Assembly: GCA_902595375.1 (NCBI GenBank)
Contig: CACJPW010000001.1
Location: 88,501 to 152,500, forward strand
Direction of reading: 5' to 3'
Length of the DNA stretch: 64,000 bases
Origin: an uncultured Pelagibacteraceae bacterium
GTDB taxonomy: Bacteria > Pseudomonadota > Alphaproteobacteria > Pelagibacterales > Pelagibacteraceae
Part shown: one piece after another, positions 1-64,000 of the stretch
Numbering within the stretch: the first letter of the stretch is position 1
Layout of the letters: every line of letters starts with the position of its first letter
Notes under the pieces: model-generated
The model's database searches: none
The model's input: only the letters and a program-made list of their open reading frames with translations
What the model was told of the DNA's origin: nothing
Made by a program: the position numbers and the translations under genes

Positions 1-1
1 C

Positions 2-124
2 ATTATGATGAGAAATGGTAAGATAATAGATAATGGTACTTGCGAAGAATTAATTAAAAAACATGGTAGAGATAATTTAGAGGATACATTTCTCAAGTTA
101 GCTAGGAGTAAAGATGAACTTTAA
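2..124 (+). CDS. ABC transporter ATP-binding protein, C-terminal fragment (truncated by window start)
   Basis: Open frame from base 2 (IMMRNGKIIDNGTCEELIKKHGRDNLEDTFLKLARSKDEL*), typical ABC ATPase C-terminal tail, overlapping the downstream permease start. Confidence 0.75.
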   Translation: MMMRNGKIIDNGTCEELIKKHGRDNLEDTFLKLARSKDEL

Positions 125-905
125 TAGAATATACGCTTTGGGTTTAAGGCATCTTTATTTAATAATTAATTCTTTCCCACGAGTATTAGATTTAATTTAT
201 TGGCCAACGGTTCAAATATTTTTATGGGGTTTTATATCAAAGTTTTTTACACTTAACTCTGAGTATTATAATAATACTGTTGGTGTAATTCTTACTGCTG
301 CAATCTTATACGATTTTTTATTTAGGGCTAGTATAAGTTTTAATATGATGTTTTTAGAAGAAATCTGGAGTAGAAATTTTACAAATTTATTTATAGCTCC
401 AATAAGAATAAGAGAAATAATTGCAGCTCTTACTTTAACTGCAATCATCAGAACATTAATTGGTTTAATTCCTGCAGTTTTAATAGCTATACCTTTATTT
501 GGCGTATCTGTTTTAAAACTTGGAGTTCCATTAATATTTTTATTACTTGCATTATATCTATTTGGAATAACTTTAGGTCTACTTGTAACGTCAGGATTGT
601 TGCGATACGGACCTTCTTTTGAAAATATTGCTTGGGCAAGTTTATTTTTTCTAGCTCCTTTAGGATGTATATATTACCCAATTGAGATTTTACCTACATC
701 TCTTCAAATTATAGCAAAATCTCTTCCTTTAGTTCATATTTTTGAGGAAATGAGAAATATTTTAATGAATAGTTCAGTTAACTATTTAAATATTTTTAAG
801 TCAATTTCTATATCTGTAGCATATTTTATATTTGGTGTTATAATTTTTTATATTTCCTATTTTGGTGCAAAAAAAAGAGGAACCTTAATAAATATGGGTG
901 AATAA
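114..905 (+). CDS. ABC-2 type transporter permease
   Basis: 263 aa, about six hydrophobic segments, follows an ABC ATPase tail; ABC-2 family-like. Confidence 0.8.
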   Translation: MNFNRIYALGLRHLYLIINSFPRVLDLIYWPTVQIFLWGFISKFFTLNSEYYNNTVGVILTAAILYDFLFRASISFNMMFLEEIWSRNFTNLFIAPIRIREIIAALTLTAIIRTLIGLIPAVLIAIPLFGVSVLKLGVPLIFLLLALYLFGITLGLLVTSGLLRYGPSFENIAWASLFFLAPLGCIYYPIEILPTSLQIIAKSLPLVHIFEEMRNILMNSSVNYLNIFKSISISVAYFIFGVIIFYISYFGAKKRGTLINMGE

Positions 906-1614
906 GATGCATAAACAGATCGAAGAGATAAAAAAAAACGAAGGTAAACCAAAAATAATCAAAAATATATTTAATAATAATGAAATTTCAAAATTTATGG
1001 AACTTTATAATACTTTGCCAACTACTGTTCACAATAAGAAACAAAACGTAATTAAAAAAAGATGGCTATCTGATTATGGCAAGGAATTGGAAGAATTATT
1101 TTATAAAAGATTAAGTGATGAAATAGGAAATTTTAAATACGATAATTTGAAATCTGAGGATGGAAAAGATATACTTGGTTTATTTCAAGAAAGTTATAAT
1201 CCAATAGGTTTACATATTGATGGTGGATTTAACCTTAATGATTTAATCTATAAACAAAGTTTAATTCCACTAACACCAGTAGGAAGTACCGTTATTTTTA
1301 GAAATAGGCATTATGGACAATCAACAAATTTTACAACAGATAAAAACGAGCTTGAATTAAAAAAATTAAATTATGGACAAAATAAAAGATCTTCAGAACA
1401 CATTGGAATGTTCGGGAATAAGCCATTTGACCAAGTACTTCACAGAAAATATCTTAATCATGAAAAAATAGATAATTTGATTGGTTTAGAAGTAGAGTTA
1501 ATTTATGAGTGGGAAGTTGGCTCTATGTTAATTTTTGATAGAACTAATCTTCATTGCTCATCCTCAATAATTGAAGGAAAAAAAATTGGGTTAACAACTT
1601 TCACAAAAAAATAA
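898..1614 (+). CDS. 2OG-Fe(II) oxygenase-like protein
   Basis: HIDGGF...LHCSSS...K pattern compatible with a HxD...H double-stranded beta-helix dioxygenase; start may be ATG at 907. Confidence 0.5.
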   Translation: MNKMHKQIEEIKKNEGKPKIIKNIFNNNEISKFMELYNTLPTTVHNKKQNVIKKRWLSDYGKELEELFYKRLSDEIGNFKYDNLKSEDGKDILGLFQESYNPIGLHIDGGFNLNDLIYKQSLIPLTPVGSTVIFRNRHYGQSTNFTTDKNELELKKLNYGQNKRSSEHIGMFGNKPFDQVLHRKYLNHEKIDNLIGLEVELIYEWEVGSMLIFDRTNLHCSSSIIEGKKIGLTTFTKK

Positions 1615-1619
1615 ATAAG

Positions 1620-2420
1620 ATGGCAATTTACGACTGTTTTCAATACTTTAATGAAGATCATATTGTTGATTTACGAATGAACATACTTGATAAATATGTT
1701 GATTATTTCGTAATTGCAGAGTCTACAAAAACACATCAAGGTAAAGAAAAAAAGATAAATTTTGATATCAATAAATTTTCTAAGTTTAAAGGCAAGATAA
1801 AATTTATAATAGCTAATTACAATGAAGATATAAAATTTAAAAAACATACTGGGGGTGAGTCGCCAATAGAACAGCATCAAAGAAATTCTCTGTTAGAGGG
1901 TATCGAAAATGCTTCACCAGATGATTTAATCATTTTATCTGACTCAGATGAGATTCCTGACTTAGGAAAGTTAAATCAAATAGGAAAAAATAAGAAGTAT
2001 ATAGCCTTTTCACAAAAAATGTTCATGTACAAACTAAATTTACAAAATTTAAACGAAAGTAATTGGATAGGATCAAAAATTACAAAAAAAAAATACATCA
2101 CTAATATGCAAAATTTAAGGAATTTAAAATTTAAAAAATACCCTTTTTGGCGACTCGATAAAAGAAATTTGCAAATTATTAATGGAGGGTGGCACTTTTC
2201 TTTTTTACAAACACCTGAACAAATAATGAAAAAGATAAAATCTTACTCACATGGAGAGTTCGATAACGAAATACTTAATGAAGAAAAAATCCAAGAGAAA
2301 ATTTTAAAAAATCAAGATATTTTTGATAGAGGTTTCAGTTTAAAAAAAATAGAATTAGATAATAGCTATCCTGAATATATTCTTGAACATAAGGAAAAAT
2401 TTTTAAAATGGACAATTTAA
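1620..2420 (+). CDS. Glycosyltransferase family 17-like protein
   Basis: N-terminus MAIYDCFQYFNEDHIVDLRMNILDKYVDYFVIAESTKTHQGKEK and LSDSDEIPD motif typical of GT17. Confidence 0.8.
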   Translation: MAIYDCFQYFNEDHIVDLRMNILDKYVDYFVIAESTKTHQGKEKKINFDINKFSKFKGKIKFIIANYNEDIKFKKHTGGESPIEQHQRNSLLEGIENASPDDLIILSDSDEIPDLGKLNQIGKNKKYIAFSQKMFMYKLNLQNLNESNWIGSKITKKKYITNMQNLRNLKFKKYPFWRLDKRNLQIINGGWHFSFLQTPEQIMKKIKSYSHGEFDNEILNEEKIQEKILKNQDIFDRGFSLKKIELDNSYPEYILEHKEKFLKWTI

Positions 2421-2423
2421 ACC

Positions 2424-2501
2424 TGGCGCGCCGGATAGGAGTCGAACCCATAACCTCCGGAGCCGAAATCCGGCGCTCTATCCAGTTGAAGCTACCGGCG
2501 C
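2424..2501 (-). tRNA. tRNA-Arg (anticodon TCG)
   Basis: Reverse complement GCGCCGGTAGC...CCGGATTTCGGCTCCGG...GGTTCGACTCC...CCGGCGCGCCA folds as cloverleaf with encoded CCA. Confidence 0.9.
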
Positions 2502-2526
2502 TTGATAATTATCTTAAGATTAATTT

Positions 2527-3507
2527 ATGGATAACACAATAAAATTCGTCATTTCTGAAAAAGATTCTGGTCAAAGACTTGACGTATTTTTATCCAAAAA
2601 AATATCTTTTTTTACTCGCTCATATATTAAAAAATTAATTGAAAAAAATTTAGTTAAAATAAATAAGCTTTTATGTACTTCTCCTGCTAAAAAAATAAGA
2701 ATACTGGATAAAATAGTTATAAACTTATTGAAAGCTGAGGAAAGTAAATTAACTCCAAACAAAATAAATTTGAATATTCTGTACGAAGATAAAGATATAA
2801 TAATTATCAACAAACCAAAAGGTATGGTTGTACATCCTGGTGCTGGCAATTATAAAAACACGCTAGCTAATGCCTTAGCATACAGATACAAAGATAAATT
2901 ATCAAATATTAATGGAGTTTTAAGACCAGGTATAGTTCATAGAATTGATAAGGAGACGAGTGGATCATTGGTTATTGCTAAAAACAATTTAGCGCATTCA
3001 AATTTATCTAAACAATTCTCAGAACACAGTATCATTCGAAAATATAAATGTTTGACTTGGGGAGTGATTAGACCATTGCATGGTACTATAGAAACCTTAA
3101 TAGCAAGAAATAAGAAAAATAGGCAATTAATGAGTGTAAGTGAGATAAGAGGTAAAAAAGCAATTACAAACTATAAAACTATTAAAGTTTACAACATTAA
3201 AGATATACCAAAAATAAGTTTAATTGAATGTGATCTTCAAACAGGAAGAACACATCAAATAAGAGTTCATTTAAAACACAAAGGTTCCTCCCTGCTTGGA
3301 GATAAACAGTACGGAAAAAAAAATTTAAAATTTAAAAAATTAAATAAAACTTTTTTATCTAAATTAAATAAAATAAGTGGACAAATTTTACACGCGCAAA
3401 CGATTGAATTTGTTCATCCAACAAAAAATAAATGGGTTAGTTTCAAGGCTGAATTACCAGATGATTTCAAGAAAATGCTAAATTTACTGGATAATCTTGC
3501 TAGTTGA
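2527..3507 (+). CDS. rluD: 23S rRNA pseudouridine synthase (RluD family)
   Basis: S4-like N-terminus plus GIVHRIDKETSG and LQTGRTHQIRVHL motifs. Confidence 0.9.
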   Translation: MDNTIKFVISEKDSGQRLDVFLSKKISFFTRSYIKKLIEKNLVKINKLLCTSPAKKIRILDKIVINLLKAEESKLTPNKINLNILYEDKDIIIINKPKGMVVHPGAGNYKNTLANALAYRYKDKLSNINGVLRPGIVHRIDKETSGSLVIAKNNLAHSNLSKQFSEHSIIRKYKCLTWGVIRPLHGTIETLIARNKKNRQLMSVSEIRGKKAITNYKTIKVYNIKDIPKISLIECDLQTGRTHQIRVHLKHKGSSLLGDKQYGKKNLKFKKLNKTFLSKLNKISGQILHAQTIEFVHPTKNKWVSFKAELPDDFKKMLNLLDNLAS

Positions 3508-3538
3508 AAATATTAAAATTATATATATGTCTTAGAGT

Positions 3539-4435
3539 ATGAAAGATAACTCACAGATTTCTAACTTGCCTTCTCCATCAGTTGGAGGGCTTTCGGTATA
3601 TCTTGCGCAGATTAAAAAATTTCCTATGCTTGACGCTGAGGAAGAATATATGTTGGCAAAAAATTGGAGAGAAAATGGTAATTTGCAATCAGCACATAAA
3701 TTAGTAACAAGTCATCTTAGATTAGTTGCGAAAATCGCAATGGGTTATCGCGGCTATGGTTTACCAGTGAATGAACTTATTTCTGAGGGTAACATTGGTT
3801 TAATGCAAGCTGTAAAAAAATTTGATCCAGATAAAGGATTTAGACTTGCAACATATGCTATGTGGTGGATTAAAGCAGCAATCCAAGAGTATGTTTTAAG
3901 ATCTTGGAGTCTTGTTAAAATTGGTACTACTACTGCTCAAAAAAAACTTTTTTTTAATTTAAAAAAATTAAAAAAACAAATAGCTCCTAATCAAGACGGT
4001 GACCTTAAAGAAGATCAAGTAAGAGAAATTTCTAAAAGATTAGACGTCGACTCAGATGAAGTTGTGAATATGAATAGAAGATTAATGGGCCAGGAAAAAT
4101 CTCTAAACGATCCCATAAAAAAAGGAGAAACTGAAGAATGGCAAGATTGGTTAGTAGATGATAGCCTAGATCAAGAATTAATAATTTCCCAAAAACAAGA
4201 ACATGATGATAAAAAAGAATTATTAAATGAATCTATGAAAACTTTAAATGAAAGAGAAAGAGAAATTATTATAGCTAGAAGATTATCAGAAAATCCTATT
4301 ACATTAGAGGAACTTAGTAAAAAGTATAATATCAGTCGAGAAAGAATTAGACAAATTGAGACAAAAGCTTTTGAAAAACTACAAAAAACTATGATTAATT
4401 CAAGAAAATCTAAAAATTTATTACCAGCCGATTAA
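3539..4435 (+). CDS. rpoH: RNA polymerase sigma-32 factor
   Basis: [68 protein letters not shown]; region 4 [10 protein letters not shown]. Confidence 0.95.
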
Positions 4436-5724
4436 ATTTTAAAAGGATCCTCTACTAATATTGTATCATCTCTCTCTGGACTTGTTGAAATACTAGATAT
4501 TTTTGCACCTACAAAATCTTCCAAAGCGTAAATATATTTTTTTGCATTTTCAGGTAGATCTTTGATATTTCGAATTCCTTGTGTATTTGTTTTCCATCCC
4601 AAGAATGAGCGATAAACAGGTTTTATTTTAAATTGATCTTCAGATGCTGCTGGCAGATATCCTAGTTTTTTACCTTTAAGTTCATAACCAACACACATTT
4701 TAATTTCATCAAGTTCATCTAGTACATCTAATTTGGTTAATGCGATTCCATTTATTCCGGATATCTTAATAGTTTGACGAACTAATACACCATCAAACCA
4801 GCCACACCTTCTTTTTCTTGCTGTGACTGTTCCAAATTCTTTACCCCTTTTTCCTAGCATTTCACCAATATTGTTTTTCAACTCTGTTGGAAACGGCCCA
4901 CTTCCAACTCTAGTTGTGTATGCTTTAGTAATACCTAAAATATAGCCAATTTTATCTGGTCCTAAACCTGAGCCAGTGGCGGCCATTGCCGGTAAAGTAT
5001 TTGAAGAAGTCACGAAAGGATAAGTCCCATGATCAACATCTAATAGGATGCCTTGGGCGCCTTCAAACAAAATTTTTTTTCTATCTTTTCTAAATTCATC
5101 CAATTTCAACCAAATTGGTTTAGCAAACTTGAGTATATCAGGTGCAATTTTTAGTAATTTTTTCTTGAGTTCATCTTTTTTAAAAATCTTTTTTTTTAAA
5201 CCTTTTCTAATGGCATTATGATGAAGGAGAACGTTTTCTAGTCTATTATTTAAATTACTCTCCGATCTTAAATCCATAACCCTTATAGATCTTCTACCAA
5301 CTTTGTCCTCATAACAGGGTCCTATGCCTCTTCTAGTGGTTCCAATTTTTGCTTTTCCAGCGGTATCCTCCCTAATTTCGTCCATTTCTTGATGAAAAGG
5401 GAGTATCAAAGAAGCTGACTCTGATATCATGAAGTTTTCAGATGTTACACTGATACCTAAATTTTTGATTTCTTTAATTTCATTAAGAAGTGCCCATGGA
5501 TCTATTACCACACCGTTTCCTAATATAGAAATTTTTCCTTTTCTGACTATTCCTGATGGAAGTAATCTCAATTTAAATACTTTTTTATCAATAACTAATG
5601 TATGGCCGGCATTATGTCCTCCTTGAAAACGAACAACTATATCCGCTTCGCTAGAGAGCCAATCAACGATTTTACCTTTTCCCTCGTCTCCCCATTGTGA
5701 TCCTACCACTACAACATTTTTCAT
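4432..5724 (-). CDS. purA: Adenylosuccinate synthetase
   Basis: [35 protein letters not shown] motifs. Confidence 0.97.
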
Positions 5725-6536
5725 TACAAATATTTTTTGTTTAACACTATTGAATTTAGATGATTAATTGGACCGTGACCTTTTCCATAATTTTGATTAA
5801 ACCTTATTGCTTGGTTTACATATTTAATTCCCAACTCACAAGATTTCTTTAAAGGTTTTCCACATGATAAAAATGTTGCTATTGCACTAGATAATGTACA
5901 ACCAGTACCGTGAGTATTATTTGTTTTAATTTTTTTGTTTTTAAATACTTTTATTTCTTTTTCATTTAAAAAAATATCTTCAATATTTTTTGATTTTTTG
6001 TGCCCACCCTTAATTAAAATATTTTTAGCTCCAAATCTTAATAAAATTTTGCCAGCATCTATCATATCGTTTGTATTTCTAATTCTTTTTTTTGCTAAAA
6101 TTTCAGCTTCAGGGATGTTTGGAGTAATTAAATATGCCATCTTTATCATTTTTTTTTTAAGAGATTTCAATGCAGATATATTAAGTAATATTGATCCTCC
6201 TTTAGCTACCATGACAGGATCTAATACTATTTTTTTGTTATTTATTTTTTTTAAAGCTTTGCATACAGAATTTATTACTTCATGAGAATGTAGCATTCCA
6301 ATTTTTATCGCATCAGGGTTAATATCTTTACAAGTAAATAAAATCTGTTTTTCTATCTCTTTAGGATGAATAGGAAATACTGATTTAACGCCAGTCGTAT
6401 TTTGAGCAGTGATTGCAGTTACTGCTGTCATGGCATAACTCCCTAATGATGTTACAGTTTTAATATCTGCTTGGATCCCGGCACCGCCTGAAGAGTCAGA
6501 GCCAGCAATAATTAAAATTTTTGATCTTGACTTCAA
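5724..6536 (-). CDS. thiD: Hydroxymethylpyrimidine/phosphomethylpyrimidine kinase
   Basis: [17 protein letters not shown] and [14 protein letters not shown]. Confidence 0.93.
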
Positions 6537-6537
6537 T

Positions 6538-7869
6538 TTATTTTATTTGTTTTTTAATTAGCTTTATGCATTTTAATATTAAATCTTTATCGTAAGACTC
6601 TGCCATTATTCTTATTTTTGGCTCAGTACCAGATTTTCTAACTAAAATTCTTCCTTTATTTGACATTAGACTATTAGCATCTTTTATTGCTTTTTTGACC
6701 TCAGCTTTATCAACTATATTTTTATCTTTAACAACTACATTCTCTAATATTTGAGGTACAGGTTTAAATACATTGAGCATTTCACTTGCTTTTCTTTTTT
6801 TTCTTAGAGAAAATAATACCTCTAACGCTACAAGTAAACCATCTCCAGTTGTAGCAAATTTACCTAGAATAATATGACCTGATTGTTCCCCGCCTAAATT
6901 AAAATTGACCTTTTTCATTTTTTCTTTAACATACCTATCTCCAACTTTGGATCTGATAAAAGAAATCTTTTCTTTTTTTAAAAATTTTTCTAGTCCAAAA
7001 TTTGACATCAAAGTCCCTACCACTCCACCTCTTAAAATTTTTTTTGTCCTCCACCTTCTTGCAAGCATTGCTATGATTTGATCACCATCTACGATTTTTC
7101 CTTTTTCATCACACATAATAATTCTATCTGCGTCGCCATCAAATGAGATGCCAACATCGGCTTTCAGTCTTTTAACGGATTTTTTGATATTTTCGGGATA
7201 GGTAGAACCACATTTTCTATTGATATTAAAGCCATTTGGTTCAATACCTTTGGTAAATACTTTTGCTCCTAGCTCCTTTAAAAGCTTAGGCGCTGCCTTA
7301 TAACCTGCACCATTTGCACAATCTAAAACGATTTTAATTCCCTTCAAATTATAATTAGTTGGAAAATTTCTTTTCAGTATTTGAATATATTTCTCATTAC
7401 CATCTTCTAGTCTTTTTACCCTTCCTAATGATTTAGGATCAGTTAGTTGTTTTGTATTTTTAGCATCAATTAATTTTTCAATTTTTTTTTCAATTTTATC
7501 TGATAATTTCATTCCGTCTGGTCCAAATAATTTTAAACCATTATCATAGTATGGGTTATGTGAAGCTGTGATCATGATACCCATATTAGCTTTCATAGAT
7601 TTTGTTAACATAGCTAAACCATTTGTTGGTAATGGTCCTAAGGTAAAAACGTGCATTCCCCCAGAAACTAAGCCAGAGACAAGCGCGGGTTCTAGAGTGT
7701 AGCCTGACAATCTAGTATCTTTAGCAATAATTGCAATTTGCTTTGTTTTTTTTTGATTTTTAAAGTATGTCCCAGATGCAAGTCCAAATTTAAAAAATTT
7801 TTCACCAGTAATGTTGCCTTTGTTTACAGTTCCTCTTATGCCGTCAGTACCGAAATATTTATTTTTCAT
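6538..7869 (-). CDS. glmM: Phosphoglucosamine mutase
   Basis: YFGTDGIRG, TASHNPYYDNGLK, SFDGDADRI motifs. Confidence 0.95.
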   Translation of the reverse strand: MKNKYFGTDGIRGTVNKGNITGEKFFKFGLASGTYFKNQKKTKQIAIIAKDTRLSGYTLEPALVSGLVSGGMHVFTLGPLPTNGLAMLTKSMKANMGIMITASHNPYYDNGLKLFGPDGMKLSDKIEKKIEKLIDAKNTKQLTDPKSLGRVKRLEDGNEKYIQILKRNFPTNYNLKGIKIVLDCANGAGYKAAPKLLKELGAKVFTKGIEPNGFNINRKCGSTYPENIKKSVKRLKADVGISFDGDADRIIMCDEKGKIVDGDQIIAMLARRWRTKKILRGGVVGTLMSNFGLEKFLKKEKISFIRSKVGDRYVKEKMKKVNFNLGGEQSGHIILGKFATTGDGLLVALEVLFSLRKKRKASEMLNVFKPVPQILENVVVKDKNIVDKAEVKKAIKDANSLMSNKGRILVRKSGTEPKIRIMAESYDKDLILKCIKLIKKQIK

Positions 7870-8930
7870 TTATCTAAAATTATTTTATTAAAAACCATAA
7901 TCCCTTGTTTTACTTCATTTACATTATGAACTCTAAAAATTTGTACTCCTTGTGATAATAAATAAAGAACTGAAGCAAGTGTTCCACCTATTCTTTCAAA
8001 GCTATCATATTTACCTGAAATTTGGCTTATAAATCTCTTTCTTGATGTACCGACTAATATTGGTAAACCTAGACTATGAAACAGAGATATTTTAGAAATT
8101 AAAGTCAAATTATGTTTCAAAGTTTTACCAAAACCAATTCCAGGATCTAATATTATTTTTCTATTTTTTAACTCGTTGTTGATCTTATTTTCAAAAAAAT
8201 CATAGATGTCCAATAAGACATTTTTGTATCTTGGATTTTTTTGCATTGTATTCGGGGTGCCTTGTATGTGATGTAAAACTTTTGGGATACCATATTTATT
8301 CAGATAAGGTAAAGTTTTCTTATCAAAGCTAAGACCTGATATATCATTAATCAAATCAGCTCCATAATTTATACTACTAATCATAACTTCTAATTTTCTA
8401 GTATCTATTGATAGACAACTTTTTTTGTTATTAGTTTTAAATTCTTTTACAATTTTTTCTATTCTTTTCCACTCAATTTTAGAGTTTAGAGTTTTAGAAC
8501 CTGGTCTAGTTGACTCTCCGCCTATATCAATAATTTCAGCTCCAGATTTTATCATATTTGATATATGGCTATTCGACTTTTTGTATTGATTGTATATTCC
8601 ACCGTCAGAGAAACTATCCGGCGTTAAGTTTAAAACTCCCATAATTGAAGGTGAGGAAAAATTAATGTTTTTTAAAAAATTTTTTCTTTTTGATGTAATT
8701 TTTTTTAAATCACTCTTAATTTTTATTTTTTCAAAATTTTTTAGTTTTTTAATATCTTTTATATTTATTATTTTAGTTTCAATCTTTTTATTATTTCTTC
8801 TAAAAATTTCTATCTTGTCAAATGCTATATTTTTTTTGCCGCAGAGTGGCATTGCGACTTTTTTTTTAATTAGTTTTGTTGCAATATTACCGTGATAAAA
8901 ATTACACGCTCTTGTGTAATATTTTATCAT
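7866..8930 (-). CDS. folP: Dihydropteroate synthase
   Basis: IMGVLNLTPDSFSDGG, DIGGESTRPGS, LDPGIGFGKT. Confidence 0.93.
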   Translation of the reverse strand: MIKYYTRACNFYHGNIATKLIKKKVAMPLCGKKNIAFDKIEIFRRNNKKIETKIINIKDIKKLKNFEKIKIKSDLKKITSKRKNFLKNINFSSPSIMGVLNLTPDSFSDGGIYNQYKKSNSHISNMIKSGAEIIDIGGESTRPGSKTLNSKIEWKRIEKIVKEFKTNNKKSCLSIDTRKLEVMISSINYGADLINDISGLSFDKKTLPYLNKYGIPKVLHHIQGTPNTMQKNPRYKNVLLDIYDFFENKINNELKNRKIILDPGIGFGKTLKHNLTLISKISLFHSLGLPILVGTSRKRFISQISGKYDSFERIGGTLASVLYLLSQGVQIFRVHNVNEVKQGIMVFNKIILDK

Positions 8931-8934
8931 TTTT

Positions 8935-10830
8935 TTAAATCGCGGGCTTCGGCTTTAATCCTAGTGATCCAAGTGCTGACGAAGATTTTCCATCATCATT
9001 CTCTTCTTCTTTGAATGATCTAGTCGGTTTAATATCTTTTAATATTAAATCTCTTATCTCGTCCCCAGATAAAGTTTCATAAACCAATAATGCTTTTGCA
9101 ATTTTATGAAGATCATCGATTTTATCTGTAAGAACTTTTCTTGCTCTTTCATAACCTTTGTCCACAATCTTTTTAACCTCATTATCGATTTTTTTTGCTG
9201 TATCTTCTGACATATTTTGTTGCTTTGTTACGGATCTTCCTAAGAAAACTTCTTCTTCGTTTTCTCCATAGGCGATAGTACCTAATTCAGTGGTCATTCC
9301 ATATTTTGTAACCATGTTTTTCGCCATTTTAGTTACCATCTCTATATCTGAAGAAGCTCCAGAAGTTACTTTATCATGACCAAAAATTATTTCTTCGGCT
9401 ATTCTTCCGCCCATTGCAACAGCGATATCAGCGTGCATTTTTTCTCTAGTTACTGAAAGTTGATCTCTTTCTGGGAGTCTCATTACCATTCCTAAAGCTC
9501 TACCCCTTGGAATGATAGTCGCCTTATGAATAGGATCTGAAGCTTTTTCGTTTAACGCAACAATGGCATGACCACCTTCATGATAAGCAGTTAGTTTCTT
9601 TTCATCTTCTGACATTACCATTGACCTTCTCTCTGCTCCCATCATTACTTTATCTTTTGCTTCCTCTATATCTGACATTGTTACAACTCTTTTATTTTTT
9701 CTAGCGGCTAGTAAAGCGGATTCATTAATTAAGTTAGCTAAATCTGCTCCGGAAAATCCTGGAGTTCCCCTCGCAATAGTTCTAAGTTTTACATCCGGTC
9801 CGGTATTTATTTTTTTAACGTGAACTTTTAAGATTGCTTCTCTGCCAATGATATCTGGGTTTCCAACCACAACTTGTCTGTCAAATCTTCCTGGTCTTAA
9901 TAAAGCTGGATCTAATACATCCGGTCTGTTTGTAGCAGCTATCAAAATTATTCCCTCATTTGTATCAAATCCGTCCATTTCGACTAATAGCTGATTTAAA
10001 GTTTGCTCTCTTTCGTCGTTCCCTCCACCTAAACCAGCGCCTCTGCTTCTTCCAACAGCATCTATTTCATCTATAAATATTATACATGGCGAGTGTTTCT
10101 TACCTTGTTCAAACATATCTCTCACTCTAGACGCACCTACACCAACGAACATTTCTACAAAGTCTGAGCCTGAAATAGAAAAGAATGGCACATTTGCCTC
10201 GCCAGCTATTGCTTTTGCTAATAATGTTTTTCCAGTACCTGGAGGGCCGATCAATAATGCCCCTTTAGGAATTTTACCTCCTAATCTACTAAATTTTTTT
10301 GGATCTTTTAAATATTCAACTATCTCCTCAACTTCCTCTTTAGCCTCCTCGACTCCGGCAACGTCATTGAAGGTTACTTTTCCTTGAGCCTCATTCAAAA
10401 GTTTAGCTTTTGATCTTCCAAAACCCATAGCGCCACCTTTTCCTCCTTGCATTTGTCTCATGAAAAATATCCAAACACCGATCAGTAAAAGCATTGGGAA
10501 CCAAGAAAGTAAGATGCCTAATAATGATGGCATTTTATCTTCTTGAGGGGTAGCAACTATACTTACTCCTTTTGAAGACAATCTGTCCACTAATTCTGGG
10601 TAATTAGGTGAATAAGTAGTAAAAGTTTTACCATTTGATAAAACTCCTGAGATATTGTTGCCTTGTATTTTTACCTCGACAACTCGTCCAGCATCTACCT
10701 CATTGATGAAATTTGAAAATGGCAATGTATTTCTCTCAGACTTTATTTTTTCTGGATCCTGAAACATGTTAAATAATCCAACTGATAGGAGGACTATTAT
10801 TACCCACATTATTAAGTTTTTGACATTCAT
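8935..10830 (-). CDS. ftsH: ATP-dependent zinc metalloprotease FtsH
   Basis: Walker [12 protein letters not shown] region, HEGGH zinc motif, N-terminal TM segments. Confidence 0.97.
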
Positions 10831-10913
10831 AAGATTTAAATAAACATTAAATTATAATAAACAAGTATTAAGTAACTAATTATAAGTTGTAAATAAGACA
10901 AAATATAACCATT

Positions 10914-11942
10914 TCACGAATTTTTCACATTTTTTTCACTTCTAAAGGTCAAAATTCTATTTTTTTTGGAAATAATACACCCCCCCAGAGTTGATCTTTT
11001 AAAGTTTTTTTTCTCTAGATTTTTTATTAATTTTGTCACTTTTTTAGCTCTTGGATTGTAGTAGTTGTCTTTTAAAATTTTGATCGAATGATTAATTAAT
11101 CTGATCTTAATTTCATCATTAAATTCGTTAAATTTTGCAAAATTTATGGTTACTTCTTTTTTTGACAAATTAACATTTTCCTCTAAGATTTTATTAATAA
11201 AATTATCTAGTGTAGCTTTGCTTGAGGCAAGATTTTTAATTGATTTTATAATTTGAGAATATTCAATCCCGCTATCTTCAAGAGGTTTTTTTAAATTTCT
11301 GACTTTTGTTCTTAAATATTTTGTATTTTTATTAGAAGGATCTTTAATATATTTACCAAATATTTTTTTTGAAATGTATACTAACGATTTTTTTTCTATA
11401 TCTAAAAGAGGTCTAAATACAGATGTGTTTTTATTAAATCTATTTAAAGTGCTCATAGAAGACAAACCTGTTAAACCACTTCCTCTAGCTAGTCTAATGA
11501 AAAAAGTTTCTACTTGGTCGTCTAGGTTGTGAGCGGTTATTACAAATTTTATTTTTTTTTTCTCACAATACTGAGATAAAATTTTATATCTTATATCTCT
11601 GGCATTTTTTTGAATATTGCTATTAATTTTTAATTTATTTCTTGCAATATTGAGTTCTATATCATGCTTTTTTAAAATCTTTTTTACTGTTTTAGCTTCT
11701 TTAGCAGATGATGTTCTTAGGTTATGATCAACTAATAAATAATTAAATGCAGTTTTAGTCTCAAAACTATAAGCTTGAGATAAAGCTACAAGTGCGAGAC
11801 TATCTGGGCCACCAGACACGGCAACTAAAAATTTTTTACTTTTTAAACTTTTTATTTTTTTTTTGAAATGATTATAGATCTCTAAAAATTGATAAGAATT
11901 TTCAAAGAAATTTCTAAGAACATTTAAATTTTTTTTGCTCAT
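10914..11942 (-). CDS. tilS: tRNA(Ile)-lysidine synthase
   Basis: VSGGPDSLAL PP-loop; AHNLDDQVETFFIRLARGSGLTGL. Confidence 0.92.
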   Translation of the reverse strand: MSKKNLNVLRNFFENSYQFLEIYNHFKKKIKSLKSKKFLVAVSGGPDSLALVALSQAYSFETKTAFNYLLVDHNLRTSSAKEAKTVKKILKKHDIELNIARNKLKINSNIQKNARDIRYKILSQYCEKKKIKFVITAHNLDDQVETFFIRLARGSGLTGLSSMSTLNRFNKNTSVFRPLLDIEKKSLVYISKKIFGKYIKDPSNKNTKYLRTKVRNLKKPLEDSGIEYSQIIKSIKNLASSKATLDNFINKILEENVNLSKKEVTINFAKFNEFNDEIKIRLINHSIKILKDNYYNPRAKKVTKLIKNLEKKNFKRSTLGGCIISKKNRILTFRSEKNVKNS

Positions 11943-12870
11943 ATTGAGCTTTTTGTAGCACAGACTTACTTGCTTTTGGGTATTCTTTTTTAAGACCTAC
12001 AATCATTTTACACCCTTGATCTTTCTCACCTAATTGTACCATTGTAATACCCAATTTTAAAAGATTGTCAGGTGCTTTTGTGCTTTTTGGATAATTTTGA
12101 TATCCATCTAAGTAAGCAGTTGCGGCGTCAGAATACAATTGTCTTATCCTAAAAGTTTCACCGTACCAGTACTGTGCGCTTCCTGCCAAATTATGATCTT
12201 TATTTTTATCTATAAATTCTTTTAAGGCTAGCTCAGCAGTTTCATAATCTCCTATTTTCATAAAACTTACTGCAAATTCATATTGTTCCTCTGCACTTTT
12301 TTCTGGCAACAAAGATTGTTTGTTTTCAGGTTCCTCTTCAATAACAGCCTTTGCGCTTTCAATAGAGTTGATTGCTTGTTGTTTGGGTAAATTTGAAGTG
12401 CTGTAACCTGGGTTCGCACCGAAATCTTGTGGTTTGCTAGTACCAGGTAAGTTTGTATTTTTTTGTGTGACAACAGTTGTTTCGTTATTTTCTAAATCTG
12501 AAATTCTAAGTTGAGTATCTGATTGAATTTTTGTGACTCGACTTGATAACTTATCTAATTTGAAGTTAACTTCCTCATATTTATTTGTTAATTCTCTAAA
12601 TTGATTTTCAATTTCATTAAGTTTTAATAAATGCTTAGTTAGAATATCTTCGTTTAAGCCATCGGCTTTCATTGAGTTAGAATTTGTTGAGCTGGAAATA
12701 TCGGATTTTTGGTAGACTGCTTTCTCTAAAGTTTTTAAGTCTTTTAATATTACTTGTATTTGATCTACTACTGATTGAAGATAAACCTCTTCTTCCTCTG
12801 CTTTTGCTAAGCTGATAATAAAAAACGAAGCTAATAAAAAAATAATTATTTTTTTGAACAAATTGCTCAT
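11914..12870 (-). CDS. cpoB: Tol-Pal associated periplasmic protein CpoB/YbgF
   Basis: Signal peptide, coiled coil, C-terminal TPR repeats; located next to pal. Confidence 0.88.
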   Translation of the reverse strand: MSNLFKKIIIFLLASFFIISLAKAEEEEVYLQSVVDQIQVILKDLKTLEKAVYQKSDISSSTNSNSMKADGLNEDILTKHLLKLNEIENQFRELTNKYEEVNFKLDKLSSRVTKIQSDTQLRISDLENNETTVVTQKNTNLPGTSKPQDFGANPGYSTSNLPKQQAINSIESAKAVIEEEPENKQSLLPEKSAEEQYEFAVSFMKIGDYETAELALKEFIDKNKDHNLAGSAQYWYGETFRIRQLYSDAATAYLDGYQNYPKSTKAPDNLLKLGITMVQLGEKDQGCKMIVGLKKEYPKASKSVLQKAQYEQKKFKCS

Positions 12871-12902
12871 ACAATTTACTTAGTTATATAAAATGGCAAA
12901 AA

Positions 12903-12939
12903 AAAGACCCTTTAAAATAATCATTTTTAAAGGGTCTTT
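12903..12939 (-). terminator. Rho-independent terminator downstream of pal
   Basis: 15-bp perfect stem AAAGACCCTTTAAAA / TTTTAAAGGGTCTTT with a U-rich tail on the minus strand. Confidence 0.85.
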
Positions 12940-12954
12940 GATATTAATTTTTTA

Positions 12955-13431
12955 TTAGTTAACTTTAACTGTAACTGATCTTCTGTTTTGCGACCATGAG
13001 ATCGGTGAAGATTTCGGATTTACTGGCTTCTCTTTTCCATAACTAATTACAGAAATTCTTTTACCAGATATACCATAAGTCATTAAATAATCTCTAGCCG
13101 CGTTAGCTCTTCTTTCTCCTAAAGCTAAGTTATATTCTCTTGTACCTCGCTCATCGGCATGACCTTCAATAGTTACATTAAGGTTCTTATTTTTTCTAAG
13201 ATAAGTAGCTTGTTTTCTTAGAGTAGCTCTCGAAGCTGTAGTTAAAGACGACTTATTCGTAGCAAAAAATACTCTATCAGGAACACCTGAAGCTAAGTAT
13301 TCAACTGTTTCTTTACCAGTGTAAACATCACCTTCAATATCAGCTGATTTTTTAGCAGTTGAACACGCACTTAAAATTAAAGTTGTGAAGATTACTAAAA
13401 ATATGTTTTTTAAATTCGAATTTAATGTCAT
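12955..13431 (-). CDS. pal: Peptidoglycan-associated lipoprotein Pal
   Basis: Lipobox LSACS; OmpA-like TIEGHADERGTREYNLALGERRANAARDYL. Confidence 0.95.
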   Translation of the reverse strand: MTLNSNLKNIFLVIFTTLILSACSTAKKSADIEGDVYTGKETVEYLASGVPDRVFFATNKSSLTTASRATLRKQATYLRKNKNLNVTIEGHADERGTREYNLALGERRANAARDYLMTYGISGKRISVISYGKEKPVNPKSSPISWSQNRRSVTVKVN

Positions 13432-13506
13432 TTTTTCCCCTAGGTTTAGCTTGGTTAAACCAAATTATTTGATGTTATTCAAGCATATTTTACATAAAAT
13501 ATTACT

Positions 13507-14844
13507 TTACTTTGATAATAATGAGGACCAAGATGGGTCTGAAGCATCGGTTTTAGTGGATAGCCTTCTTTCATTATAACCGGTAATATCTATTGACCAC
13601 AATTTTGCAGAAAATCCCTCACCTTTTGTTCCTGCTTTTGTTTCTCTATAAAAAACGAGAACTCTTCCATTGGGTGACCAAGATGGAGCTTCTTGGTAAT
13701 AATTTTCTGTAAGCAATCTTTCTCCAGATCCATCAACTCTCATAACTCCGATATAAAATCTTCCTTTATGCATTTTTGTAAAAGCAATTAAATCTCCTCT
13801 AGGCGACCAAACTGGAGTTCCATAAATTCCTTTTCCAAATGTAATTCTTTTTACATTTGAGCCATCGCTTCTCATAACGTATATTTGTTGTAGTCCACTT
13901 CTATCCGAATTAAAAGCTATAAATTTTCCATCTGGTGAAAATGAAGGTGATGTATCTATTGAAGAGTGATTAGTAATCCTCTCAACAACTCGTGTTTCTA
14001 AATCCATTGTGAAAATATCAGAATTACCATCTTTAGCAAAACTCATTATAATTTTTTTACCATCAGGAGAAAATCTTGGAGCGAATGTCATGCCTGGAAA
14101 GTTTCCAACGATTTCTTGGTTTCCAGTTTCAATATCTAATAAATAAACACGAGGTTTATTCCTAAAATAAGACATGTATGTTACCATTTGATTTGTCGGA
14201 TTAAATCTTGGAGTCAAAACCAGCTCGTTTCCTAAAGTTAGATATTTTATATTTGCTCCATCTTGATCCATGATTGCTAATTTTTTCACTCTTTGATTTT
14301 TTGGGCCACTTTCAGCTACATAAATAATCCTTGTATCAAAATATCCATCTTCACCTGTTAATCTTTCATAAATTTTATCTGATATTATATGTGCGACCCT
14401 TCTCCAGTTAGATGGAGTAGTTGTAAAAGCTAAAGCAGTCATTTCTTGTCCAGCTGTAAGATCCCAAAGTCTAAATTCTACTTTTAGTTTTTTATCTTTT
14501 ATTAATAGTTTACCGGTCACTAGAGCTTGAGCTTTAATCAGTCTCCAATCTTCAAACCTAGGTTTTAAATGAGCAATATCTGGTTTTTGAACAAAAGCGT
14601 CTTTTTTTAATGGATTAAATAATCCTGTATTTTTAAAATTTCTCTCTATTATTTGAGAAATATTTGAACCTAATTCCTTAACATTAATATCCGCGTGACT
14701 ATCAGATTTGATATCAACATGTAATGGAGAAACAGCGATCGGTAACGGGTCAAGATTTCCTCTGGTTATATCAACTTCAATTAAAGAATAAGATTTATTA
14801 AGAAAAAATAAATTAAAAAAAAATATATAAATAAATCTCTTCAT
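13507..14844 (-). CDS. tolB: Tol-Pal system beta-propeller protein TolB
   Basis: WD40-like repeats ([28 protein letters not shown]) in tol operon order. Confidence 0.95.
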
Positions 14845-14845
14845 T

Positions 14846-15655
14846 TTAACCTTTTAACATCTCTGCAGGATTGAAATTCAACTGTAAATCTTTCCATTTT
14901 TCGTATCCAGTTGGCGGAACTTTGAGTGGTTGACACAATCTAACAGCTCGCAACGCGCTTTCAGCTAAAACTTTATAGAATTTCTGACCTGGGCGGTTCA
15001 TACGCTCATGATCTAAAATTTCAGATTTCATTATTGTTCCATCTTTCTTTAATTGTAATTTTATTCTCACTAATAAATTATTATCATAAGGAAGTCCTAA
15101 AGGAATACTCCAACACCCAAAGATTTGTGCTCTAAGTGCATCCTCTTCTGATAAAGTAAGACCTGAGGCAAAAGTATTTTTTTTATTGCTCTGCGTAATT
15201 TTATTCTCACTTTTTTGGTCTGTAGCTTCAATTTCTTTAGCCTTATCTATTAAAGCAGCAATCTGATTTGTGTCTACAAGTTCTTTTTTTTCAAATTCTG
15301 ATGATTGTCTTATTTGTGGCTTAATTTCCTCAGGATTTTGTTTTTTTTTAACTATTTGTTTTTCCTCTTTTTTTTCGTTTGGCAAAGGAATTCTATCAGG
15401 TTTTTCTTTTGCTTTTGCTGCCGGTGGTGCTTGGTCAGAAACAACTCTCTCACTTTCTTTCTTTTTGTTTTCTTCAATAATTTTTCTCACTTTAGGAGCA
15501 TAGGGAATATTAGTTTTATCCGAAATCTGAATTAACTCAACGGATACTATTGGTGGTAAATCTATTGGTTCTCTAAGCATAAAAGGTAGGCTTATAACTG
15601 TTAATATTATCATTAATGAATGAAAGAATATTGAATAAAATAAATTTCTTAACAT
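14846..15655 (-). CDS. tolA: TolA-like protein (TonB/TolA C-terminal domain)
   Basis: Single N-terminal TM, charged linker, C-terminal TolA-like domain; between tolB and tolR. Confidence 0.82.
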
Positions 15656-15663
15656 AATTCATC

Positions 15664-16077
15664 CTAATTTTTGTATGGTTCAGAGATTAAGGCAACTTTT
15701 GAAAATCCAGACCCAGATAATGTTCCCATTACCTCAAGCACTCTTCCATAATTAATATTTTTATCTCCGCGAACATAAATTCTCGTATCTGTTCTATTTT
15801 TTGCAATTGCTAATAGTTTAGGAATCATTTTTTTATAAGTTACTTTGTGTTCTTGAATATAAATCTCACCTTTTGAGTTAATACTGATTGTTAGTGGCTC
15901 TTGATCATCAGGCAATGAGTCTGCAGCTGACTCTGGGAGATCTACTTGAACACCAACTGTTAGTAAAGGAGCAGTTACCATAAAGATGATTAAAAGCACT
16001 AGCATTACATCAACAAAAGGAGTTACGTTAATATCACTCATTGGTTCATTTTTTGAGCGATTGAATTTGAATGACAT
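15664..16077 (-). CDS. tolR: Biopolymer transporter ExbD/TolR
   Basis: PMSDINVTPFVDVMLVLLIIFMVTAPLL. Confidence 0.95.
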   Translation of the reverse strand: MSFKFNRSKNEPMSDINVTPFVDVMLVLLIIFMVTAPLLTVGVQVDLPESAADSLPDDQEPLTISINSKGEIYIQEHKVTYKKMIPKLLAIAKNRTDTRIYVRGDKNINYGRVLEVMGTLSGSGFSKVALISEPYKN

Positions 16078-16080
16078 TGT

Positions 16081-16761
16081 TTAAATTATAGATAAAAATC
16101 TTTTTGAAAAGTTATCGATTTTTGAAAAATATCTTCGGGAATCACTGTTGAATTTGTTATAAGCTACAACCGCTGGAATTGCAGCCAATAGACCTAGTGC
16201 AGTGGCAAAAAGAGCCTCTGCTATTCCGGGCGCTACGATTGCTAAACTAGTATTCCTAGAGATAGCAATTGATTGAAAAGAATTCATTATTCCCCAAACT
16301 GTTCCAAATAAACCAATGAAAGGTGCAGTAGATCCAATTGTAGCAAGATAAGTGAAATTTTTCTCTACTTTTTTTAATTCATTATCGGTAGCAATTTCTA
16401 AAATTCTTTCAACTCTAGCTGCTTGAATTGCAGAGGATTGTCTTTTAGTTTTTAATAGTTCATTCATTGCAGCTTTAAATATCAACGTTGCAGGATCTTT
16501 AGAATTTGATGGTAGATTGCTATTAAAACTTTCGGCAGATTTAGATTTCCAAAATTTTTTTTCAAAATCTTCAGTTGATTTATTGATCGCTTTAAAAAGT
16601 TTGAATTTATCAAATATCAATGCCCAAGAAAAAATCGAACTAGCTATAAGTAATATTATTACAAATTTTACTACAAAATCAGCTCTGACAAAAAGGCTCC
16701 ACAAAGAAAAATCTGATGCTCCTCCTAAACCAACAATTTGAGATGCTATTTCCTGTTCCAT
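16081..16761 (-). CDS. tolQ: Tol-Pal proton channel subunit TolQ
   Basis: MotA/ExbB family: ATIGSTAPFIGLFGTVWGIMNSF, PGIAEALFATALGLLAAIPAVVAYN. Confidence 0.95.
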   Translation of the reverse strand: MEQEIASQIVGLGGASDFSLWSLFVRADFVVKFVIILLIASSIFSWALIFDKFKLFKAINKSTEDFEKKFWKSKSAESFNSNLPSNSKDPATLIFKAAMNELLKTKRQSSAIQAARVERILEIATDNELKKVEKNFTYLATIGSTAPFIGLFGTVWGIMNSFQSIAISRNTSLAIVAPGIAEALFATALGLLAAIPAVVAYNKFNSDSRRYFSKIDNFSKRFLSII

Positions 16762-16818
16762 CAGGGATGAATACTTTTAGAATGTGTCATGAATTTGGCG
16801 TTTTAAGCCAAATAAATA

Positions 16819-17310
16819 CTAATTTTTGTAATCTAATCTTGTATCTATATAAAATCTCGCAATTAAAATTGCGTCAGATTTATTTACATCTTTTTTTTTT
16901 GTTAATTGATTTGATATCGAAGGATACATTTCTATCACCTTAGTCCTACTTGAGTCCTTAGAGGAATTAATTAACTCAAAATGCTTTTTCCACTTTGAAG
17001 GTCTAACAAAAAAAATAGATAGATTAAGGGCTGCGCAAATACCTTTTATTGCACCAAAAGTTTGACCAAAATTAAACATGCTAGTTACTCCTTGACCTGG
17101 CATAGCGTTTACTTGCTCTACAACTACAGCTACTTCTTCATTGCTTTCCGTATTTTCTTTAATTAAGTTTACTAAATGGGCACTATTTAATTGTTTTTTA
17201 TTTTTTTTACCATCAGACATTACTGGCATATCAAATATTTTTAAGACTTTTTTATCTTCCAAAATTGCAATAGCACCGCTTAAGCCTGGATCAATTCCAA
17301 TAATTTTCAT
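16819..17310 (-). CDS. RuvC-like Holliday-junction resolvase, phage-type subfamily
   Basis: RNase H-fold motif IIGIDPGLSGA, VVVEQVNAMPGQGVTSMFNFGQTFG, KSDAILIARF; differs from canonical RuvC. Confidence 0.75.
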   Translation of the reverse strand: MKIIGIDPGLSGAIAILEDKKVLKIFDMPVMSDGKKNKKQLNSAHLVNLIKENTESNEEVAVVVEQVNAMPGQGVTSMFNFGQTFGAIKGICAALNLSIFFVRPSKWKKHFELINSSKDSSRTKVIEMYPSISNQLTKKKDVNKSDAILIARFYIDTRLDYKN

Positions 17311-17312
17311 TT

Positions 17313-18035
17313 TTAAGTTTCAATATTTGCATTAGTAAATATGTTTTGCACGTCATCTAATTCTTCTAGGGCATTTAAAACTGCTAACATTTTTTTGCTC
17401 TGCTCTTTATTCAATTTTAAGTAATTTAAAGCTCTCCATTCTATCGAAGAATACAACAAACTATCAGTTCTTTTATCCAGAATTGTTTTAATTTTATAGA
17501 AATCCTCTTTTTTTGTAATTATTTCATAAATATTATTGATTTGAGAGCAATCGACAGCACCAGCATTAATTGAAATTTCAAAAACTTCGTCCTCTTTAAT
17601 TTTGTTGTTCTCAATATGAATTATACCGTAATTATTAAATAAGTGAGTTGTAGATCCTGACTCTCCTAACCTGCCACCATTTTTTTGTAAAATTGTTCTA
17701 ATGCTTGATGCTGATCTATTTTTATTATCAGTTAAAGTTTCGATAATTAGACCGGTATTGAATGGTCCAAAACCCTCATATCTTAAATTCTCATAATCTT
17801 TTCCGTTTAAAATTTCAGATTTGCTGATTGCTCTAGTAATGTTGTCTTTAGGCATATTAGCTTGTTTTGCTGCTTGGATAGCAGTTCGTAATCTAGGATT
17901 CATATCAGGGTCCTTGTCTCCAAGTTTTGCTGCAACTGTAATTTCTCTTGAAAGTTTTGAAAATATTTTAGATCTCTCTTTATCAGCTCTACCCTTTTTA
18001 TGTTTTATACCTGCCCAATGAGAGTGTCCTGCCAT
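17313..18035 (-). CDS. yebC: YebC/PmpR family DNA-binding regulatory protein
   Basis: MAGHSHWAGIKHKKGRADKERSKIFSKL. Confidence 0.95.
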   Translation of the reverse strand: MAGHSHWAGIKHKKGRADKERSKIFSKLSREITVAAKLGDKDPDMNPRLRTAIQAAKQANMPKDNITRAISKSEILNGKDYENLRYEGFGPFNTGLIIETLTDNKNRSASSIRTILQKNGGRLGESGSTTHLFNNYGIIHIENNKIKEDEVFEISINAGAVDCSQINNIYEIITKKEDFYKIKTILDKRTDSLLYSSIEWRALNYLKLNKEQSKKMLAVLNALEELDDVQNIFTNANIET

Positions 18036-18037
18036 AT

Positions 18038-18844
18038 TTATTTTGTTAAACTACCGCCTAGTAACAACCTAGTAATTTTTTTTGCAAGTCCGGATTGTTT
18101 ATCTCCCTGGACAATAACCCCAGATAATGTCGCTTCACCTTTAGAAGGAAAATGTTTCTGAGCATCTTTTTCCTTAAAGAATTTTTTAATCGAATTTTCT
18201 TTATCCATCCCAATAACAGAGTTGTAATCCCCACACATACCTAAGTCTGTCTGATACGCTGTTCCGTTATCTAAAATTCTAGTATCGGCAGTTGGCACAT
18301 GAGTATGAGTACCAACTACACAAGTCGAATGACCGTCAAAAAAATGTCCCATTGCCATTTTTTCACTTGTAATTTCTCCATGAAAATCAATTATTGAAAA
18401 ATCTACATTTTTTTTCAAAATAATTTTTTTAGAAATATTTTTAGCAGTAAAAAAAACATCATTTGTTTTTTTCATAAAAACATTGCCCATCAAATTAATC
18501 ACGCCTATTTTAAATTTTTTATCTTTAGAATTGTATATACCGTAACCATTTCCTGGGGAACCCTCTACTAAGTTAGCTGGTCTAAGCAGTCTTTTTTCAT
18601 TTTCAATAAAAGATGTAGTTTCTTCTTTATCCCAAATATGATTTCCAGAAGTTATTACATCTATTCCAAGTGAAAAAAACTCTTTAGCAATTTCTTGAGT
18701 TATTCCTTTTCCATCATCTGCAGCATTTTCTCCGTTAATAATGGAAAAATTTATATCGTGTTCTTTTAATATATTCTTAAGGTTTTGTTTTACAACTTTT
18801 CTACCTGAAGATCCCATTACATCTCCAAGAATTAAAATATTCAT
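18038..18844 (-). CDS. YmdB family metallophosphoesterase
   Basis: MNILILGDVMGSSGRKVV, INGENAADDGKGIT, TSGNHIWDK, GTHTHVPTAD. Confidence 0.9.
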   Translation of the reverse strand: MNILILGDVMGSSGRKVVKQNLKNILKEHDINFSIINGENAADDGKGITQEIAKEFFSLGIDVITSGNHIWDKEETTSFIENEKRLLRPANLVEGSPGNGYGIYNSKDKKFKIGVINLMGNVFMKKTNDVFFTAKNISKKIILKKNVDFSIIDFHGEITSEKMAMGHFFDGHSTCVVGTHTHVPTADTRILDNGTAYQTDLGMCGDYNSVIGMDKENSIKKFFKEKDAQKHFPSKGEATLSGVIVQGDKQSGLAKKITRLLLGGSLTK

Positions 18845-19389
18845 TAAATTATACCTTTTTCTGTAATTATATAGTCTAGTTTAAAGTCTTTGTTATTTAC
18901 TGGAAGTTTATGATATTTTTGAAAAGAAAAAGCAACACCGATAGTTATTAAATATTTTTTTTTACTAAAATTGTTAAGATAGTTATCATAAAAACCTTTC
19001 CCATACCCAATTCTTTGCTTGTATTTATCGTAGGCTAATAGTGGTAACAAAATAACATGTGGTATTATTTTTACAGATTTCTCTGGCTCCGGAACTCCAA
19101 ATTTATTCAAAAATATTACATCGTTTTTCTTCCATTTATAAAAATTCATAGATCTATTCGATTCTATTGCAGGTAATAAAATTTTAAATTTACGGAAATA
19201 ATCAATTTCAAAAATTTTGAAAATATTTAATTCATGGTTTGTGGGATAAAATATTGCAATATTTTTAATTCTTTTATGTGACTTTTTAATTAAATTGATT
19301 AGCGGTGAAAAAAAATCTTTTTTTATTTCAAAATAACCTGCTTTCCTTTTTCTTAAATATTTAGCTCTTAGCAACTTTTTTTCTTCCAT
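18844..19389 (-). CDS. 5-formyltetrahydrofolate cyclo-ligase
   Basis: LLPLLAYDKYKQRIGYGKGFYDNYL motif; adjacent to zapA. Confidence 0.88.
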   Translation of the reverse strand: MEEKKLLRAKYLRKRKAGYFEIKKDFFSPLINLIKKSHKRIKNIAIFYPTNHELNIFKIFEIDYFRKFKILLPAIESNRSMNFYKWKKNDVIFLNKFGVPEPEKSVKIIPHVILLPLLAYDKYKQRIGYGKGFYDNYLNNFSKKKYLITIGVAFSFQKYHKLPVNNKDFKLDYIITEKGII

Positions 19390-19836
19390 TTATTGAATTT
19401 TGGATAAAGATTCTGTATTTAATATGATTTTTTCGAGTGATTGAGTTGTTTTATCTAACATTGCCTCATAGTGGGAATTATTTTCTTCAATAGCTTTCTT
19501 AAAATTTTCTAATTTTTGATTAAGATTGTTAATTTCAATATCTTTGTCATTTTTGTAATTAATTGCTAAAGATCTTATTTCTTTAAATTTATTTGAAATA
19601 TCATCTAGTTTTTTCTTTTGGTTTGTTACTTTTTGTTTAAGATCAAAATATTCATCTATTAATTTTATTGTTGTTATCAATAGAAGCTTATTCTCTCCTA
19701 TGTTTCCTAGCTTATCTTTAAGTTCAGAATATTTTTTATCTAAGAATTCTGTAAGTTTTTTTAAAGACTCTTCCTGCCCATCATCACAAGATAGTAGATA
19801 GTCTTTATTATTAAATTTTACGTTTACGTTTGCCAT
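19390..19836 (-). CDS. zapA: Cell division protein ZapA
   Basis: Small protein with VNVKFNNKDYLLSCDDGQEESLKKLTEFLDKK N-terminus and coiled coil. Confidence 0.85.
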   Translation of the reverse strand: MANVNVKFNNKDYLLSCDDGQEESLKKLTEFLDKKYSELKDKLGNIGENKLLLITTIKLIDEYFDLKQKVTNQKKKLDDISNKFKEIRSLAINYKNDKDIEINNLNQKLENFKKAIEENNSHYEAMLDKTTQSLEKIILNTESLSKIQ

Positions 19837-20147
19837 TTTTCTATGTCCGAAACTAAACTTTCCGTTTCTTTTGAAAGTTCTTCTATTTCTTGATTAAAAT
19901 TATCCTCTATTTCAGAACGTTTTTTTACCTCTAACATTAAATTTTTTATTTTAGCTTTTAAATACTCGTGTTCTCTTGCCAATTCTTGATTCTTGTTTTC
20001 AATTTCTATTTTTTTTCTTAAAATTTCATTTTTTTCAGTTTTTATTTTTTCAATCTCATAGTTTGGTTGTGAATAAGTTAAAGTAAGGGAGTCTAATTTA
20101 TTTATTAATTGATTTAAGTTTTTTTCTTTTTTTTCAATTATGCTCAT
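19824..20147 (-). CDS. Small coiled-coil protein upstream of zapA (DUF4164-like)
   Basis: 107 aa almost entirely coiled coil, overlaps the zapA start. Confidence 0.6.
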   Translation of the reverse strand: MSIIEKKEKNLNQLINKLDSLTLTYSQPNYEIEKIKTEKNEILRKKIEIENKNQELAREHEYLKAKIKNLMLEVKKRSEIEDNFNQEIEELSKETESLVSDIEKWQT

Positions 20148-20204
20148 AAAATATTATATCATAATATTGATATACTTAATTTAAGTCTATATAGGTTATT
20201 AAAA

Positions 20205-22187
20205 GTGAGTGTAAATTTAAATCATTTATCAAACGCAATAAGGTTTTTATCGGTCGATGCTGTGCAAAAAGCTAATTCCGGTCATCCTGGAATGCCTATG
20301 GGTATGGCAGATGTTGCTACGGTTTTATTTAAATACCACCTGAGGTTTAATCCAAAAAATCCAAATTGGATTAATAGAGATAGATTTGTTTTATCTGCGG
20401 GACACGGTTCTATGTTGCTTTACTCTTTGCTTTACTTAACAGGATACAAAAGTGTTTCAATCGAAGATATTAAAAATTTTAGACAACTAAATTCTATTTG
20501 TGCAGGTCATCCTGAATATAAAAAAGGAACTGGGATTGAAACTACTACTGGTCCCTTAGGTCAAGGCTTGGCAAATGCCGTGGGTATGGCGATAGCTGAG
20601 GAAATCTATAGAAAAAAATTCGGCAAAAATGTTATAAATAATAAAACCTATGTCATCGCAAGTGATGGAGATCTCATGGAGGGAATAAGCCATGAAGCCA
20701 TGAGTTTAGCGGGTCATCTAAAATTAAAAAATTTAATAGTTTTTTTTGATAATAATAAGATATCGATAGACGGCTCTACTTCACTAAGTGTGTCTGATAA
20801 TTATAAAAAAAGATTTGAGTCATATGGTTGGAATTTTATAGATATCAATGGACATAATGAAAAACAAATATCAAAAGCGATCTCGAAAGCATCAAAATCT
20901 AATAAGCCGTCTATAATATCTTGTAAAACGGTAATAGGTTTTGGCTCCCCAAATAAGTCTGGTAAAGCCTCATCTCACGGTTCACCATTAGGAGAAGAAG
21001 AAGTTAAATTGGTTAGAAAAAAACTTAAATGGAATTATCAACCATTCGAAATTCCTCAAAAAATTTTGGATGAATGGAGAAAAATTGGTGACAAAGGTGA
21101 ATTGTTAGAAAAAAAATGGCAAGAAACAATTAAAATAAAAAATAGTAAAATGTTAATTGAATTAGAAAATAAATTTATAAATTCTGCTTTAGATAATCTT
21201 AAGAGTTTAATTGAAAAAGAAAAAACAAAGTATTTTGATACAAAGCCAAGTTTAGCTACACGACAATGCTCAATGGCATCAATTGAAAGCATTTCCTCTA
21301 TACTTCCTCAATTAATTGGTGGCTCAGCTGACCTAAGTGGTTCTAATAATACAAAAACTAATAATTCAAAAATTATTAATTCAAAAAACTTCAACGGGAA
21401 TTATATACATTATGGAGTAAGAGAACATGGTATGTCAGCAATAATGAATGGTTTGGCTCTTTACGGAGGCTTAATACCCTATGGTGGAACATTTTTAATT
21501 TTTTCAGATTATAGTAAGCCTGCTATCAGATTATCTGCTTTAATGGGTCTTAAAGTAATATATATTTTTTCTCATGACTCAATTGGTTTAGGGGAAGATG
21601 GTCCTACTCATCAACCTATCGAACAACTTACGGGGCTAAGAGCTATTCCTAACTTAAATGTTTTTAGACCTGCAGATATCAATGAAACTCTTGAATGTTG
21701 GGAAATAGCTTTAAAAAGTTCTAACACTCCTAGTGCTATTGCTTTATCTAGACAAAAAGTTCCTTACATAAATCCTAAGAATACAAAAGAAAATAAATGT
21801 GAAAAAGGCGCTTACGTTGTACGTATCACTTCTCATGAAAACAATTTAACAATAGTTGCTTCTGGAACTGAAGTTGAGCTAGCTTTAAAAGTTCAAGAAA
21901 AGTTAAAAGAAAGTAATATTCATTCAAAAGTTGTTTCGATGCCGTGTATGGAACTTTTTGATAAACAAACAAAAGATTTTCGTAACGACATTATTGAAGA
22001 GAGTTCTTTAGTTGTTACCTTAGAGGCGGGAAGTGTGATATCTTGGCAAAAATATGTAAGAAATAAAGGAATGAATATAGGTATAGATCAGTTTGGAGAA
22101 AGTGCACCTTATAAAGATCTTTATGATCGTTTTGATTTATCGGAGGATAAGCTAGCAAATTTCATTCAAAAAAAATTAAGAGAATAA
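20205..22187 (+). CDS. tkt: Transketolase (GTG start)
   Basis: NSGHPGMPMGMADVA, GPLGQGLANAVGMAIAE, full-length 660 aa. Confidence 0.96.
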   Translation: MSVNLNHLSNAIRFLSVDAVQKANSGHPGMPMGMADVATVLFKYHLRFNPKNPNWINRDRFVLSAGHGSMLLYSLLYLTGYKSVSIEDIKNFRQLNSICAGHPEYKKGTGIETTTGPLGQGLANAVGMAIAEEIYRKKFGKNVINNKTYVIASDGDLMEGISHEAMSLAGHLKLKNLIVFFDNNKISIDGSTSLSVSDNYKKRFESYGWNFIDINGHNEKQISKAISKASKSNKPSIISCKTVIGFGSPNKSGKASSHGSPLGEEEVKLVRKKLKWNYQPFEIPQKILDEWRKIGDKGELLEKKWQETIKIKNSKMLIELENKFINSALDNLKSLIEKEKTKYFDTKPSLATRQCSMASIESISSILPQLIGGSADLSGSNNTKTNNSKIINSKNFNGNYIHYGVREHGMSAIMNGLALYGGLIPYGGTFLIFSDYSKPAIRLSALMGLKVIYIFSHDSIGLGEDGPTHQPIEQLTGLRAIPNLNVFRPADINETLECWEIALKSSNTPSAIALSRQKVPYINPKNTKENKCEKGAYVVRITSHENNLTIVASGTEVELALKVQEKLKESNIHSKVVSMPCMELFDKQTKDFRNDIIEESSLVVTLEAGSVISWQKYVRNKGMNIGIDQFGESAPYKDLYDRFDLSEDKLANFIQKKLRE

Positions 22188-22196
22188 TCTACATTA

Positions 22197-23387
22197 ATGG
22201 ATAAAATAAATTTTTTTCCTAGTAATTTTAATGTTAAAAATAAAAAAATAATTTTAAGATTGGATTTAAATGTCCCCATTAAAGATAAGATAATTACGGA
22301 CGATACAAGGATTTTATTATGTTTACCTTTTGTGAAAGAATTAATTAATAAGAAAGCAAAAATAATTATTTTAAGTCATTTAGGACGACCAGAAGGAAAA
22401 AAAGACTCTACCCTTTCTTTAGCACCAATTTATAAATACCTTAAAAAGAACCTTCAAACAAATGTTTATTTCTACATGGGTAATTTTGACGATGAGGTAG
22501 AAAATAAGTTTTCTCACTTAAAAGAAGGTGAAGTGATATTAATTGAGAATATTAGATATTTTGAAGAGGAAACAAATAATGACGAAAATTTTGCAAAAAA
22601 GTTAGGTTCACTTGGTGATATTTATATCAATGATGCTTTTTCATGTTCTCATAGAAAACAAACTTCAATCCATAAGATTACTAAATTTATAGATAAGAGT
22701 TTTGCTGGCCCTTTATTGAAGAAAGAGATCGATGCAATAAATCTTGTTATTAAAAATAAAAAAGAACCAGTAACATGTATTATTGGTGGATCAAAAATCT
22801 CAACAAAGATTAATGTAATTACAAGCTTAATAGAAAAAATTAATAATCTAATTATTGTTGGTGCAATGGCTAATAATTTTTTTATTTTTAAAAATTTAAA
22901 AGTTGGGAAGTCTTTAATTGAGAATAATTCAAATGAAATTATTAAAAAGATATATAATAAAGCTGACAAAAATAATTGTGAAATAATTATTCCTAATGAT
23001 TGTTTAGTTGGTACAAACTATAAGGGAGAAGGAAAAAATAAAAACCTCGAACAAATTGAAGACAATGAAATTATTTTAGATATTGGGTCAAATACGATTA
23101 ATAAAATTAAACGAATAATTGATCAATCTAAAACAGTTTTATGGAATGGGCCAGCAGGATATTTTGAGAATAAAAATTTTCTTAATGGAACTATTTCTAT
23201 TGCCGAAGCTATTTCGAAAAGTACTAGTGAAAAGAGATTAATTTCAGTTGTTGGTGGAGGAGATACCCTGGCTGCAATTAATAATAGTAAAAACGAACTT
23301 TCTTTTTCTCACTTATCAACAGCAGGTGGTGCATTTTTAGAATACTTAGAAGGAAAAGACTTGCCTGGTCTAAGTGTTTTAAAATAA
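22197..23387 (+). CDS. pgk: Phosphoglycerate kinase
   Basis: LRLDLNVPI, LSHLGRPEG, VVGGGDTLAAI. Confidence 0.96.
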   Translation: MDKINFFPSNFNVKNKKIILRLDLNVPIKDKIITDDTRILLCLPFVKELINKKAKIIILSHLGRPEGKKDSTLSLAPIYKYLKKNLQTNVYFYMGNFDDEVENKFSHLKEGEVILIENIRYFEEETNNDENFAKKLGSLGDIYINDAFSCSHRKQTSIHKITKFIDKSFAGPLLKKEIDAINLVIKNKKEPVTCIIGGSKISTKINVITSLIEKINNLIIVGAMANNFFIFKNLKVGKSLIENNSNEIIKKIYNKADKNNCEIIIPNDCLVGTNYKGEGKNKNLEQIEDNEIILDIGSNTINKIKRIIDQSKTVLWNGPAGYFENKNFLNGTISIAEAISKSTSEKRLISVVGGGDTLAAINNSKNELSFSHLSTAGGAFLEYLEGKDLPGLSVLK

Positions 23388-23397
23388 ATAATATTTT

Positions 23398-24414
23398 ATG
23401 ACTTTAAATGAAATAGCGAAAAAAATGTGCGCTAGAGGTAAGGGTATTTTAGCAGCAGATGAAAGTACAGGTACTATAGCAAAAAGATTCAAAAGTATAA
23501 ATGTTGAAAATTTAGAAAAAAATAGATTAAATTTTCGTCAAACATTATTTAATGCGAGCGCGATGAAAGAGTGCATAGGAGGAGTAATTTTATTCGATGA
23601 AACAATTAGACAAAAAACAACTTTAGGGCCTACTATACCTGAACTAATTTCAAAAAATGGAGCAATACCAGGTATCAAAGTTGATAAAGGAGCTAAACCT
23701 TTAGCGGGATCTAATGAAGAGACAATAACTGAAGGTTTGGATAGTTTGAGAGAAAGATTAAACGAATATTATGATTTAGGAGCTAGGTTTACTAAATGGA
23801 GAGCTGTATATAAAATTACTGAAAGACTTCCTTCTTCTCAATCAATTAAATCTAACGCACATGCACTAGCAAGATACGCTGCTTTAGTCCAAGAAGCAAA
23901 AATGGTTCCAATAATTGAGCCAGAAGTACTGATGGATGGATCACATAATATTGATAAATGTTATACAGTTACAACAAATGTTTTAAATGAGTGCTACAAT
24001 GAATTGGAAATTCATAAAGTTGATTTAAAAGGAACTGTTTTAAAACCTAACATGATTATACCTGGCTCTGAATGTAAAGATAAATCTAGTACCGAAGAAA
24101 TAGCAAAAAAAACATTAGATTGTTTAAAAAAAAACGTACCTAGTGAAGTACCAGGTATAGCTTTTTTATCAGGTGGTCAATCTGAAATTGAGTCTAGCAA
24201 AAATTTAAATTCCATTAATAAAATAAATGATAGCAATTTTTTAATTACTTTTTCTTATGGTAGAGGGTTGCAAGCTAGTGCATTAAAAGAATTTGGAAAA
24301 AATCAAAATAATACAAAAATTATTCAAAAAGCTTTTAACCACAGAGCTAAAATGAATGGCTTGTCTTCAAAAGGAGAGTGGACTGAAGAATTGGAAAAAG
24401 GGGCTGCAGCTTAA
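23398..24414 (+). CDS. fba: Class I fructose-bisphosphate aldolase
   Basis: KGILAADESTGTIAKRF, KWRAVYKI, IEPEVLMDGSH, LKPNMIIPGSE, FLSGGQSE. Confidence 0.95.
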   Translation: MTLNEIAKKMCARGKGILAADESTGTIAKRFKSINVENLEKNRLNFRQTLFNASAMKECIGGVILFDETIRQKTTLGPTIPELISKNGAIPGIKVDKGAKPLAGSNEETITEGLDSLRERLNEYYDLGARFTKWRAVYKITERLPSSQSIKSNAHALARYAALVQEAKMVPIIEPEVLMDGSHNIDKCYTVTTNVLNECYNELEIHKVDLKGTVLKPNMIIPGSECKDKSSTEEIAKKTLDCLKKNVPSEVPGIAFLSGGQSEIESSKNLNSINKINDSNFLITFSYGRGLQASALKEFGKNQNNTKIIQKAFNHRAKMNGLSSKGEWTEELEKGAAA

Positions 24415-24419
24415 AGCTA

Positions 24420-25022
24420 TTGAAAAGATTTGTATATTTAGTTTCACCGTCAAAAATAACAAAAGATTTTTATCAAAACTTAGATAAGGTTTTATCTTTT
24501 AAAAATGTGAAATTCTTTCAATTAAGATTAAAGAATATAAGCAATTTTAAACTGATTACAATTGCCAAAAAAATTAGAAAAATTACAACTAAACACAAAG
24601 TGAAGTTTATTTTAAATGATAATTTTCTTTTAGTAAATAAGACTAAAGCAGATGGGTGTCATATGGGACAATTTGATGGATCATTTGAAATTGCAAGAAA
24701 AAAACTTAACAATAAAATTTTGGGAATAACTTGCCATAATTCAAAAGTTCTTGCTAAAAATGCTGTCAAACTTAAAACAAATTATATTGCTCTTGGATCA
24801 TTTTTTAAATCTAGACTTAAGCCTAATGCAAAAAAAGCAAATCTTAGTGTTTTAAAGTGGTCAAAAAAGAACTTTAAAAAGCCAATTGTAGTAATTGGAG
24901 GAATTAACAATCTAAATTATAAAAAATTACTAAACGCCGGAGCAAAATATATTGCAATATCAAGTTTTATTTGGGATAACCCCAGGTTAAAACCCGAATT
25001 AGCAATTAGAAAGTTTGTATGA
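24420..25022 (+). CDS. thiE: Thiamine-phosphate synthase family protein (TTG start)
   Basis: FQLRLKN, FILNDNFLLVNKTKADGCHMGQFD, TCHNS, VVIGGINNLN resemble the ThiE/TenI TIM barrel. Confidence 0.75.
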   Translation: MKRFVYLVSPSKITKDFYQNLDKVLSFKNVKFFQLRLKNISNFKLITIAKKIRKITTKHKVKFILNDNFLLVNKTKADGCHMGQFDGSFEIARKKLNNKILGITCHNSKVLAKNAVKLKTNYIALGSFFKSRLKPNAKKANLSVLKWSKKNFKKPIVVIGGINNLNYKKLLNAGAKYIAISSFIWDNPRLKPELAIRKFV

Positions 25023-25582
25023 AAATCACTGCTAACGAAATAAAACCTGGTATGATAATTGAGCATAAGAATGATTACTGGAATGTTTTAAAAATTCAAC
25101 ATGTCAAACCTGGGAAGGGCGGAGCTTTCAACCAAGTAGAACTAAAGAGTATAATTAAAGGGACTAAACTTAATGAGAGATTTAGATCAAACGAAAATAT
25201 TGAAAAAGCTGAGGTAATAGAAAAAAAGTTTAATTTTTTATACATAAGTGGAAATTCTTGCCATTTTATGGATAATAATACTTTTGAGCAGGTGGAAATA
25301 TCAAAGATTGTAATAGGTGAAAAATTTAAACTTTTAAAAGAAAATTTAGAAGTCACTATATCGTTCATGGAAGAAAAACCAATTTCAATCGAACTTCCAA
25401 AAAATATAGAGTGCATTATTCAAAATACAGATGCAGCTATAAAAAACCAAACTGCTTCTTCCTCATATAAGCCTGCTTTGCTTGACTGTGGTATTAAGGT
25501 TGATGTGCCACCCTTCATTGAAATAGGGGAAAAAATTATTATTGATACTCGAACATTAGAGTATGTGAAAAGAGTTAATTGA
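25019..25582 (+). CDS. efp: Elongation factor P
   Basis: ITANEIKPGMIIEHKNDYWNVLKIQHVKPGKGGAFNQVELK. Confidence 0.95.
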   Translation: MKITANEIKPGMIIEHKNDYWNVLKIQHVKPGKGGAFNQVELKSIIKGTKLNERFRSNENIEKAEVIEKKFNFLYISGNSCHFMDNNTFEQVEISKIVIGEKFKLLKENLEVTISFMEEKPISIELPKNIECIIQNTDAAIKNQTASSSYKPALLDCGIKVDVPPFIEIGEKIIIDTRTLEYVKRVN

Positions 25583-26385
25583 TGAGATTAAATTCTCCTC
25601 ATTTAAATATAATTACTAAAGCTTGTATGAAAGCGTCAAGATCTTTAATTAGAGATTTTGGAGAAATAGAAAAACTTCAAGTATCGACAAAAGCACCAGG
25701 AGACTTTGTTACGTCTGCAGATAAAAGAACCGAAAAAATTTTAATTGAGGAGTTGCAAAAAGCTCATCCAGATTATGGAATTTTAACCGAGGAAACTGGA
25801 GTAATAAATAAGTCGAATTTAAGTAAAAGATGGATAATTGATCCTATTGATGGTACCTCAAATTTTTTGAACGGTATTCCACAATTTGCTATCTCTATAG
25901 GTTACGAGGAAAATAATGAGATTAAATGTGGAGTTATATTCGATCCTATAAAAAACGAAATGTTTTTTGCTGAAAAAGGAAATGGTGCTTATCTAAATAA
26001 TTCTAGAATAAGAGTTTCTAATAAAAAAAAACTTGAAAATGCTTTACTAGTCACAGGCGGTCCAAAAAATTCTAGTAAAATTAAAGATAAGATTTTTTCA
26101 GAATTTATCTTAGTTTCAAAAAAAATATTATCCCCAATAAGAAAATTTGGAAGTGCAGCTTTAGATTTAGCTTATGTGTCCTGTGGAAGATTTGACGGCC
26201 TATGGCAGAGAGAATTAAATTTGTGGGATATAGCTGCTGGTATAATTATTTTGAAAGAGGCTGGTGGATTCATAGATTATTTTGAAAAAGATAGTAAGTT
26301 ACCCCTAAAAAGGAACATTTTAGCATCTAACGCTAATATTCATGAAGAACTTAAGGGTTTAATTATTAAAAAAGATATTGAGTAA
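25579..26385 (+). CDS. suhB: Inositol monophosphatase family protein (SuhB)
   Basis: WIIDPIDGTSNFLNGIPQFAISI; ELNLWDIAAGIIILKEAGG. Confidence 0.92.
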   Translation: MMRLNSPHLNIITKACMKASRSLIRDFGEIEKLQVSTKAPGDFVTSADKRTEKILIEELQKAHPDYGILTEETGVINKSNLSKRWIIDPIDGTSNFLNGIPQFAISIGYEENNEIKCGVIFDPIKNEMFFAEKGNGAYLNNSRIRVSNKKKLENALLVTGGPKNSSKIKDKIFSEFILVSKKILSPIRKFGSAALDLAYVSCGRFDGLWQRELNLWDIAAGIIILKEAGGFIDYFEKDSKLPLKRNILASNANIHEELKGLIIKKDIE

Positions 26386-26412
26386 AATTAATTATTCATA
26401 TAAAAAACGCTC

Positions 26413-26637
26413 ATGAAAAAAAACACTCACCCAAACTATCACAAAATCAAAGTTGTGATGACAGATGGCTCAACTTTTGAGACTAGATCCACTTGGGGTA
26501 AAGAAAACGACACATTAAAATTAGATATAGATCCAAAGTCTCACTACGCTTGGACAGGTGGAACTCAGAAAGTTTTAGATAAAGGGAGAGTAAGTAAATA
26601 TAATAAAAAATTTAGCAACCTGAGATCAAAAAAATAA
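26413..26637 (+). CDS. rpmE: 50S ribosomal protein L31
   Basis: [28 protein letters not shown]. Confidence 0.95.
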
Positions 26638-26639
26638 TT

Positions 26640-27224
26640 ATGACTGATACACCTTTCATGCCAAAAGCTACTGCAGTTTGGTTAGTTGAAAACACAACTT
26701 TAACATTTAAGCAGATTGCAGAATTTTGTAATTTACATGAATTGGAAATTAAAGGAATAGCAGATGGTGATGTAGCAAAAGGTATCAAGGCTTACAACCC
26801 AATACTAGCTGGGCAACTATCTAGAGAGGAAATTGAAAAATGTTCCAAAAATCCAGAAAAGAAATTAACTTTAGTAAAAAAATTAGATGAAATAGAAGTA
26901 AAAGAAAGAAAAAAACCTAAATATACACCTTTATCAAAAAGACAAGATAGACCTGATGCTATACTTTGGTTATGTAAAAATGCCTCTGAGCTAACGGACG
27001 GTCAAATTTCAAGACTTGTAGGGAGCACTAAAGGCACTGTATCACTAATAAGAAAAAGAAGTTATTGGAACTTTTCAAATCTTAAACCCCGTGACCCAGT
27101 TATTTTAGCCTTATGCTCTCAGGATGCTTTCCAAAAAAGTTTGGACAAAGCTAAAAGAAGGGTTGAGAGAGAGAAAAAAGCCAAAATTAGAGAGGAAAAA
27201 AAGGCTCAAGCTGCATCACTATAG
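26640..27224 (+). CDS. DUF1013 domain-containing protein
   Basis: TDTPFMPKATAVWLVENTTLTFKQIAEFCNLHELEIKGIADG, alphaproteobacterial DUF1013-like. Confidence 0.85.
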   Translation: MTDTPFMPKATAVWLVENTTLTFKQIAEFCNLHELEIKGIADGDVAKGIKAYNPILAGQLSREEIEKCSKNPEKKLTLVKKLDEIEVKERKKPKYTPLSKRQDRPDAILWLCKNASELTDGQISRLVGSTKGTVSLIRKRSYWNFSNLKPRDPVILALCSQDAFQKSLDKAKRRVEREKKAKIREEKKAQAASL

Positions 27225-27274
27225 ACAAATAAATTTTCAGATGTTAACAAGCTCTGGATTAACAGGAGGTTTTT

Positions 27275-27469
27275 ATTAAAATAGACGTTAAAGACAATAA
27301 TGTAGAACAAGCAATTAGAGTTCTCAAAAGAAAATTGCAAAAAGAGGGATTTTTTAAAATTATGAAAATGAAAAGTACCTATGAAAAGCCATCTGAAAAA
27401 AAAAAGAGAGTCCAAACTGAAAATTTAAAAAGAATAAAAAAACTTCAAAAACTAAAGAATAGATATTAA
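27275..27469 (+). CDS. rpsU: 30S ribosomal protein S21, apparent ATT start codon
   Basis: Frame ATT AAA ATA GAC GTT... = (M)KIDVKDNNVEQAIRVLKRKLQKEGFFKIMKMKSTYEKPSEKKKRVQTENLKRIKKLQKLKNRY*; AGGAGG at 27264-27269; in-frame stop TAA at 27260-27262; absent from the ORF track. Confidence 0.9.
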   Translation: MKIDVKDNNVEQAIRVLKRKLQKEGFFKIMKMKSTYEKPSEKKKRVQTENLKRIKKLQKLKNRY

Positions 27470-27490
27470 TTTAAAATGAGAGGATTAAAT

Positions 27491-27694
27491 ATGCCATCAG
27501 GTAAAGTAAAATGGTTTAACGCCAAAAAAGGATATGGCTTTATAACCGATGATGAAACAAAAAAAGATATATTTCTTCATGTTTCAGCACTGGAAAATTC
27601 AAAATTAAGAGTATTAAAAGAAGAACAAACAATTATCTACGATATAAAAGAAGAAAAAGATAAATTACAAGCTATTAATATTAAGAAAAAATAA
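27491..27694 (+). CDS. Cold-shock-like protein (track start 27476; MPSGKVKW start preferred)
   Basis: GKVKWFNAKKGYGFITDDE...DIFLHVSAL. Confidence 0.9.
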   Translation: MPSGKVKWFNAKKGYGFITDDETKKDIFLHVSALENSKLRVLKEEQTIIYDIKEEKDKLQAINIKKK

Positions 27695-27699
27695 TTTAT

Positions 27700-27776
<77 letters not shown>

Positions 27777-27777
27777 A

Positions 27778-28476
27778 TTACAGATAAAAATTAGATTTTT
27801 TGCTGTCTTTGAGAAATCCCTTTACAGTATCTATTGTCATATCTTTGAAGCTTTTTCCAAACGAGTCGATTTGGTCAATAACTTTTGGAGGCATTGTGAT
27901 TATATGACAATTTAATTGTTTTGCTTGTATAAAATTATATGCTTCACGAGTACTTGCCCAAAGTATTTCTACATTTTTAAATTTTTTTGCTAATTTTATA
28001 CTTTTTTTAAATACTGGCACAGGATCTTTACCCTTATCAGCCATTCGACCTGCGAATATAGAGATAATTGTTTTAGTTTTTTTATTTAATTTTTTAAGAA
28101 TATATTTTGTTTGATTAAATGTGTAAACTGCTGTGATATTTAGATTGACACCCTTATCACTTAATTCTTTGATAACTGATCCCATAAAGCTTCCTTGTGA
28201 ATTAACAATCGGGATTTTAACGTAAACATTTTTTGACCAAGCATTTATTTTGTAAGCCTGTCTTAGCATTTCCTTTGGATTATCTGCGAATACCTCAAAA
28301 GAAATTGGTTTTTTCTTACAAATTTTCAAAATTTTAAGACAGTATTCTTCATAATTTTTGGCACCAGCTAGTCTCATTAGACTTGGATTAGTAGTAAAAC
28401 CATCAACTAGTGATTTTTTGTTGTAAAATTTTATTGTATTAAAATTTGCGATGTCACAAAAAATTTTCGTTTTCAT
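27778..28476 (-). CDS. Transaldolase / fructose-6-phosphate aldolase family
   Basis: DGFTTNPSLM, VYVKIPIV, NITAVYTFNQ, SIFAGRMADKG. Confidence 0.88.
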   Translation of the reverse strand: MKTKIFCDIANFNTIKFYNKKSLVDGFTTNPSLMRLAGAKNYEEYCLKILKICKKKPISFEVFADNPKEMLRQAYKINAWSKNVYVKIPIVNSQGSFMGSVIKELSDKGVNLNITAVYTFNQTKYILKKLNKKTKTIISIFAGRMADKGKDPVPVFKKSIKLAKKFKNVEILWASTREAYNFIQAKQLNCHIITMPPKVIDQIDSFGKSFKDMTIDTVKGFLKDSKKSNFYL

Positions 28477-29879
28477 TAGTCTAAATTCTTAACGATGTCC
28501 TCGGTCATTTTTTTTGCATCTGCAAATAACATTAAAGTATTTTCTTTATAAAATAACTCATTGTCTATTCCTGCATACCCTGGCGACAGGCTTCTTTTGA
28601 CGAACAGCACTGATTTACTTTTTTCAACATCAAGAACAGGCATACCAAATATAGGGCTTTTAGGATCTGTTTTTGCAACAGGATTAGTAACATCGTTAGC
28701 TCCAATTACAAAAGCAACGTCTGCGTTAGCAAAATCATTATTAATATCTTCAAGTTCGAAAACCTCGTCATATGGAACATTAGCTTCAGCTAAAAGTACA
28801 TTCATATGACCTGGCATCCTACCGGCAACAGGATGTATTGCATAAGTAACTTTAATATCACTCTTTTTTAATTTATCTACCATTTCTCTTAATGCATGTT
28901 GGGCTTGGGCCACTGCCATTCCGTAACCAGGAACGATAATCACTGATGATGCATTTTTCATTAGGAAGGCGGCATCTTCAGCATTGCCACTTTTTACAGG
29001 TTTTTGCTCTTTACTATCATTCGTGTCTTTAGATGAACTATCCGCACCAAATCCTCCGAGTATGACGCTGAAGAATGATCGGTTCATCGCCTTGCACATT
29101 ATATAAGAAAGAATTGCTCCGGATGAACCTACTAATGCACCTGTAATTATCAAAGCGGTATTTTCTAATGTAAAGCCAATACCAGCTGCTGCCCATCCAG
29201 AATAAGAATTTAACATTGAAATAACTACAGGCATATCTGCACCACCAATCGGGATAATTAATAAAACACCCACCAAAAATGAGATTAGTATTAATATCCA
29301 AAAAATATTAGCTGTCTGAGTTTTACATAGATAAAAAACTAGTAAAAATATGGCTACACCTAAAATTAAGTTAAGGTAATGTTGGCCAGTAAAAGTAATT
29401 GGAGCTCCTGACATTATTCCTCTTAATTTCAAAAACGCAATTATAGAGCCTGAAAAAGTTATTGCTCCAACAGCAACTCCTATGGACATTTCTATTAGAC
29501 TGGCTAATTTAATATTACCAACCTCTCCTAAATTGAATACACTGGGACTCAAAAAAGCTGCAATCGCAACAAATACAGCAGCTAAACCAACCAAACTGTG
29601 AAAACCTGCAACTAACTCTGGCATTGCAGTCATAGGTATCCTAAATGCTATAAATGAACCAATGGCTCCGCCAATGATTAAAAAAACAAAAACATAAACT
29701 AATGACACTGAAAAATTGCCAATCGACAAGAATGTCACTAATATGGCAATTATCATTCCAGCAATACCTAAATAATTTCCTTGTCTGGAGGTATCTGGTG
29801 AAGAAAGACCCCTTAAGGCTAGAATAAATAAAATACCTGAAATTAAATAGAATACTGCAGATAGGTTCGGAGAAATCAT
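28476..29879 (-). CDS. pntB: NAD(P) transhydrogenase subunit beta
   Basis: VIIVPGYGMAVAQAQHALREM, HPVAGRMPGHMNVLLAEANVPYDEV. Confidence 0.95.
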   Translation of the reverse strand: MISPNLSAVFYLISGILFILALRGLSSPDTSRQGNYLGIAGMIIAILVTFLSIGNFSVSLVYVFVFLIIGGAIGSFIAFRIPMTAMPELVAGFHSLVGLAAVFVAIAAFLSPSVFNLGEVGNIKLASLIEMSIGVAVGAITFSGSIIAFLKLRGIMSGAPITFTGQHYLNLILGVAIFLLVFYLCKTQTANIFWILILISFLVGVLLIIPIGGADMPVVISMLNSYSGWAAAGIGFTLENTALIITGALVGSSGAILSYIMCKAMNRSFFSVILGGFGADSSSKDTNDSKEQKPVKSGNAEDAAFLMKNASSVIIVPGYGMAVAQAQHALREMVDKLKKSDIKVTYAIHPVAGRMPGHMNVLLAEANVPYDEVFELEDINNDFANADVAFVIGANDVTNPVAKTDPKSPIFGMPVLDVEKSKSVLFVKRSLSPGYAGIDNELFYKENTLMLFADAKKMTEDIVKNLD

Positions 29880-30187
29880 TATTTTTTATCTTTCTTTTTT
29901 TTATACATTTGCAGCATTCTTTGAGTTACAAGAAAACCACCAAATATATTTATTGCAGCTAATATAATTGCAGCGTAGCCAAATAAACTTGATAGCCCAA
30001 AAACTTTTTCAGAAGACCCTGCTAAGGCAGCAATTATTGCACCAACAATTATCACTGAAGAAATTGCATTAGTTACTGACATCAATGGAGTATGTAAAGA
30101 TGGTGTAACACTCCACACTACATAATAACCTACAAATATTGACAAAATAAATATGCTAAGCCTAAAAATAAAAGGGTCAATATCCAT
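29879..30187 (-). CDS. NAD(P) transhydrogenase subunit alpha, membrane part
   Basis: YYVVWSVTPSLHTPLMSVTNAISSVIIVGAI. Confidence 0.93.
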   Translation of the reverse strand: MDIDPFIFRLSIFILSIFVGYYVVWSVTPSLHTPLMSVTNAISSVIIVGAIIAALAGSSEKVFGLSSLFGYAAIILAAINIFGGFLVTQRMLQMYKKKKDKK

Positions 30188-31287
30188 TAGCTAATCTCCT
30201 TCTTAATTAAAGTCTTATTTATAATTTCATCTTCTAAATTAATATTAAAATTTTTTTTTTCTCTACTGTATAAATTTCTTATAAAACTAAATAAATTTTT
30301 TGCGTATAAACTTGATGCTGTTAGTGGCAACCTATTCATTAAGCTCTTCACTCCAATAACTTTTATACCATTTATAATATTTATTTTTCCTATTTCAGAG
30401 TAAGCAGAGTTACCACCCTGTTCAACAGCTAAGTCATAAATAATTGATCCAGGTTTCATTAATTTAACTAATTCTTCACTAAGAATTCGAGGTGCAGCTT
30501 TACCAGGAATTAAAGCTGTGCAAATTACAATATCATTTTTTTTTAAAGCTTCTTGCATCATTTGTGTTTGTTTTTTTTTATAATCTTCACTGGCTTCTTT
30601 TGCATATCCTCCAGATGTTTCCATATCCTCTGCCTTATCAACTGTTAGAAACTTACCTCCTAGACTTTCTACTTGTTCTTTTGATGCAGCTCTTACATCG
30701 GTAGCAGATACAATCGCTCCTAATCTTTTTGCAGTCGCTATTGCTTGTAAGCCAGCTACTCCAGCCCCTATAACTAATACTTTGGCTGCTGGAACTGTTC
30801 CTGCAGCAGTCATCATCATTGGTACAGCCTTTTCAAATTCAAAGATCGAGTCTACTACGGATCGATACCCTGCTAAATTTGATTGAGATGATAAAACATC
30901 CATCGACTGAGCTCTAGTAATACGTGGTAGTAATTCTAATGTGAAAACATCAATTTTTTTACTTAGCAATTGCTGAATTTTTTTTTGATTTTTGCTAGGG
31001 TTCAACATACCAATCAAAATCATTTTTTCTTTAAGATTTTTTATCTCATCGTCTGAAGGACAATTAACTTTCATTAACAAGTTGCAAGAATTTAAAACTT
31101 CACTACCAGTATTTTTTATCTCTACCCCATGACTTTCAAATTCTCTATCGTTTATACCGATGTGCTTTGCATAATCTTTTTCAATACAAATTTTCAAACC
31201 TAGATCTATTATATTCTTTGCAGTCTCTGGTGTAAGTGAAACTCTTTTTTCTAGGGATAGATCTTCTTTTGTAGAACCTACGATCAT
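30187..31287 (-). CDS. pntA: NAD(P) transhydrogenase subunit alpha, NAD-binding part
   Basis: RVSLTPETAKNI, RITRAQSMDVLSSQSNLAGYRSV, VLVIGAGVAGLQAIATAKRLGAIVSATDVR. Confidence 0.95.
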   Translation of the reverse strand: MIVGSTKEDLSLEKRVSLTPETAKNIIDLGLKICIEKDYAKHIGINDREFESHGVEIKNTGSEVLNSCNLLMKVNCPSDDEIKNLKEKMILIGMLNPSKNQKKIQQLLSKKIDVFTLELLPRITRAQSMDVLSSQSNLAGYRSVVDSIFEFEKAVPMMMTAAGTVPAAKVLVIGAGVAGLQAIATAKRLGAIVSATDVRAASKEQVESLGGKFLTVDKAEDMETSGGYAKEASEDYKKKQTQMMQEALKKNDIVICTALIPGKAAPRILSEELVKLMKPGSIIYDLAVEQGGNSAYSEIGKINIINGIKVIGVKSLMNRLPLTASSLYAKNLFSFIRNLYSREKKNFNINLEDEIINKTLIKKEIS

Positions 31288-31300
31288 AATAGTTTTGATA

Positions 31301-31411
31301 TTATAGCAACGTTAAGGCCAATATAACTAAAATTACCACAACTGCTAAAGTGCCCCATAAAACAAACTTAGTAAAACCACTATAAGTTTTTTTGAAGTCA
31401 TTTTCGCTCAT
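31301..31411 (-). CDS. aa3-type cytochrome c oxidase subunit IV-like small membrane protein
   Basis: 36-aa ORF MSENDFKKTYSGFTKFVLWGTLAVVVILVILALTLL*; not in ORF track because of length; resembles bacterial CoxIV. Confidence 0.75.
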   Translation of the reverse strand: MSENDFKKTYSGFTKFVLWGTLAVVVILVILALTLL

Positions 31412-31413
31412 GG

Positions 31414-31539
31414 TTAACCCTGTCGAGCTTTAAATCTTGGATTCTTTTTATTAATAACGTAAATTTTTCCTTTACGTCTTACCAACTTAGAATTTAAGTC
31501 TCTTTTCTTTAACGATTTAAGTGAACTGGCTATTTTCAT
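31414..31539 (-). CDS. rpmJ: 50S ribosomal protein L36
   Basis: 41-aa [44 protein letters not shown]; below ORF track length cutoff. Confidence 0.9.
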
Positions 31540-31551
31540 AAAATATTTTAG

Positions 31552-31668
31552 CCTGGCAACGTCCTACTCTCCCGTATCTTAAGACAAAGTACCATCGGCG
31601 CTGAAGGACTTAACTTCCGAGTTCGGAATGGGATCGGGTGTTGCCCCTTCGCAATAATTACCAGGCAC
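31552..31668 (-). rRNA. rrf: 5S ribosomal RNA (no 16S/23S adjacent)
   Basis: Reverse complement TGTGCCTGGTAATTATTGCGAAGGGGCAACACCCGATCCCATTCCGAACTCGGAAGTTAAG...GATGGTACT...GGGAGAGTAGGACGTTGCCAGGC. Confidence 0.95.
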
Positions 31669-31731
31669 AGTCTTATATTATTTTTAATTTATTATGTAAA
31701 TAGCGCAAAACCCCCTTTTTTAAAAGGGAAT

Positions 31732-31806
31732 TGGTGGGCGTGATAAGAATTGAACTTATGACCTCTACGATGTCAACGTAGCGTTCTACCACTGAACTAC
31801 ACGCCC
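31732..31806 (-). tRNA. tRNA-Val (anticodon GAC)
   Basis: GGGCGTGTAGTTCAGTGGTAGAACGCTACGTTGACATCGTAGAGGTCATAAGTTCAATTCTTATCACGCCCACCA. Confidence 0.95.
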
Positions 31807-32594
31807 AATTTAATAGAGAAGTATTTATTTAAAAATAACTTTATTTTTAATTTAAATAAATAAAATTTTATACTGGAAAATGAATAATTTTTAAAACAAT
31901 TTTGTTTCAAATTATCTTTTAACCATCTTCTCAACTCTGAAATATAGATATTTCTTTTTTTGGATGAAAAATTATTATTATGAACTCTATAAATTGCTAA
32001 TGGATTTTGAATTGAGTAAAAGTTATATCTAGTGCTTAATCTCATAAAAAGATCGAAATCTCCAATAATGTCGTAATTCGGATTAAAAAAATTTTTGATT
32101 AAAATTTTTTTTTCTATCATAATCGTAAGAATTCCAATAAAATAATTTTCAATTAAATTTTGAGTAATTTCTCCGGATGGCAAATTTGTTTTAAATCTTA
32201 ATTTTTTTGTTTTGTTTAACTCATTTAATACATAGTAATTAGAGTAAATAAATTTAATTTTATGATTTTTTTTTAATAAATCCACTTGCTTAGAAAGTTT
32301 GTTTTTCATCCACATATCATCTGTGTCACAAAAAGTAACAAAACTGCCTTTTGCTTTATTTATTGCAAGATTTCTAGATTTATATAATTTTAGAAATTTT
32401 TTGGATGAAAATATTCTAATTCTTTTATCTTTAAATTTTTTTATTATTTCTTCACTTTTGTCAGTTGAAAAATTATTCCAAAAAATTATTTCAAAATTGT
32501 TGTAATCTTGATTTAAAATACTTTTAATACAACTTTTTAGATATTTTTGTCCGTTATGACAATTAATAATTACACTTATTAAAGGAGCTTTCAT
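31797..32594 (-). CDS. Glycosyltransferase family 2
   Basis: ISVIINCHNGQKYLKSCIKSILNQDYNNFEIIFWNNFSTD, FCDTDDMW; stop lies inside tRNA-Val. Confidence 0.88.
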   Translation of the reverse strand: MKAPLISVIINCHNGQKYLKSCIKSILNQDYNNFEIIFWNNFSTDKSEEIIKKFKDKRIRIFSSKKFLKLYKSRNLAINKAKGSFVTFCDTDDMWMKNKLSKQVDLLKKNHKIKFIYSNYYVLNELNKTKKLRFKTNLPSGEITQNLIENYFIGILTIMIEKKILIKNFFNPNYDIIGDFDLFMRLSTRYNFYSIQNPLAIYRVHNNNFSSKKRNIYISELRRWLKDNLKQNCFKNYSFSSIKFYLFKLKIKLFLNKYFSIKLGV

Positions 32595-32598
32595 TAAA

Positions 32599-33570
32599 TT
32601 AATTATTTTTTTTTAAAACTCCTCTGATATAACAATTATCACCAGTATTATTTACGAACCAATTTAATCTTTCTTCACTTCTAATGAATTTTAGTTGCAA
32701 AATATCTTGTCTCAAACTTATAAATTTACTTGGTAATATCCTTTTTAAAAATTTTTTAAGATTTCCAATTGAGAAGATTGAACTTTTCATCTGATAGTAA
32801 TCATTTTGAGATTTTTTTTGGTTTAAATGATCTTTGTCAAAACTGTATGCCGAAGAAGAAAAATTTATGAATTCTAAACTATGAATTTTTGCTAATTTTT
32901 CAAAGCTTTTTTTTGTATAAAAATGTAAGTGAGGAGAATCGTAAGGTCTTCCGTTCCAGTACTCTTTAGGACAGTTAGGCACTTCAAAAAAAATAAATCC
33001 ACCAGGATTTAATATACTTTTAAATTTATCAAAAATATCATTTATATTAGTAATATGTTCTAAAGAATGAGTGGTAATAATCAAATCAAATTTTTGATTT
33101 AAATTTGAAAAATCTTTTAAATTACTATACCCACGATCATGTAAAATTTTTTCACAATATGAGTCATGTTCTGTACAAAAAAGTTCTAAATTTGGGAATT
33201 TTTTTTTGAGTGCATATCCTAAATCTCCATCTCCTCCACCAAAATCATAAAGTTTCTTAATTTTTTTTAAATCAATTAAACTTGTTAAATAAATTAGATA
33301 ACTTAAATTTTTATCTTCTAGGTAATGTTTTTTTTGGTCTTCATAATTTTCACTTATTAAATAGGGTGGGCGTCCATTGGATCTGTACACCTTTTCGTAA
33401 AAATAATTGAGATCTTCTGGCGAAGGCATTGGATCTACAAATGCAAAGTCACATTCTTCACATCTATAAATTTTTGCATTTTTAAAGTATTTTGTATCTT
33501 CTTTAATTTCTAATTTATAATCGCTTAAAAATTTAACATTGTTCGTCTTTTCACAAATTAAACACTTCAT
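32599..33570 (-). CDS. Class I SAM-dependent methyltransferase (zinc-binding N-terminus)
   Basis: CxxC...CxxC N-terminus; YDFGGGDGDLGYAL; THSLEHI...LNPGGFIFFEVPN. Confidence 0.85.
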   Translation of the reverse strand: MKCLICEKTNNVKFLSDYKLEIKEDTKYFKNAKIYRCEECDFAFVDPMPSPEDLNYFYEKVYRSNGRPPYLISENYEDQKKHYLEDKNLSYLIYLTSLIDLKKIKKLYDFGGGDGDLGYALKKKFPNLELFCTEHDSYCEKILHDRGYSNLKDFSNLNQKFDLIITTHSLEHITNINDIFDKFKSILNPGGFIFFEVPNCPKEYWNGRPYDSPHLHFYTKKSFEKLAKIHSLEFINFSSSAYSFDKDHLNQKKSQNDYYQMKSSIFSIGNLKKFLKRILPSKFISLRQDILQLKFIRSEERLNWFVNNTGDNCYIRGVLKKNN

Positions 33571-33576
33571 AGATTT

Positions 33577-34011
33577 TTACCAATTATACTTAAAATCTTT
33601 ATCATAAGGATCTTTTCTAACCATTTCTCTTTCATTATGAGGTAATGTCAAACAATTGGCCACAATTGAAACTTGTCTTTCTATACCTTTAAATCCGTTC
33701 CATATATTTTTAGGTATTGTTACTAACCTGTGATTATCCGGTGATAATATTAATTCGTGATAAGAACCTTTGGTTTTGCTTTTTTCTCTATTATCATACA
33801 TAACTAATTTTACTTTTCCTGCAATACAGGCATAATTCAACGTTGCCTCTTTATGTAAGTGCCAAGCTTTTATTGAATTTGGGTTTATTGTAGAAAAATA
33901 TATTTCACCAAATTTTGAAAATATAGAGTCATCACACCTCAACATATGCATTACTGAGCCCCTATCGTCTTTGATAATTTTCAAATTTGTTACTCTTACA
34001 CCTTCAATCAT
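33577..34011 (-). CDS. dTDP-4-dehydrorhamnose 3,5-epimerase-like cupin protein
   Basis: DDRGSVMHMLR...GEIYFSTINPNSIKAWHLHK...TIPKNIWNGFKG. Confidence 0.8.
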   Translation of the reverse strand: MIEGVRVTNLKIIKDDRGSVMHMLRCDDSIFSKFGEIYFSTINPNSIKAWHLHKEATLNYACIAGKVKLVMYDNREKSKTKGSYHELILSPDNHRLVTIPKNIWNGFKGIERQVSIVANCLTLPHNEREMVRKDPYDKDFKYNW

Positions 34012-34013
34012 TA

Positions 34014-35018
34014 CTAAAAATTAAACTGTTTTTTAAGTTTTCTTGAAAAAAAATAAAATATTGAAAACCAGGCATTTGGATAAATTAGATTTCTAAAAAA
34101 ATGTTTTCTCAGATTGACATATTGTAAACCCATTTCTTCACCGCCAATAAAAATTTTAAAAAAGTAATTGAAGAAATTTCTCATAGAGTAGTTTTTTGTA
34201 TAAATGTATTGTGAGAATTTCAATCCTTTGCTTCTATAGTAATCCAGAGCTTCAGGTAGTCTTACAATTTCAACAAAAGGATACAATTTACCCCATTCTC
34301 TTACACCACCCAAATTAACACTTAATGGCTTGGCGCATAGAAAAGCTTGGGAGTCTTTGAAAGCAGCACAAAATACTTTTATAAAAAAACATGTGTTATC
34401 AAAAGTTGACCAAGTACCTGGTGTTTTCATTTTTTTTTTATCAAGAACATGAAGGTTTTTTCTCCACAGATCTGTTCTGAATGCGTTTACATAGAACCCC
34501 AATAAGTAATCAAAACATACTCTGTGGTCTATTAACTGAAAAAATTTAACTTTTCTATTATTTTTCACTGGTGATAGAGTTTTCATTTTTCTTGGCAAAT
34601 TTTTAATATCAAATGGTTTGGGAAATTTTTCTAGATAACTTTTGTCCAAATGGTTAGAATTTATGAAAAAAAAATCTATTTTTTTGTTATCTTTAATTAG
34701 ACCTAGCAAATAACTTAGGGAATTGTTTGTTAATAGGTCGTCATCTCCTAAAAACCATATAAATTTAGCTTTAGCCATTAAAGAAACATTTAATACATTC
34801 ATTGCAAAACCAAGATTTTTTTTGTTTCTACTATACCTTATATTAATTTTTTTTTTATAAGGGCTTATGATTTTTAAAATATTAAATTTAGAACAATTAT
34901 CTGAAATACATATTTCAAATTTTTTTTTATCGACACCTTTTTGTTTGTATATTGAATTTATACAATTTTTTAAATCTTCAGGCCTATTATATGTAGGTAT
35001 ACAAATTGATAGAAGCAT
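34014..35018 (-). CDS. Glycosyltransferase family 2
   Basis: LLSICIPTYNRPEDLKNCINSIYKQ; WFLGDDDLL. Confidence 0.88.
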   Translation of the reverse strand: MLLSICIPTYNRPEDLKNCINSIYKQKGVDKKKFEICISDNCSKFNILKIISPYKKKINIRYSRNKKNLGFAMNVLNVSLMAKAKFIWFLGDDDLLTNNSLSYLLGLIKDNKKIDFFFINSNHLDKSYLEKFPKPFDIKNLPRKMKTLSPVKNNRKVKFFQLIDHRVCFDYLLGFYVNAFRTDLWRKNLHVLDKKKMKTPGTWSTFDNTCFFIKVFCAAFKDSQAFLCAKPLSVNLGGVREWGKLYPFVEIVRLPEALDYYRSKGLKFSQYIYTKNYSMRNFFNYFFKIFIGGEEMGLQYVNLRKHFFRNLIYPNAWFSIFYFFSRKLKKQFNF

Positions 35019-35019
35019 T

Positions 35020-36090
35020 TCAAACTGAGTGTTTATTTTTAAATAATTCGATTTGACTAAATGATAAATTTATTAATTCTTTTTTATTTTTAAAATCATA
35101 ATATTTTTTATACCAATTAAATGTTAAATCTAAAGCTGATTTATCAAAAAATTTCGTTTCCCATTTAAGCAATTTTTTCGATTTTGAACTATCCAAAGCT
35201 AAATTTTCGGACTCATAATATTTTTTTTTACCATAAAAAATTTTTGATTTTGATTTAAATATCTTTCTCCCAATCTTGGCGATCTCTTTTACTTTTAAAT
35301 TGTTTTTTTTGTTTGGGCCAAAATTCCATGATCCGCTATATCTTTTATTATTTTGATAAAGTTTTTTGGCAAGATTTAAATATCCACATAAAGGATCTAG
35401 AACATGTTGCCAAGGACGAGTTGCATTAGGACTTCTTATTAACAAGTGCTTTTTTTTTGAAAACGACTCAACACAATCTTTTATAATCCTATCTTTAGTC
35501 CAATCACCACCTCCTATGCAATTTCCTGATCTAACTATTCCTAATCCACATTTTTTTTTTGACAAGAAAGAATTCATGTAACTCTCAGAAATTATATCAC
35601 ATGCGGCTTTACTAGAACTATATAGATCATATCCACCGAGTTTTGAATTTTCATTAAATTTTTTTTTCTTTTCAAGATTTAAATAAACCTTATCTGTCGT
35701 AACAATTATAGCTGATTTTAAAGATGGAGTATTTTTTATAGTCTCAAGAACATTTGCTGTACCTAAAACGTTAGTTGATACCGTCTTCAATGGATTTTCA
35801 TAACTCACAAGTACACTTGATTGAGCAGCTAAATGAAAAATAATTGATGGATTAAAATCTTTAATTGCTTTTTTTAATTTATTCAAATTTTCAATATCCT
35901 GTCTATAATCTTTTACGAGAAATTTTTTTAAGTTTAGATCATCAAACAGATTAGGTTTTGTAATCGGGTCTAAAGAATAACCAGTAATTTTTGCACCTAA
36001 ACTGTATAGTAATAAACATAACCAACTACCTTTAAAACCAGTGTGTCCAGTTATAAATACTTTTTTATTTTTCCAGAATTGATTATCCAT
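35020..36090 (-). CDS. rfbG: CDP-glucose 4,6-dehydratase
   Basis: FWKNKKVFITGHTGFKGSWLCLLLYSLGAKITGYSL; HLAAQSSV; RSGNCIGGGDW; RPWQHVLDPLCGYL. Confidence 0.92.
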   Translation of the reverse strand: MDNQFWKNKKVFITGHTGFKGSWLCLLLYSLGAKITGYSLDPITKPNLFDDLNLKKFLVKDYRQDIENLNKLKKAIKDFNPSIIFHLAAQSSVLVSYENPLKTVSTNVLGTANVLETIKNTPSLKSAIIVTTDKVYLNLEKKKKFNENSKLGGYDLYSSSKAACDIISESYMNSFLSKKKCGLGIVRSGNCIGGGDWTKDRIIKDCVESFSKKKHLLIRSPNATRPWQHVLDPLCGYLNLAKKLYQNNKRYSGSWNFGPNKKNNLKVKEIAKIGRKIFKSKSKIFYGKKKYYESENLALDSSKSKKLLKWETKFFDKSALDLTFNWYKKYYDFKNKKELINLSFSQIELFKNKHSV

Positions 36091-36859
36091 TTAGTTTTTT
36101 AATTAATTTTCTTAATTTTAAATATTTATTTTTATTATTTGTCATTTTTATATTATCTATATCTTTTAAATTATCAATTGAATGCCAAAAACCATTAAAT
36201 ATTTTAAAATCGCATTTAAATTTTCTAATAATTAAAGGATAAAGCTGTTTTTCAAAATTTTTAAGATTCTTAAATTTTAGACTTAGTAACTTTTTGTTAA
36301 AAATAGACATTCCAGAATATACGTAAGAAATAATTTTTTTATTAGATTTATTTTGGACAGAATTAAATGTTATATTTCTATCAAAATTTACAATTCTTTT
36401 ATTAATTATACCAATTGTTCCATAAGCTAATTGGTTATCCGATCCAATAAAAGTTAAATCACTTCCTTTATTTTCATGTTCTTTAAATATCTTACTTAAA
36501 TTAAAATCAAAAACTGCATCTCCATTCATAAGTAAAAAATTATTAGAAATAACCTTATCTTTGATCATATGAATTCTCTTTGCTATTGGTGTATCTTTTC
36601 CTGTTTCAACTATATCAATATGCAGTTTTTTGAATTTAGAAATTTTTTTTATATACTTTTTTATCAAGTTTCCTTTGTAACCAACAGGCAAAATAAAATG
36701 ATTAAAGGAGTTTTTTTTTAAATTATTAATAATATACCAAATTATTGGATAACTGTTTATCTTAACCAAACTTTTAGGAATTTTTTTACCTAAGGATCCC
36801 AACCTAGTCCCTCGACCACCACATAAAATAATTGCTGATTTTTTTTTTAAATTCTTCAT
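36083..36859 (-). CDS. Sugar-phosphate nucleotidyltransferase
   Basis: AIILCGGRGTRLGSLGKKIPKSLVKI, FLLMNGDAVFDF. Confidence 0.85.
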   Translation of the reverse strand: MKNLKKKSAIILCGGRGTRLGSLGKKIPKSLVKINSYPIIWYIINNLKKNSFNHFILPVGYKGNLIKKYIKKISKFKKLHIDIVETGKDTPIAKRIHMIKDKVISNNFLLMNGDAVFDFNLSKIFKEHENKGSDLTFIGSDNQLAYGTIGIINKRIVNFDRNITFNSVQNKSNKKIISYVYSGMSIFNKKLLSLKFKNLKNFEKQLYPLIIRKFKCDFKIFNGFWHSIDNLKDIDNIKMTNNKNKYLKLRKLIKKLNG

Positions 36860-37707
36860 GGCTGTCTATAATTAATTCTCCATAGTTTTTTCTTATTGAT
36901 TAAGTAATTAGAAGAGTCGAATTTTTTTATTTTTGAAAAAAGTATTTTTTTTTTCGATTTATTTTTTTTCCATATTTTTATCGCAAATTGTTTAACTGAC
37001 ATATTTTTTCCGGAGGCAAGTTCCCATTCTTGGGGAAAACTTCTTTTATTTTTTTTTTTGAAATTTAATGTTGTAATTAGTCCGTCAATGACATCGTCTA
37101 TATAATTAAAATCATATTTCTGATGACCTGAAGTCATTTTAAGATCTTTATTATTTTTTGCGTGTGAATTAAGTAATGGCCACAGTCTTTGTTTTGGTTC
37201 GTCCCTTCCATATACATGAAACAACTTTATAATACGACACTTTACATTGAAAATTTTAGAATAACTTTTACATAAGTCACTGAAAATGTACTTTGTTAAA
37301 GCATAATTAAAATGAGGTTCTTTTAAAAAAGTACTATTAATTTTCTTTTGTTTTAAAGATCTTAAAATTTTTTCTTCTTTATTAGTAGAAATTATTACCC
37401 ATTTCTTACAGTTATTATTAATTGCATTTATTAAAAGTTTTGAAGATTTTATTAAATTGAATTCATAAGCTTTTTTAAAATCAACATATTTATCATAAGC
37501 GCCGACTGTAGCAAAATGCATAAGCACATCACTTTTTTTTAATTCTTTCCAATTTTTGTCTATTCTACCTACTAACCATTTTACATTTTTTAACTTTGGA
37601 TTATTTTTTTTTCTTGTTAATGCGAAAATTTTAATTTTTTTGTTTATAGCTTTTTTAATAAAATTTCTTGCAATATAGCCATTAGATCCGGTGATAAATA
37701 TATTCAT
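36856..37707 (-). CDS. NAD-dependent epimerase/dehydratase
   Basis: FITGSNGYIARNFI; FNYALTKYIFSDL; YDFNYIDDVIDGL. Confidence 0.83.
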   Translation of the reverse strand: MNIFITGSNGYIARNFIKKAINKKIKIFALTRKKNNPKLKNVKWLVGRIDKNWKELKKSDVLMHFATVGAYDKYVDFKKAYEFNLIKSSKLLINAINNNCKKWVIISTNKEEKILRSLKQKKINSTFLKEPHFNYALTKYIFSDLCKSYSKIFNVKCRIIKLFHVYGRDEPKQRLWPLLNSHAKNNKDLKMTSGHQKYDFNYIDDVIDGLITTLNFKKKNKRSFPQEWELASGKNMSVKQFAIKIWKKNKSKKKILFSKIKKFDSSNYLINKKKLWRINYRQP

Positions 37708-38435
37708 AATTTTTTCTTTTTCAATTCTTCCTCTATTACTTGTTTATCTCTTACTGTGTCCATACATTTCCAAAATCCATAGTGCTTAAAAGCACTTAAT
37801 TCACCTTGTTTTGACGCAGACTCTAAAGGTTTTTTTTCAAGAATATCAAAATCATTTTTTATGAGCTTGAAAAAATTTTTTTGTGCAACAAAAAAACCAC
37901 CATTAATCCACCCTTGATTTATTTGTGGTTTTTCTTTAAATGAAATTACTTTATTATTTTTTACCTTTAACTCTCCAAAACGTGCGGGGGGTCTTACAGC
38001 GGTTACTGTTATTTTCTTTTTCATCTTTTTGTGATGCGAAAGCAATTTTCTTAGATTAACTGAGGAAATTCCGTCTCCGTATGTAAAAAAAAAATTTTCA
38101 TTATCATTCACGTAATTTTCTAATCTTTTTAAACGGCCTCCAGTTAGTGTTTTTAAACCAGTATCGACAATTGAAACATCACATAATTTGTTTGAGATTT
38201 TATGTTTAAAAACTTTTCCATTCCTTCTAAAGTTTTTAAAATATCGCTTTATAACATAACCCTTATACCCTGATGCTATATAAAATTTAGTAAAACCGTA
38301 TAATACGTAATGCTTCATGATATGTATAATTATAGGATAACCTGCAACTTTTACCATAGGTTTTGGGATAGTCTTTGTATATTCACTAAGTCTAGTCCCT
38401 AGTCCTCCTGCAAGAATAATAACTTTCATATTCAT
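37704..38435 (-). CDS. rfbF: Glucose-1-phosphate cytidylyltransferase
   Basis: KVIILAGGLGTRLSEYTKTIPKPMVKVAGYPIIIHIMKHY; FFTYGDGISSV; SAFKHYGFWKCMDTVRDK. Confidence 0.93.
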   Translation of the reverse strand: MNMKVIILAGGLGTRLSEYTKTIPKPMVKVAGYPIIIHIMKHYVLYGFTKFYIASGYKGYVIKRYFKNFRRNGKVFKHKISNKLCDVSIVDTGLKTLTGGRLKRLENYVNDNENFFFTYGDGISSVNLRKLLSHHKKMKKKITVTAVRPPARFGELKVKNNKVISFKEKPQINQGWINGGFFVAQKNFFKLIKNDFDILEKKPLESASKQGELSAFKHYGFWKCMDTVRDKQVIEEELKKKKL

Positions 38436-38464
38436 AAGATTAAATAATTTAAATTATAAATTTT

Positions 38465-40213
38465 CTATTTAGAATCCTCACTTTTTTTTTCGTTAATATC
38501 ATCTAAATTAATAATTCGATCAAAATGTTTTAATAAATTTTCACTATGCATTATTACTATAATTGTTTTGCTTTTTCTATTTTCAAGCAACGAATTTAAT
38601 ATTTTTGTTTCCATTTTAAAATCTAGTGCATTTGTTGGTTCGTCTAAAATAATTATATCAGAGTCTCTGTATAACGCTCTTGCTATACCAATTCTTTGTT
38701 TTTGTCCTCCAGAAATTCTTACACCCCTTTCACCAACTTTTTCATTTAATTTGTTTGGAAGTTTATTAATAAAGTTGTCCAATTCACAATCTTTCAGGAT
38801 TGTTTTGAGTTTTTCCTCATTTTTTTTACTTAAATCATACCCAAGCATGATATTTTCCAGAATAGAACAATCATTCAAAAAAACATTTTGAGGAACTAAT
38901 GCTATATTTTTTTGCCAATTTTTTTTATTTTCCTCGTTAATCTCAATTTCGTCTACAAATAAGTTACCGCTTAATGGGGTTAGTAACCCAGTCATTATGT
39001 TAATTAAAGTAGTTTTACCTGAGCCAGTTTTTCCCTTTATAGCTATTTTATCACCTTTATTAATTTTTAAATTTATATTTTCTAAAACTTTATTATTTTT
39101 TTCTTCATACTTGTAACTAACATCTTTTAGAATAATTTCTTTTTGAAATTTTATTTTATCTAAAGTAATATTTGCTTCTAAGTTTATTTTTTGACCACCA
39201 CTATCTAATATTTTTAGAAAACTATTAATAGTAGGTTTTACAGATTTAAAGTTTATCGAAAGATTATATATATTGTTTATTTGAGGCAAAGTTCTTTGAA
39301 TTCCATATGCTAGTATGGCTAGAAAAGCTAGATTAGATTGTATTGAAACTGCTGTTAAATTCGAGAAGTAGATAAAAAAGATCGCTAAAATTATAAAGAA
39401 TGTCTCCAAATAAATTTTTGGCTGCATAGCTGTTGATCTTATATTTGATATAGATGTGGCAGTTGTTTTAGATGCTTTTGCCAAAGAATTTGAAAACATT
39501 CTTTTTAAATCATAGATTATAATCTCTTGTAAATATCCAACAGCATTTTCAAAAATATTTATTATATAGTTTTGATTTAGATTTACTTTCTGCCCTTTTG
39601 CAGAAACATCTTTTGACTTTAATTTATATATAATTAAAAAAAATGCTGTAACAAAAGCGACAATTGCTGGCGTAAAGAGAGGATCATTAATTAGTAAAAT
39701 TATTACGATGGCTAGACAAATTAAAAAAGAATTTAAAATATTTATTGTAGCAAATATAATTGTAGAAAATGCATTAGTTTTTTGAGATAAGTTGCTCATT
39801 ATTTCATTTGAACCATGTTTGAAATAATAGCTGTAATCTTGACTTAATAAAAAATTGAATATTTTTATTCTAAAGTCACTTGTTATATCCTCAATTAATT
39901 TATTTGATTTTTTTATATATCTTAATTTTACGAAACAACTTAATAAAACAATAATGACAAAGAAAAATGATACGAAAGTTAATATTTCCTTCTCAGAACT
40001 TATATTTAAAAAAGTGAAAGAATTATTAAAAAAACTGCCAAAAAGATAAGAATTTGGATCTAAAAAAAAGCTGATAAAAGGTATTAAGATTGCAAGAGAT
40101 ATGGACTCAGCAATAGAAGATAAAAAAGAAAATATAAAAACTATAATTAAATCTTTTTTTCTTTCAGGGTTTAGATGATTTATAATTTTTTTAAAAAATT
40201 TAAGTTTATTCAT
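38465..40213 (-). CDS. ABC transporter, fused permease/ATPase (PglK/MsbA-like flippase)
   Basis: TM domain plus GKTGSGKTTLI, RISGGQKQRIGIARALYRDSDIIILDEPTNALD. Confidence 0.9.
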   Translation of the reverse strand: MNKLKFFKKIINHLNPERKKDLIIVFIFSFLSSIAESISLAILIPFISFFLDPNSYLFGSFFNNSFTFLNISSEKEILTFVSFFFVIIVLLSCFVKLRYIKKSNKLIEDITSDFRIKIFNFLLSQDYSYYFKHGSNEIMSNLSQKTNAFSTIIFATINILNSFLICLAIVIILLINDPLFTPAIVAFVTAFFLIIYKLKSKDVSAKGQKVNLNQNYIINIFENAVGYLQEIIIYDLKRMFSNSLAKASKTTATSISNIRSTAMQPKIYLETFFIILAIFFIYFSNLTAVSIQSNLAFLAILAYGIQRTLPQINNIYNLSINFKSVKPTINSFLKILDSGGQKINLEANITLDKIKFQKEIILKDVSYKYEEKNNKVLENINLKINKGDKIAIKGKTGSGKTTLINIMTGLLTPLSGNLFVDEIEINEENKKNWQKNIALVPQNVFLNDCSILENIMLGYDLSKKNEEKLKTILKDCELDNFINKLPNKLNEKVGERGVRISGGQKQRIGIARALYRDSDIIILDEPTNALDFKMETKILNSLLENRKSKTIIVIMHSENLLKHFDRIINLDDINEKKSEDSK

Positions 40214-40222
40214 ATGGATATA

Positions 40223-41965
40223 CTATTTTAAGTCCTTAATTAACTTTTCCATAGAGTCACTATTAAATTTTATATTAAAATTTTTGTTAAATTCTTTTAT
40301 AGCTTCTTGATTTTCAGTTTTCATCCACCAATCATTTATATTATACCAACTGGAGTTTATGTGATTTAATAATTCATTTTCATTTAAAAACATAATATTT
40401 CTCTTATTTAAAAGATTATATTTGTCAAAAAAATGTTCATTTATATTATTCTTATAATCTACGTCATTTAAAAAAATCGTTGGTATATTAAGACTAAAAT
40501 TTTCAAGAATTCCAGTCGAGTCATAAGTGAAGAAATTAAGTTTTGACTTTTTGATTAATTTGTTTACATCTGAATTTCCATCGTCACATTTTAATCCCAA
40601 ATCTTTAAAAAAATCATAGTAAACAATTCCAAAAAAATTTTCATAATAAGATCGATTAAGTCTTAAGATAGTTTTTTTTTTAATTTTTGGATCTATTTTT
40701 TTTATAATCTTTAATATCTTTTGAATTTTTTCAAAAATATCGATTTTATGTGAGTGAAGATTGTGAATAGATGTGCTTAACCATGGAAAGAAAATTACTA
40801 AATTTCCATCATTATTAAATTTATAGTTTCTGCCAAAAGTTTTAAAATTAAAGTTTCCTTTTAATTTTTCTCTATTACTAAATCCCCAAGTGATAAAATT
40901 ATCTGAAAAATTTAGTTCTGGTAAAAAATTATGATGGATCTGAGTAAAATAATTTTGACCATGTTGTCCTACATTATATTTTGTATTTTTTTCTACCTGT
41001 AAAGCAGCATAAATTTTAAAACATTCGTCATAGGCATAAAGTTTAGAGGTAAATATAAATTTAGGATTTCTGGGATAAAAGTTACTTTCTGCAATTCTTT
41101 TGATTTCAGCAAAATTTTCTAAAGAAAATTTTGGTAAGAACTCGTGTATGTTTGTTCTTAAAAAATTTTCTAAATCAGTAAAATTATCATTTTTATAAAA
41201 TGAAATTTTAGACCTTAAACTAAAATCAGTTGGATTATAATTAATATTAATTTCTTTCCAGTCTAAGGGTATTTTGTTGATTTTAAACTGAAGTGTTTTT
41301 TCATAACGAAATGGTAATGCTGTATCACTTATAAATGCGTCTGTATCGTAATTAAAAATTTTTTTAAGAAAAAAATTTTGTATTTTGAATATATATTTAA
41401 TTTTATTTAGAATATTTTTTTTGTCTTTATATAAATTTTTTTTATAATTCCTTATAGAAGGTGAGGAATAAATTTTTTTTTTATCTTTTAAAAAATAATC
41501 TGTTAATTTAGAGTTTAATAAATAAAACCATTCGTCTGTCGCATTTGCTACTCTAAATGAGTGGGTATCCTCTACACTAAAATCAAATTTTTTATAATCT
41601 ATCGTATAAATTTTATCGAAATTATAGTTTTTATTTATATAATCCAATTGATAATAAATTTTATAGAATATTTGTATATATTCGTTTAGCCAAGTGCCTA
41701 GTATGATATTCCAAGCTCTTTTAGAAAAGTTTATGTTATGAAGTTTATTAAGCGCTTGAGTTAACTCTACTAAAATTTTATCAAAAATTGTTTTACAGTC
41801 CTCATATCGATTGAGTATTTCATTTTTTTTTAAATTAGGAAAATTTATTTTTTCAATATTTTGATCTAAATTTAATGAGGGATCTATTGATACAATTCCA
41901 ATTAGGTTCTCATTTCGATCAATTTTTTCAAGATTATTTGTGAGAATTAAACTGTATTTTTTCAA
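40223..41965 (-). CDS. Putative transferase, LIC12162 family
   Basis: Length and ILGTWLNEYIQIFYKIYYQL / TFGRNYKF / FTYDSTGILENFSLNIPTIF segments resemble the LIC12162-type transferases of surface sugar loci. Confidence 0.7.
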   Translation of the reverse strand: MKKYSLILTNNLEKIDRNENLIGIVSIDPSLNLDQNIEKINFPNLKKNEILNRYEDCKTIFDKILVELTQALNKLHNINFSKRAWNIILGTWLNEYIQIFYKIYYQLDYINKNYNFDKIYTIDYKKFDFSVEDTHSFRVANATDEWFYLLNSKLTDYFLKDKKKIYSSPSIRNYKKNLYKDKKNILNKIKYIFKIQNFFLKKIFNYDTDAFISDTALPFRYEKTLQFKINKIPLDWKEININYNPTDFSLRSKISFYKNDNFTDLENFLRTNIHEFLPKFSLENFAEIKRIAESNFYPRNPKFIFTSKLYAYDECFKIYAALQVEKNTKYNVGQHGQNYFTQIHHNFLPELNFSDNFITWGFSNREKLKGNFNFKTFGRNYKFNNDGNLVIFFPWLSTSIHNLHSHKIDIFEKIQKILKIIKKIDPKIKKKTILRLNRSYYENFFGIVYYDFFKDLGLKCDDGNSDVNKLIKKSKLNFFTYDSTGILENFSLNIPTIFLNDVDYKNNINEHFFDKYNLLNKRNIMFLNENELLNHINSSWYNINDWWMKTENQEAIKEFNKNFNIKFNSDSMEKLIKDLK

Positions 41966-41979
41966 AATTTTTAACGAAA

Positions 41980-42219
41980 TTATAAATTTACTTTATATTT
42001 TTTTAATATCTCTTTTCCTTTTTTAAATGACGAAAAATCGACTATGTCATCAGTTTCAATAGAAATATTAAAACCTTCTTCTAGCCCTGACATCAATGTC
42101 ATATGCCCAATTGAGTCCCACTCAGGTATCTCATTATATTTTAGATCATCTGTGAAATCCGTTTCTTTAATTGAAAGCGATTTAATGAAAATTTCTTTAT
42201 ATTTTTCTCTATTTTCCAT
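41980..42219 (-). CDS. Acyl carrier protein
   Basis: 79 aa, EIPEWDSIGHMTLMSGLEEGFNI with DS phosphopantetheine attachment. Confidence 0.88.
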   Translation of the reverse strand: MENREKYKEIFIKSLSIKETDFTDDLKYNEIPEWDSIGHMTLMSGLEEGFNISIETDDIVDFSSFKKGKEILKKYKVNL

Positions 42220-42222
42220 AAG

Positions 42223-43188
42223 CTATTCCAAATTTTTCAATATTTTGTTTACAATTTTGTCAGCTGATAATTCATACCTATTTTTAAGATAAGCATAACT
42301 ACCCCCTTTAACATAATGGTCATTTATTCCAATACAAAGCATCTTGACATTATTTTTTGTCTTTACTAATTGCTCAGATATAGCACTTCCAAGACCTCCA
42401 ATAATATTATGCTCTTCAATACTTATAATCAGCTTAGATTTGAGCGCTGCATCATTAATAGCTTCGTCATCAATTGGTTTAATAGTATGCATGTTTATTA
42501 CATTGCTCGAGATTTTGGACTCTTCTAATTTTTTTGCCACTTCTAAACTAGTGCTAACCATTGCACCAGTTGAAAATATAGATATATCTGAACCTGATTT
42601 TAATTTTACTGATTTACCAATTTTAAAATTGTAATCTTCTTTATAAACTATGGGATTATTAGAAGAGCCTGTTAATCTTATGTAAGTTGATTTTTTTGAC
42701 TCCACAGCTGCGGTTAAAGCTTTAATAGTTTCTAGCGAGTCTGCTGGTGAAATAATTTGAATATTTGGTATAGATCTTAAAATGCCTATATCTTCGATGC
42801 AGCAATGAGTAAATCCTAGATTTCCTAAAGCTAATCCGCTAGCAATCCCGACCATACATAATTTTTGTTTCATGTAACCTACATTGACTTTTATCTGCTC
42901 ACAGCATCTTGCTGTTTGGAAAGGAGCAAAAGTTGTAGTAACTACATTATAACCCTCACTTGCAAGTCCCGCTGCTACTCCAATCATATTTTGTTCAGCT
43001 ATTCCAAGATCTAAATATTTTTCAGGATAAGTCTTTCTGAATCTATCTAATCCTGCTGAAGTTGATACATCGCATGTTAGAACCATTAAATTATCAATTT
43101 TTGTTGCTAGGTTAAGTGCCCCAATTCCAAATGTAGCTCTTGACCCTATTGTCGACCACATTTTTATATTTCTCTCATTTACTTCCAT
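42223..43188 (-). CDS. Transketolase C-terminal subunit
   Basis: DLGIAEQNMIGVAAGLASEGYNVVTTTFAPF; transketolase Pyr/C-terminal domains only. Confidence 0.9.
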   Translation of the reverse strand: MEVNERNIKMWSTIGSRATFGIGALNLATKIDNLMVLTCDVSTSAGLDRFRKTYPEKYLDLGIAEQNMIGVAAGLASEGYNVVTTTFAPFQTARCCEQIKVNVGYMKQKLCMVGIASGLALGNLGFTHCCIEDIGILRSIPNIQIISPADSLETIKALTAAVESKKSTYIRLTGSSNNPIVYKEDYNFKIGKSVKLKSGSDISIFSTGAMVSTSLEVAKKLEESKISSNVINMHTIKPIDDEAINDAALKSKLIISIEEHNIIGGLGSAISEQLVKTKNNVKMLCIGINDHYVKGGSYAYLKNRYELSADKIVNKILKNLE

Positions 43189-43193
43189 GATAA

Positions 43194-44009
43194 TTATAAA
43201 ATTTCTTTTAAAGCCTTCTCATATTGAGACTTGGATAAAACTGCATGGTGCCAGTCGTTATTATTTTCTGAAAACGAAAATCCCTTACCCTTTATTGTTT
43301 TTGCGATTAACGCATTTGGTTTATTATTGCCATTATCTTTTTTAAAATAGTCGTTTATTTCTTTTATATTATGACCGTCTAACATGGAAACATTCCAACC
43401 AAAACTAGACCATTTATTTTCAAGTCCTTTTAATGACATAATTTGATTATTTGAACCAGTTTGCTGAAAATTATTATTATCTATAATTATATTCAAGTTG
43501 TTCAGCTCGAAGTGTGCTGCTGCCATCGCGGCTTCCCATACTGAACCCTCGTTACACTCCCCATCACCAATCACTACGAAAACATTATTATTTTTTTTCT
43601 TTTTTTTAAATGAAATTGCTACTCCTATACCTAGAGATAAACCCATACCTAAAGATCCGTTAGAAAAATCTATTCCTATATTTCGATTAATAACTGGGTG
43701 TCCAAGTAAGTTGCTATTATCTTTCTCAAATGTTTTGAGTTCCTCAGAGGACAAATATCCTATTTCACATAGTGCGGCATAGTAAGCTAAGCATGCATGG
43801 CCTTTGCTTAAAATAAACCTATCTCTATCAGGCCATTCTGGATTATTATTAAATTTCATTTTATTTCCAAACAAGACTGAAATAATATCTACAATTGATA
43901 AAGCCCCTCCAAAGTGGGAACTTGATGCTCCAGCGTAAAAAGCCATATCTAAAATGTTTTTTCTAATATTTTTGGACAATTTTTCAATTTTTAAAAGTTC
44001 ATTATTCAT
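43194..44009 (-). CDS. Transketolase N-terminal (TPP-binding) subunit
   Basis: DRFILSKGHACLAYYAAL; GSLGMGLSLGIGVA; VVIGDGECNEGSVWEAAMAAAHF. Confidence 0.92.
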   Translation of the reverse strand: MNNELLKIEKLSKNIRKNILDMAFYAGASSSHFGGALSIVDIISVLFGNKMKFNNNPEWPDRDRFILSKGHACLAYYAALCEIGYLSSEELKTFEKDNSNLLGHPVINRNIGIDFSNGSLGMGLSLGIGVAISFKKKKKNNNVFVVIGDGECNEGSVWEAAMAAAHFELNNLNIIIDNNNFQQTGSNNQIMSLKGLENKWSSFGWNVSMLDGHNIKEINDYFKKDNGNNKPNALIAKTIKGKGFSFSENNNDWHHAVLSKSQYEKALKEIL

Positions 44010-44012
44010 AAT

Positions 44013-44753
44013 TTACATTCCTCCTGAAACAAAAATTGTCTCTCCGCTAACGTGATTAGATAGGTCTGATGCTAAAAATAGTGATACATTTGCAATATCA
44101 TTTGGTGTAGCAATCTTGTTTAAAGGAGTTTGATTTAAAGCTTCCTTAATTTCTTTTTCAGAAGTTTGGTTCTTCATCTCAGTATCGGTTAAACCAGGCG
44201 CGATTGCATTAACACAAATTTTATATCTTCCCAACTCTTTGGATAATACTTTTGTAAGAGCAATAACTGCTGATTTACTAGATGCATACCCAGATCTTCC
44301 TGGACTACACAATGTGGCTGCATTTGAAGAGATATTAATTATTTTTCCATTGCTACTTTTTGTGATTAACTTTAGTAATTTTTGGGTAAAACTGTATGTC
44401 GCAAAAAAGTTAACTTCAAATATTTCTCTTAGACTTTTTAAAGTTGTCATTTGAAATAGGGAAATTTGATTAATACCAGCGTTATTTATTAAGATGTCAA
44501 CTTTTTGTGATAATTCTTTAATTTTTTTAAATCCTTTTTCAATTTCGCTCTCGTTAGAAAGATCAAATTCAACGATATCAATTTTTCTACTATTTTCTTT
44601 TGATAATTCACTAATTTTTTTTTCAAATATGTTATTTGTTTTTCTAACACAGGCTATAATTTTAGCTCCGTGATTAGAATAAGTTTCAAGCATTGATAAA
44701 CCAATGCCGCGGTTACAGCCTGTTATTACTGCTGTTTTATCTTTTAATAACAT
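44013..44753 (-). CDS. SDR oxidoreductase, 3-oxoacyl-ACP reductase-like
   Basis: AVITGCNRGIGLSMLE; NNAGINQ; SGYASSKSAVIALTKVLSKEL. Confidence 0.88.
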   Translation of the reverse strand: MLLKDKTAVITGCNRGIGLSMLETYSNHGAKIIACVRKTNNIFEKKISELSKENSRKIDIVEFDLSNESEIEKGFKKIKELSQKVDILINNAGINQISLFQMTTLKSLREIFEVNFFATYSFTQKLLKLITKSSNGKIINISSNAATLCSPGRSGYASSKSAVIALTKVLSKELGRYKICVNAIAPGLTDTEMKNQTSEKEIKEALNQTPLNKIATPNDIANVSLFLASDLSNHVSGETIFVSGGM

Positions 44754-44755
44754 AC

Positions 44756-45814
44756 TTAAACAAAATCTTCTTCAGAAAAAATATCTTTGGCTAGAGCAGG
44801 TTTAAATATTGTCTGACCGCTTTTAGTCATAAATTTTTTTATAAACTCCTTATCTTCGCCGGCCAAACAAAGATCACTGTGATTTCTAAAATATTTAATC
44901 TTAAAACCATGATCTATAATCTCTTTTAGTGACTGTTCGAAAATATTTCCAATTTTTATGTGCACGTATGGGCAAACTAAGACATCTCCTATAGGCGTAA
45001 TGTAGACTCTATTTACTGTGGTGCAGCCTAGAATTTTTTCATGGTTTTTATCAAAAGGGTTCCATATATTTCTAACAAGATTTTTATATTCTTTTCGTAT
45101 TTTTCTTAAGTAGGCTCTATCTTGATCATCGCAAATAATATTTTCTGCGTTTTGCCACATTCCCGAGGGCACAGCTACATTAAGAAGTGTTCTGTACCTT
45201 TTATTTTTTGAGTAATCTAATAATTGTTTAAAATGCTCTGTATTAGCGTTGTAGTGGCCAACTGTAATATTTAAATAAGGATCCATCCCCGCGTTTTTTA
45301 CATGTTCTAAAGCTGCTATAGCTCTTTTCCAAGACTCTTTTCTGCCTCTTATCTCATCATGAATTTTTTCATCCATACTATCTATACTTACTGAAACTCT
45401 ACTAACTTTATATTCGGCAAGTTTCTTTGCCATCTTGGCATCCAAATAAAAACCATTGGTTGTTAAGTACAAATAAAATCTTTCTGGTTTTATTGCCTCT
45501 AGCACCTCGAAGAGTTTTTTTGGTTGTAGTAAAAGTTCCCCACCTTGTAAATCAAATTCAAAATAACCTAATTCATCTGCTTCATCTGCTAATTTTTTTA
45601 TGGCATTTATATCCAAATATTCTTTTACATGATCTCCTTTTGGAGAATTTGTAAAACAATATTTACATCTTAAATTACAAGCGTTATTAAAATTAAGATC
45701 AATTCCTCTTGTTTTTGTTCCTACCTTGCCATCATTTTTTTGAACATAGGTATAAAAATCTTTTAATTTTTCAACTAACCTAGGTTTATTTAATAATGAA
45801 GATGCTATGGGCAT
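44756..45814 (-). CDS. Radical SAM/SPASM domain protein
   Basis: NACNLRCKYCFTNSP (CxxxCxxC), C-terminal CTTVNRVYITPIGDVLVCPYVHIKIGN. Confidence 0.9.
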   Translation of the reverse strand: MPIASSLLNKPRLVEKLKDFYTYVQKNDGKVGTKTRGIDLNFNNACNLRCKYCFTNSPKGDHVKEYLDINAIKKLADEADELGYFEFDLQGGELLLQPKKLFEVLEAIKPERFYLYLTTNGFYLDAKMAKKLAEYKVSRVSVSIDSMDEKIHDEIRGRKESWKRAIAALEHVKNAGMDPYLNITVGHYNANTEHFKQLLDYSKNKRYRTLLNVAVPSGMWQNAENIICDDQDRAYLRKIRKEYKNLVRNIWNPFDKNHEKILGCTTVNRVYITPIGDVLVCPYVHIKIGNIFEQSLKEIIDHGFKIKYFRNHSDLCLAGEDKEFIKKFMTKSGQTIFKPALAKDIFSEEDFV

Positions 45815-46276
45815 TTATTTTAGTTTGTATTTGTTAATTTCATCCGGTAATATCAGGCTAAATTCAGCTTTACAAGCCAAGTTTTCTCCCATCATACCTT
45901 TTCCCTCACATAATGCTACACCTCTTTTAAAAGATTTAATTTTGGTATGAATATTTAGCCTGGAACCTGGTGTGATTTTTTTTATGAATTTTAAGTTAGT
46001 TGCTGATGTCAAATATACAACTTTTCCTTTATTACCAGGTAAACTTAAAATAGCTAATGCAGCCATCTGTACTAAAGATTCGATTTGTAACATTCCAGGT
46101 ACATTTGGATCATTTTTCCAATGCACTTTGAAAAACCATTCGTTATTTTTAAAATCTTTAAATCCTCTAGCACTTAATCCTGGTCTAACCTCAGTTGCAT
46201 GATCTATCATTAAATATGGATCTCGATTTTGTTGATAATCATGTATCATTTTTCTATCTAATTCTAGTGTGTTCAT
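45815..46276 (-). CDS. 3-hydroxyacyl-ACP dehydratase-like (FabZ/hotdog fold)
   Basis: DPYLMIDHATEVRPG...WKNDPNVPGMLQIESLVQMAALAIL. Confidence 0.85.
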   Translation of the reverse strand: MNTLELDRKMIHDYQQNRDPYLMIDHATEVRPGLSARGFKDFKNNEWFFKVHWKNDPNVPGMLQIESLVQMAALAILSLPGNKGKVVYLTSATNLKFIKKITPGSRLNIHTKIKSFKRGVALCEGKGMMGENLACKAEFSLILPDEINKYKLK

Positions 46277-47457
46277 TGTATTTTCAATCCTCGTGATAAA
46301 GAACTAATTACATCTACTCCATCCCATAAAAGAGTAATATCTAAAGATTGTCCTATTGGCACAATTCTATCAATTCCTTTCAATTTATTATCAATAACAA
46401 ATTTTTTGATAATAGATTTATCAACTCCAAAATATGTAACAGTTTGATATTTATTATTTACTATTGTTTTTAACTTATTTAAATCTTTAAGATCATATTC
46501 AAAAAACAGACCCCATTTTCCTCTATTTAGATGATTTTTATCGTCAACACTATTTAATTTAATTTTATATAATAAATTGTTAAAATTTTTTATACTTTTG
46601 ATATTTCTTAAAGAAGCTGCGTATTTACAAAGATCGCTATACTTTTCAATAATTGCAGACTCTGTTAAATTATAGTTGTTTTTGATCGTTTGATGTAATT
46701 TAAGCCAAAATTTATTTTTAGTTTTTTCACATTGATCCCCAAGCCAAACGATAAGATGTGGAGATGAGCAAGCATTTTGATCTACTAAATAGGTATCATT
46801 GTAAAATTTTTTTATTAAATTATTGAATTCTAATTCCTTTAATTTTTTTAGTTTAGCTGAACTTATTAAACAAAATGAATATCTATCTGCAAATGTGATG
46901 TCTAATGCACGTTCGTTTATTCTATAAGATCTAATATCGTTGATAGTTTTATCTCCTCCCCAAATTACTCTAGCATTACAAATTGATGACAACTTCTTCG
47001 TAAAATTCTGATTATTTTTGTATTTAACAACAGTGATTTTATCTTTTAATAAAGTATTATTTTTTAGTAGTTTTTTAATTATTCTACATATAATGTTTAT
47101 TTGTTCAAAATTTTTTGACGGAGCTTTTACTACGTTGGCGTTTCCGGATAAAAGGCCAAAAATTAACGAATAGGCAAAATTTGTAGGAATATTTGCAGGT
47201 GTAATATGGAAAATCAATCCAACGCCTAACCTGGCATATGAAAAATTATAATTTTTTTTCATATTCAAAAAGTTATTTTTTCTGCACCAAAAAGACAATG
47301 ATTTTAAATCAGGATAATCTTTAAGGTTTTCAACATTGGCAAGTTCTTTGGAAAATGAATTTAAAAATTTTATTACATCATTATTAAATGGCTCAAAAGG
47401 CTCAAAGTTAAATTTTGGACCTCCAACTAAATATTTAATTTCCTTTTCAAAAGTCAT
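46273..47457 (-). CDS. Acyl-CoA reductase (LuxC-like)
   Basis: GLIFHITPANIPTNFAYSLIFGLLSGNANVVKAPSK; VDQNACSSPHLIVW. Confidence 0.85.
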   Translation of the reverse strand: MTFEKEIKYLVGGPKFNFEPFEPFNNDVIKFLNSFSKELANVENLKDYPDLKSLSFWCRKNNFLNMKKNYNFSYARLGVGLIFHITPANIPTNFAYSLIFGLLSGNANVVKAPSKNFEQINIICRIIKKLLKNNTLLKDKITVVKYKNNQNFTKKLSSICNARVIWGGDKTINDIRSYRINERALDITFADRYSFCLISSAKLKKLKELEFNNLIKKFYNDTYLVDQNACSSPHLIVWLGDQCEKTKNKFWLKLHQTIKNNYNLTESAIIEKYSDLCKYAASLRNIKSIKNFNNLLYKIKLNSVDDKNHLNRGKWGLFFEYDLKDLNKLKTIVNNKYQTVTYFGVDKSIIKKFVIDNKLKGIDRIVPIGQSLDITLLWDGVDVISSLSRGLKIQ

Positions 47458-48461
47458 ACGTCGCTACATCCTCTAATTTCAGATTGCTCTGCCCTACCAT
47501 AAACTTTAAACTTTTTGTTTGTTTTACATACTTTACAATTATTGCTAACAATTTCTCCAATATCCTCAGTTAAAATGCTGTGACCAGGATAGCTTTTAGG
47601 AAGGATAGACAAAAGTTGAATAAATCCCTTTTGGTTATTAGGAATCGTCTTGAAATCTTTATCTCTAATTAGTATTTCTGAATATTTACTGGGCGTAAAG
47701 CACCCACATCCCTTACATTCAAAAAATATAGAGCCGGTTTGTTCAATAAGTCCATAATAATTATACACATTAATTAATTTTAATTTTTGTTTTAGTCTCT
47801 CTTTATAAACTTTGTTGGAAATCTTAATTTCCTCCATTTTTTTCCATCCACCACCGTGTATTAAAATCCCATTTGCAAAATTGTGTTTAAGTTTTTTTAA
47901 CTCAACTTTTTTAATCAAATTTTCGAAAACTAAACTAGTAAAGCCAAAAATTAAGAATTTTTTTGAACTGTATTTCTCTAAGAATTTATTTAGAGATTTA
48001 TAATCTATTGAACCATTTTTGATTAAATATTCATGATTATTCCCAAACATATAGAAGCCAATAATTGCAGCAGTTTTTGCATCAAATTTATTTGGATTAT
48101 TTATGTTTTTTTTTTCATCAATAATTAACATTGGCATTCTTTTTTTTCCAATAATCTTAGAAACTATCTCATTAAGGACTATAGTTTGTTTCCTAGCATT
48201 CTCTTTATCAAGGTAAATTTTGGCAGGCTTTCCACTACTTGTTCCAGATGAGTTTAAAACCTTAAAAACCTTTTTACTAGGAATACTTTTTAAATCAATC
48301 TCTTTAAAAAGTTTTGCAGGTATAAAAGGAATTTCATCTAATTTTATTTTTTTTTTTGAGGAATAAACTAAATCCACGATCTTTTTATACTGGATAGAAT
48401 TTTGATAATGATAATTATTTAATTGAGTTATTTTTTGCAAAAAATGCTTATTTTTTTCCAT
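47454..48461 (-). CDS. LuxE-like acyl-protein synthetase
   Basis: PAKLFKEIDLKSIPSKKVFKVLNSSGTSSGKPAKIYLDKE. Confidence 0.85.
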   Translation of the reverse strand: MEKNKHFLQKITQLNNYHYQNSIQYKKIVDLVYSSKKKIKLDEIPFIPAKLFKEIDLKSIPSKKVFKVLNSSGTSSGKPAKIYLDKENARKQTIVLNEIVSKIIGKKRMPMLIIDEKKNINNPNKFDAKTAAIIGFYMFGNNHEYLIKNGSIDYKSLNKFLEKYSSKKFLIFGFTSLVFENLIKKVELKKLKHNFANGILIHGGGWKKMEEIKISNKVYKERLKQKLKLINVYNYYGLIEQTGSIFFECKGCGCFTPSKYSEILIRDKDFKTIPNNQKGFIQLLSILPKSYPGHSILTEDIGEIVSNNCKVCKTNKKFKVYGRAEQSEIRGCSDV

Positions 48462-49839
48462 AATTCAAATCTTTAAAAGTTTTGTTAAACTTTTTGTTAA
48501 TAACTATAAAATTCTGATTAATTTTAAATTTATCTTTTAAATCTAGTTTAATCTTTTCCTCTTTATTTTGATTATTATATAAATTAAGCTTGAGTGCTTT
48601 GTCTTCAATTATACAACGAACTTTAATACCTTTTTCCTGAAGAAACTTTTCTATTTCTATTAAATCTAGTCTTTTGCCATAAATTTTTATAAATTTACTT
48701 TTTCTGCCAACGATATAAATGTAACCATCTTTATCTTTAAATCCTAAATCTCCAGTATAAAGAGTTTTTTTGTTAGTATCTCCTTTTTTTAAATCTTTAA
48801 TAGTTTTGGCGTATCCTAGACAAACATTGTCACCGTAAAACACAATCTCACCTTTTTTATTAATTTTTAATGATTTTTTTTTCGAATTTATTATTTTAAT
48901 TTTATAATCTTTCAATGGTTTGCCGATACTTTTCTTCTTTTCAAAAAATTGTGGCCATTTCAAAATTGTCATTCTTGGACTTGCTTCTGTCTGACCGTAC
49001 ATAATATAAAATTTTGCATTATTTCTCTTACATAGTGCTCCTAAATATTCTGCTGTGTTATCATCTAATTTACCTCCTGCCTGGGTTATATAACTTATCG
49101 ATTTTAAAAAATATTTCTCAAAATTAATCTTTTTTAAAATTTCATAAAATTCTGGCACTCCACCGAAAGAATTAATATTATATTTTTTAACCTTATTCCA
49201 AAAAGTTTTTTCTAAAATAGTGTTATTATTCAAAATAATTTTTCCGCATTTGTAAAGATGAGTATTTAAGATGGATAAACCATATGAATAACCTAAAGGC
49301 ATTGTTGTGACGGTCGAATGGCTTTTCTTTATTGGAAGACTTGCGCAAATTTTCTTAGTATTATCTGTAATATTTTTTTTTGATAGTCTAACAAATTTAG
49401 GACTTTGTGTAGTTCCTGATGTAGATAAAAGTAAAAAATTTTTAAAATCTAAATTTTTGTTATAATTATAATTTGTTTCAAATATCGCGTATGAATAAAT
49501 ACTGATAACTGTTTTATATTTTTCGATCAAATTGGTTTTTTTTTTAGGGGATAAAACATAATTAGGTTTAAATTTTTCAATAGTATCTTTTATGAACTTA
49601 TCTGAGAAAGATACATCAACCAAAATATTGATGACATTTTTACAACTTAATAACGAAACATATCCCAAAACAAATGGTGCTGAATTATCTGCAATAAGTA
49701 AAATTACAGATTTATTGTTAATTTTACTTTTTGAAAAATCAATATAATCGCTAAGGTTTTTATATTTTAAAACACCTATTTCATCATCAACTAAAGCGAT
49801 TGAATTTGAATTGGCTTTAAATTTTTTGAACATTTCCAT
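48448..49839 (-). CDS. AMP-dependent acyl synthetase/ligase
   Basis: LLLSTSGTTQSPKFVRLSKKNI; YIMYGQTEASPRM; TGDLGFKDKDGYIYIVGRKSKFIKIYGKRL. Confidence 0.9.
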   Translation of the reverse strand: MEMFKKFKANSNSIALVDDEIGVLKYKNLSDYIDFSKSKINNKSVILLIADNSAPFVLGYVSLLSCKNVINILVDVSFSDKFIKDTIEKFKPNYVLSPKKKTNLIEKYKTVISIYSYAIFETNYNYNKNLDFKNFLLLSTSGTTQSPKFVRLSKKNITDNTKKICASLPIKKSHSTVTTMPLGYSYGLSILNTHLYKCGKIILNNNTILEKTFWNKVKKYNINSFGGVPEFYEILKKINFEKYFLKSISYITQAGGKLDDNTAEYLGALCKRNNAKFYIMYGQTEASPRMTILKWPQFFEKKKSIGKPLKDYKIKIINSKKKSLKINKKGEIVFYGDNVCLGYAKTIKDLKKGDTNKKTLYTGDLGFKDKDGYIYIVGRKSKFIKIYGKRLDLIEIEKFLQEKGIKVRCIIEDKALKLNLYNNQNKEEKIKLDLKDKFKINQNFIVINKKFNKTFKDLNYGKK

Positions 49840-49844
49840 ATTTA

Positions 49845-50606
49845 TTAAATTTTTTCTCCTCTTATTAATCCAGAATTATTTTTAATTTCGCTTTTCATTA
49901 ATTCATAGGCTACATTAATATCAATTATCGAAAACTTAATTTTCTTAAAAGAGGTTTGTATTAAAGCTTTTTTGTTCTTTAAGATTTTATCGAATTTTTT
50001 ATCGATTACAGTTTTAGATACTTCATTAATTTTTCTAACATACATTTTATAGGTCTTATTAATTTTTTTCCCGTTACGCTCCGTATATTTTCCCTCAAAT
50101 TTTTTTATATACCTATAATTTACACCTATTTTTTCTTCGGCAACATGTACAAAAGTGAATGCTTCTTTGTAATCAATATCAATAAATAAATTTTTACCTT
50201 TGTTCTTTATCAGGTAACCAAATGGAGAGTCGAAACCAAAACAACTTTTATGCTGCATTGAAGAAATTTTATTTTTATCTTTACCGTAAATTGTAAAAGA
50301 ATAGATCGGATTTTTAGATCTATTAAAATCTTTCATTTTCAGCGAAAGATTACTCAATGCTCCTGTATTAGATTTTGTATTAAAATAATCGAATGATTTA
50401 CCTTTACAAAAATCCCAATTAAAAGCTGGAAACAAAAGATTTCCATCTGGAGAAATTTTTTTTATTAAAATTTCAATAATATTTTTTGGCAAATTTTTAT
50501 CTTTAAAAATGGAAATTAATCTTAAAATATTTGAATTAACTAAAATTTTATCATTTTTTTTAATATTTAGTCGGTTTAAAATTTTGTCAAAAGGAAAATC
50601 ATTCAT
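49845..50606 (-). CDS. AAC(3)-family N-acetyltransferase-like protein
   Basis: ISPDGNLLFPAFNWDFCKGKSFDY...TGALSNLSLKMKDFNRSKNPIYSFTIYGKD. Confidence 0.8.
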   Translation of the reverse strand: MNDFPFDKILNRLNIKKNDKILVNSNILRLISIFKDKNLPKNIIEILIKKISPDGNLLFPAFNWDFCKGKSFDYFNTKSNTGALSNLSLKMKDFNRSKNPIYSFTIYGKDKNKISSMQHKSCFGFDSPFGYLIKNKGKNLFIDIDYKEAFTFVHVAEEKIGVNYRYIKKFEGKYTERNGKKINKTYKMYVRKINEVSKTVIDKKFDKILKNKKALIQTSFKKIKFSIIDINVAYELMKSEIKNNSGLIRGEKI

Positions 50607-50626
50607 GATATTTAACCTGGGTACGA

Positions 50627-50941
50627 TTATTTTTTTTTTAATTCAGTTTTTAATTCATCGTATTCTTTTAATTTTTTTTTCATAAAATTAATCGTGAGTT
50701 TTGTTTTTTCTGCAATCCCTTTGGGAGTCAGCACATAGAGGTAATTTATTTTGTTTGGATTTTTTTGAAAATTTTTTATTTTTATTAAGCCTTTTGCCTT
50801 TAAAGCTTTTAAACAATAGTTCAATTTACCAAGGCTCAAACCCAAATCCTGGGCTAGTTCTCTTTGTGAGGAATTGGGTTTATTCTTAATTTTTCTGAGT
50901 AAATCGAAATGTTCTTGCTTAAGTTTTTCATTATTGTTCAT
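50627..50941 (-). CDS. MarR-family EPS-associated transcriptional regulator
   Basis: wHTH: SSQRELAQDLGLSLGKLNYCLKALKAKGLIKIKNF...YLYVLTPKGIAEKTKLT. Confidence 0.85.
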   Translation of the reverse strand: MNNNEKLKQEHFDLLRKIKNKPNSSQRELAQDLGLSLGKLNYCLKALKAKGLIKIKNFQKNPNKINYLYVLTPKGIAEKTKLTINFMKKKLKEYDELKTELKKK

Positions 50942-50952
50942 AATTTGAACAT
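50933..50952. promoter_or_regulatory. Candidate operator, copy 1 (ATTGTTCATAATTTGAACAT)
   Basis: Inverted repeat TGTTCA-N5-TGAACA overlapping the regulator start codon; identical 20-mer at 58981. Confidence 0.7.
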
Positions 50953-51048
50953 AATAATCTTAAATAAGATTTTAGTAAAGTAAAATGTTTAAATGCTGAA
51001 AATAAATGATAAAATGAATATAATACTTTTATAATGTTAAAGTAGTTA

Positions 51049-52590
51049 ATGAAAAAAAATATCAAAATTTTAGATTGTACATTAAGAGATGGTGGATACT
51101 ATACAGATTGGAATTTTACGGAAGAATTTACCAATCAATATTTTTTAGCTGTAGCAAATTCACCTATTTCTATAATAGAGTTAGGTTATCTATCTGATGA
51201 AAGAGATAGTAACGGGCAGTTTTATCATTTAAACAAAAAAATATTAACTGAAGCAAAAAATATACTAAACAAAAATCAAAAAATTTTTGTAATGGTGAAT
51301 TTTAAAGAGATTAATAACTCTAAAGATTTGGACAGATTGCTTAAAGAAAAGTCAAAATATATAGACGGTGTTAGATTCGCTGTTGCGCCTAAAGACCTTA
51401 AAAAATTTACAATGATTGTTTCGAAAACAGCAAATAAGTATAAAAAAATTTCTTTTAATTTAAATCTTATGTATTTAAGCAAATGGTTTAACGAGGATAA
51501 ATCAATAAAATTAATTTTCAAAAATATTTCAAAATTTATTGATACAGTAGCATTTGTAGATAGCTATGGTGCACTTAAACCAGATGATATTTATTCTTTT
51601 ACAAAAAAAATTAATTCCCTATACAAGAATAAATTTATATATGGTGCTCATTTCCATAATAATTGTGGTCTTGCTTTGGCAAACTCATTAGTTGCTAATG
51701 ATAATGGTTGTGAAATAGTTGACAGTACTTTTTTAGGAATGGGTCGAGGTGCGGGAAATGCTGAGACAGAATTATTAATATCAATTTATCCGCATTTGAG
51801 AAAAAAGATTAAAGGATTTTACTTAAATAACTTTTTAGAAAAACTAAAATTATTAAAAAATAAACTTAATTGGGGAAGTTCTTTTGCTTACGCTTTTGCT
51901 TCTCAAAATGGATACTCTCAAGCTGAAATGATGAACTTAATTCAAAAAAGAAGATTGGATCCCTCTACTGCTATTGAAGTCGTATCAAATAATAATGTTG
52001 GAGATAAAATTACTTTTAAAAAAACAAATAATTCTAAAAGCCTTAAAAAATTGAAATCTGATACACCAGTTTTTATTGGTGGAGCGAAAAGCTTCTTGCA
52101 ATACGGAAAACAATTACTTGGATCGATAAATAAAAACGTCCCAATAATTTTTAGTGGTAGTAATGCTTTAACAAATTTTATTGACTCAAAATTTGATATA
52201 GCAAATCCAAAGTTTTTGATTTTGACAGGAAATGAGATTAACAAAATAAAGTACGAAAAAAAGACGAATTTTTTGAAAGAATTAGAGTGTGTAATCGCTG
52301 AGGAAAAATTTATTTCTGAAAAAATAAAAAAACTTAATACTAAAATTATTTACTCTAATACTATAGCTGCAAACCCATTAATGCTCCTCGGAAAATTATT
52401 AATCAATCTAAAGATGAAAAAATTAAAATTAGCATTTTTTGATGGTGATTATGAAAATGAGAAAGAAAAAATCATATTTGAAGAGACACAAAAATGTATT
52501 GACTCACTAATAAAACAAAAAATAAATATTATAAGTATTACAAAAACAGCATATAAATTGCATTTTTCAAATCCTTGGCTCAATGATTAG
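51049..52590 (+). CDS. Aldolase-type (DRE-TIM/HMGL-like) protein with extra C-terminal domain
   Basis: KILDCTLRDGGYYTDWNFTEEF; GAHFHNNCGLALANSLVA; GMGRGAGNAETELL. Confidence 0.85.
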   Translation: MKKNIKILDCTLRDGGYYTDWNFTEEFTNQYFLAVANSPISIIELGYLSDERDSNGQFYHLNKKILTEAKNILNKNQKIFVMVNFKEINNSKDLDRLLKEKSKYIDGVRFAVAPKDLKKFTMIVSKTANKYKKISFNLNLMYLSKWFNEDKSIKLIFKNISKFIDTVAFVDSYGALKPDDIYSFTKKINSLYKNKFIYGAHFHNNCGLALANSLVANDNGCEIVDSTFLGMGRGAGNAETELLISIYPHLRKKIKGFYLNNFLEKLKLLKNKLNWGSSFAYAFASQNGYSQAEMMNLIQKRRLDPSTAIEVVSNNNVGDKITFKKTNNSKSLKKLKSDTPVFIGGAKSFLQYGKQLLGSINKNVPIIFSGSNALTNFIDSKFDIANPKFLILTGNEINKIKYEKKTNFLKELECVIAEEKFISEKIKKLNTKIIYSNTIAANPLMLLGKLLINLKMKKLKLAFFDGDYENEKEKIIFEETQKCIDSLIKQKINIISITKTAYKLHFSNPWLND

Positions 52591-53275
52591 TTTTTTTTTA
52601 CCAATACGAAAAGGTAGCAAAAGATTGAAAAGAAAAAACATCAAGTCCCTTCCAGGTTATAAATTAGGATTAACAGAGATAAAAATTCATCAATTAAACA
52701 AATTTAGAAAAATAATTTTAAAAAATAAACTCGGGCCTTATTCTCTAAAAAGTTTTGAATTTGTTGTTTCAACAGACTGTGAGATAATAAAAAGATTTGT
52801 TAAAAAATTTCAGTGGATAAAGTTGCATAATAGAACAAAGATATTATCAAGTGATAATTCTCTTGATAAACTTATTCTTAAAGTACCAGAAATTTGTAAT
52901 GGGGATTTCATTCTATGGACCCATGTTACTAGTCCTCTTTACGATCATAATTGTTATTATAAATTTTTAAAATCGTTTTTTATGAATAAGAACAATAAAA
53001 GCGCATTTTCTGCCGATTTAATTAGGAAATTTATATTTAGCCCTGAAAAAAAATGGATCACTCATAAAAATAACAAATTAAAATGGCCTAGGACGCAGGA
53101 TCTCGACCCTTTATATGTTGCAAATAGTTGTGCATTTATAGCCAAACGGGAAATATATCTAAAAAATAAAAATCGCCTGTGTAAAAATCCTTTGCCTATA
53201 ATTTCAGATTACGGCAGTGGACTAGACATAGACGACCCCGGGGATTTTGATAATTTTAAAAAAAGCTTAAAGTAG
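52583..53275 (+). CDS. Acylneuraminate cytidylyltransferase-like protein
   Basis: FFLPIRKGSKRLKRKNIKSLPG; HVTSPL; ISDYGSGLDIDDPGDF. Confidence 0.82.
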   Translation: MISFFLPIRKGSKRLKRKNIKSLPGYKLGLTEIKIHQLNKFRKIILKNKLGPYSLKSFEFVVSTDCEIIKRFVKKFQWIKLHNRTKILSSDNSLDKLILKVPEICNGDFILWTHVTSPLYDHNCYYKFLKSFFMNKNNKSAFSADLIRKFIFSPEKKWITHKNNKLKWPRTQDLDPLYVANSCAFIAKREIYLKNKNRLCKNPLPIISDYGSGLDIDDPGDFDNFKKSLK

Positions 53276-53288
53276 CAATAATAAATTT

Positions 53289-54500
53289 ATGCTTAAAAAA
53301 TTAGTCCTTTTTTTTAAAATTTACAGAAAATGTAAAATAAGTTTTAAGATACCAAAAAAAGATATATTAATTTTTGATAAAGAAGGGTTGCCAGAATTAA
53401 AACAAAATATCTTAGAAAATTTAGATTATTTTATATTAGAGAATAGAACTCACCATTTAAGTAAATTATTTTTTACGTATAGACTTATTCTAAATATTTT
53501 AAAAAATCTTCATAAATTGTTTGGTCAAAATAAACTTAAAATTCAAGATTTATATTTTTTAAGTTTAATTAAAATTGTAAATCCAAAAATAATTTTGACA
53601 TTAATTGATAATAGTGATCAATTTTCAAGAATAGCAAAAAATGTTGACCATGACGTAAAAATTATAGCAATTCAGGGTGCGATGAGGCATGTTTGGGATT
53701 TTTCTGAGTATATGTTTAAAAAAAAAATTATTAAGAAAAATCTAAATCAAAGATTGTTTATACCCTATTATTTATGTTTCGGTAAATTTGAAATTGATGA
53801 ATGTAGAAAATTTAAAATAAAAGTAGGAAAATTTAAACCTATTGGAAGTCTTAAATTGTCAAACTTTTTAATCGAAAAAGAAAACAATAATGATATTAAA
53901 AAATTTGATATTTGTTTATTATCAGATATTGGAGCTTGGAATGATACATTTGAAAACAAGCGACTTGATATATTTGACCAAGCACAAAGAGGTTTTTTAA
54001 AACTTATAAAATGGACAATTAAGTATTCTTTGCATAAAAACTTGAAATTTGTATTTGCTTTTAAAGGAAGAAAAAATAGTAAAGGTAGTGCAAGAGAACT
54101 TGCATTTTACAAATCAAATTTATCTCAAGATGAATTTAATTATATAACTACCTATTCATCAATGAGTAGTGAGTCTCAAAGATACAATTCTTATTATTCA
54201 GCATATGGAAGTGAATTGACTATCGCCAAAACATCTACAATCCTCAGAGAAATGTTGGCATGTAAAAATAAAATCTTAGCATGTAATTTAACAGGGATTG
54301 ATTTATTTAATTTTCCAGTAGGAGGCATTTGTAATTTGAAAAATTGTGACTACAATCAATTTTCTAAGAGGATTAATGAAATTTTAGAAATAAAACACGA
54401 TAAATACTTAAGCAAAATTTCAAATAGAAAAAGTGATATGATTTTTCAGTCTAGTCCTAAAGAGGTAATTAAAGCAATAAAAAATGAATTAATATGGTAA
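53289..54500 (+). CDS. Putative surface carbohydrate biosynthesis protein
   Basis: GT-B/polysaccharide-synthase-like IIAIQGAMRHVW...YYLCFGKFE; genomic context. Confidence 0.55.
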   Translation: MLKKLVLFFKIYRKCKISFKIPKKDILIFDKEGLPELKQNILENLDYFILENRTHHLSKLFFTYRLILNILKNLHKLFGQNKLKIQDLYFLSLIKIVNPKIILTLIDNSDQFSRIAKNVDHDVKIIAIQGAMRHVWDFSEYMFKKKIIKKNLNQRLFIPYYLCFGKFEIDECRKFKIKVGKFKPIGSLKLSNFLIEKENNNDIKKFDICLLSDIGAWNDTFENKRLDIFDQAQRGFLKLIKWTIKYSLHKNLKFVFAFKGRKNSKGSARELAFYKSNLSQDEFNYITTYSSMSSESQRYNSYYSAYGSELTIAKTSTILREMLACKNKILACNLTGIDLFNFPVGGICNLKNCDYNQFSKRINEILEIKHDKYLSKISNRKSDMIFQSSPKEVIKAIKNELIW

Positions 54501-54507
54501 ATTTAAA

Positions 54508-55227
54508 TTAATAAGATTTACAAAGTTTATAAAAATTATTCTTTCCTGGGGTACAATTATGCTTTTTTATAAATTTTCTGAGTCTTTTGAGATCTTTCAG
54601 TGTGTCAATTGTAAAAGAAAAATTTTTTTTAAATCTTTTATAATATCCAAAAGATTTAAATTTATTAATTTTAGCTGAAAATTTTTTATTATAGAAAAAC
54701 CAAGTTGGAGACTCTTGATTTTTAATATTAAACTTTTTATCGTTTACAAATAATTTTTTTGAGGAAAAAATTTCTAAGGAAATACCCTTTGGATAGTCAC
54801 TTTTGACTTTCCATCTTTTAGAATGGCTCATTGCTCGAGTTGTAAGATAATCAGATTTTGATGAAATAAAATATCTAATAAAAGAATCTATTAATTTTGG
54901 ATCGACTAATGGATTGTCAGCAGTTATTCTTAAAAGAATATAGTTTTTTTTATCATCAAAAAATTTATACCTACTGTAAACGTTTTTTTCTGAACCCTTA
55001 ATAATATTAATTTTGTATTTCTTGGTAACATAAGAAATCAGCTTATGATTATTTTTTTTTTTAGATGTGAGTAAAAAAATATTTTTTTTGTTGAAAAAAG
55101 ACGAGCTTAAAATATTTCCAATTATAAAATCAATTAATCTAAATTTAGTAGTAAGAAATTTCATTGATTTACCAGGAAGTCTTTTAGAGCCCATTCTGGC
55201 TTCAATAACACATTTTAAATTTTTCAC
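54508..55227 (-). CDS. Cytidylyltransferase family protein (SpsF-like)
   Basis: CVIEARMGSKRLPGKSMKFL; LLRITADNPLVDPKLID. Confidence 0.87.
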   Translation of the reverse strand: MKNLKCVIEARMGSKRLPGKSMKFLTTKFRLIDFIIGNILSSSFFNKKNIFLLTSKKKNNHKLISYVTKKYKINIIKGSEKNVYSRYKFFDDKKNYILLRITADNPLVDPKLIDSFIRYFISSKSDYLTTRAMSHSKRWKVKSDYPKGISLEIFSSKKLFVNDKKFNIKNQESPTWFFYNKKFSAKINKFKSFGYYKRFKKNFSFTIDTLKDLKRLRKFIKKHNCTPGKNNFYKLCKSY

Positions 55228-56255
55228 GATTTCAAATTTTTGTAAGCAACAAGTTGGTTCTTCTTAACTTTGTTTTTTATTTTAACGCCAATAATTTTAC
55301 TGAAATCTTCAATTTTTACGCCCTTCTTATTAAATGGTCTTAAAAAAATTACATCATTTTTTTTAATCTTTTCATGCTTATTTAAATTTCTTGAGAAGTA
55401 AATACTTCTTCTCAATGTTTTTTTTCCATATTTTTCACAATTAAACTCTTTCTCTCTTTTTAAACCAATTATTTTATAATTTTCTTTAATTAAAATAATT
55501 AATCTCTTTAGATCAATATGATTTATTGAAAGTTGATAGTCACCTGCAAGCTTAGTTTTTTTAGGCATAAAATGCTTTTCAATAACTTGTGCTCCAAAAA
55601 AAATTGAGTTAGCAGCTGTTTCAATTCCTGGCACATGATCTGAGTACCCAGTCGTAACTTTAAATTTTTCCCTCAAAAATTTTATATTAATTAAATTCGC
55701 ATCTTTTTTCAATGTTGGGTAGCTGGAAACACAATGAAGTAAAATTACTTTTTTTTTTGGAAAAAATTTTAATGCTTTTTCAATTTCATTTAATGAGGCC
55801 ATACCTGATGAAATTATGACCTTTTTTTTAGTTCTAGCTATTTCTTTTAATAATAGATAATTATTTATATCTCCTGAAGCCACTTTGAAAAAAGATACGT
55901 AATTTTTTATTTTATTAACGTACTTGTAATCAAAAGGAGTAACACAAAAATCAATTTTAATTTTTTTAGCGAGCTTAGATAATATCTTTAAATGTTCGAT
56001 AGTAATTTTTACTTTTTTGAATCTCTCGTGCTGGTATTTCAATCTTTTATCTTTTACGTGCTTGTAAACTTTTAATTTTTGATTTACTAAGTTATTTTCG
56101 TCAAATAATTGAAATTTTACACAATCCGCTCCTGCTTTTTTTGCAAGGTAAATTGATTGTTCGGATAGTTTTTTTTTACCTAAATGATTACTTCCTACTT
56201 CAGCAATGACATAGGGAATTTTTCTGTTTAACATTTTTCTGATTATTTTTTCCAC
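55224..56255 (-). CDS. N-acetylneuraminate synthase family protein (NeuB-like, SAF domain)
   Basis: YVIAEVGSNHLGKKKLSEQSIYLAKKAGADCVKFQLF; SSGMASLNEIEKAL; GYSDHVPG. Confidence 0.92.
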   Translation of the reverse strand: MEKIIRKMLNRKIPYVIAEVGSNHLGKKKLSEQSIYLAKKAGADCVKFQLFDENNLVNQKLKVYKHVKDKRLKYQHERFKKVKITIEHLKILSKLAKKIKIDFCVTPFDYKYVNKIKNYVSFFKVASGDINNYLLLKEIARTKKKVIISSGMASLNEIEKALKFFPKKKVILLHCVSSYPTLKKDANLINIKFLREKFKVTTGYSDHVPGIETAANSIFFGAQVIEKHFMPKKTKLAGDYQLSINHIDLKRLIILIKENYKIIGLKREKEFNCEKYGKKTLRRSIYFSRNLNKHEKIKKNDVIFLRPFNKKGVKIEDFSKIIGVKIKNKVKKNQLVAYKNLKS

Positions 56256-57397
56256 TTAATGTTCGGGTCAAGCGTATTTAAATTTATTCTATTTTGATTT
56301 TTTTTTACCAGTTTAAATATTTTGTCTATTTGATTATCATCCATAATTATAGGTTTTAATCCTAGCGATATTAATGAAGTATTAGTTGGATTGTAATAAT
56401 GATCTTCATCCTCAATTCTAGGATTTTCTATATGAGTTACATTTGATCTAATTTTGTTTTTGTCAGCATAATTTTTAATTTTTTTTGCAATTTCATTAAG
56501 AGAACAAAACTCTGTAAACTGATTAAAAACTCTAAATTCTCCGTTTTTTGGGGGATTTTCACAAGCAATGGAAACACATTTTATTGTATCAGAAATATTT
56601 AAGTACGATCTTTTTTGGTCTCCTTTTCCATAAACTGTCATATCTTTGTTGCATGCTATTTGTGTAATAAATCTATTAATAATTGTTCCAAAAATTGAAT
56701 CATAGTGAAAAGCAGTTGATAAATTTTCATAATCTAATTCCATTTCTTCAGTTGAAATGCCATAAACAAATCCCTGATTTAAATCGGTACATTTCAAGCC
56801 CCAAATTCTGCAAGCAAATTCTATATTTGCGCTATCGTGAACTTTTGATAGGTGGTAGAAACTACCAGGTTTTTTTGGGAATAGTACTCTATCTTTTCTT
56901 CCCTTGTGCTCTAACTCAAGCCAACCCTCCTCAATATCAATGTTTGGAGTGCCATATTCTCCCATTGTGCCTAACTTAATTAAATGAGAATTAGGACAAA
57001 ATTTTTTCATCGCAAATAAAAGATTTAAGTTTCCTATTACGTTATTGTGTTGAGTAAAGACTGCTTTTTCTCTTGATGCCATGGAATATGGTGCTGAAGG
57101 TTGTTCAGCATAATGAATAATGGTGTCAGGTCTAAATTCTTCTAAAATTTCACACAGGACTTTATAATTTAATAAATCTGCTACTAAATACTTAATTTGA
57201 TTTTTTTGATTCTTGTTCCAAATGTTAACTCTCTCATTAAAAGGTTTTAATATATTAATAGGCTCAACGCCATACTCGGTCTCAATTTTTCTTTTTGATA
57301 AATTATCAACTGCGTAAACTTCATAGCCTTTTTTAGAAAAGTACATCACGGTAGGCCAGCCTAAATAACCATCTGCTCCAAGGATTAAAATTTTCAT
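56243..57397 (-). CDS. UDP-sulfoquinovose synthase-like (SQD1/SqdB family) NAD-dependent epimerase
   Basis: MKILILGADGYLGWPTVMYFSKKGYEVYAVDNL; IHYAEQPSAPYSM; KLGTMGEYGTPNIDIEEG; PGSFYHLSKVHDSANIEFACRIWGLKCTDLNQGFVYG. Confidence 0.9.
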   Translation of the reverse strand: MKILILGADGYLGWPTVMYFSKKGYEVYAVDNLSKRKIETEYGVEPINILKPFNERVNIWNKNQKNQIKYLVADLLNYKVLCEILEEFRPDTIIHYAEQPSAPYSMASREKAVFTQHNNVIGNLNLLFAMKKFCPNSHLIKLGTMGEYGTPNIDIEEGWLELEHKGRKDRVLFPKKPGSFYHLSKVHDSANIEFACRIWGLKCTDLNQGFVYGISTEEMELDYENLSTAFHYDSIFGTIINRFITQIACNKDMTVYGKGDQKRSYLNISDTIKCVSIACENPPKNGEFRVFNQFTEFCSLNEIAKKIKNYADKNKIRSNVTHIENPRIEDEDHYYNPTNTSLISLGLKPIIMDDNQIDKIFKLVKKNQNRINLNTLDPNIKWKK

Positions 57398-58254
57398 TTT
57401 ATATTGTAGGTATTCTTATACCAATTATAAGTTATTGCAAATTTTTTAGTTAGATCTTTTTTTTCTTTTAATATTTTTTTATTGTAAACCGTATCATCGT
57501 ATCCGCTTGGTGTTTTTACAAATTCATAACTAATTGTCTTTTTTGAAATTTTATTAAGAATATGTAATAAATCAATTATTCTTAAATATCTATTGTTATT
57601 AATTTTAAACTCTTCAAAAGGTTTTCTAGAATTCAATGATAAATATAATTTTTTACAAACGTCCTCAACAAAAATAAAGTCTCTTTCCTGCATTCCTTTT
57701 TTATGAATTTGAATTTTTTTATTATTGATAATTTGTTTTATAAATGCGTGAACAGAGCTTAATTTATGTAATGAGTAAGGTCCAAATACATTAGAAATCT
57801 TACAAATTTTAATATTCATTTTATAAATTTTATTAAACGACCTACAAATATTTTCACAAGCGATCTTTGTTAGAGCGTAAATGCTTGGATTTTTGTAAAA
57901 ATTATTAACACCCATTGATGAAGCTACTATTATATCTTTAATTCCGAAACTTTTGCACGCAGTTAAAAGATTAAGTGTTGCTGAAACATTATCTTCGTAC
58001 GCCTTTTTCGGTTTTTTGTGGCAGTTTACAAAGCCTGGGAGAGCAGCAAGATGTATCACCTTTTTTATTTTTTGTTTTCTAAATAATCTTAATATTTCTG
58101 ATTTATTATTTAAATTAAATTTTGCAAAATTTTTTATTTTAAAATATGGATTAAAAACTTTATCTACACCAAAAAACTTAATATTTTTTTTTTGAAAAAA
58201 TCTAATCAGATTAGATCCAATAAACCCAGAACTGCCTGTAACTAAAATAGTCAT
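57394..58254 (-). CDS. NAD-dependent epimerase/dehydratase
   Basis: ILVTGSSGFIGSNLIRFF; IYALTKIACENICRSF; RDFIFVEDV. Confidence 0.87.
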   Translation of the reverse strand: MTILVTGSSGFIGSNLIRFFQKKNIKFFGVDKVFNPYFKIKNFAKFNLNNKSEILRLFRKQKIKKVIHLAALPGFVNCHKKPKKAYEDNVSATLNLLTACKSFGIKDIIVASSMGVNNFYKNPSIYALTKIACENICRSFNKIYKMNIKICKISNVFGPYSLHKLSSVHAFIKQIINNKKIQIHKKGMQERDFIFVEDVCKKLYLSLNSRKPFEEFKINNNRYLRIIDLLHILNKISKKTISYEFVKTPSGYDDTVYNKKILKEKKDLTKKFAITYNWYKNTYNIK

Positions 58255-58919
58255 ATAAGATTTTTTAAAATTACGTAAAGTTTAGCACAGTTTTTTTTTA
58301 GGAAATTGTGTGACATATTACCAGTATGTTTTAAATAAAAATAATGTGATTGATTTATATAACCCTTATTAAAGTTTTGTTTTTTTTTTATTTTAAGCCA
58401 AAAATCAAAATCGTCTTGAAACTTTAGATTTTCATCAAAACCTCCTACAGCTCTCCAAAGTTTTTTATTAAATATTGAACCACTTCCCATTGGGTAATTA
58501 AAATTATTAAATTTTTTGAAATTTTGATTAATTGTTTTTATCTTTTTTCCTTTATCATCTATTTCCATAATATTACCACAAATATAGTCTAATTTTTTTT
58601 TTATCAATTGATTGTATAGGCTGCTTATAAATTTATTTGAAACATAATCATCTGCATCTATTTTTGTTATCCATTCTGATTTAGACTTTTTTATTCCAAA
58701 ATTAATAGATTTACTTAAAGAATTAAAATTCTTTTTAAAATATTTAATTTTCTGTGTTTTTTTTTTTAATTTTTTAGCGACATACTCTGTGTTATCTTTA
58801 CTTGAGTCATTAATTATAATTATTTCTCTTAAAAAAGACTTATCGTTATCTAAAATGCTTTCAACGCATTTTTGCAAATATTTACCGTAATTGTGACAAG
58901 TTACTACAAATGATATCAT
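58251..58919 (-). CDS. Glycosyltransferase family 2
   Basis: SFVVTCHNYGKYLQKCVESILDNDKSFLREIIIINDSSKDNT; TKIDADDYV. Confidence 0.9.
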   Translation of the reverse strand: MISFVVTCHNYGKYLQKCVESILDNDKSFLREIIIINDSSKDNTEYVAKKLKKKTQKIKYFKKNFNSLSKSINFGIKKSKSEWITKIDADDYVSNKFISSLYNQLIKKKLDYICGNIMEIDDKGKKIKTINQNFKKFNNFNYPMGSGSIFNKKLWRAVGGFDENLKFQDDFDFWLKIKKKQNFNKGYINQSHYFYLKHTGNMSHNFLKKNCAKLYVILKNLI

Positions 58920-58980
58920 TTTTTATGTTAAATCACCAAAAATATAAGGGTTTTAAACAAATTTGGACAAATGTAAAGAT

Positions 58981-59000
58981 ATTGTTCATAATTTGAACAT
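58981..59000. promoter_or_regulatory. Candidate operator, copy 2 (ATTGTTCATAATTTGAACAT)
   Basis: Identical 20-mer to 50933-50952; between divergent genes; contains a possible -35 (TTGAAC 58993-58998), 17 nt before TATATT (59016-59021). Confidence 0.7.
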
Positions 59001-59026
59001 TAAGCTTATATTTGTTATATTTTGTC

Positions 59027-60283
59027 ATGAGAATTAAAAGAACTATTGAAGATCTTTTTTATATGCCTCGTAGTATAATAAGTGAGCCTACTAGGAAAAC
59101 AATGAGATATATTAAAAAGCATATACCTAAAATATCTATAATAAAATTTAAATCAGGAAAAAAAGTTTTTGATTGGGTAGTGCCAAACGAGTGGAATATA
59201 AATGATGCGTATATAATGGAACCGAATGGTAAGAAAATTTTAGATTTTAGAAAAAATTTGTTAAGTATTGTTTATCATTCATCTCCTGTAAAAAAATGGA
59301 TATCAAGAGCAGAGCTTTTGAAGAAGATACATTATGATGATAAATTACCTAATGCTACTCCTTATGTAACATCTTACTATAAAAAAGACTGGGGTTTTTG
59401 TATGCCAAAAAATAAAGTAAAAAAATTAAAAAAGCATAAATATTTTGTAAGTATTGATACAACTTTTAAAAAAAGCTTTCTTGAAATAGGAGAGTATTTT
59501 AAAAAAGGTAAACAAAAAAAGGAAATTTTTTTTTCAACATATATTTGTCACCCGTCTATGGCTAATGATAATTTATCAAGTCTAGCTGTTCAAATACACC
59601 TTATCAACTACTTGGAAAAAAAATATCCTAAATCTAATTTTTCATATAGATTTGTTTTTTTACCAGAAACTATCGGATCCATAAGTTATTTGTCTAAGAA
59701 AATTACAATTTTAAAAAAAAATATGATTATGGGTTTTGCATTAAGCTGTCTTGGAGACGACAATCAATATAGCATTATTAGTTCTAGACACGGTAAACAA
59801 CTATCGGACTTGGCCTTAAATTCAGCATTAAAAGGAAAAAAAAAATTAGTCAAATTTAGTTATCTTGATAGAGGGTCGGATGAAAGACAATATTGTTATC
59901 CTGGAGTTGACTTACCAGTTACTGGATTTTGTAGATCAAGGTTTCATAGTTTCAAAGAGTATCACACAGATAAAGATGATTTAAAATATGTTTCGGAAAA
60001 GGGATTGAAAAACTCTTTTGAAATTTTAAAAAATATAATTGACGCAATAGAAAATAAGAATTTTTTTCCAAAAAATAAATTCCTTTGTGAACCGAATTTA
60101 GGTAAGAGAGGTTTGATGTCCACAATTGGTAAAAAATTCTATAAAAAAGGAAAGATGATTAAAAATTTTTTAGTTTATGCGGATGGTAAAAGAAACCTTT
60201 TTGAAATATCTAATACTATTAATTTAAATTTAAATGATACTATTAATATTACTAATAAGTTAAACGAAAATAAATTAATTTGA
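59027..60283 (+). CDS. DUF4910-like / aminopeptidase-like domain protein (track start TTG 59012; ATG 59027 preferred)
   Basis: FFSTYICHPSMANDNLSSLAVQIHLINYL; RFVFLPETIGSISYLS; RGSDERQYCYPGVDLPV. Confidence 0.8.
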   Translation: MRIKRTIEDLFYMPRSIISEPTRKTMRYIKKHIPKISIIKFKSGKKVFDWVVPNEWNINDAYIMEPNGKKILDFRKNLLSIVYHSSPVKKWISRAELLKKIHYDDKLPNATPYVTSYYKKDWGFCMPKNKVKKLKKHKYFVSIDTTFKKSFLEIGEYFKKGKQKKEIFFSTYICHPSMANDNLSSLAVQIHLINYLEKKYPKSNFSYRFVFLPETIGSISYLSKKITILKKNMIMGFALSCLGDDNQYSIISSRHGKQLSDLALNSALKGKKKLVKFSYLDRGSDERQYCYPGVDLPVTGFCRSRFHSFKEYHTDKDDLKYVSEKGLKNSFEILKNIIDAIENKNFFPKNKFLCEPNLGKRGLMSTIGKKFYKKGKMIKNFLVYADGKRNLFEISNTINLNLNDTINITNKLNENKLI

Positions 60284-60316
60284 AAAAAAATTAAGCTAAT
60301 ATAATATAAAGTTTAC

Positions 60317-61219
60317 ATGAATAATTTAACAAAAAAAATAATTAAATCTTTGTCAGATAAAGAAATTGATTTGAAGGATGATTGGAAAAAAACTTTGGAT
60401 AAAAATGGTTATATTATTATTAAAAATTCAAAATATATGAAACAAAATCTTATTTCTTTAAGAAACGAGGCAACTAAATTGATTGAGAAAGAGGGCGATA
60501 AAGGGGGATGGGAAGGAAAGGAAAAATACTTTAAACCAGGAAAGAGATTTGAAAGTGGAGCGCAGAGACTTGGTGGATTAGTAAATAAACATAGTGTTTT
60601 TTTGGGGCTTATTACTATTCCAGAAATTTTAATTTGTGCAGAGCAAATTATAAAAAGTGAAATTAAAATTTGTGGAATGAATTTAAGAAATCCTCTTAAA
60701 AATCTTGGAGAGCAAACTTTGCACTTTGATGGATTCCCACGAAATTCTGAAGATGAATCTTATGCTGGAATTGTTGCATTTATTTATTTAGATGACTCTA
60801 AAATATCTAATGGAGCAATGCGAGTTGTACCTGGAACTCATAAACTCACAGGCTGGCCGGACGATCATATCAATATAAATGACAAACACCCTAAAGAAAT
60901 CAGATTAGAGGTAAAAGCAGGTACTATTGTTGTAGCTAATTTAAATTTATGGCATGCGGGAGCCATAAACTTGAGCGGCGAGGCGCGAAAAGTAATAATG
61001 TTGAACATCAAGAATAGAGATCATGATCAACTTCTTAATTATAAAAAATATTTAAATAGTGATTTTAAAAAAAATTTAGATGAAAACCAAAAATACCTAC
61101 TTTCAGTAAGAGAAAGCGACCCTGATCAAATTATTGAGTCTGGTGGAAGTGCTAATCAATTAAGAAGAGAGTATTTTAAAAACAAAAACAAAAAATTTAC
61201 AAGTGTTGCAAATAATTAG
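60317..61219 (+). CDS. Phytanoyl-CoA dioxygenase (PhyH) family protein
   Basis: LHFDGFPRN (HxD), GAMRVVPGTHKLTGW, NLNLWHAGAINLSGEARKVIMLNI. Confidence 0.85.
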   Translation: MNNLTKKIIKSLSDKEIDLKDDWKKTLDKNGYIIIKNSKYMKQNLISLRNEATKLIEKEGDKGGWEGKEKYFKPGKRFESGAQRLGGLVNKHSVFLGLITIPEILICAEQIIKSEIKICGMNLRNPLKNLGEQTLHFDGFPRNSEDESYAGIVAFIYLDDSKISNGAMRVVPGTHKLTGWPDDHININDKHPKEIRLEVKAGTIVVANLNLWHAGAINLSGEARKVIMLNIKNRDHDQLLNYKKYLNSDFKKNLDENQKYLLSVRESDPDQIIESGGSANQLRREYFKNKNKKFTSVANN

Positions 61220-61235
61220 TATAAAAAAATAAAAT

Positions 61236-62021
61236 ATGTGGAATTATAAAAAAATAAGTGATGGATTGAATAAGAACGGTTACTTCGTAATTAAAAATTA
61301 TTTAAGTTCCAAAGATTTAAACATAATTAAAAAAAGCCTAATAGACTCATTGAATTATATACAACCAAGTAAAGAAAAAAATTTACAAAAGAAATATTAT
61401 GAAATTAAAAAATTTAACAAAAAACTCAAAGGAAATTGGTACGATATCTCTAAATATAATATTGATTTACTAAAAACACTTCATAAAAATGAAATGATTG
61501 AATTTGTTAAAAAGTATTTTGATTCTAAAGTTGTATATTCTGGAAGGCCTGCGATACATGTGCATGATAAAACTAATGACAGAAATTTATTACCACACCA
61601 AGAAACAAATCAATTCGCTGCTTATACGTTAGGTCTTTGGATACCAATTTTTGATACAAACGAAAAAACTGGGGGTTTGACTGTTTATGAAAAGTCTCAC
61701 GCAGAGGGATTCTTTAAACACTCACTGACACCACCGCCTTCTTTTAAGAAAAAAAAATTATGGACTAACAAATTTACCAATATTGATGAGAAAATATACA
61801 AAAAATATAGAAAGAGAAACTTGAGTATTAAAAAGGGAGATGGGGTAATTTTTATATCAAGTTTGATACACTCTAGCTTTAAAAATACTGATAAAAAATC
61901 TGTCAGGATAGTTATAACTGAAAGATTTAATCCTTTAAAAAAGTTACCTTATTTACAAAACGTCAAAGCACCAATGAAAATACCTTATGTCGGTGTAGAC
62001 TTAAACAAAATAAGGGACTAA
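61236..62021 (+). CDS. Phytanoyl-CoA dioxygenase-like (PhyH) family protein
   Basis: LLPHQETNQF, TGGLTVYEKSHAEGFFKHS, FISSLIHSSFKNTDKKSVRIVITERFN. Confidence 0.75.
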   Translation: MWNYKKISDGLNKNGYFVIKNYLSSKDLNIIKKSLIDSLNYIQPSKEKNLQKKYYEIKKFNKKLKGNWYDISKYNIDLLKTLHKNEMIEFVKKYFDSKVVYSGRPAIHVHDKTNDRNLLPHQETNQFAAYTLGLWIPIFDTNEKTGGLTVYEKSHAEGFFKHSLTPPPSFKKKKLWTNKFTNIDEKIYKKYRKRNLSIKKGDGVIFISSLIHSSFKNTDKKSVRIVITERFNPLKKLPYLQNVKAPMKIPYVGVDLNKIRD

Positions 62022-62043
62022 TAAAAGTTTAAAATTAAACTTC

Positions 62044-63060
62044 ATGGGTCATTATATAAAACATAAAAAAAATTACTGGGAAAGAAAAATTTTTAATGAA
62101 GATAGTAAGTTTGACAACGAGATTCTAAAACATGAAAATATAAATATAGGAAAAGCTAGAAATCTTTTTAAGAAGTATGTCGAATTAGTATGTTTGGAAA
62201 TGTCGTATTATTGCAATAGGGCCTGCTCTTATTGTCCAGTTGCGATATACGAAAGAAGTGACAAAAATTTAGAAATAGATAATGAACTACTTTTAACAAT
62301 TATAAATTCATTAAAAATGTTGAATTATGATGGTAGAGTTTCATTAAATTTATTTAATGAACCCCTGGCAAGTAAGAATTTTTTAAACAGAGTAAAAATG
62401 TTAAGTGAAAATCTTCCTAAAGCTATATTAAGTTGTAATAGCAACGGAGATTACATAAAAAACATAAAGACTTTTAACGAACTTGAAAAAAGTGGATTAA
62501 AAGAAATTTTGATTACATTGCATCCTGCTAAAAATACATCTTGGACGAGACACTATGCTGAAAAATCAATTAAAAGGTTCGCAAAAAAGATCGATCATGA
62601 TTTATCTGGAGATGAGTTAGAAAAGCTTAAATTTTCTTTTATGATTGATAATCTTTATGTAGAAGTGGTTTGCACGAACTGGGATGACGCTGGTAACTCG
62701 CGAGGAGGAGTGATGAAACATCTTATACCTGAGAAAGTTAGAGTTAACCCATGTGAGAAGCCAATAAGAGAATTCGTAATTTCATACGATGGATCAGTTC
62801 AGTTATGTTGTCACTCATATCAAAATAAAGAAATTGATAATAGTATTTCAAAAATAGATAAGAACGACGCGGATTCTATTTTTAAGATTTATACAAACAA
62901 AGTTTTAACTGACGCAAGAAAAGATTTATTCTCTTACTCAAAGAAAAGCGGTATTTGTGAAACTTGTAATCACTATGAAAATAACATCAGAACAGGATTA
63001 GATTTTTTTTTAACGGATGAGGACAAAAAAAAGAGAGAGAAAATACTTAAGCACATATAA
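62044..63060 (+). CDS. Radical SAM/SPASM domain protein
   Basis: LEMSYYCNRACSYCPVAIYER (CxxxCxxC); SYDGSVQLCCHSYQNKEI; CETCNHY. Confidence 0.88.
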   Translation: MGHYIKHKKNYWERKIFNEDSKFDNEILKHENINIGKARNLFKKYVELVCLEMSYYCNRACSYCPVAIYERSDKNLEIDNELLLTIINSLKMLNYDGRVSLNLFNEPLASKNFLNRVKMLSENLPKAILSCNSNGDYIKNIKTFNELEKSGLKEILITLHPAKNTSWTRHYAEKSIKRFAKKIDHDLSGDELEKLKFSFMIDNLYVEVVCTNWDDAGNSRGGVMKHLIPEKVRVNPCEKPIREFVISYDGSVQLCCHSYQNKEIDNSISKIDKNDADSIFKIYTNKVLTDARKDLFSYSKKSGICETCNHYENNIRTGLDFFLTDEDKKKREKILKHI

Positions 63061-63068
63061 ATCATTTT

Positions 63069-63743
63069 ATGAATTTTTATAAAAGAAGTCTATCAGGTAA
63101 AGAATATTCAAAAATACTTGACTTTAATTTTACAAAGAAATTTATTCTTGAAAATTCTGGCATGTTAATTGGTGATAAGGCTCTGTATAGACAAATTAAA
63201 ATTTATGAGATTTTGCAAAGAACAAAAAAAGTAAAAGGTGATATTATTGAGTTTGGAATTTGGAACGGAAATAATCTTATATTTATAAAAAAAATTGCAG
63301 ATTATTTTAATTTGAAAAAAAAAATTTTTGGTTTTGATAATTTCGGAGGTTTCCCTAATCCTACTAAACTAAAAAAATCTAAAAAGGGAAGATATACTGG
63401 AAATCCGGAAGAGATAGCAAAAGTATTAAAATTTTTTAAGCTTAATAATATTAAAATTTTTAATGATGATATAATGAATCTAATTAATTATAAAAATCAA
63501 TTTAAAAAAATTTCTTTTATTTATATTGACTGTAATATTTATGAACCGGTGAAAATAATTCTAAAGCAATTAGCTAAAAAACTTTCAAAAGGTGGTGTAA
63601 TTGCATTCGATGAAGCTCAACATTCAACTGATAAGGGTGAAAAAAAGGCTTTAATTGAATTTTATAAAAAGAATAATAAAAAATTTGTTTTAAAGTTTTT
63701 AAAAAAAAAATATCAACCAGACGCATTATTAATAAAAAAATAA
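63069..63743 (+). CDS. TylF/macrocin O-methyltransferase-like protein
   Basis: GDIIEFGIWNGNNLIFIKKIADYF; FGFDNFGGFPNP; FIYIDCNIYEPVKIILKQL; GGVIAFDEAQ. Confidence 0.83.
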   Translation: MNFYKRSLSGKEYSKILDFNFTKKFILENSGMLIGDKALYRQIKIYEILQRTKKVKGDIIEFGIWNGNNLIFIKKIADYFNLKKKIFGFDNFGGFPNPTKLKKSKKGRYTGNPEEIAKVLKFFKLNNIKIFNDDIMNLINYKNQFKKISFIYIDCNIYEPVKIILKQLAKKLSKGGVIAFDEAQHSTDKGEKKALIEFYKKNNKKFVLKFLKKKYQPDALLIKK

Positions 63744-63745
63744 AT

Positions 63746-64000
63746 ATGTTTTTTTTTAAAGAAATTATAAAAAAAAACTTTTTTCTCTACGATTTTTTTA
63801 CTAAATTAAATTTAATAATTTTTCATAAGAACAATATTAGAATTTTATTTTATAACACTAGAAAAGATTTACTTTATAATTTCAATATATTATCAAATAT
63901 TGCTGATTCAAAATTTAGTTACAACCAGATCTCATCATTATTTAACTATAAATTTAAAGAAATTATTTTTAAAGAAATAAAAAAAAAAATTAAAAAAAAA
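63746..64000 (+). CDS. Partial ORF of unknown function running off the window end
   Basis: ATG 63746, MFFFKEIIKKNFFLYDFFTKLNLIIFHKNNIRILFYNTRKD..., no stop before 64000. Confidence 0.5.
   Translation, partial: MFFFKEIIKKNFFLYDFFTKLNLIIFHKNNIRILFYNTRKDLLYNFNILSNIADSKFSYNQISSLFNYKFKEIIFKEIKKKIKKK

Follow-up and report, generated by a model that had tools for sequence, protein, structure and literature searches.

The stretch of DNA analyzed here (64,000 nucleotides, hereafter the window) carries the same palindromic sequence in two divergent intergenic regions of a surface polysaccharide island, which raises the question of whether this sequence is the operator of the MarR-like regulator encoded beside one of the copies and, if so, which genes it would govern. 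A scan of the entire window returned exactly two copies of the 20-mer ATTGTTCATAATTTGAACAT, at positions 50933 to 50952 and 58981 to 59000, each with zero mismatches, while no third copy was present anywhere in the window at up to three mismatches. The chance expectation for this 20-mer in the window is 0.05, and two copies were reached in no shuffle, such that the sequence-only reading, which had reported a base-for-base repeat that was hard to ascribe to chance, holds on both counts. Its description of the repeat as a 20-bp palindrome holds in part: the identity extends over 20 bp, but dyad symmetry is confined to the inner 17 bp (50935 to 50951 and 58983 to 58999), the outer bases of the 20-mer being asymmetric. 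The SAR11 operator consensus is TGTTCAA-N3-TTGAACA, from which the window copies differ at one spacer base.

In the host's own assembly (859 kb in 31 contigs), a search for TGTTCA-N5-TGAACA with up to one mismatch returned the two window copies and a single match with one mismatch, and the looser core GTTCA-N5-TGAAC occurred at the same two sites alone, compared to one occurrence of the reversed control. The copies are unique in this assembly and both are intergenic, as would befit an operator; as the assembly is 68% complete, extra copies may lie in its missing parts. Degenerate copies, for which no exhaustive scan had been made before, are not in excess in the window, where 37 matches with up to three mismatches in the 12 fixed bases were found against 53 expected.

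Copy 1 (TGTTCATAATTTGAACA, 50935 to 50951) overlaps the ATG of a minus-strand gene (50627 to 50941) whose 104-residue product scores 131.3 bits against the NCBIfam equivalog TIGR04176 (MarR_EPS; curated cut-off of 88) across residues 9 to 103, and which is also matched by Pfam MarR and HTH_24. The likeness to TIGR04176 lies not only in this score but also in the siting within a polysaccharide cluster, the surrounding genes specifying a GT2 glycosyltransferase, NAD epimerases, NeuB, and cytidylyltransferases. A 5S rRNA gene (31551 to 31665, minus strand) provides a landmark for one border of the hypervariable region HVR2, which is described (PMC2217521) as a SAR11 region lying between the 5S and 23S rRNA genes and encoding cell-surface functions. 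The AF2 model of the regulator monomer (mean pLDDT of 84) displays a winged helix-turn-helix with a recognition helix at about residues 37 to 49, a wing, and a long C-terminal helix of 31 residues (73 to 103). Foldseek placed BldR, MarR, SlyA, and MexR as its top matches (TMq of about 0.6), and DNA-bound SlyA and MepR are among the MarR repressors whose fold it resembles. The autorepressors MarR, MexR, SlyA, MepR, and FabT share this winged helix-turn-helix fold and, as appears to be the case here, have a palindromic operator of approximately 17 bp over their own promoter, with divergent targets nearby. However, these proteins comprise about 140 residues, and the window regulator, with only 104, appears from its model to be devoid of a separate dimerization domain or an evident effector pocket. 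The regulator presumably acts as a dimer; in the model, it consists of the winged helix-turn-helix and the single C-terminal helix, with no separate effector domain, and its activity may be controlled through a protein partner or by redox state, or may be constitutive. No operator, regulon, or structure for TIGR04176 turned up in the literature searched, and the present analysis supplies a predicted operator for the family.

The gene arrangement around the two copies agrees with the original placement of copy 1 over the regulator start and copy 2 between the GT2 and DUF4910 genes. On the regulator strand, an Antibiotic_NAT-type acetyltransferase gene (49845 to 50606, minus strand) lies directly downstream of the regulator and is followed by genes for an AMP-ligase, LuxE, LuxC, a FabA-like protein, a radical SAM protein, an SDR, and a transketolase. 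Since the gaps between these regulator-led genes are 0 to 20 bp, the regulator, acetyltransferase, AMP-ligase, LuxE, LuxC, and FabA genes, down to position 43194, are likely co-transcribed. Divergent from the regulator is an HMGL-like aldolase-family gene (51049 to 52590, plus strand). Copy 2 (58983 to 58999) separates a GT2 glycosyltransferase gene (58251 to 58919, minus strand), heading an operon that continues with epimerases, NeuB, and a CMP-sugar-type cytidylyltransferase, from the gene for a DUF4910/DUF2172 protein with a C-terminal HTH_47 domain (59027 to 60283, plus strand, ATG at 59027), which heads a DUF4910/PhyH operon.

Promoters were predicted through consensus matches. The putative regulator promoter, TTTACT-17-TATTAT (50951 to 50979, minus strand), has a -10 box which ends at 50951, the first base of operator 1. 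Two candidate plus-strand promoters, likewise consensus matches, overlap operator 2: TGGACA-17-CATAAT (58964 to 58992), whose -10 hexamer falls inside the operator, and the alternative TTGAAC-17-TATATT (58993 to 59021), whose -35 hexamer is an operator half-site. The earlier suggestion that the two sites could control up to four transcripts applies unevenly: the regulator, GT2, and DUF4910 genes have sites at or near their promoters, but the best promoter match of the 51049 gene lies 45 to 73 bp beyond operator 1. Homologs of the latter gene in three other SAR11 genomes have the operator 19 to 33 bp upstream of their start.

The pairing of site and regulator recurs well beyond this window. Among 80 loci retrieved with the regulator protein as the query, nearly all of them from SAR11, 78 match TGTTCAANNNTTGAACA at no fewer than 12 of its 14 positions no more than 100 nt from the start of the regulator gene, compared to 0.3% of random windows. 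Several site-to-start distances depend on rough ORF predictions, in which TTG starts fall within the site. A lone site at the regulator start is the most frequent layout, and at about a dozen of the 80 loci two sites are found 22 to 25 bp apart. A TATAAT-like hexamer ends on the first base of the operator at 33% of regulator sites versus 1.6% in the background, which places the predicted transcription start inside the operator.

Conservation beside TIGR04176 regulators in other SAR11 members was also apparent from a sample of 397 genomes of the host's family, of which 178 encode TIGR04176 and 163 contain the exact motif. The core TGTTCA-N5-TGAACA was present in 141 of the 178 regulator-positive genomes as opposed to 22 of the 219 regulator-negative ones (odds ratio of 34; Fisher p = 1e-47, a value that is descriptive because the sampled genomes are related), whereas the reversed control pattern (11/178 versus 6/219) showed no link to the regulator. 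Inspection of five site-bearing genomes scored as lacking the regulator showed that two of them have its gene truncated at a contig end next to the site, and that the remaining three have the site beside matches to regulon-type genes, weak in one case, so that the true linkage is stronger than counted. Palindromes of this kind would suit many dimeric transcription factors, and co-occurrence was compared for TIGR04176 rather than for every factor, so it is conceivable that the site belongs to another protein and lies near the TIGR04176 gene by accident. That the presence of the site tracks TIGR04176 speaks against such a coincidence, as do the more distant relatives of the regulator.

Outside SAR11, YGTTCA-N5-TGAACR was matched at no fewer than 11 of 12 positions upstream of TIGR04176 genes at 14 of 17 distant loci (for example, CGTTCAATATGTGAACA, 43 nt upstream at locus L155) and at 25 of 29 gammaproteobacterial loci, mostly of different families, while 0.1 to 0.24% of shuffles scored as highly; association with the regulator family, thus, extends to other classes of the Pseudomonadota. 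Half-sites with an N5 spacer precede TIGR04176 genes in most of the gammaproteobacterial families sampled. At 18 of 34 gammaproteobacterial loci, TTGAC occurs in the 53 nt preceding the operator, compared to 4 of 34 on the opposite side; in most cases, a -10-like hexamer comes 16 to 18 bp after it and stops immediately short of the operator. Across 36 regulator-bearing gammaproteobacterial genomes, the pattern occurred 54 times and its reversed control 13 times. The pattern is often located at the regulator, in some cases with a second site within about 1 to 11 kb.

The three exceptions among the 17 distant loci are all alphaproteobacterial. Together with their relatives they make up nine non-SAR11 loci at which no spacer-5 site was found and at which the half-sites are separated by 4 nt (three perfect, six at 8 to 9 of 10 positions). 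A spacer of 5 is found at 35 of the 37 other distant loci with K or R at helix position 39, and at 78 of the 80 SAR11 loci. Spacer length follows the regulator clade, which argues that the TIGR04176 protein itself reads the site; the occurrence of half-sites before TIGR04176 genes both across the Gammaproteobacteria (N5) and in other Alphaproteobacteria (N4) makes the operator a property of the regulator family. Ownership by an unrelated factor is, in our estimation, very improbable, as the site stands at TIGR04176 promoters in Gammaproteobacteria and Alphaproteobacteria alike and varies in spacer length by regulator clade. The preferred reading, that the palindrome is the operator of the adjacent TIGR04176 MarR-like regulator and is bound by it directly, is very probably correct. 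Residue 39 of the recognition helix, which is K in N5 regulators and G, S, or A in the nine alphaproteobacterial N4 regulators, was considered as the sole determinant of spacer length and dropped: most N4 PAPS-synthase fusions (see below) have R at this position, as does the gammaproteobacterial regulator of locus L202, which has an N5 site, and no single helix residue accounts for the spacer.

The same alignments bear on whether the element acts as RNA, namely as a hairpin, attenuator, or terminator. The strand can fold into a 6-bp hairpin (-5.5 kcal/mol, z of -4), but the arms are kept as sequence (GTTCA/TGAAC) across bacterial classes, beyond what mere pairing would demand, the sites are situated over predicted promoters and in the gaps separating divergent genes, and no Rho-independent terminator (GC stem plus T-run) was present at either operator copy. 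With conserved arms, no T-run, and promoter siting, we reject this reading as extremely unlikely.

In all eight genomes in which the regulator and the 5S and 23S rRNA genes share one contig (G120, G225, G177, G179, G188, G027, G243, and G182), the regulator lies between the two rRNA genes, matching the 5S/23S-flanked surface-gene region of PMC2217521; that account, in the part available, addresses gene content and recombination without a regulator or operator of the region's own. Within 2.1 Mb of SAR11 loci, a set chosen for the presence of the regulator, 142 sites were found, seven of them inside genes, compared to an average of 0.17 matches for 119 permuted palindromes over the same DNA. The site-adjacent genes fall into 61 non-regulator clusters, most encountered once or twice (the list of distal sites still includes regulator sites, the regulator genes there forming cluster 0). 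They include genes for GDP-mannose dehydratase-like proteins, DegT aminotransferases, cytidylyltransferases, UDP-GlcNAc 2-epimerase, an ABC transporter, AMP-ligase, radical SAM proteins, carbamoyltransferase, asparagine synthase, PEP mutase, and sulfotransferase, in addition to several without a Pfam match. HVR2 consequently combines a constant operator and regulator with a surface-glycan cargo that changes between genomes. The two window copies, being identical and placed on either side of 8 kb of this hypervariable island, might instead be recombination sites at the ends of a cassette that is mobile or can be inverted. Elsewhere, however, genomes have one to seven copies with different spacers beside unrelated genes, the layout seen most often is a single copy at the regulator start, and the site is kept at promoters in Gammaproteobacteria; such variable copy number, lone copies, and promoter conservation speak against a recombination role, which we reject as extremely unlikely.

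The best reading of these data is negative autoregulation coupled to a local HVR2 regulon. A dimer of the 104-residue winged-helix protein would contact both TGTTCA(A) half-sites, with one protomer on each. Operator 1 lies over both the start codon of the regulator gene and the point at which its transcription is predicted to begin, so that a bound dimer should block RNA polymerase, and the resulting negative autoregulation would embrace the downstream acyl-activation operon as well. Copy 2, situated on a promoter region, would bring the GT2/NeuB and DUF4910 operons under the same control, and in SAR11 generally the TIGR04176 regulator may be the resident controller of HVR2. Autorepression is the most likely mode and, on the siting of the operator, a probable one. 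MarR-family activators exist, and an activating or dual role would account for much of what is seen at distal sites, a minority of which are separated from the start codon by more than 80 bp, where activation would be possible. We nevertheless view such a role as unlikely, given that the regulator-gene site sits over the start codon, and over the point where transcription is predicted to begin, in both SAR11 and Gammaproteobacteria, a position suited to steric repression, and that the DUF4910 promoter matches overlap operator 2 too. A more tentative proposal, which we rate at somewhat under even, is that HVR2 is an operator-tagged local regulon in which a small resident repressor and its TGTTCAA-N3-TTGAACA site are constant and exchanged glycan cassettes arrive with the operator or acquire it, and that the DNA-binding module, together with its operator, has likewise become attached to PAPS synthase. 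If so, newly arrived surface chemistry would at once fall under common control, and the fusion found in other proteobacteria might be an enzyme that controls its own gene.

Systems in which a MarR repressor regulates itself together with a local regulon are already known. The literature searched yielded no account of the motif, its family-wide range, the 4- and 5-nt spacer classes, or the constant-operator, variable-cargo arrangement of HVR2. SAR11 cells rank with the most abundant bacteria of the ocean and possess few regulators, and their surface glycans probably affect encounters with phages and grazers; a defined HVR2 operator and regulator would make expression control of the SAR11 surface testable. 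The motif also represents a searchable, family-wide signature for TIGR04176 regulators in the Pseudomonadota, and it leads to a PAPS synthase bearing its own DNA-binding domain: 11 such fusions, which carry the same DNA-binding domain, were observed together with the operator as perfect spacer-4 sites.

The TIGR04176-type winged helix is also carried at the N terminus of the bifunctional ATP sulfurylase/APS kinase (PAPS synthase), forming fusion proteins of approximately 690 amino acids which are encoded at loci L163 to L173 of an alphaproteobacterial family, f13, and at L254 (positions 6619 to 8658) of a gammaproteobacterium. A perfect GTTCA-N4-TGAAC site is located directly upstream of the f13 fusion genes (11 of 11 loci), and the site upstream of the gammaproteobacterial fusion gene has an N5 spacer. 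A literature search for the winged-helix/PAPS-synthase fusion returned no paper; the fusion may represent an enzyme which controls its own gene.

Upstream of the regulator gene itself, paired operators are arranged in tandem at several loci (among others L068, L082, L112, L122, L128, L136, and L142). Their start-to-start spacing of 22 to 25 bp corresponds to approximately two helical turns; this arrangement suggests that two dimers would bind cooperatively. In three genomes outside the window (G120, G179, and G001), the regulator gene is located at the HVR2 border, only 130 to 150 bp from the 23S rRNA gene. SAR11-like regulator loci were also present in metagenome-assembled genome (MAG) records labeled Woesearchaeota and Neomarinimicrobiota (L069 and L101), which are probably mis-binned contigs.

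Within the surface-glycan island of the window, the minus-strand genes at 43194 to 49839 (LuxC-, LuxE-, and FabA-like, AMP-ligase, radical SAM, and transketolase genes) constitute an acyl activation/reduction cassette. The DUF4910/DUF2172 protein (59027 to 60283) harbors a C-terminal HTH_47 winged helix and, despite this domain, is specified by the first gene of a biosynthetic-looking operon.
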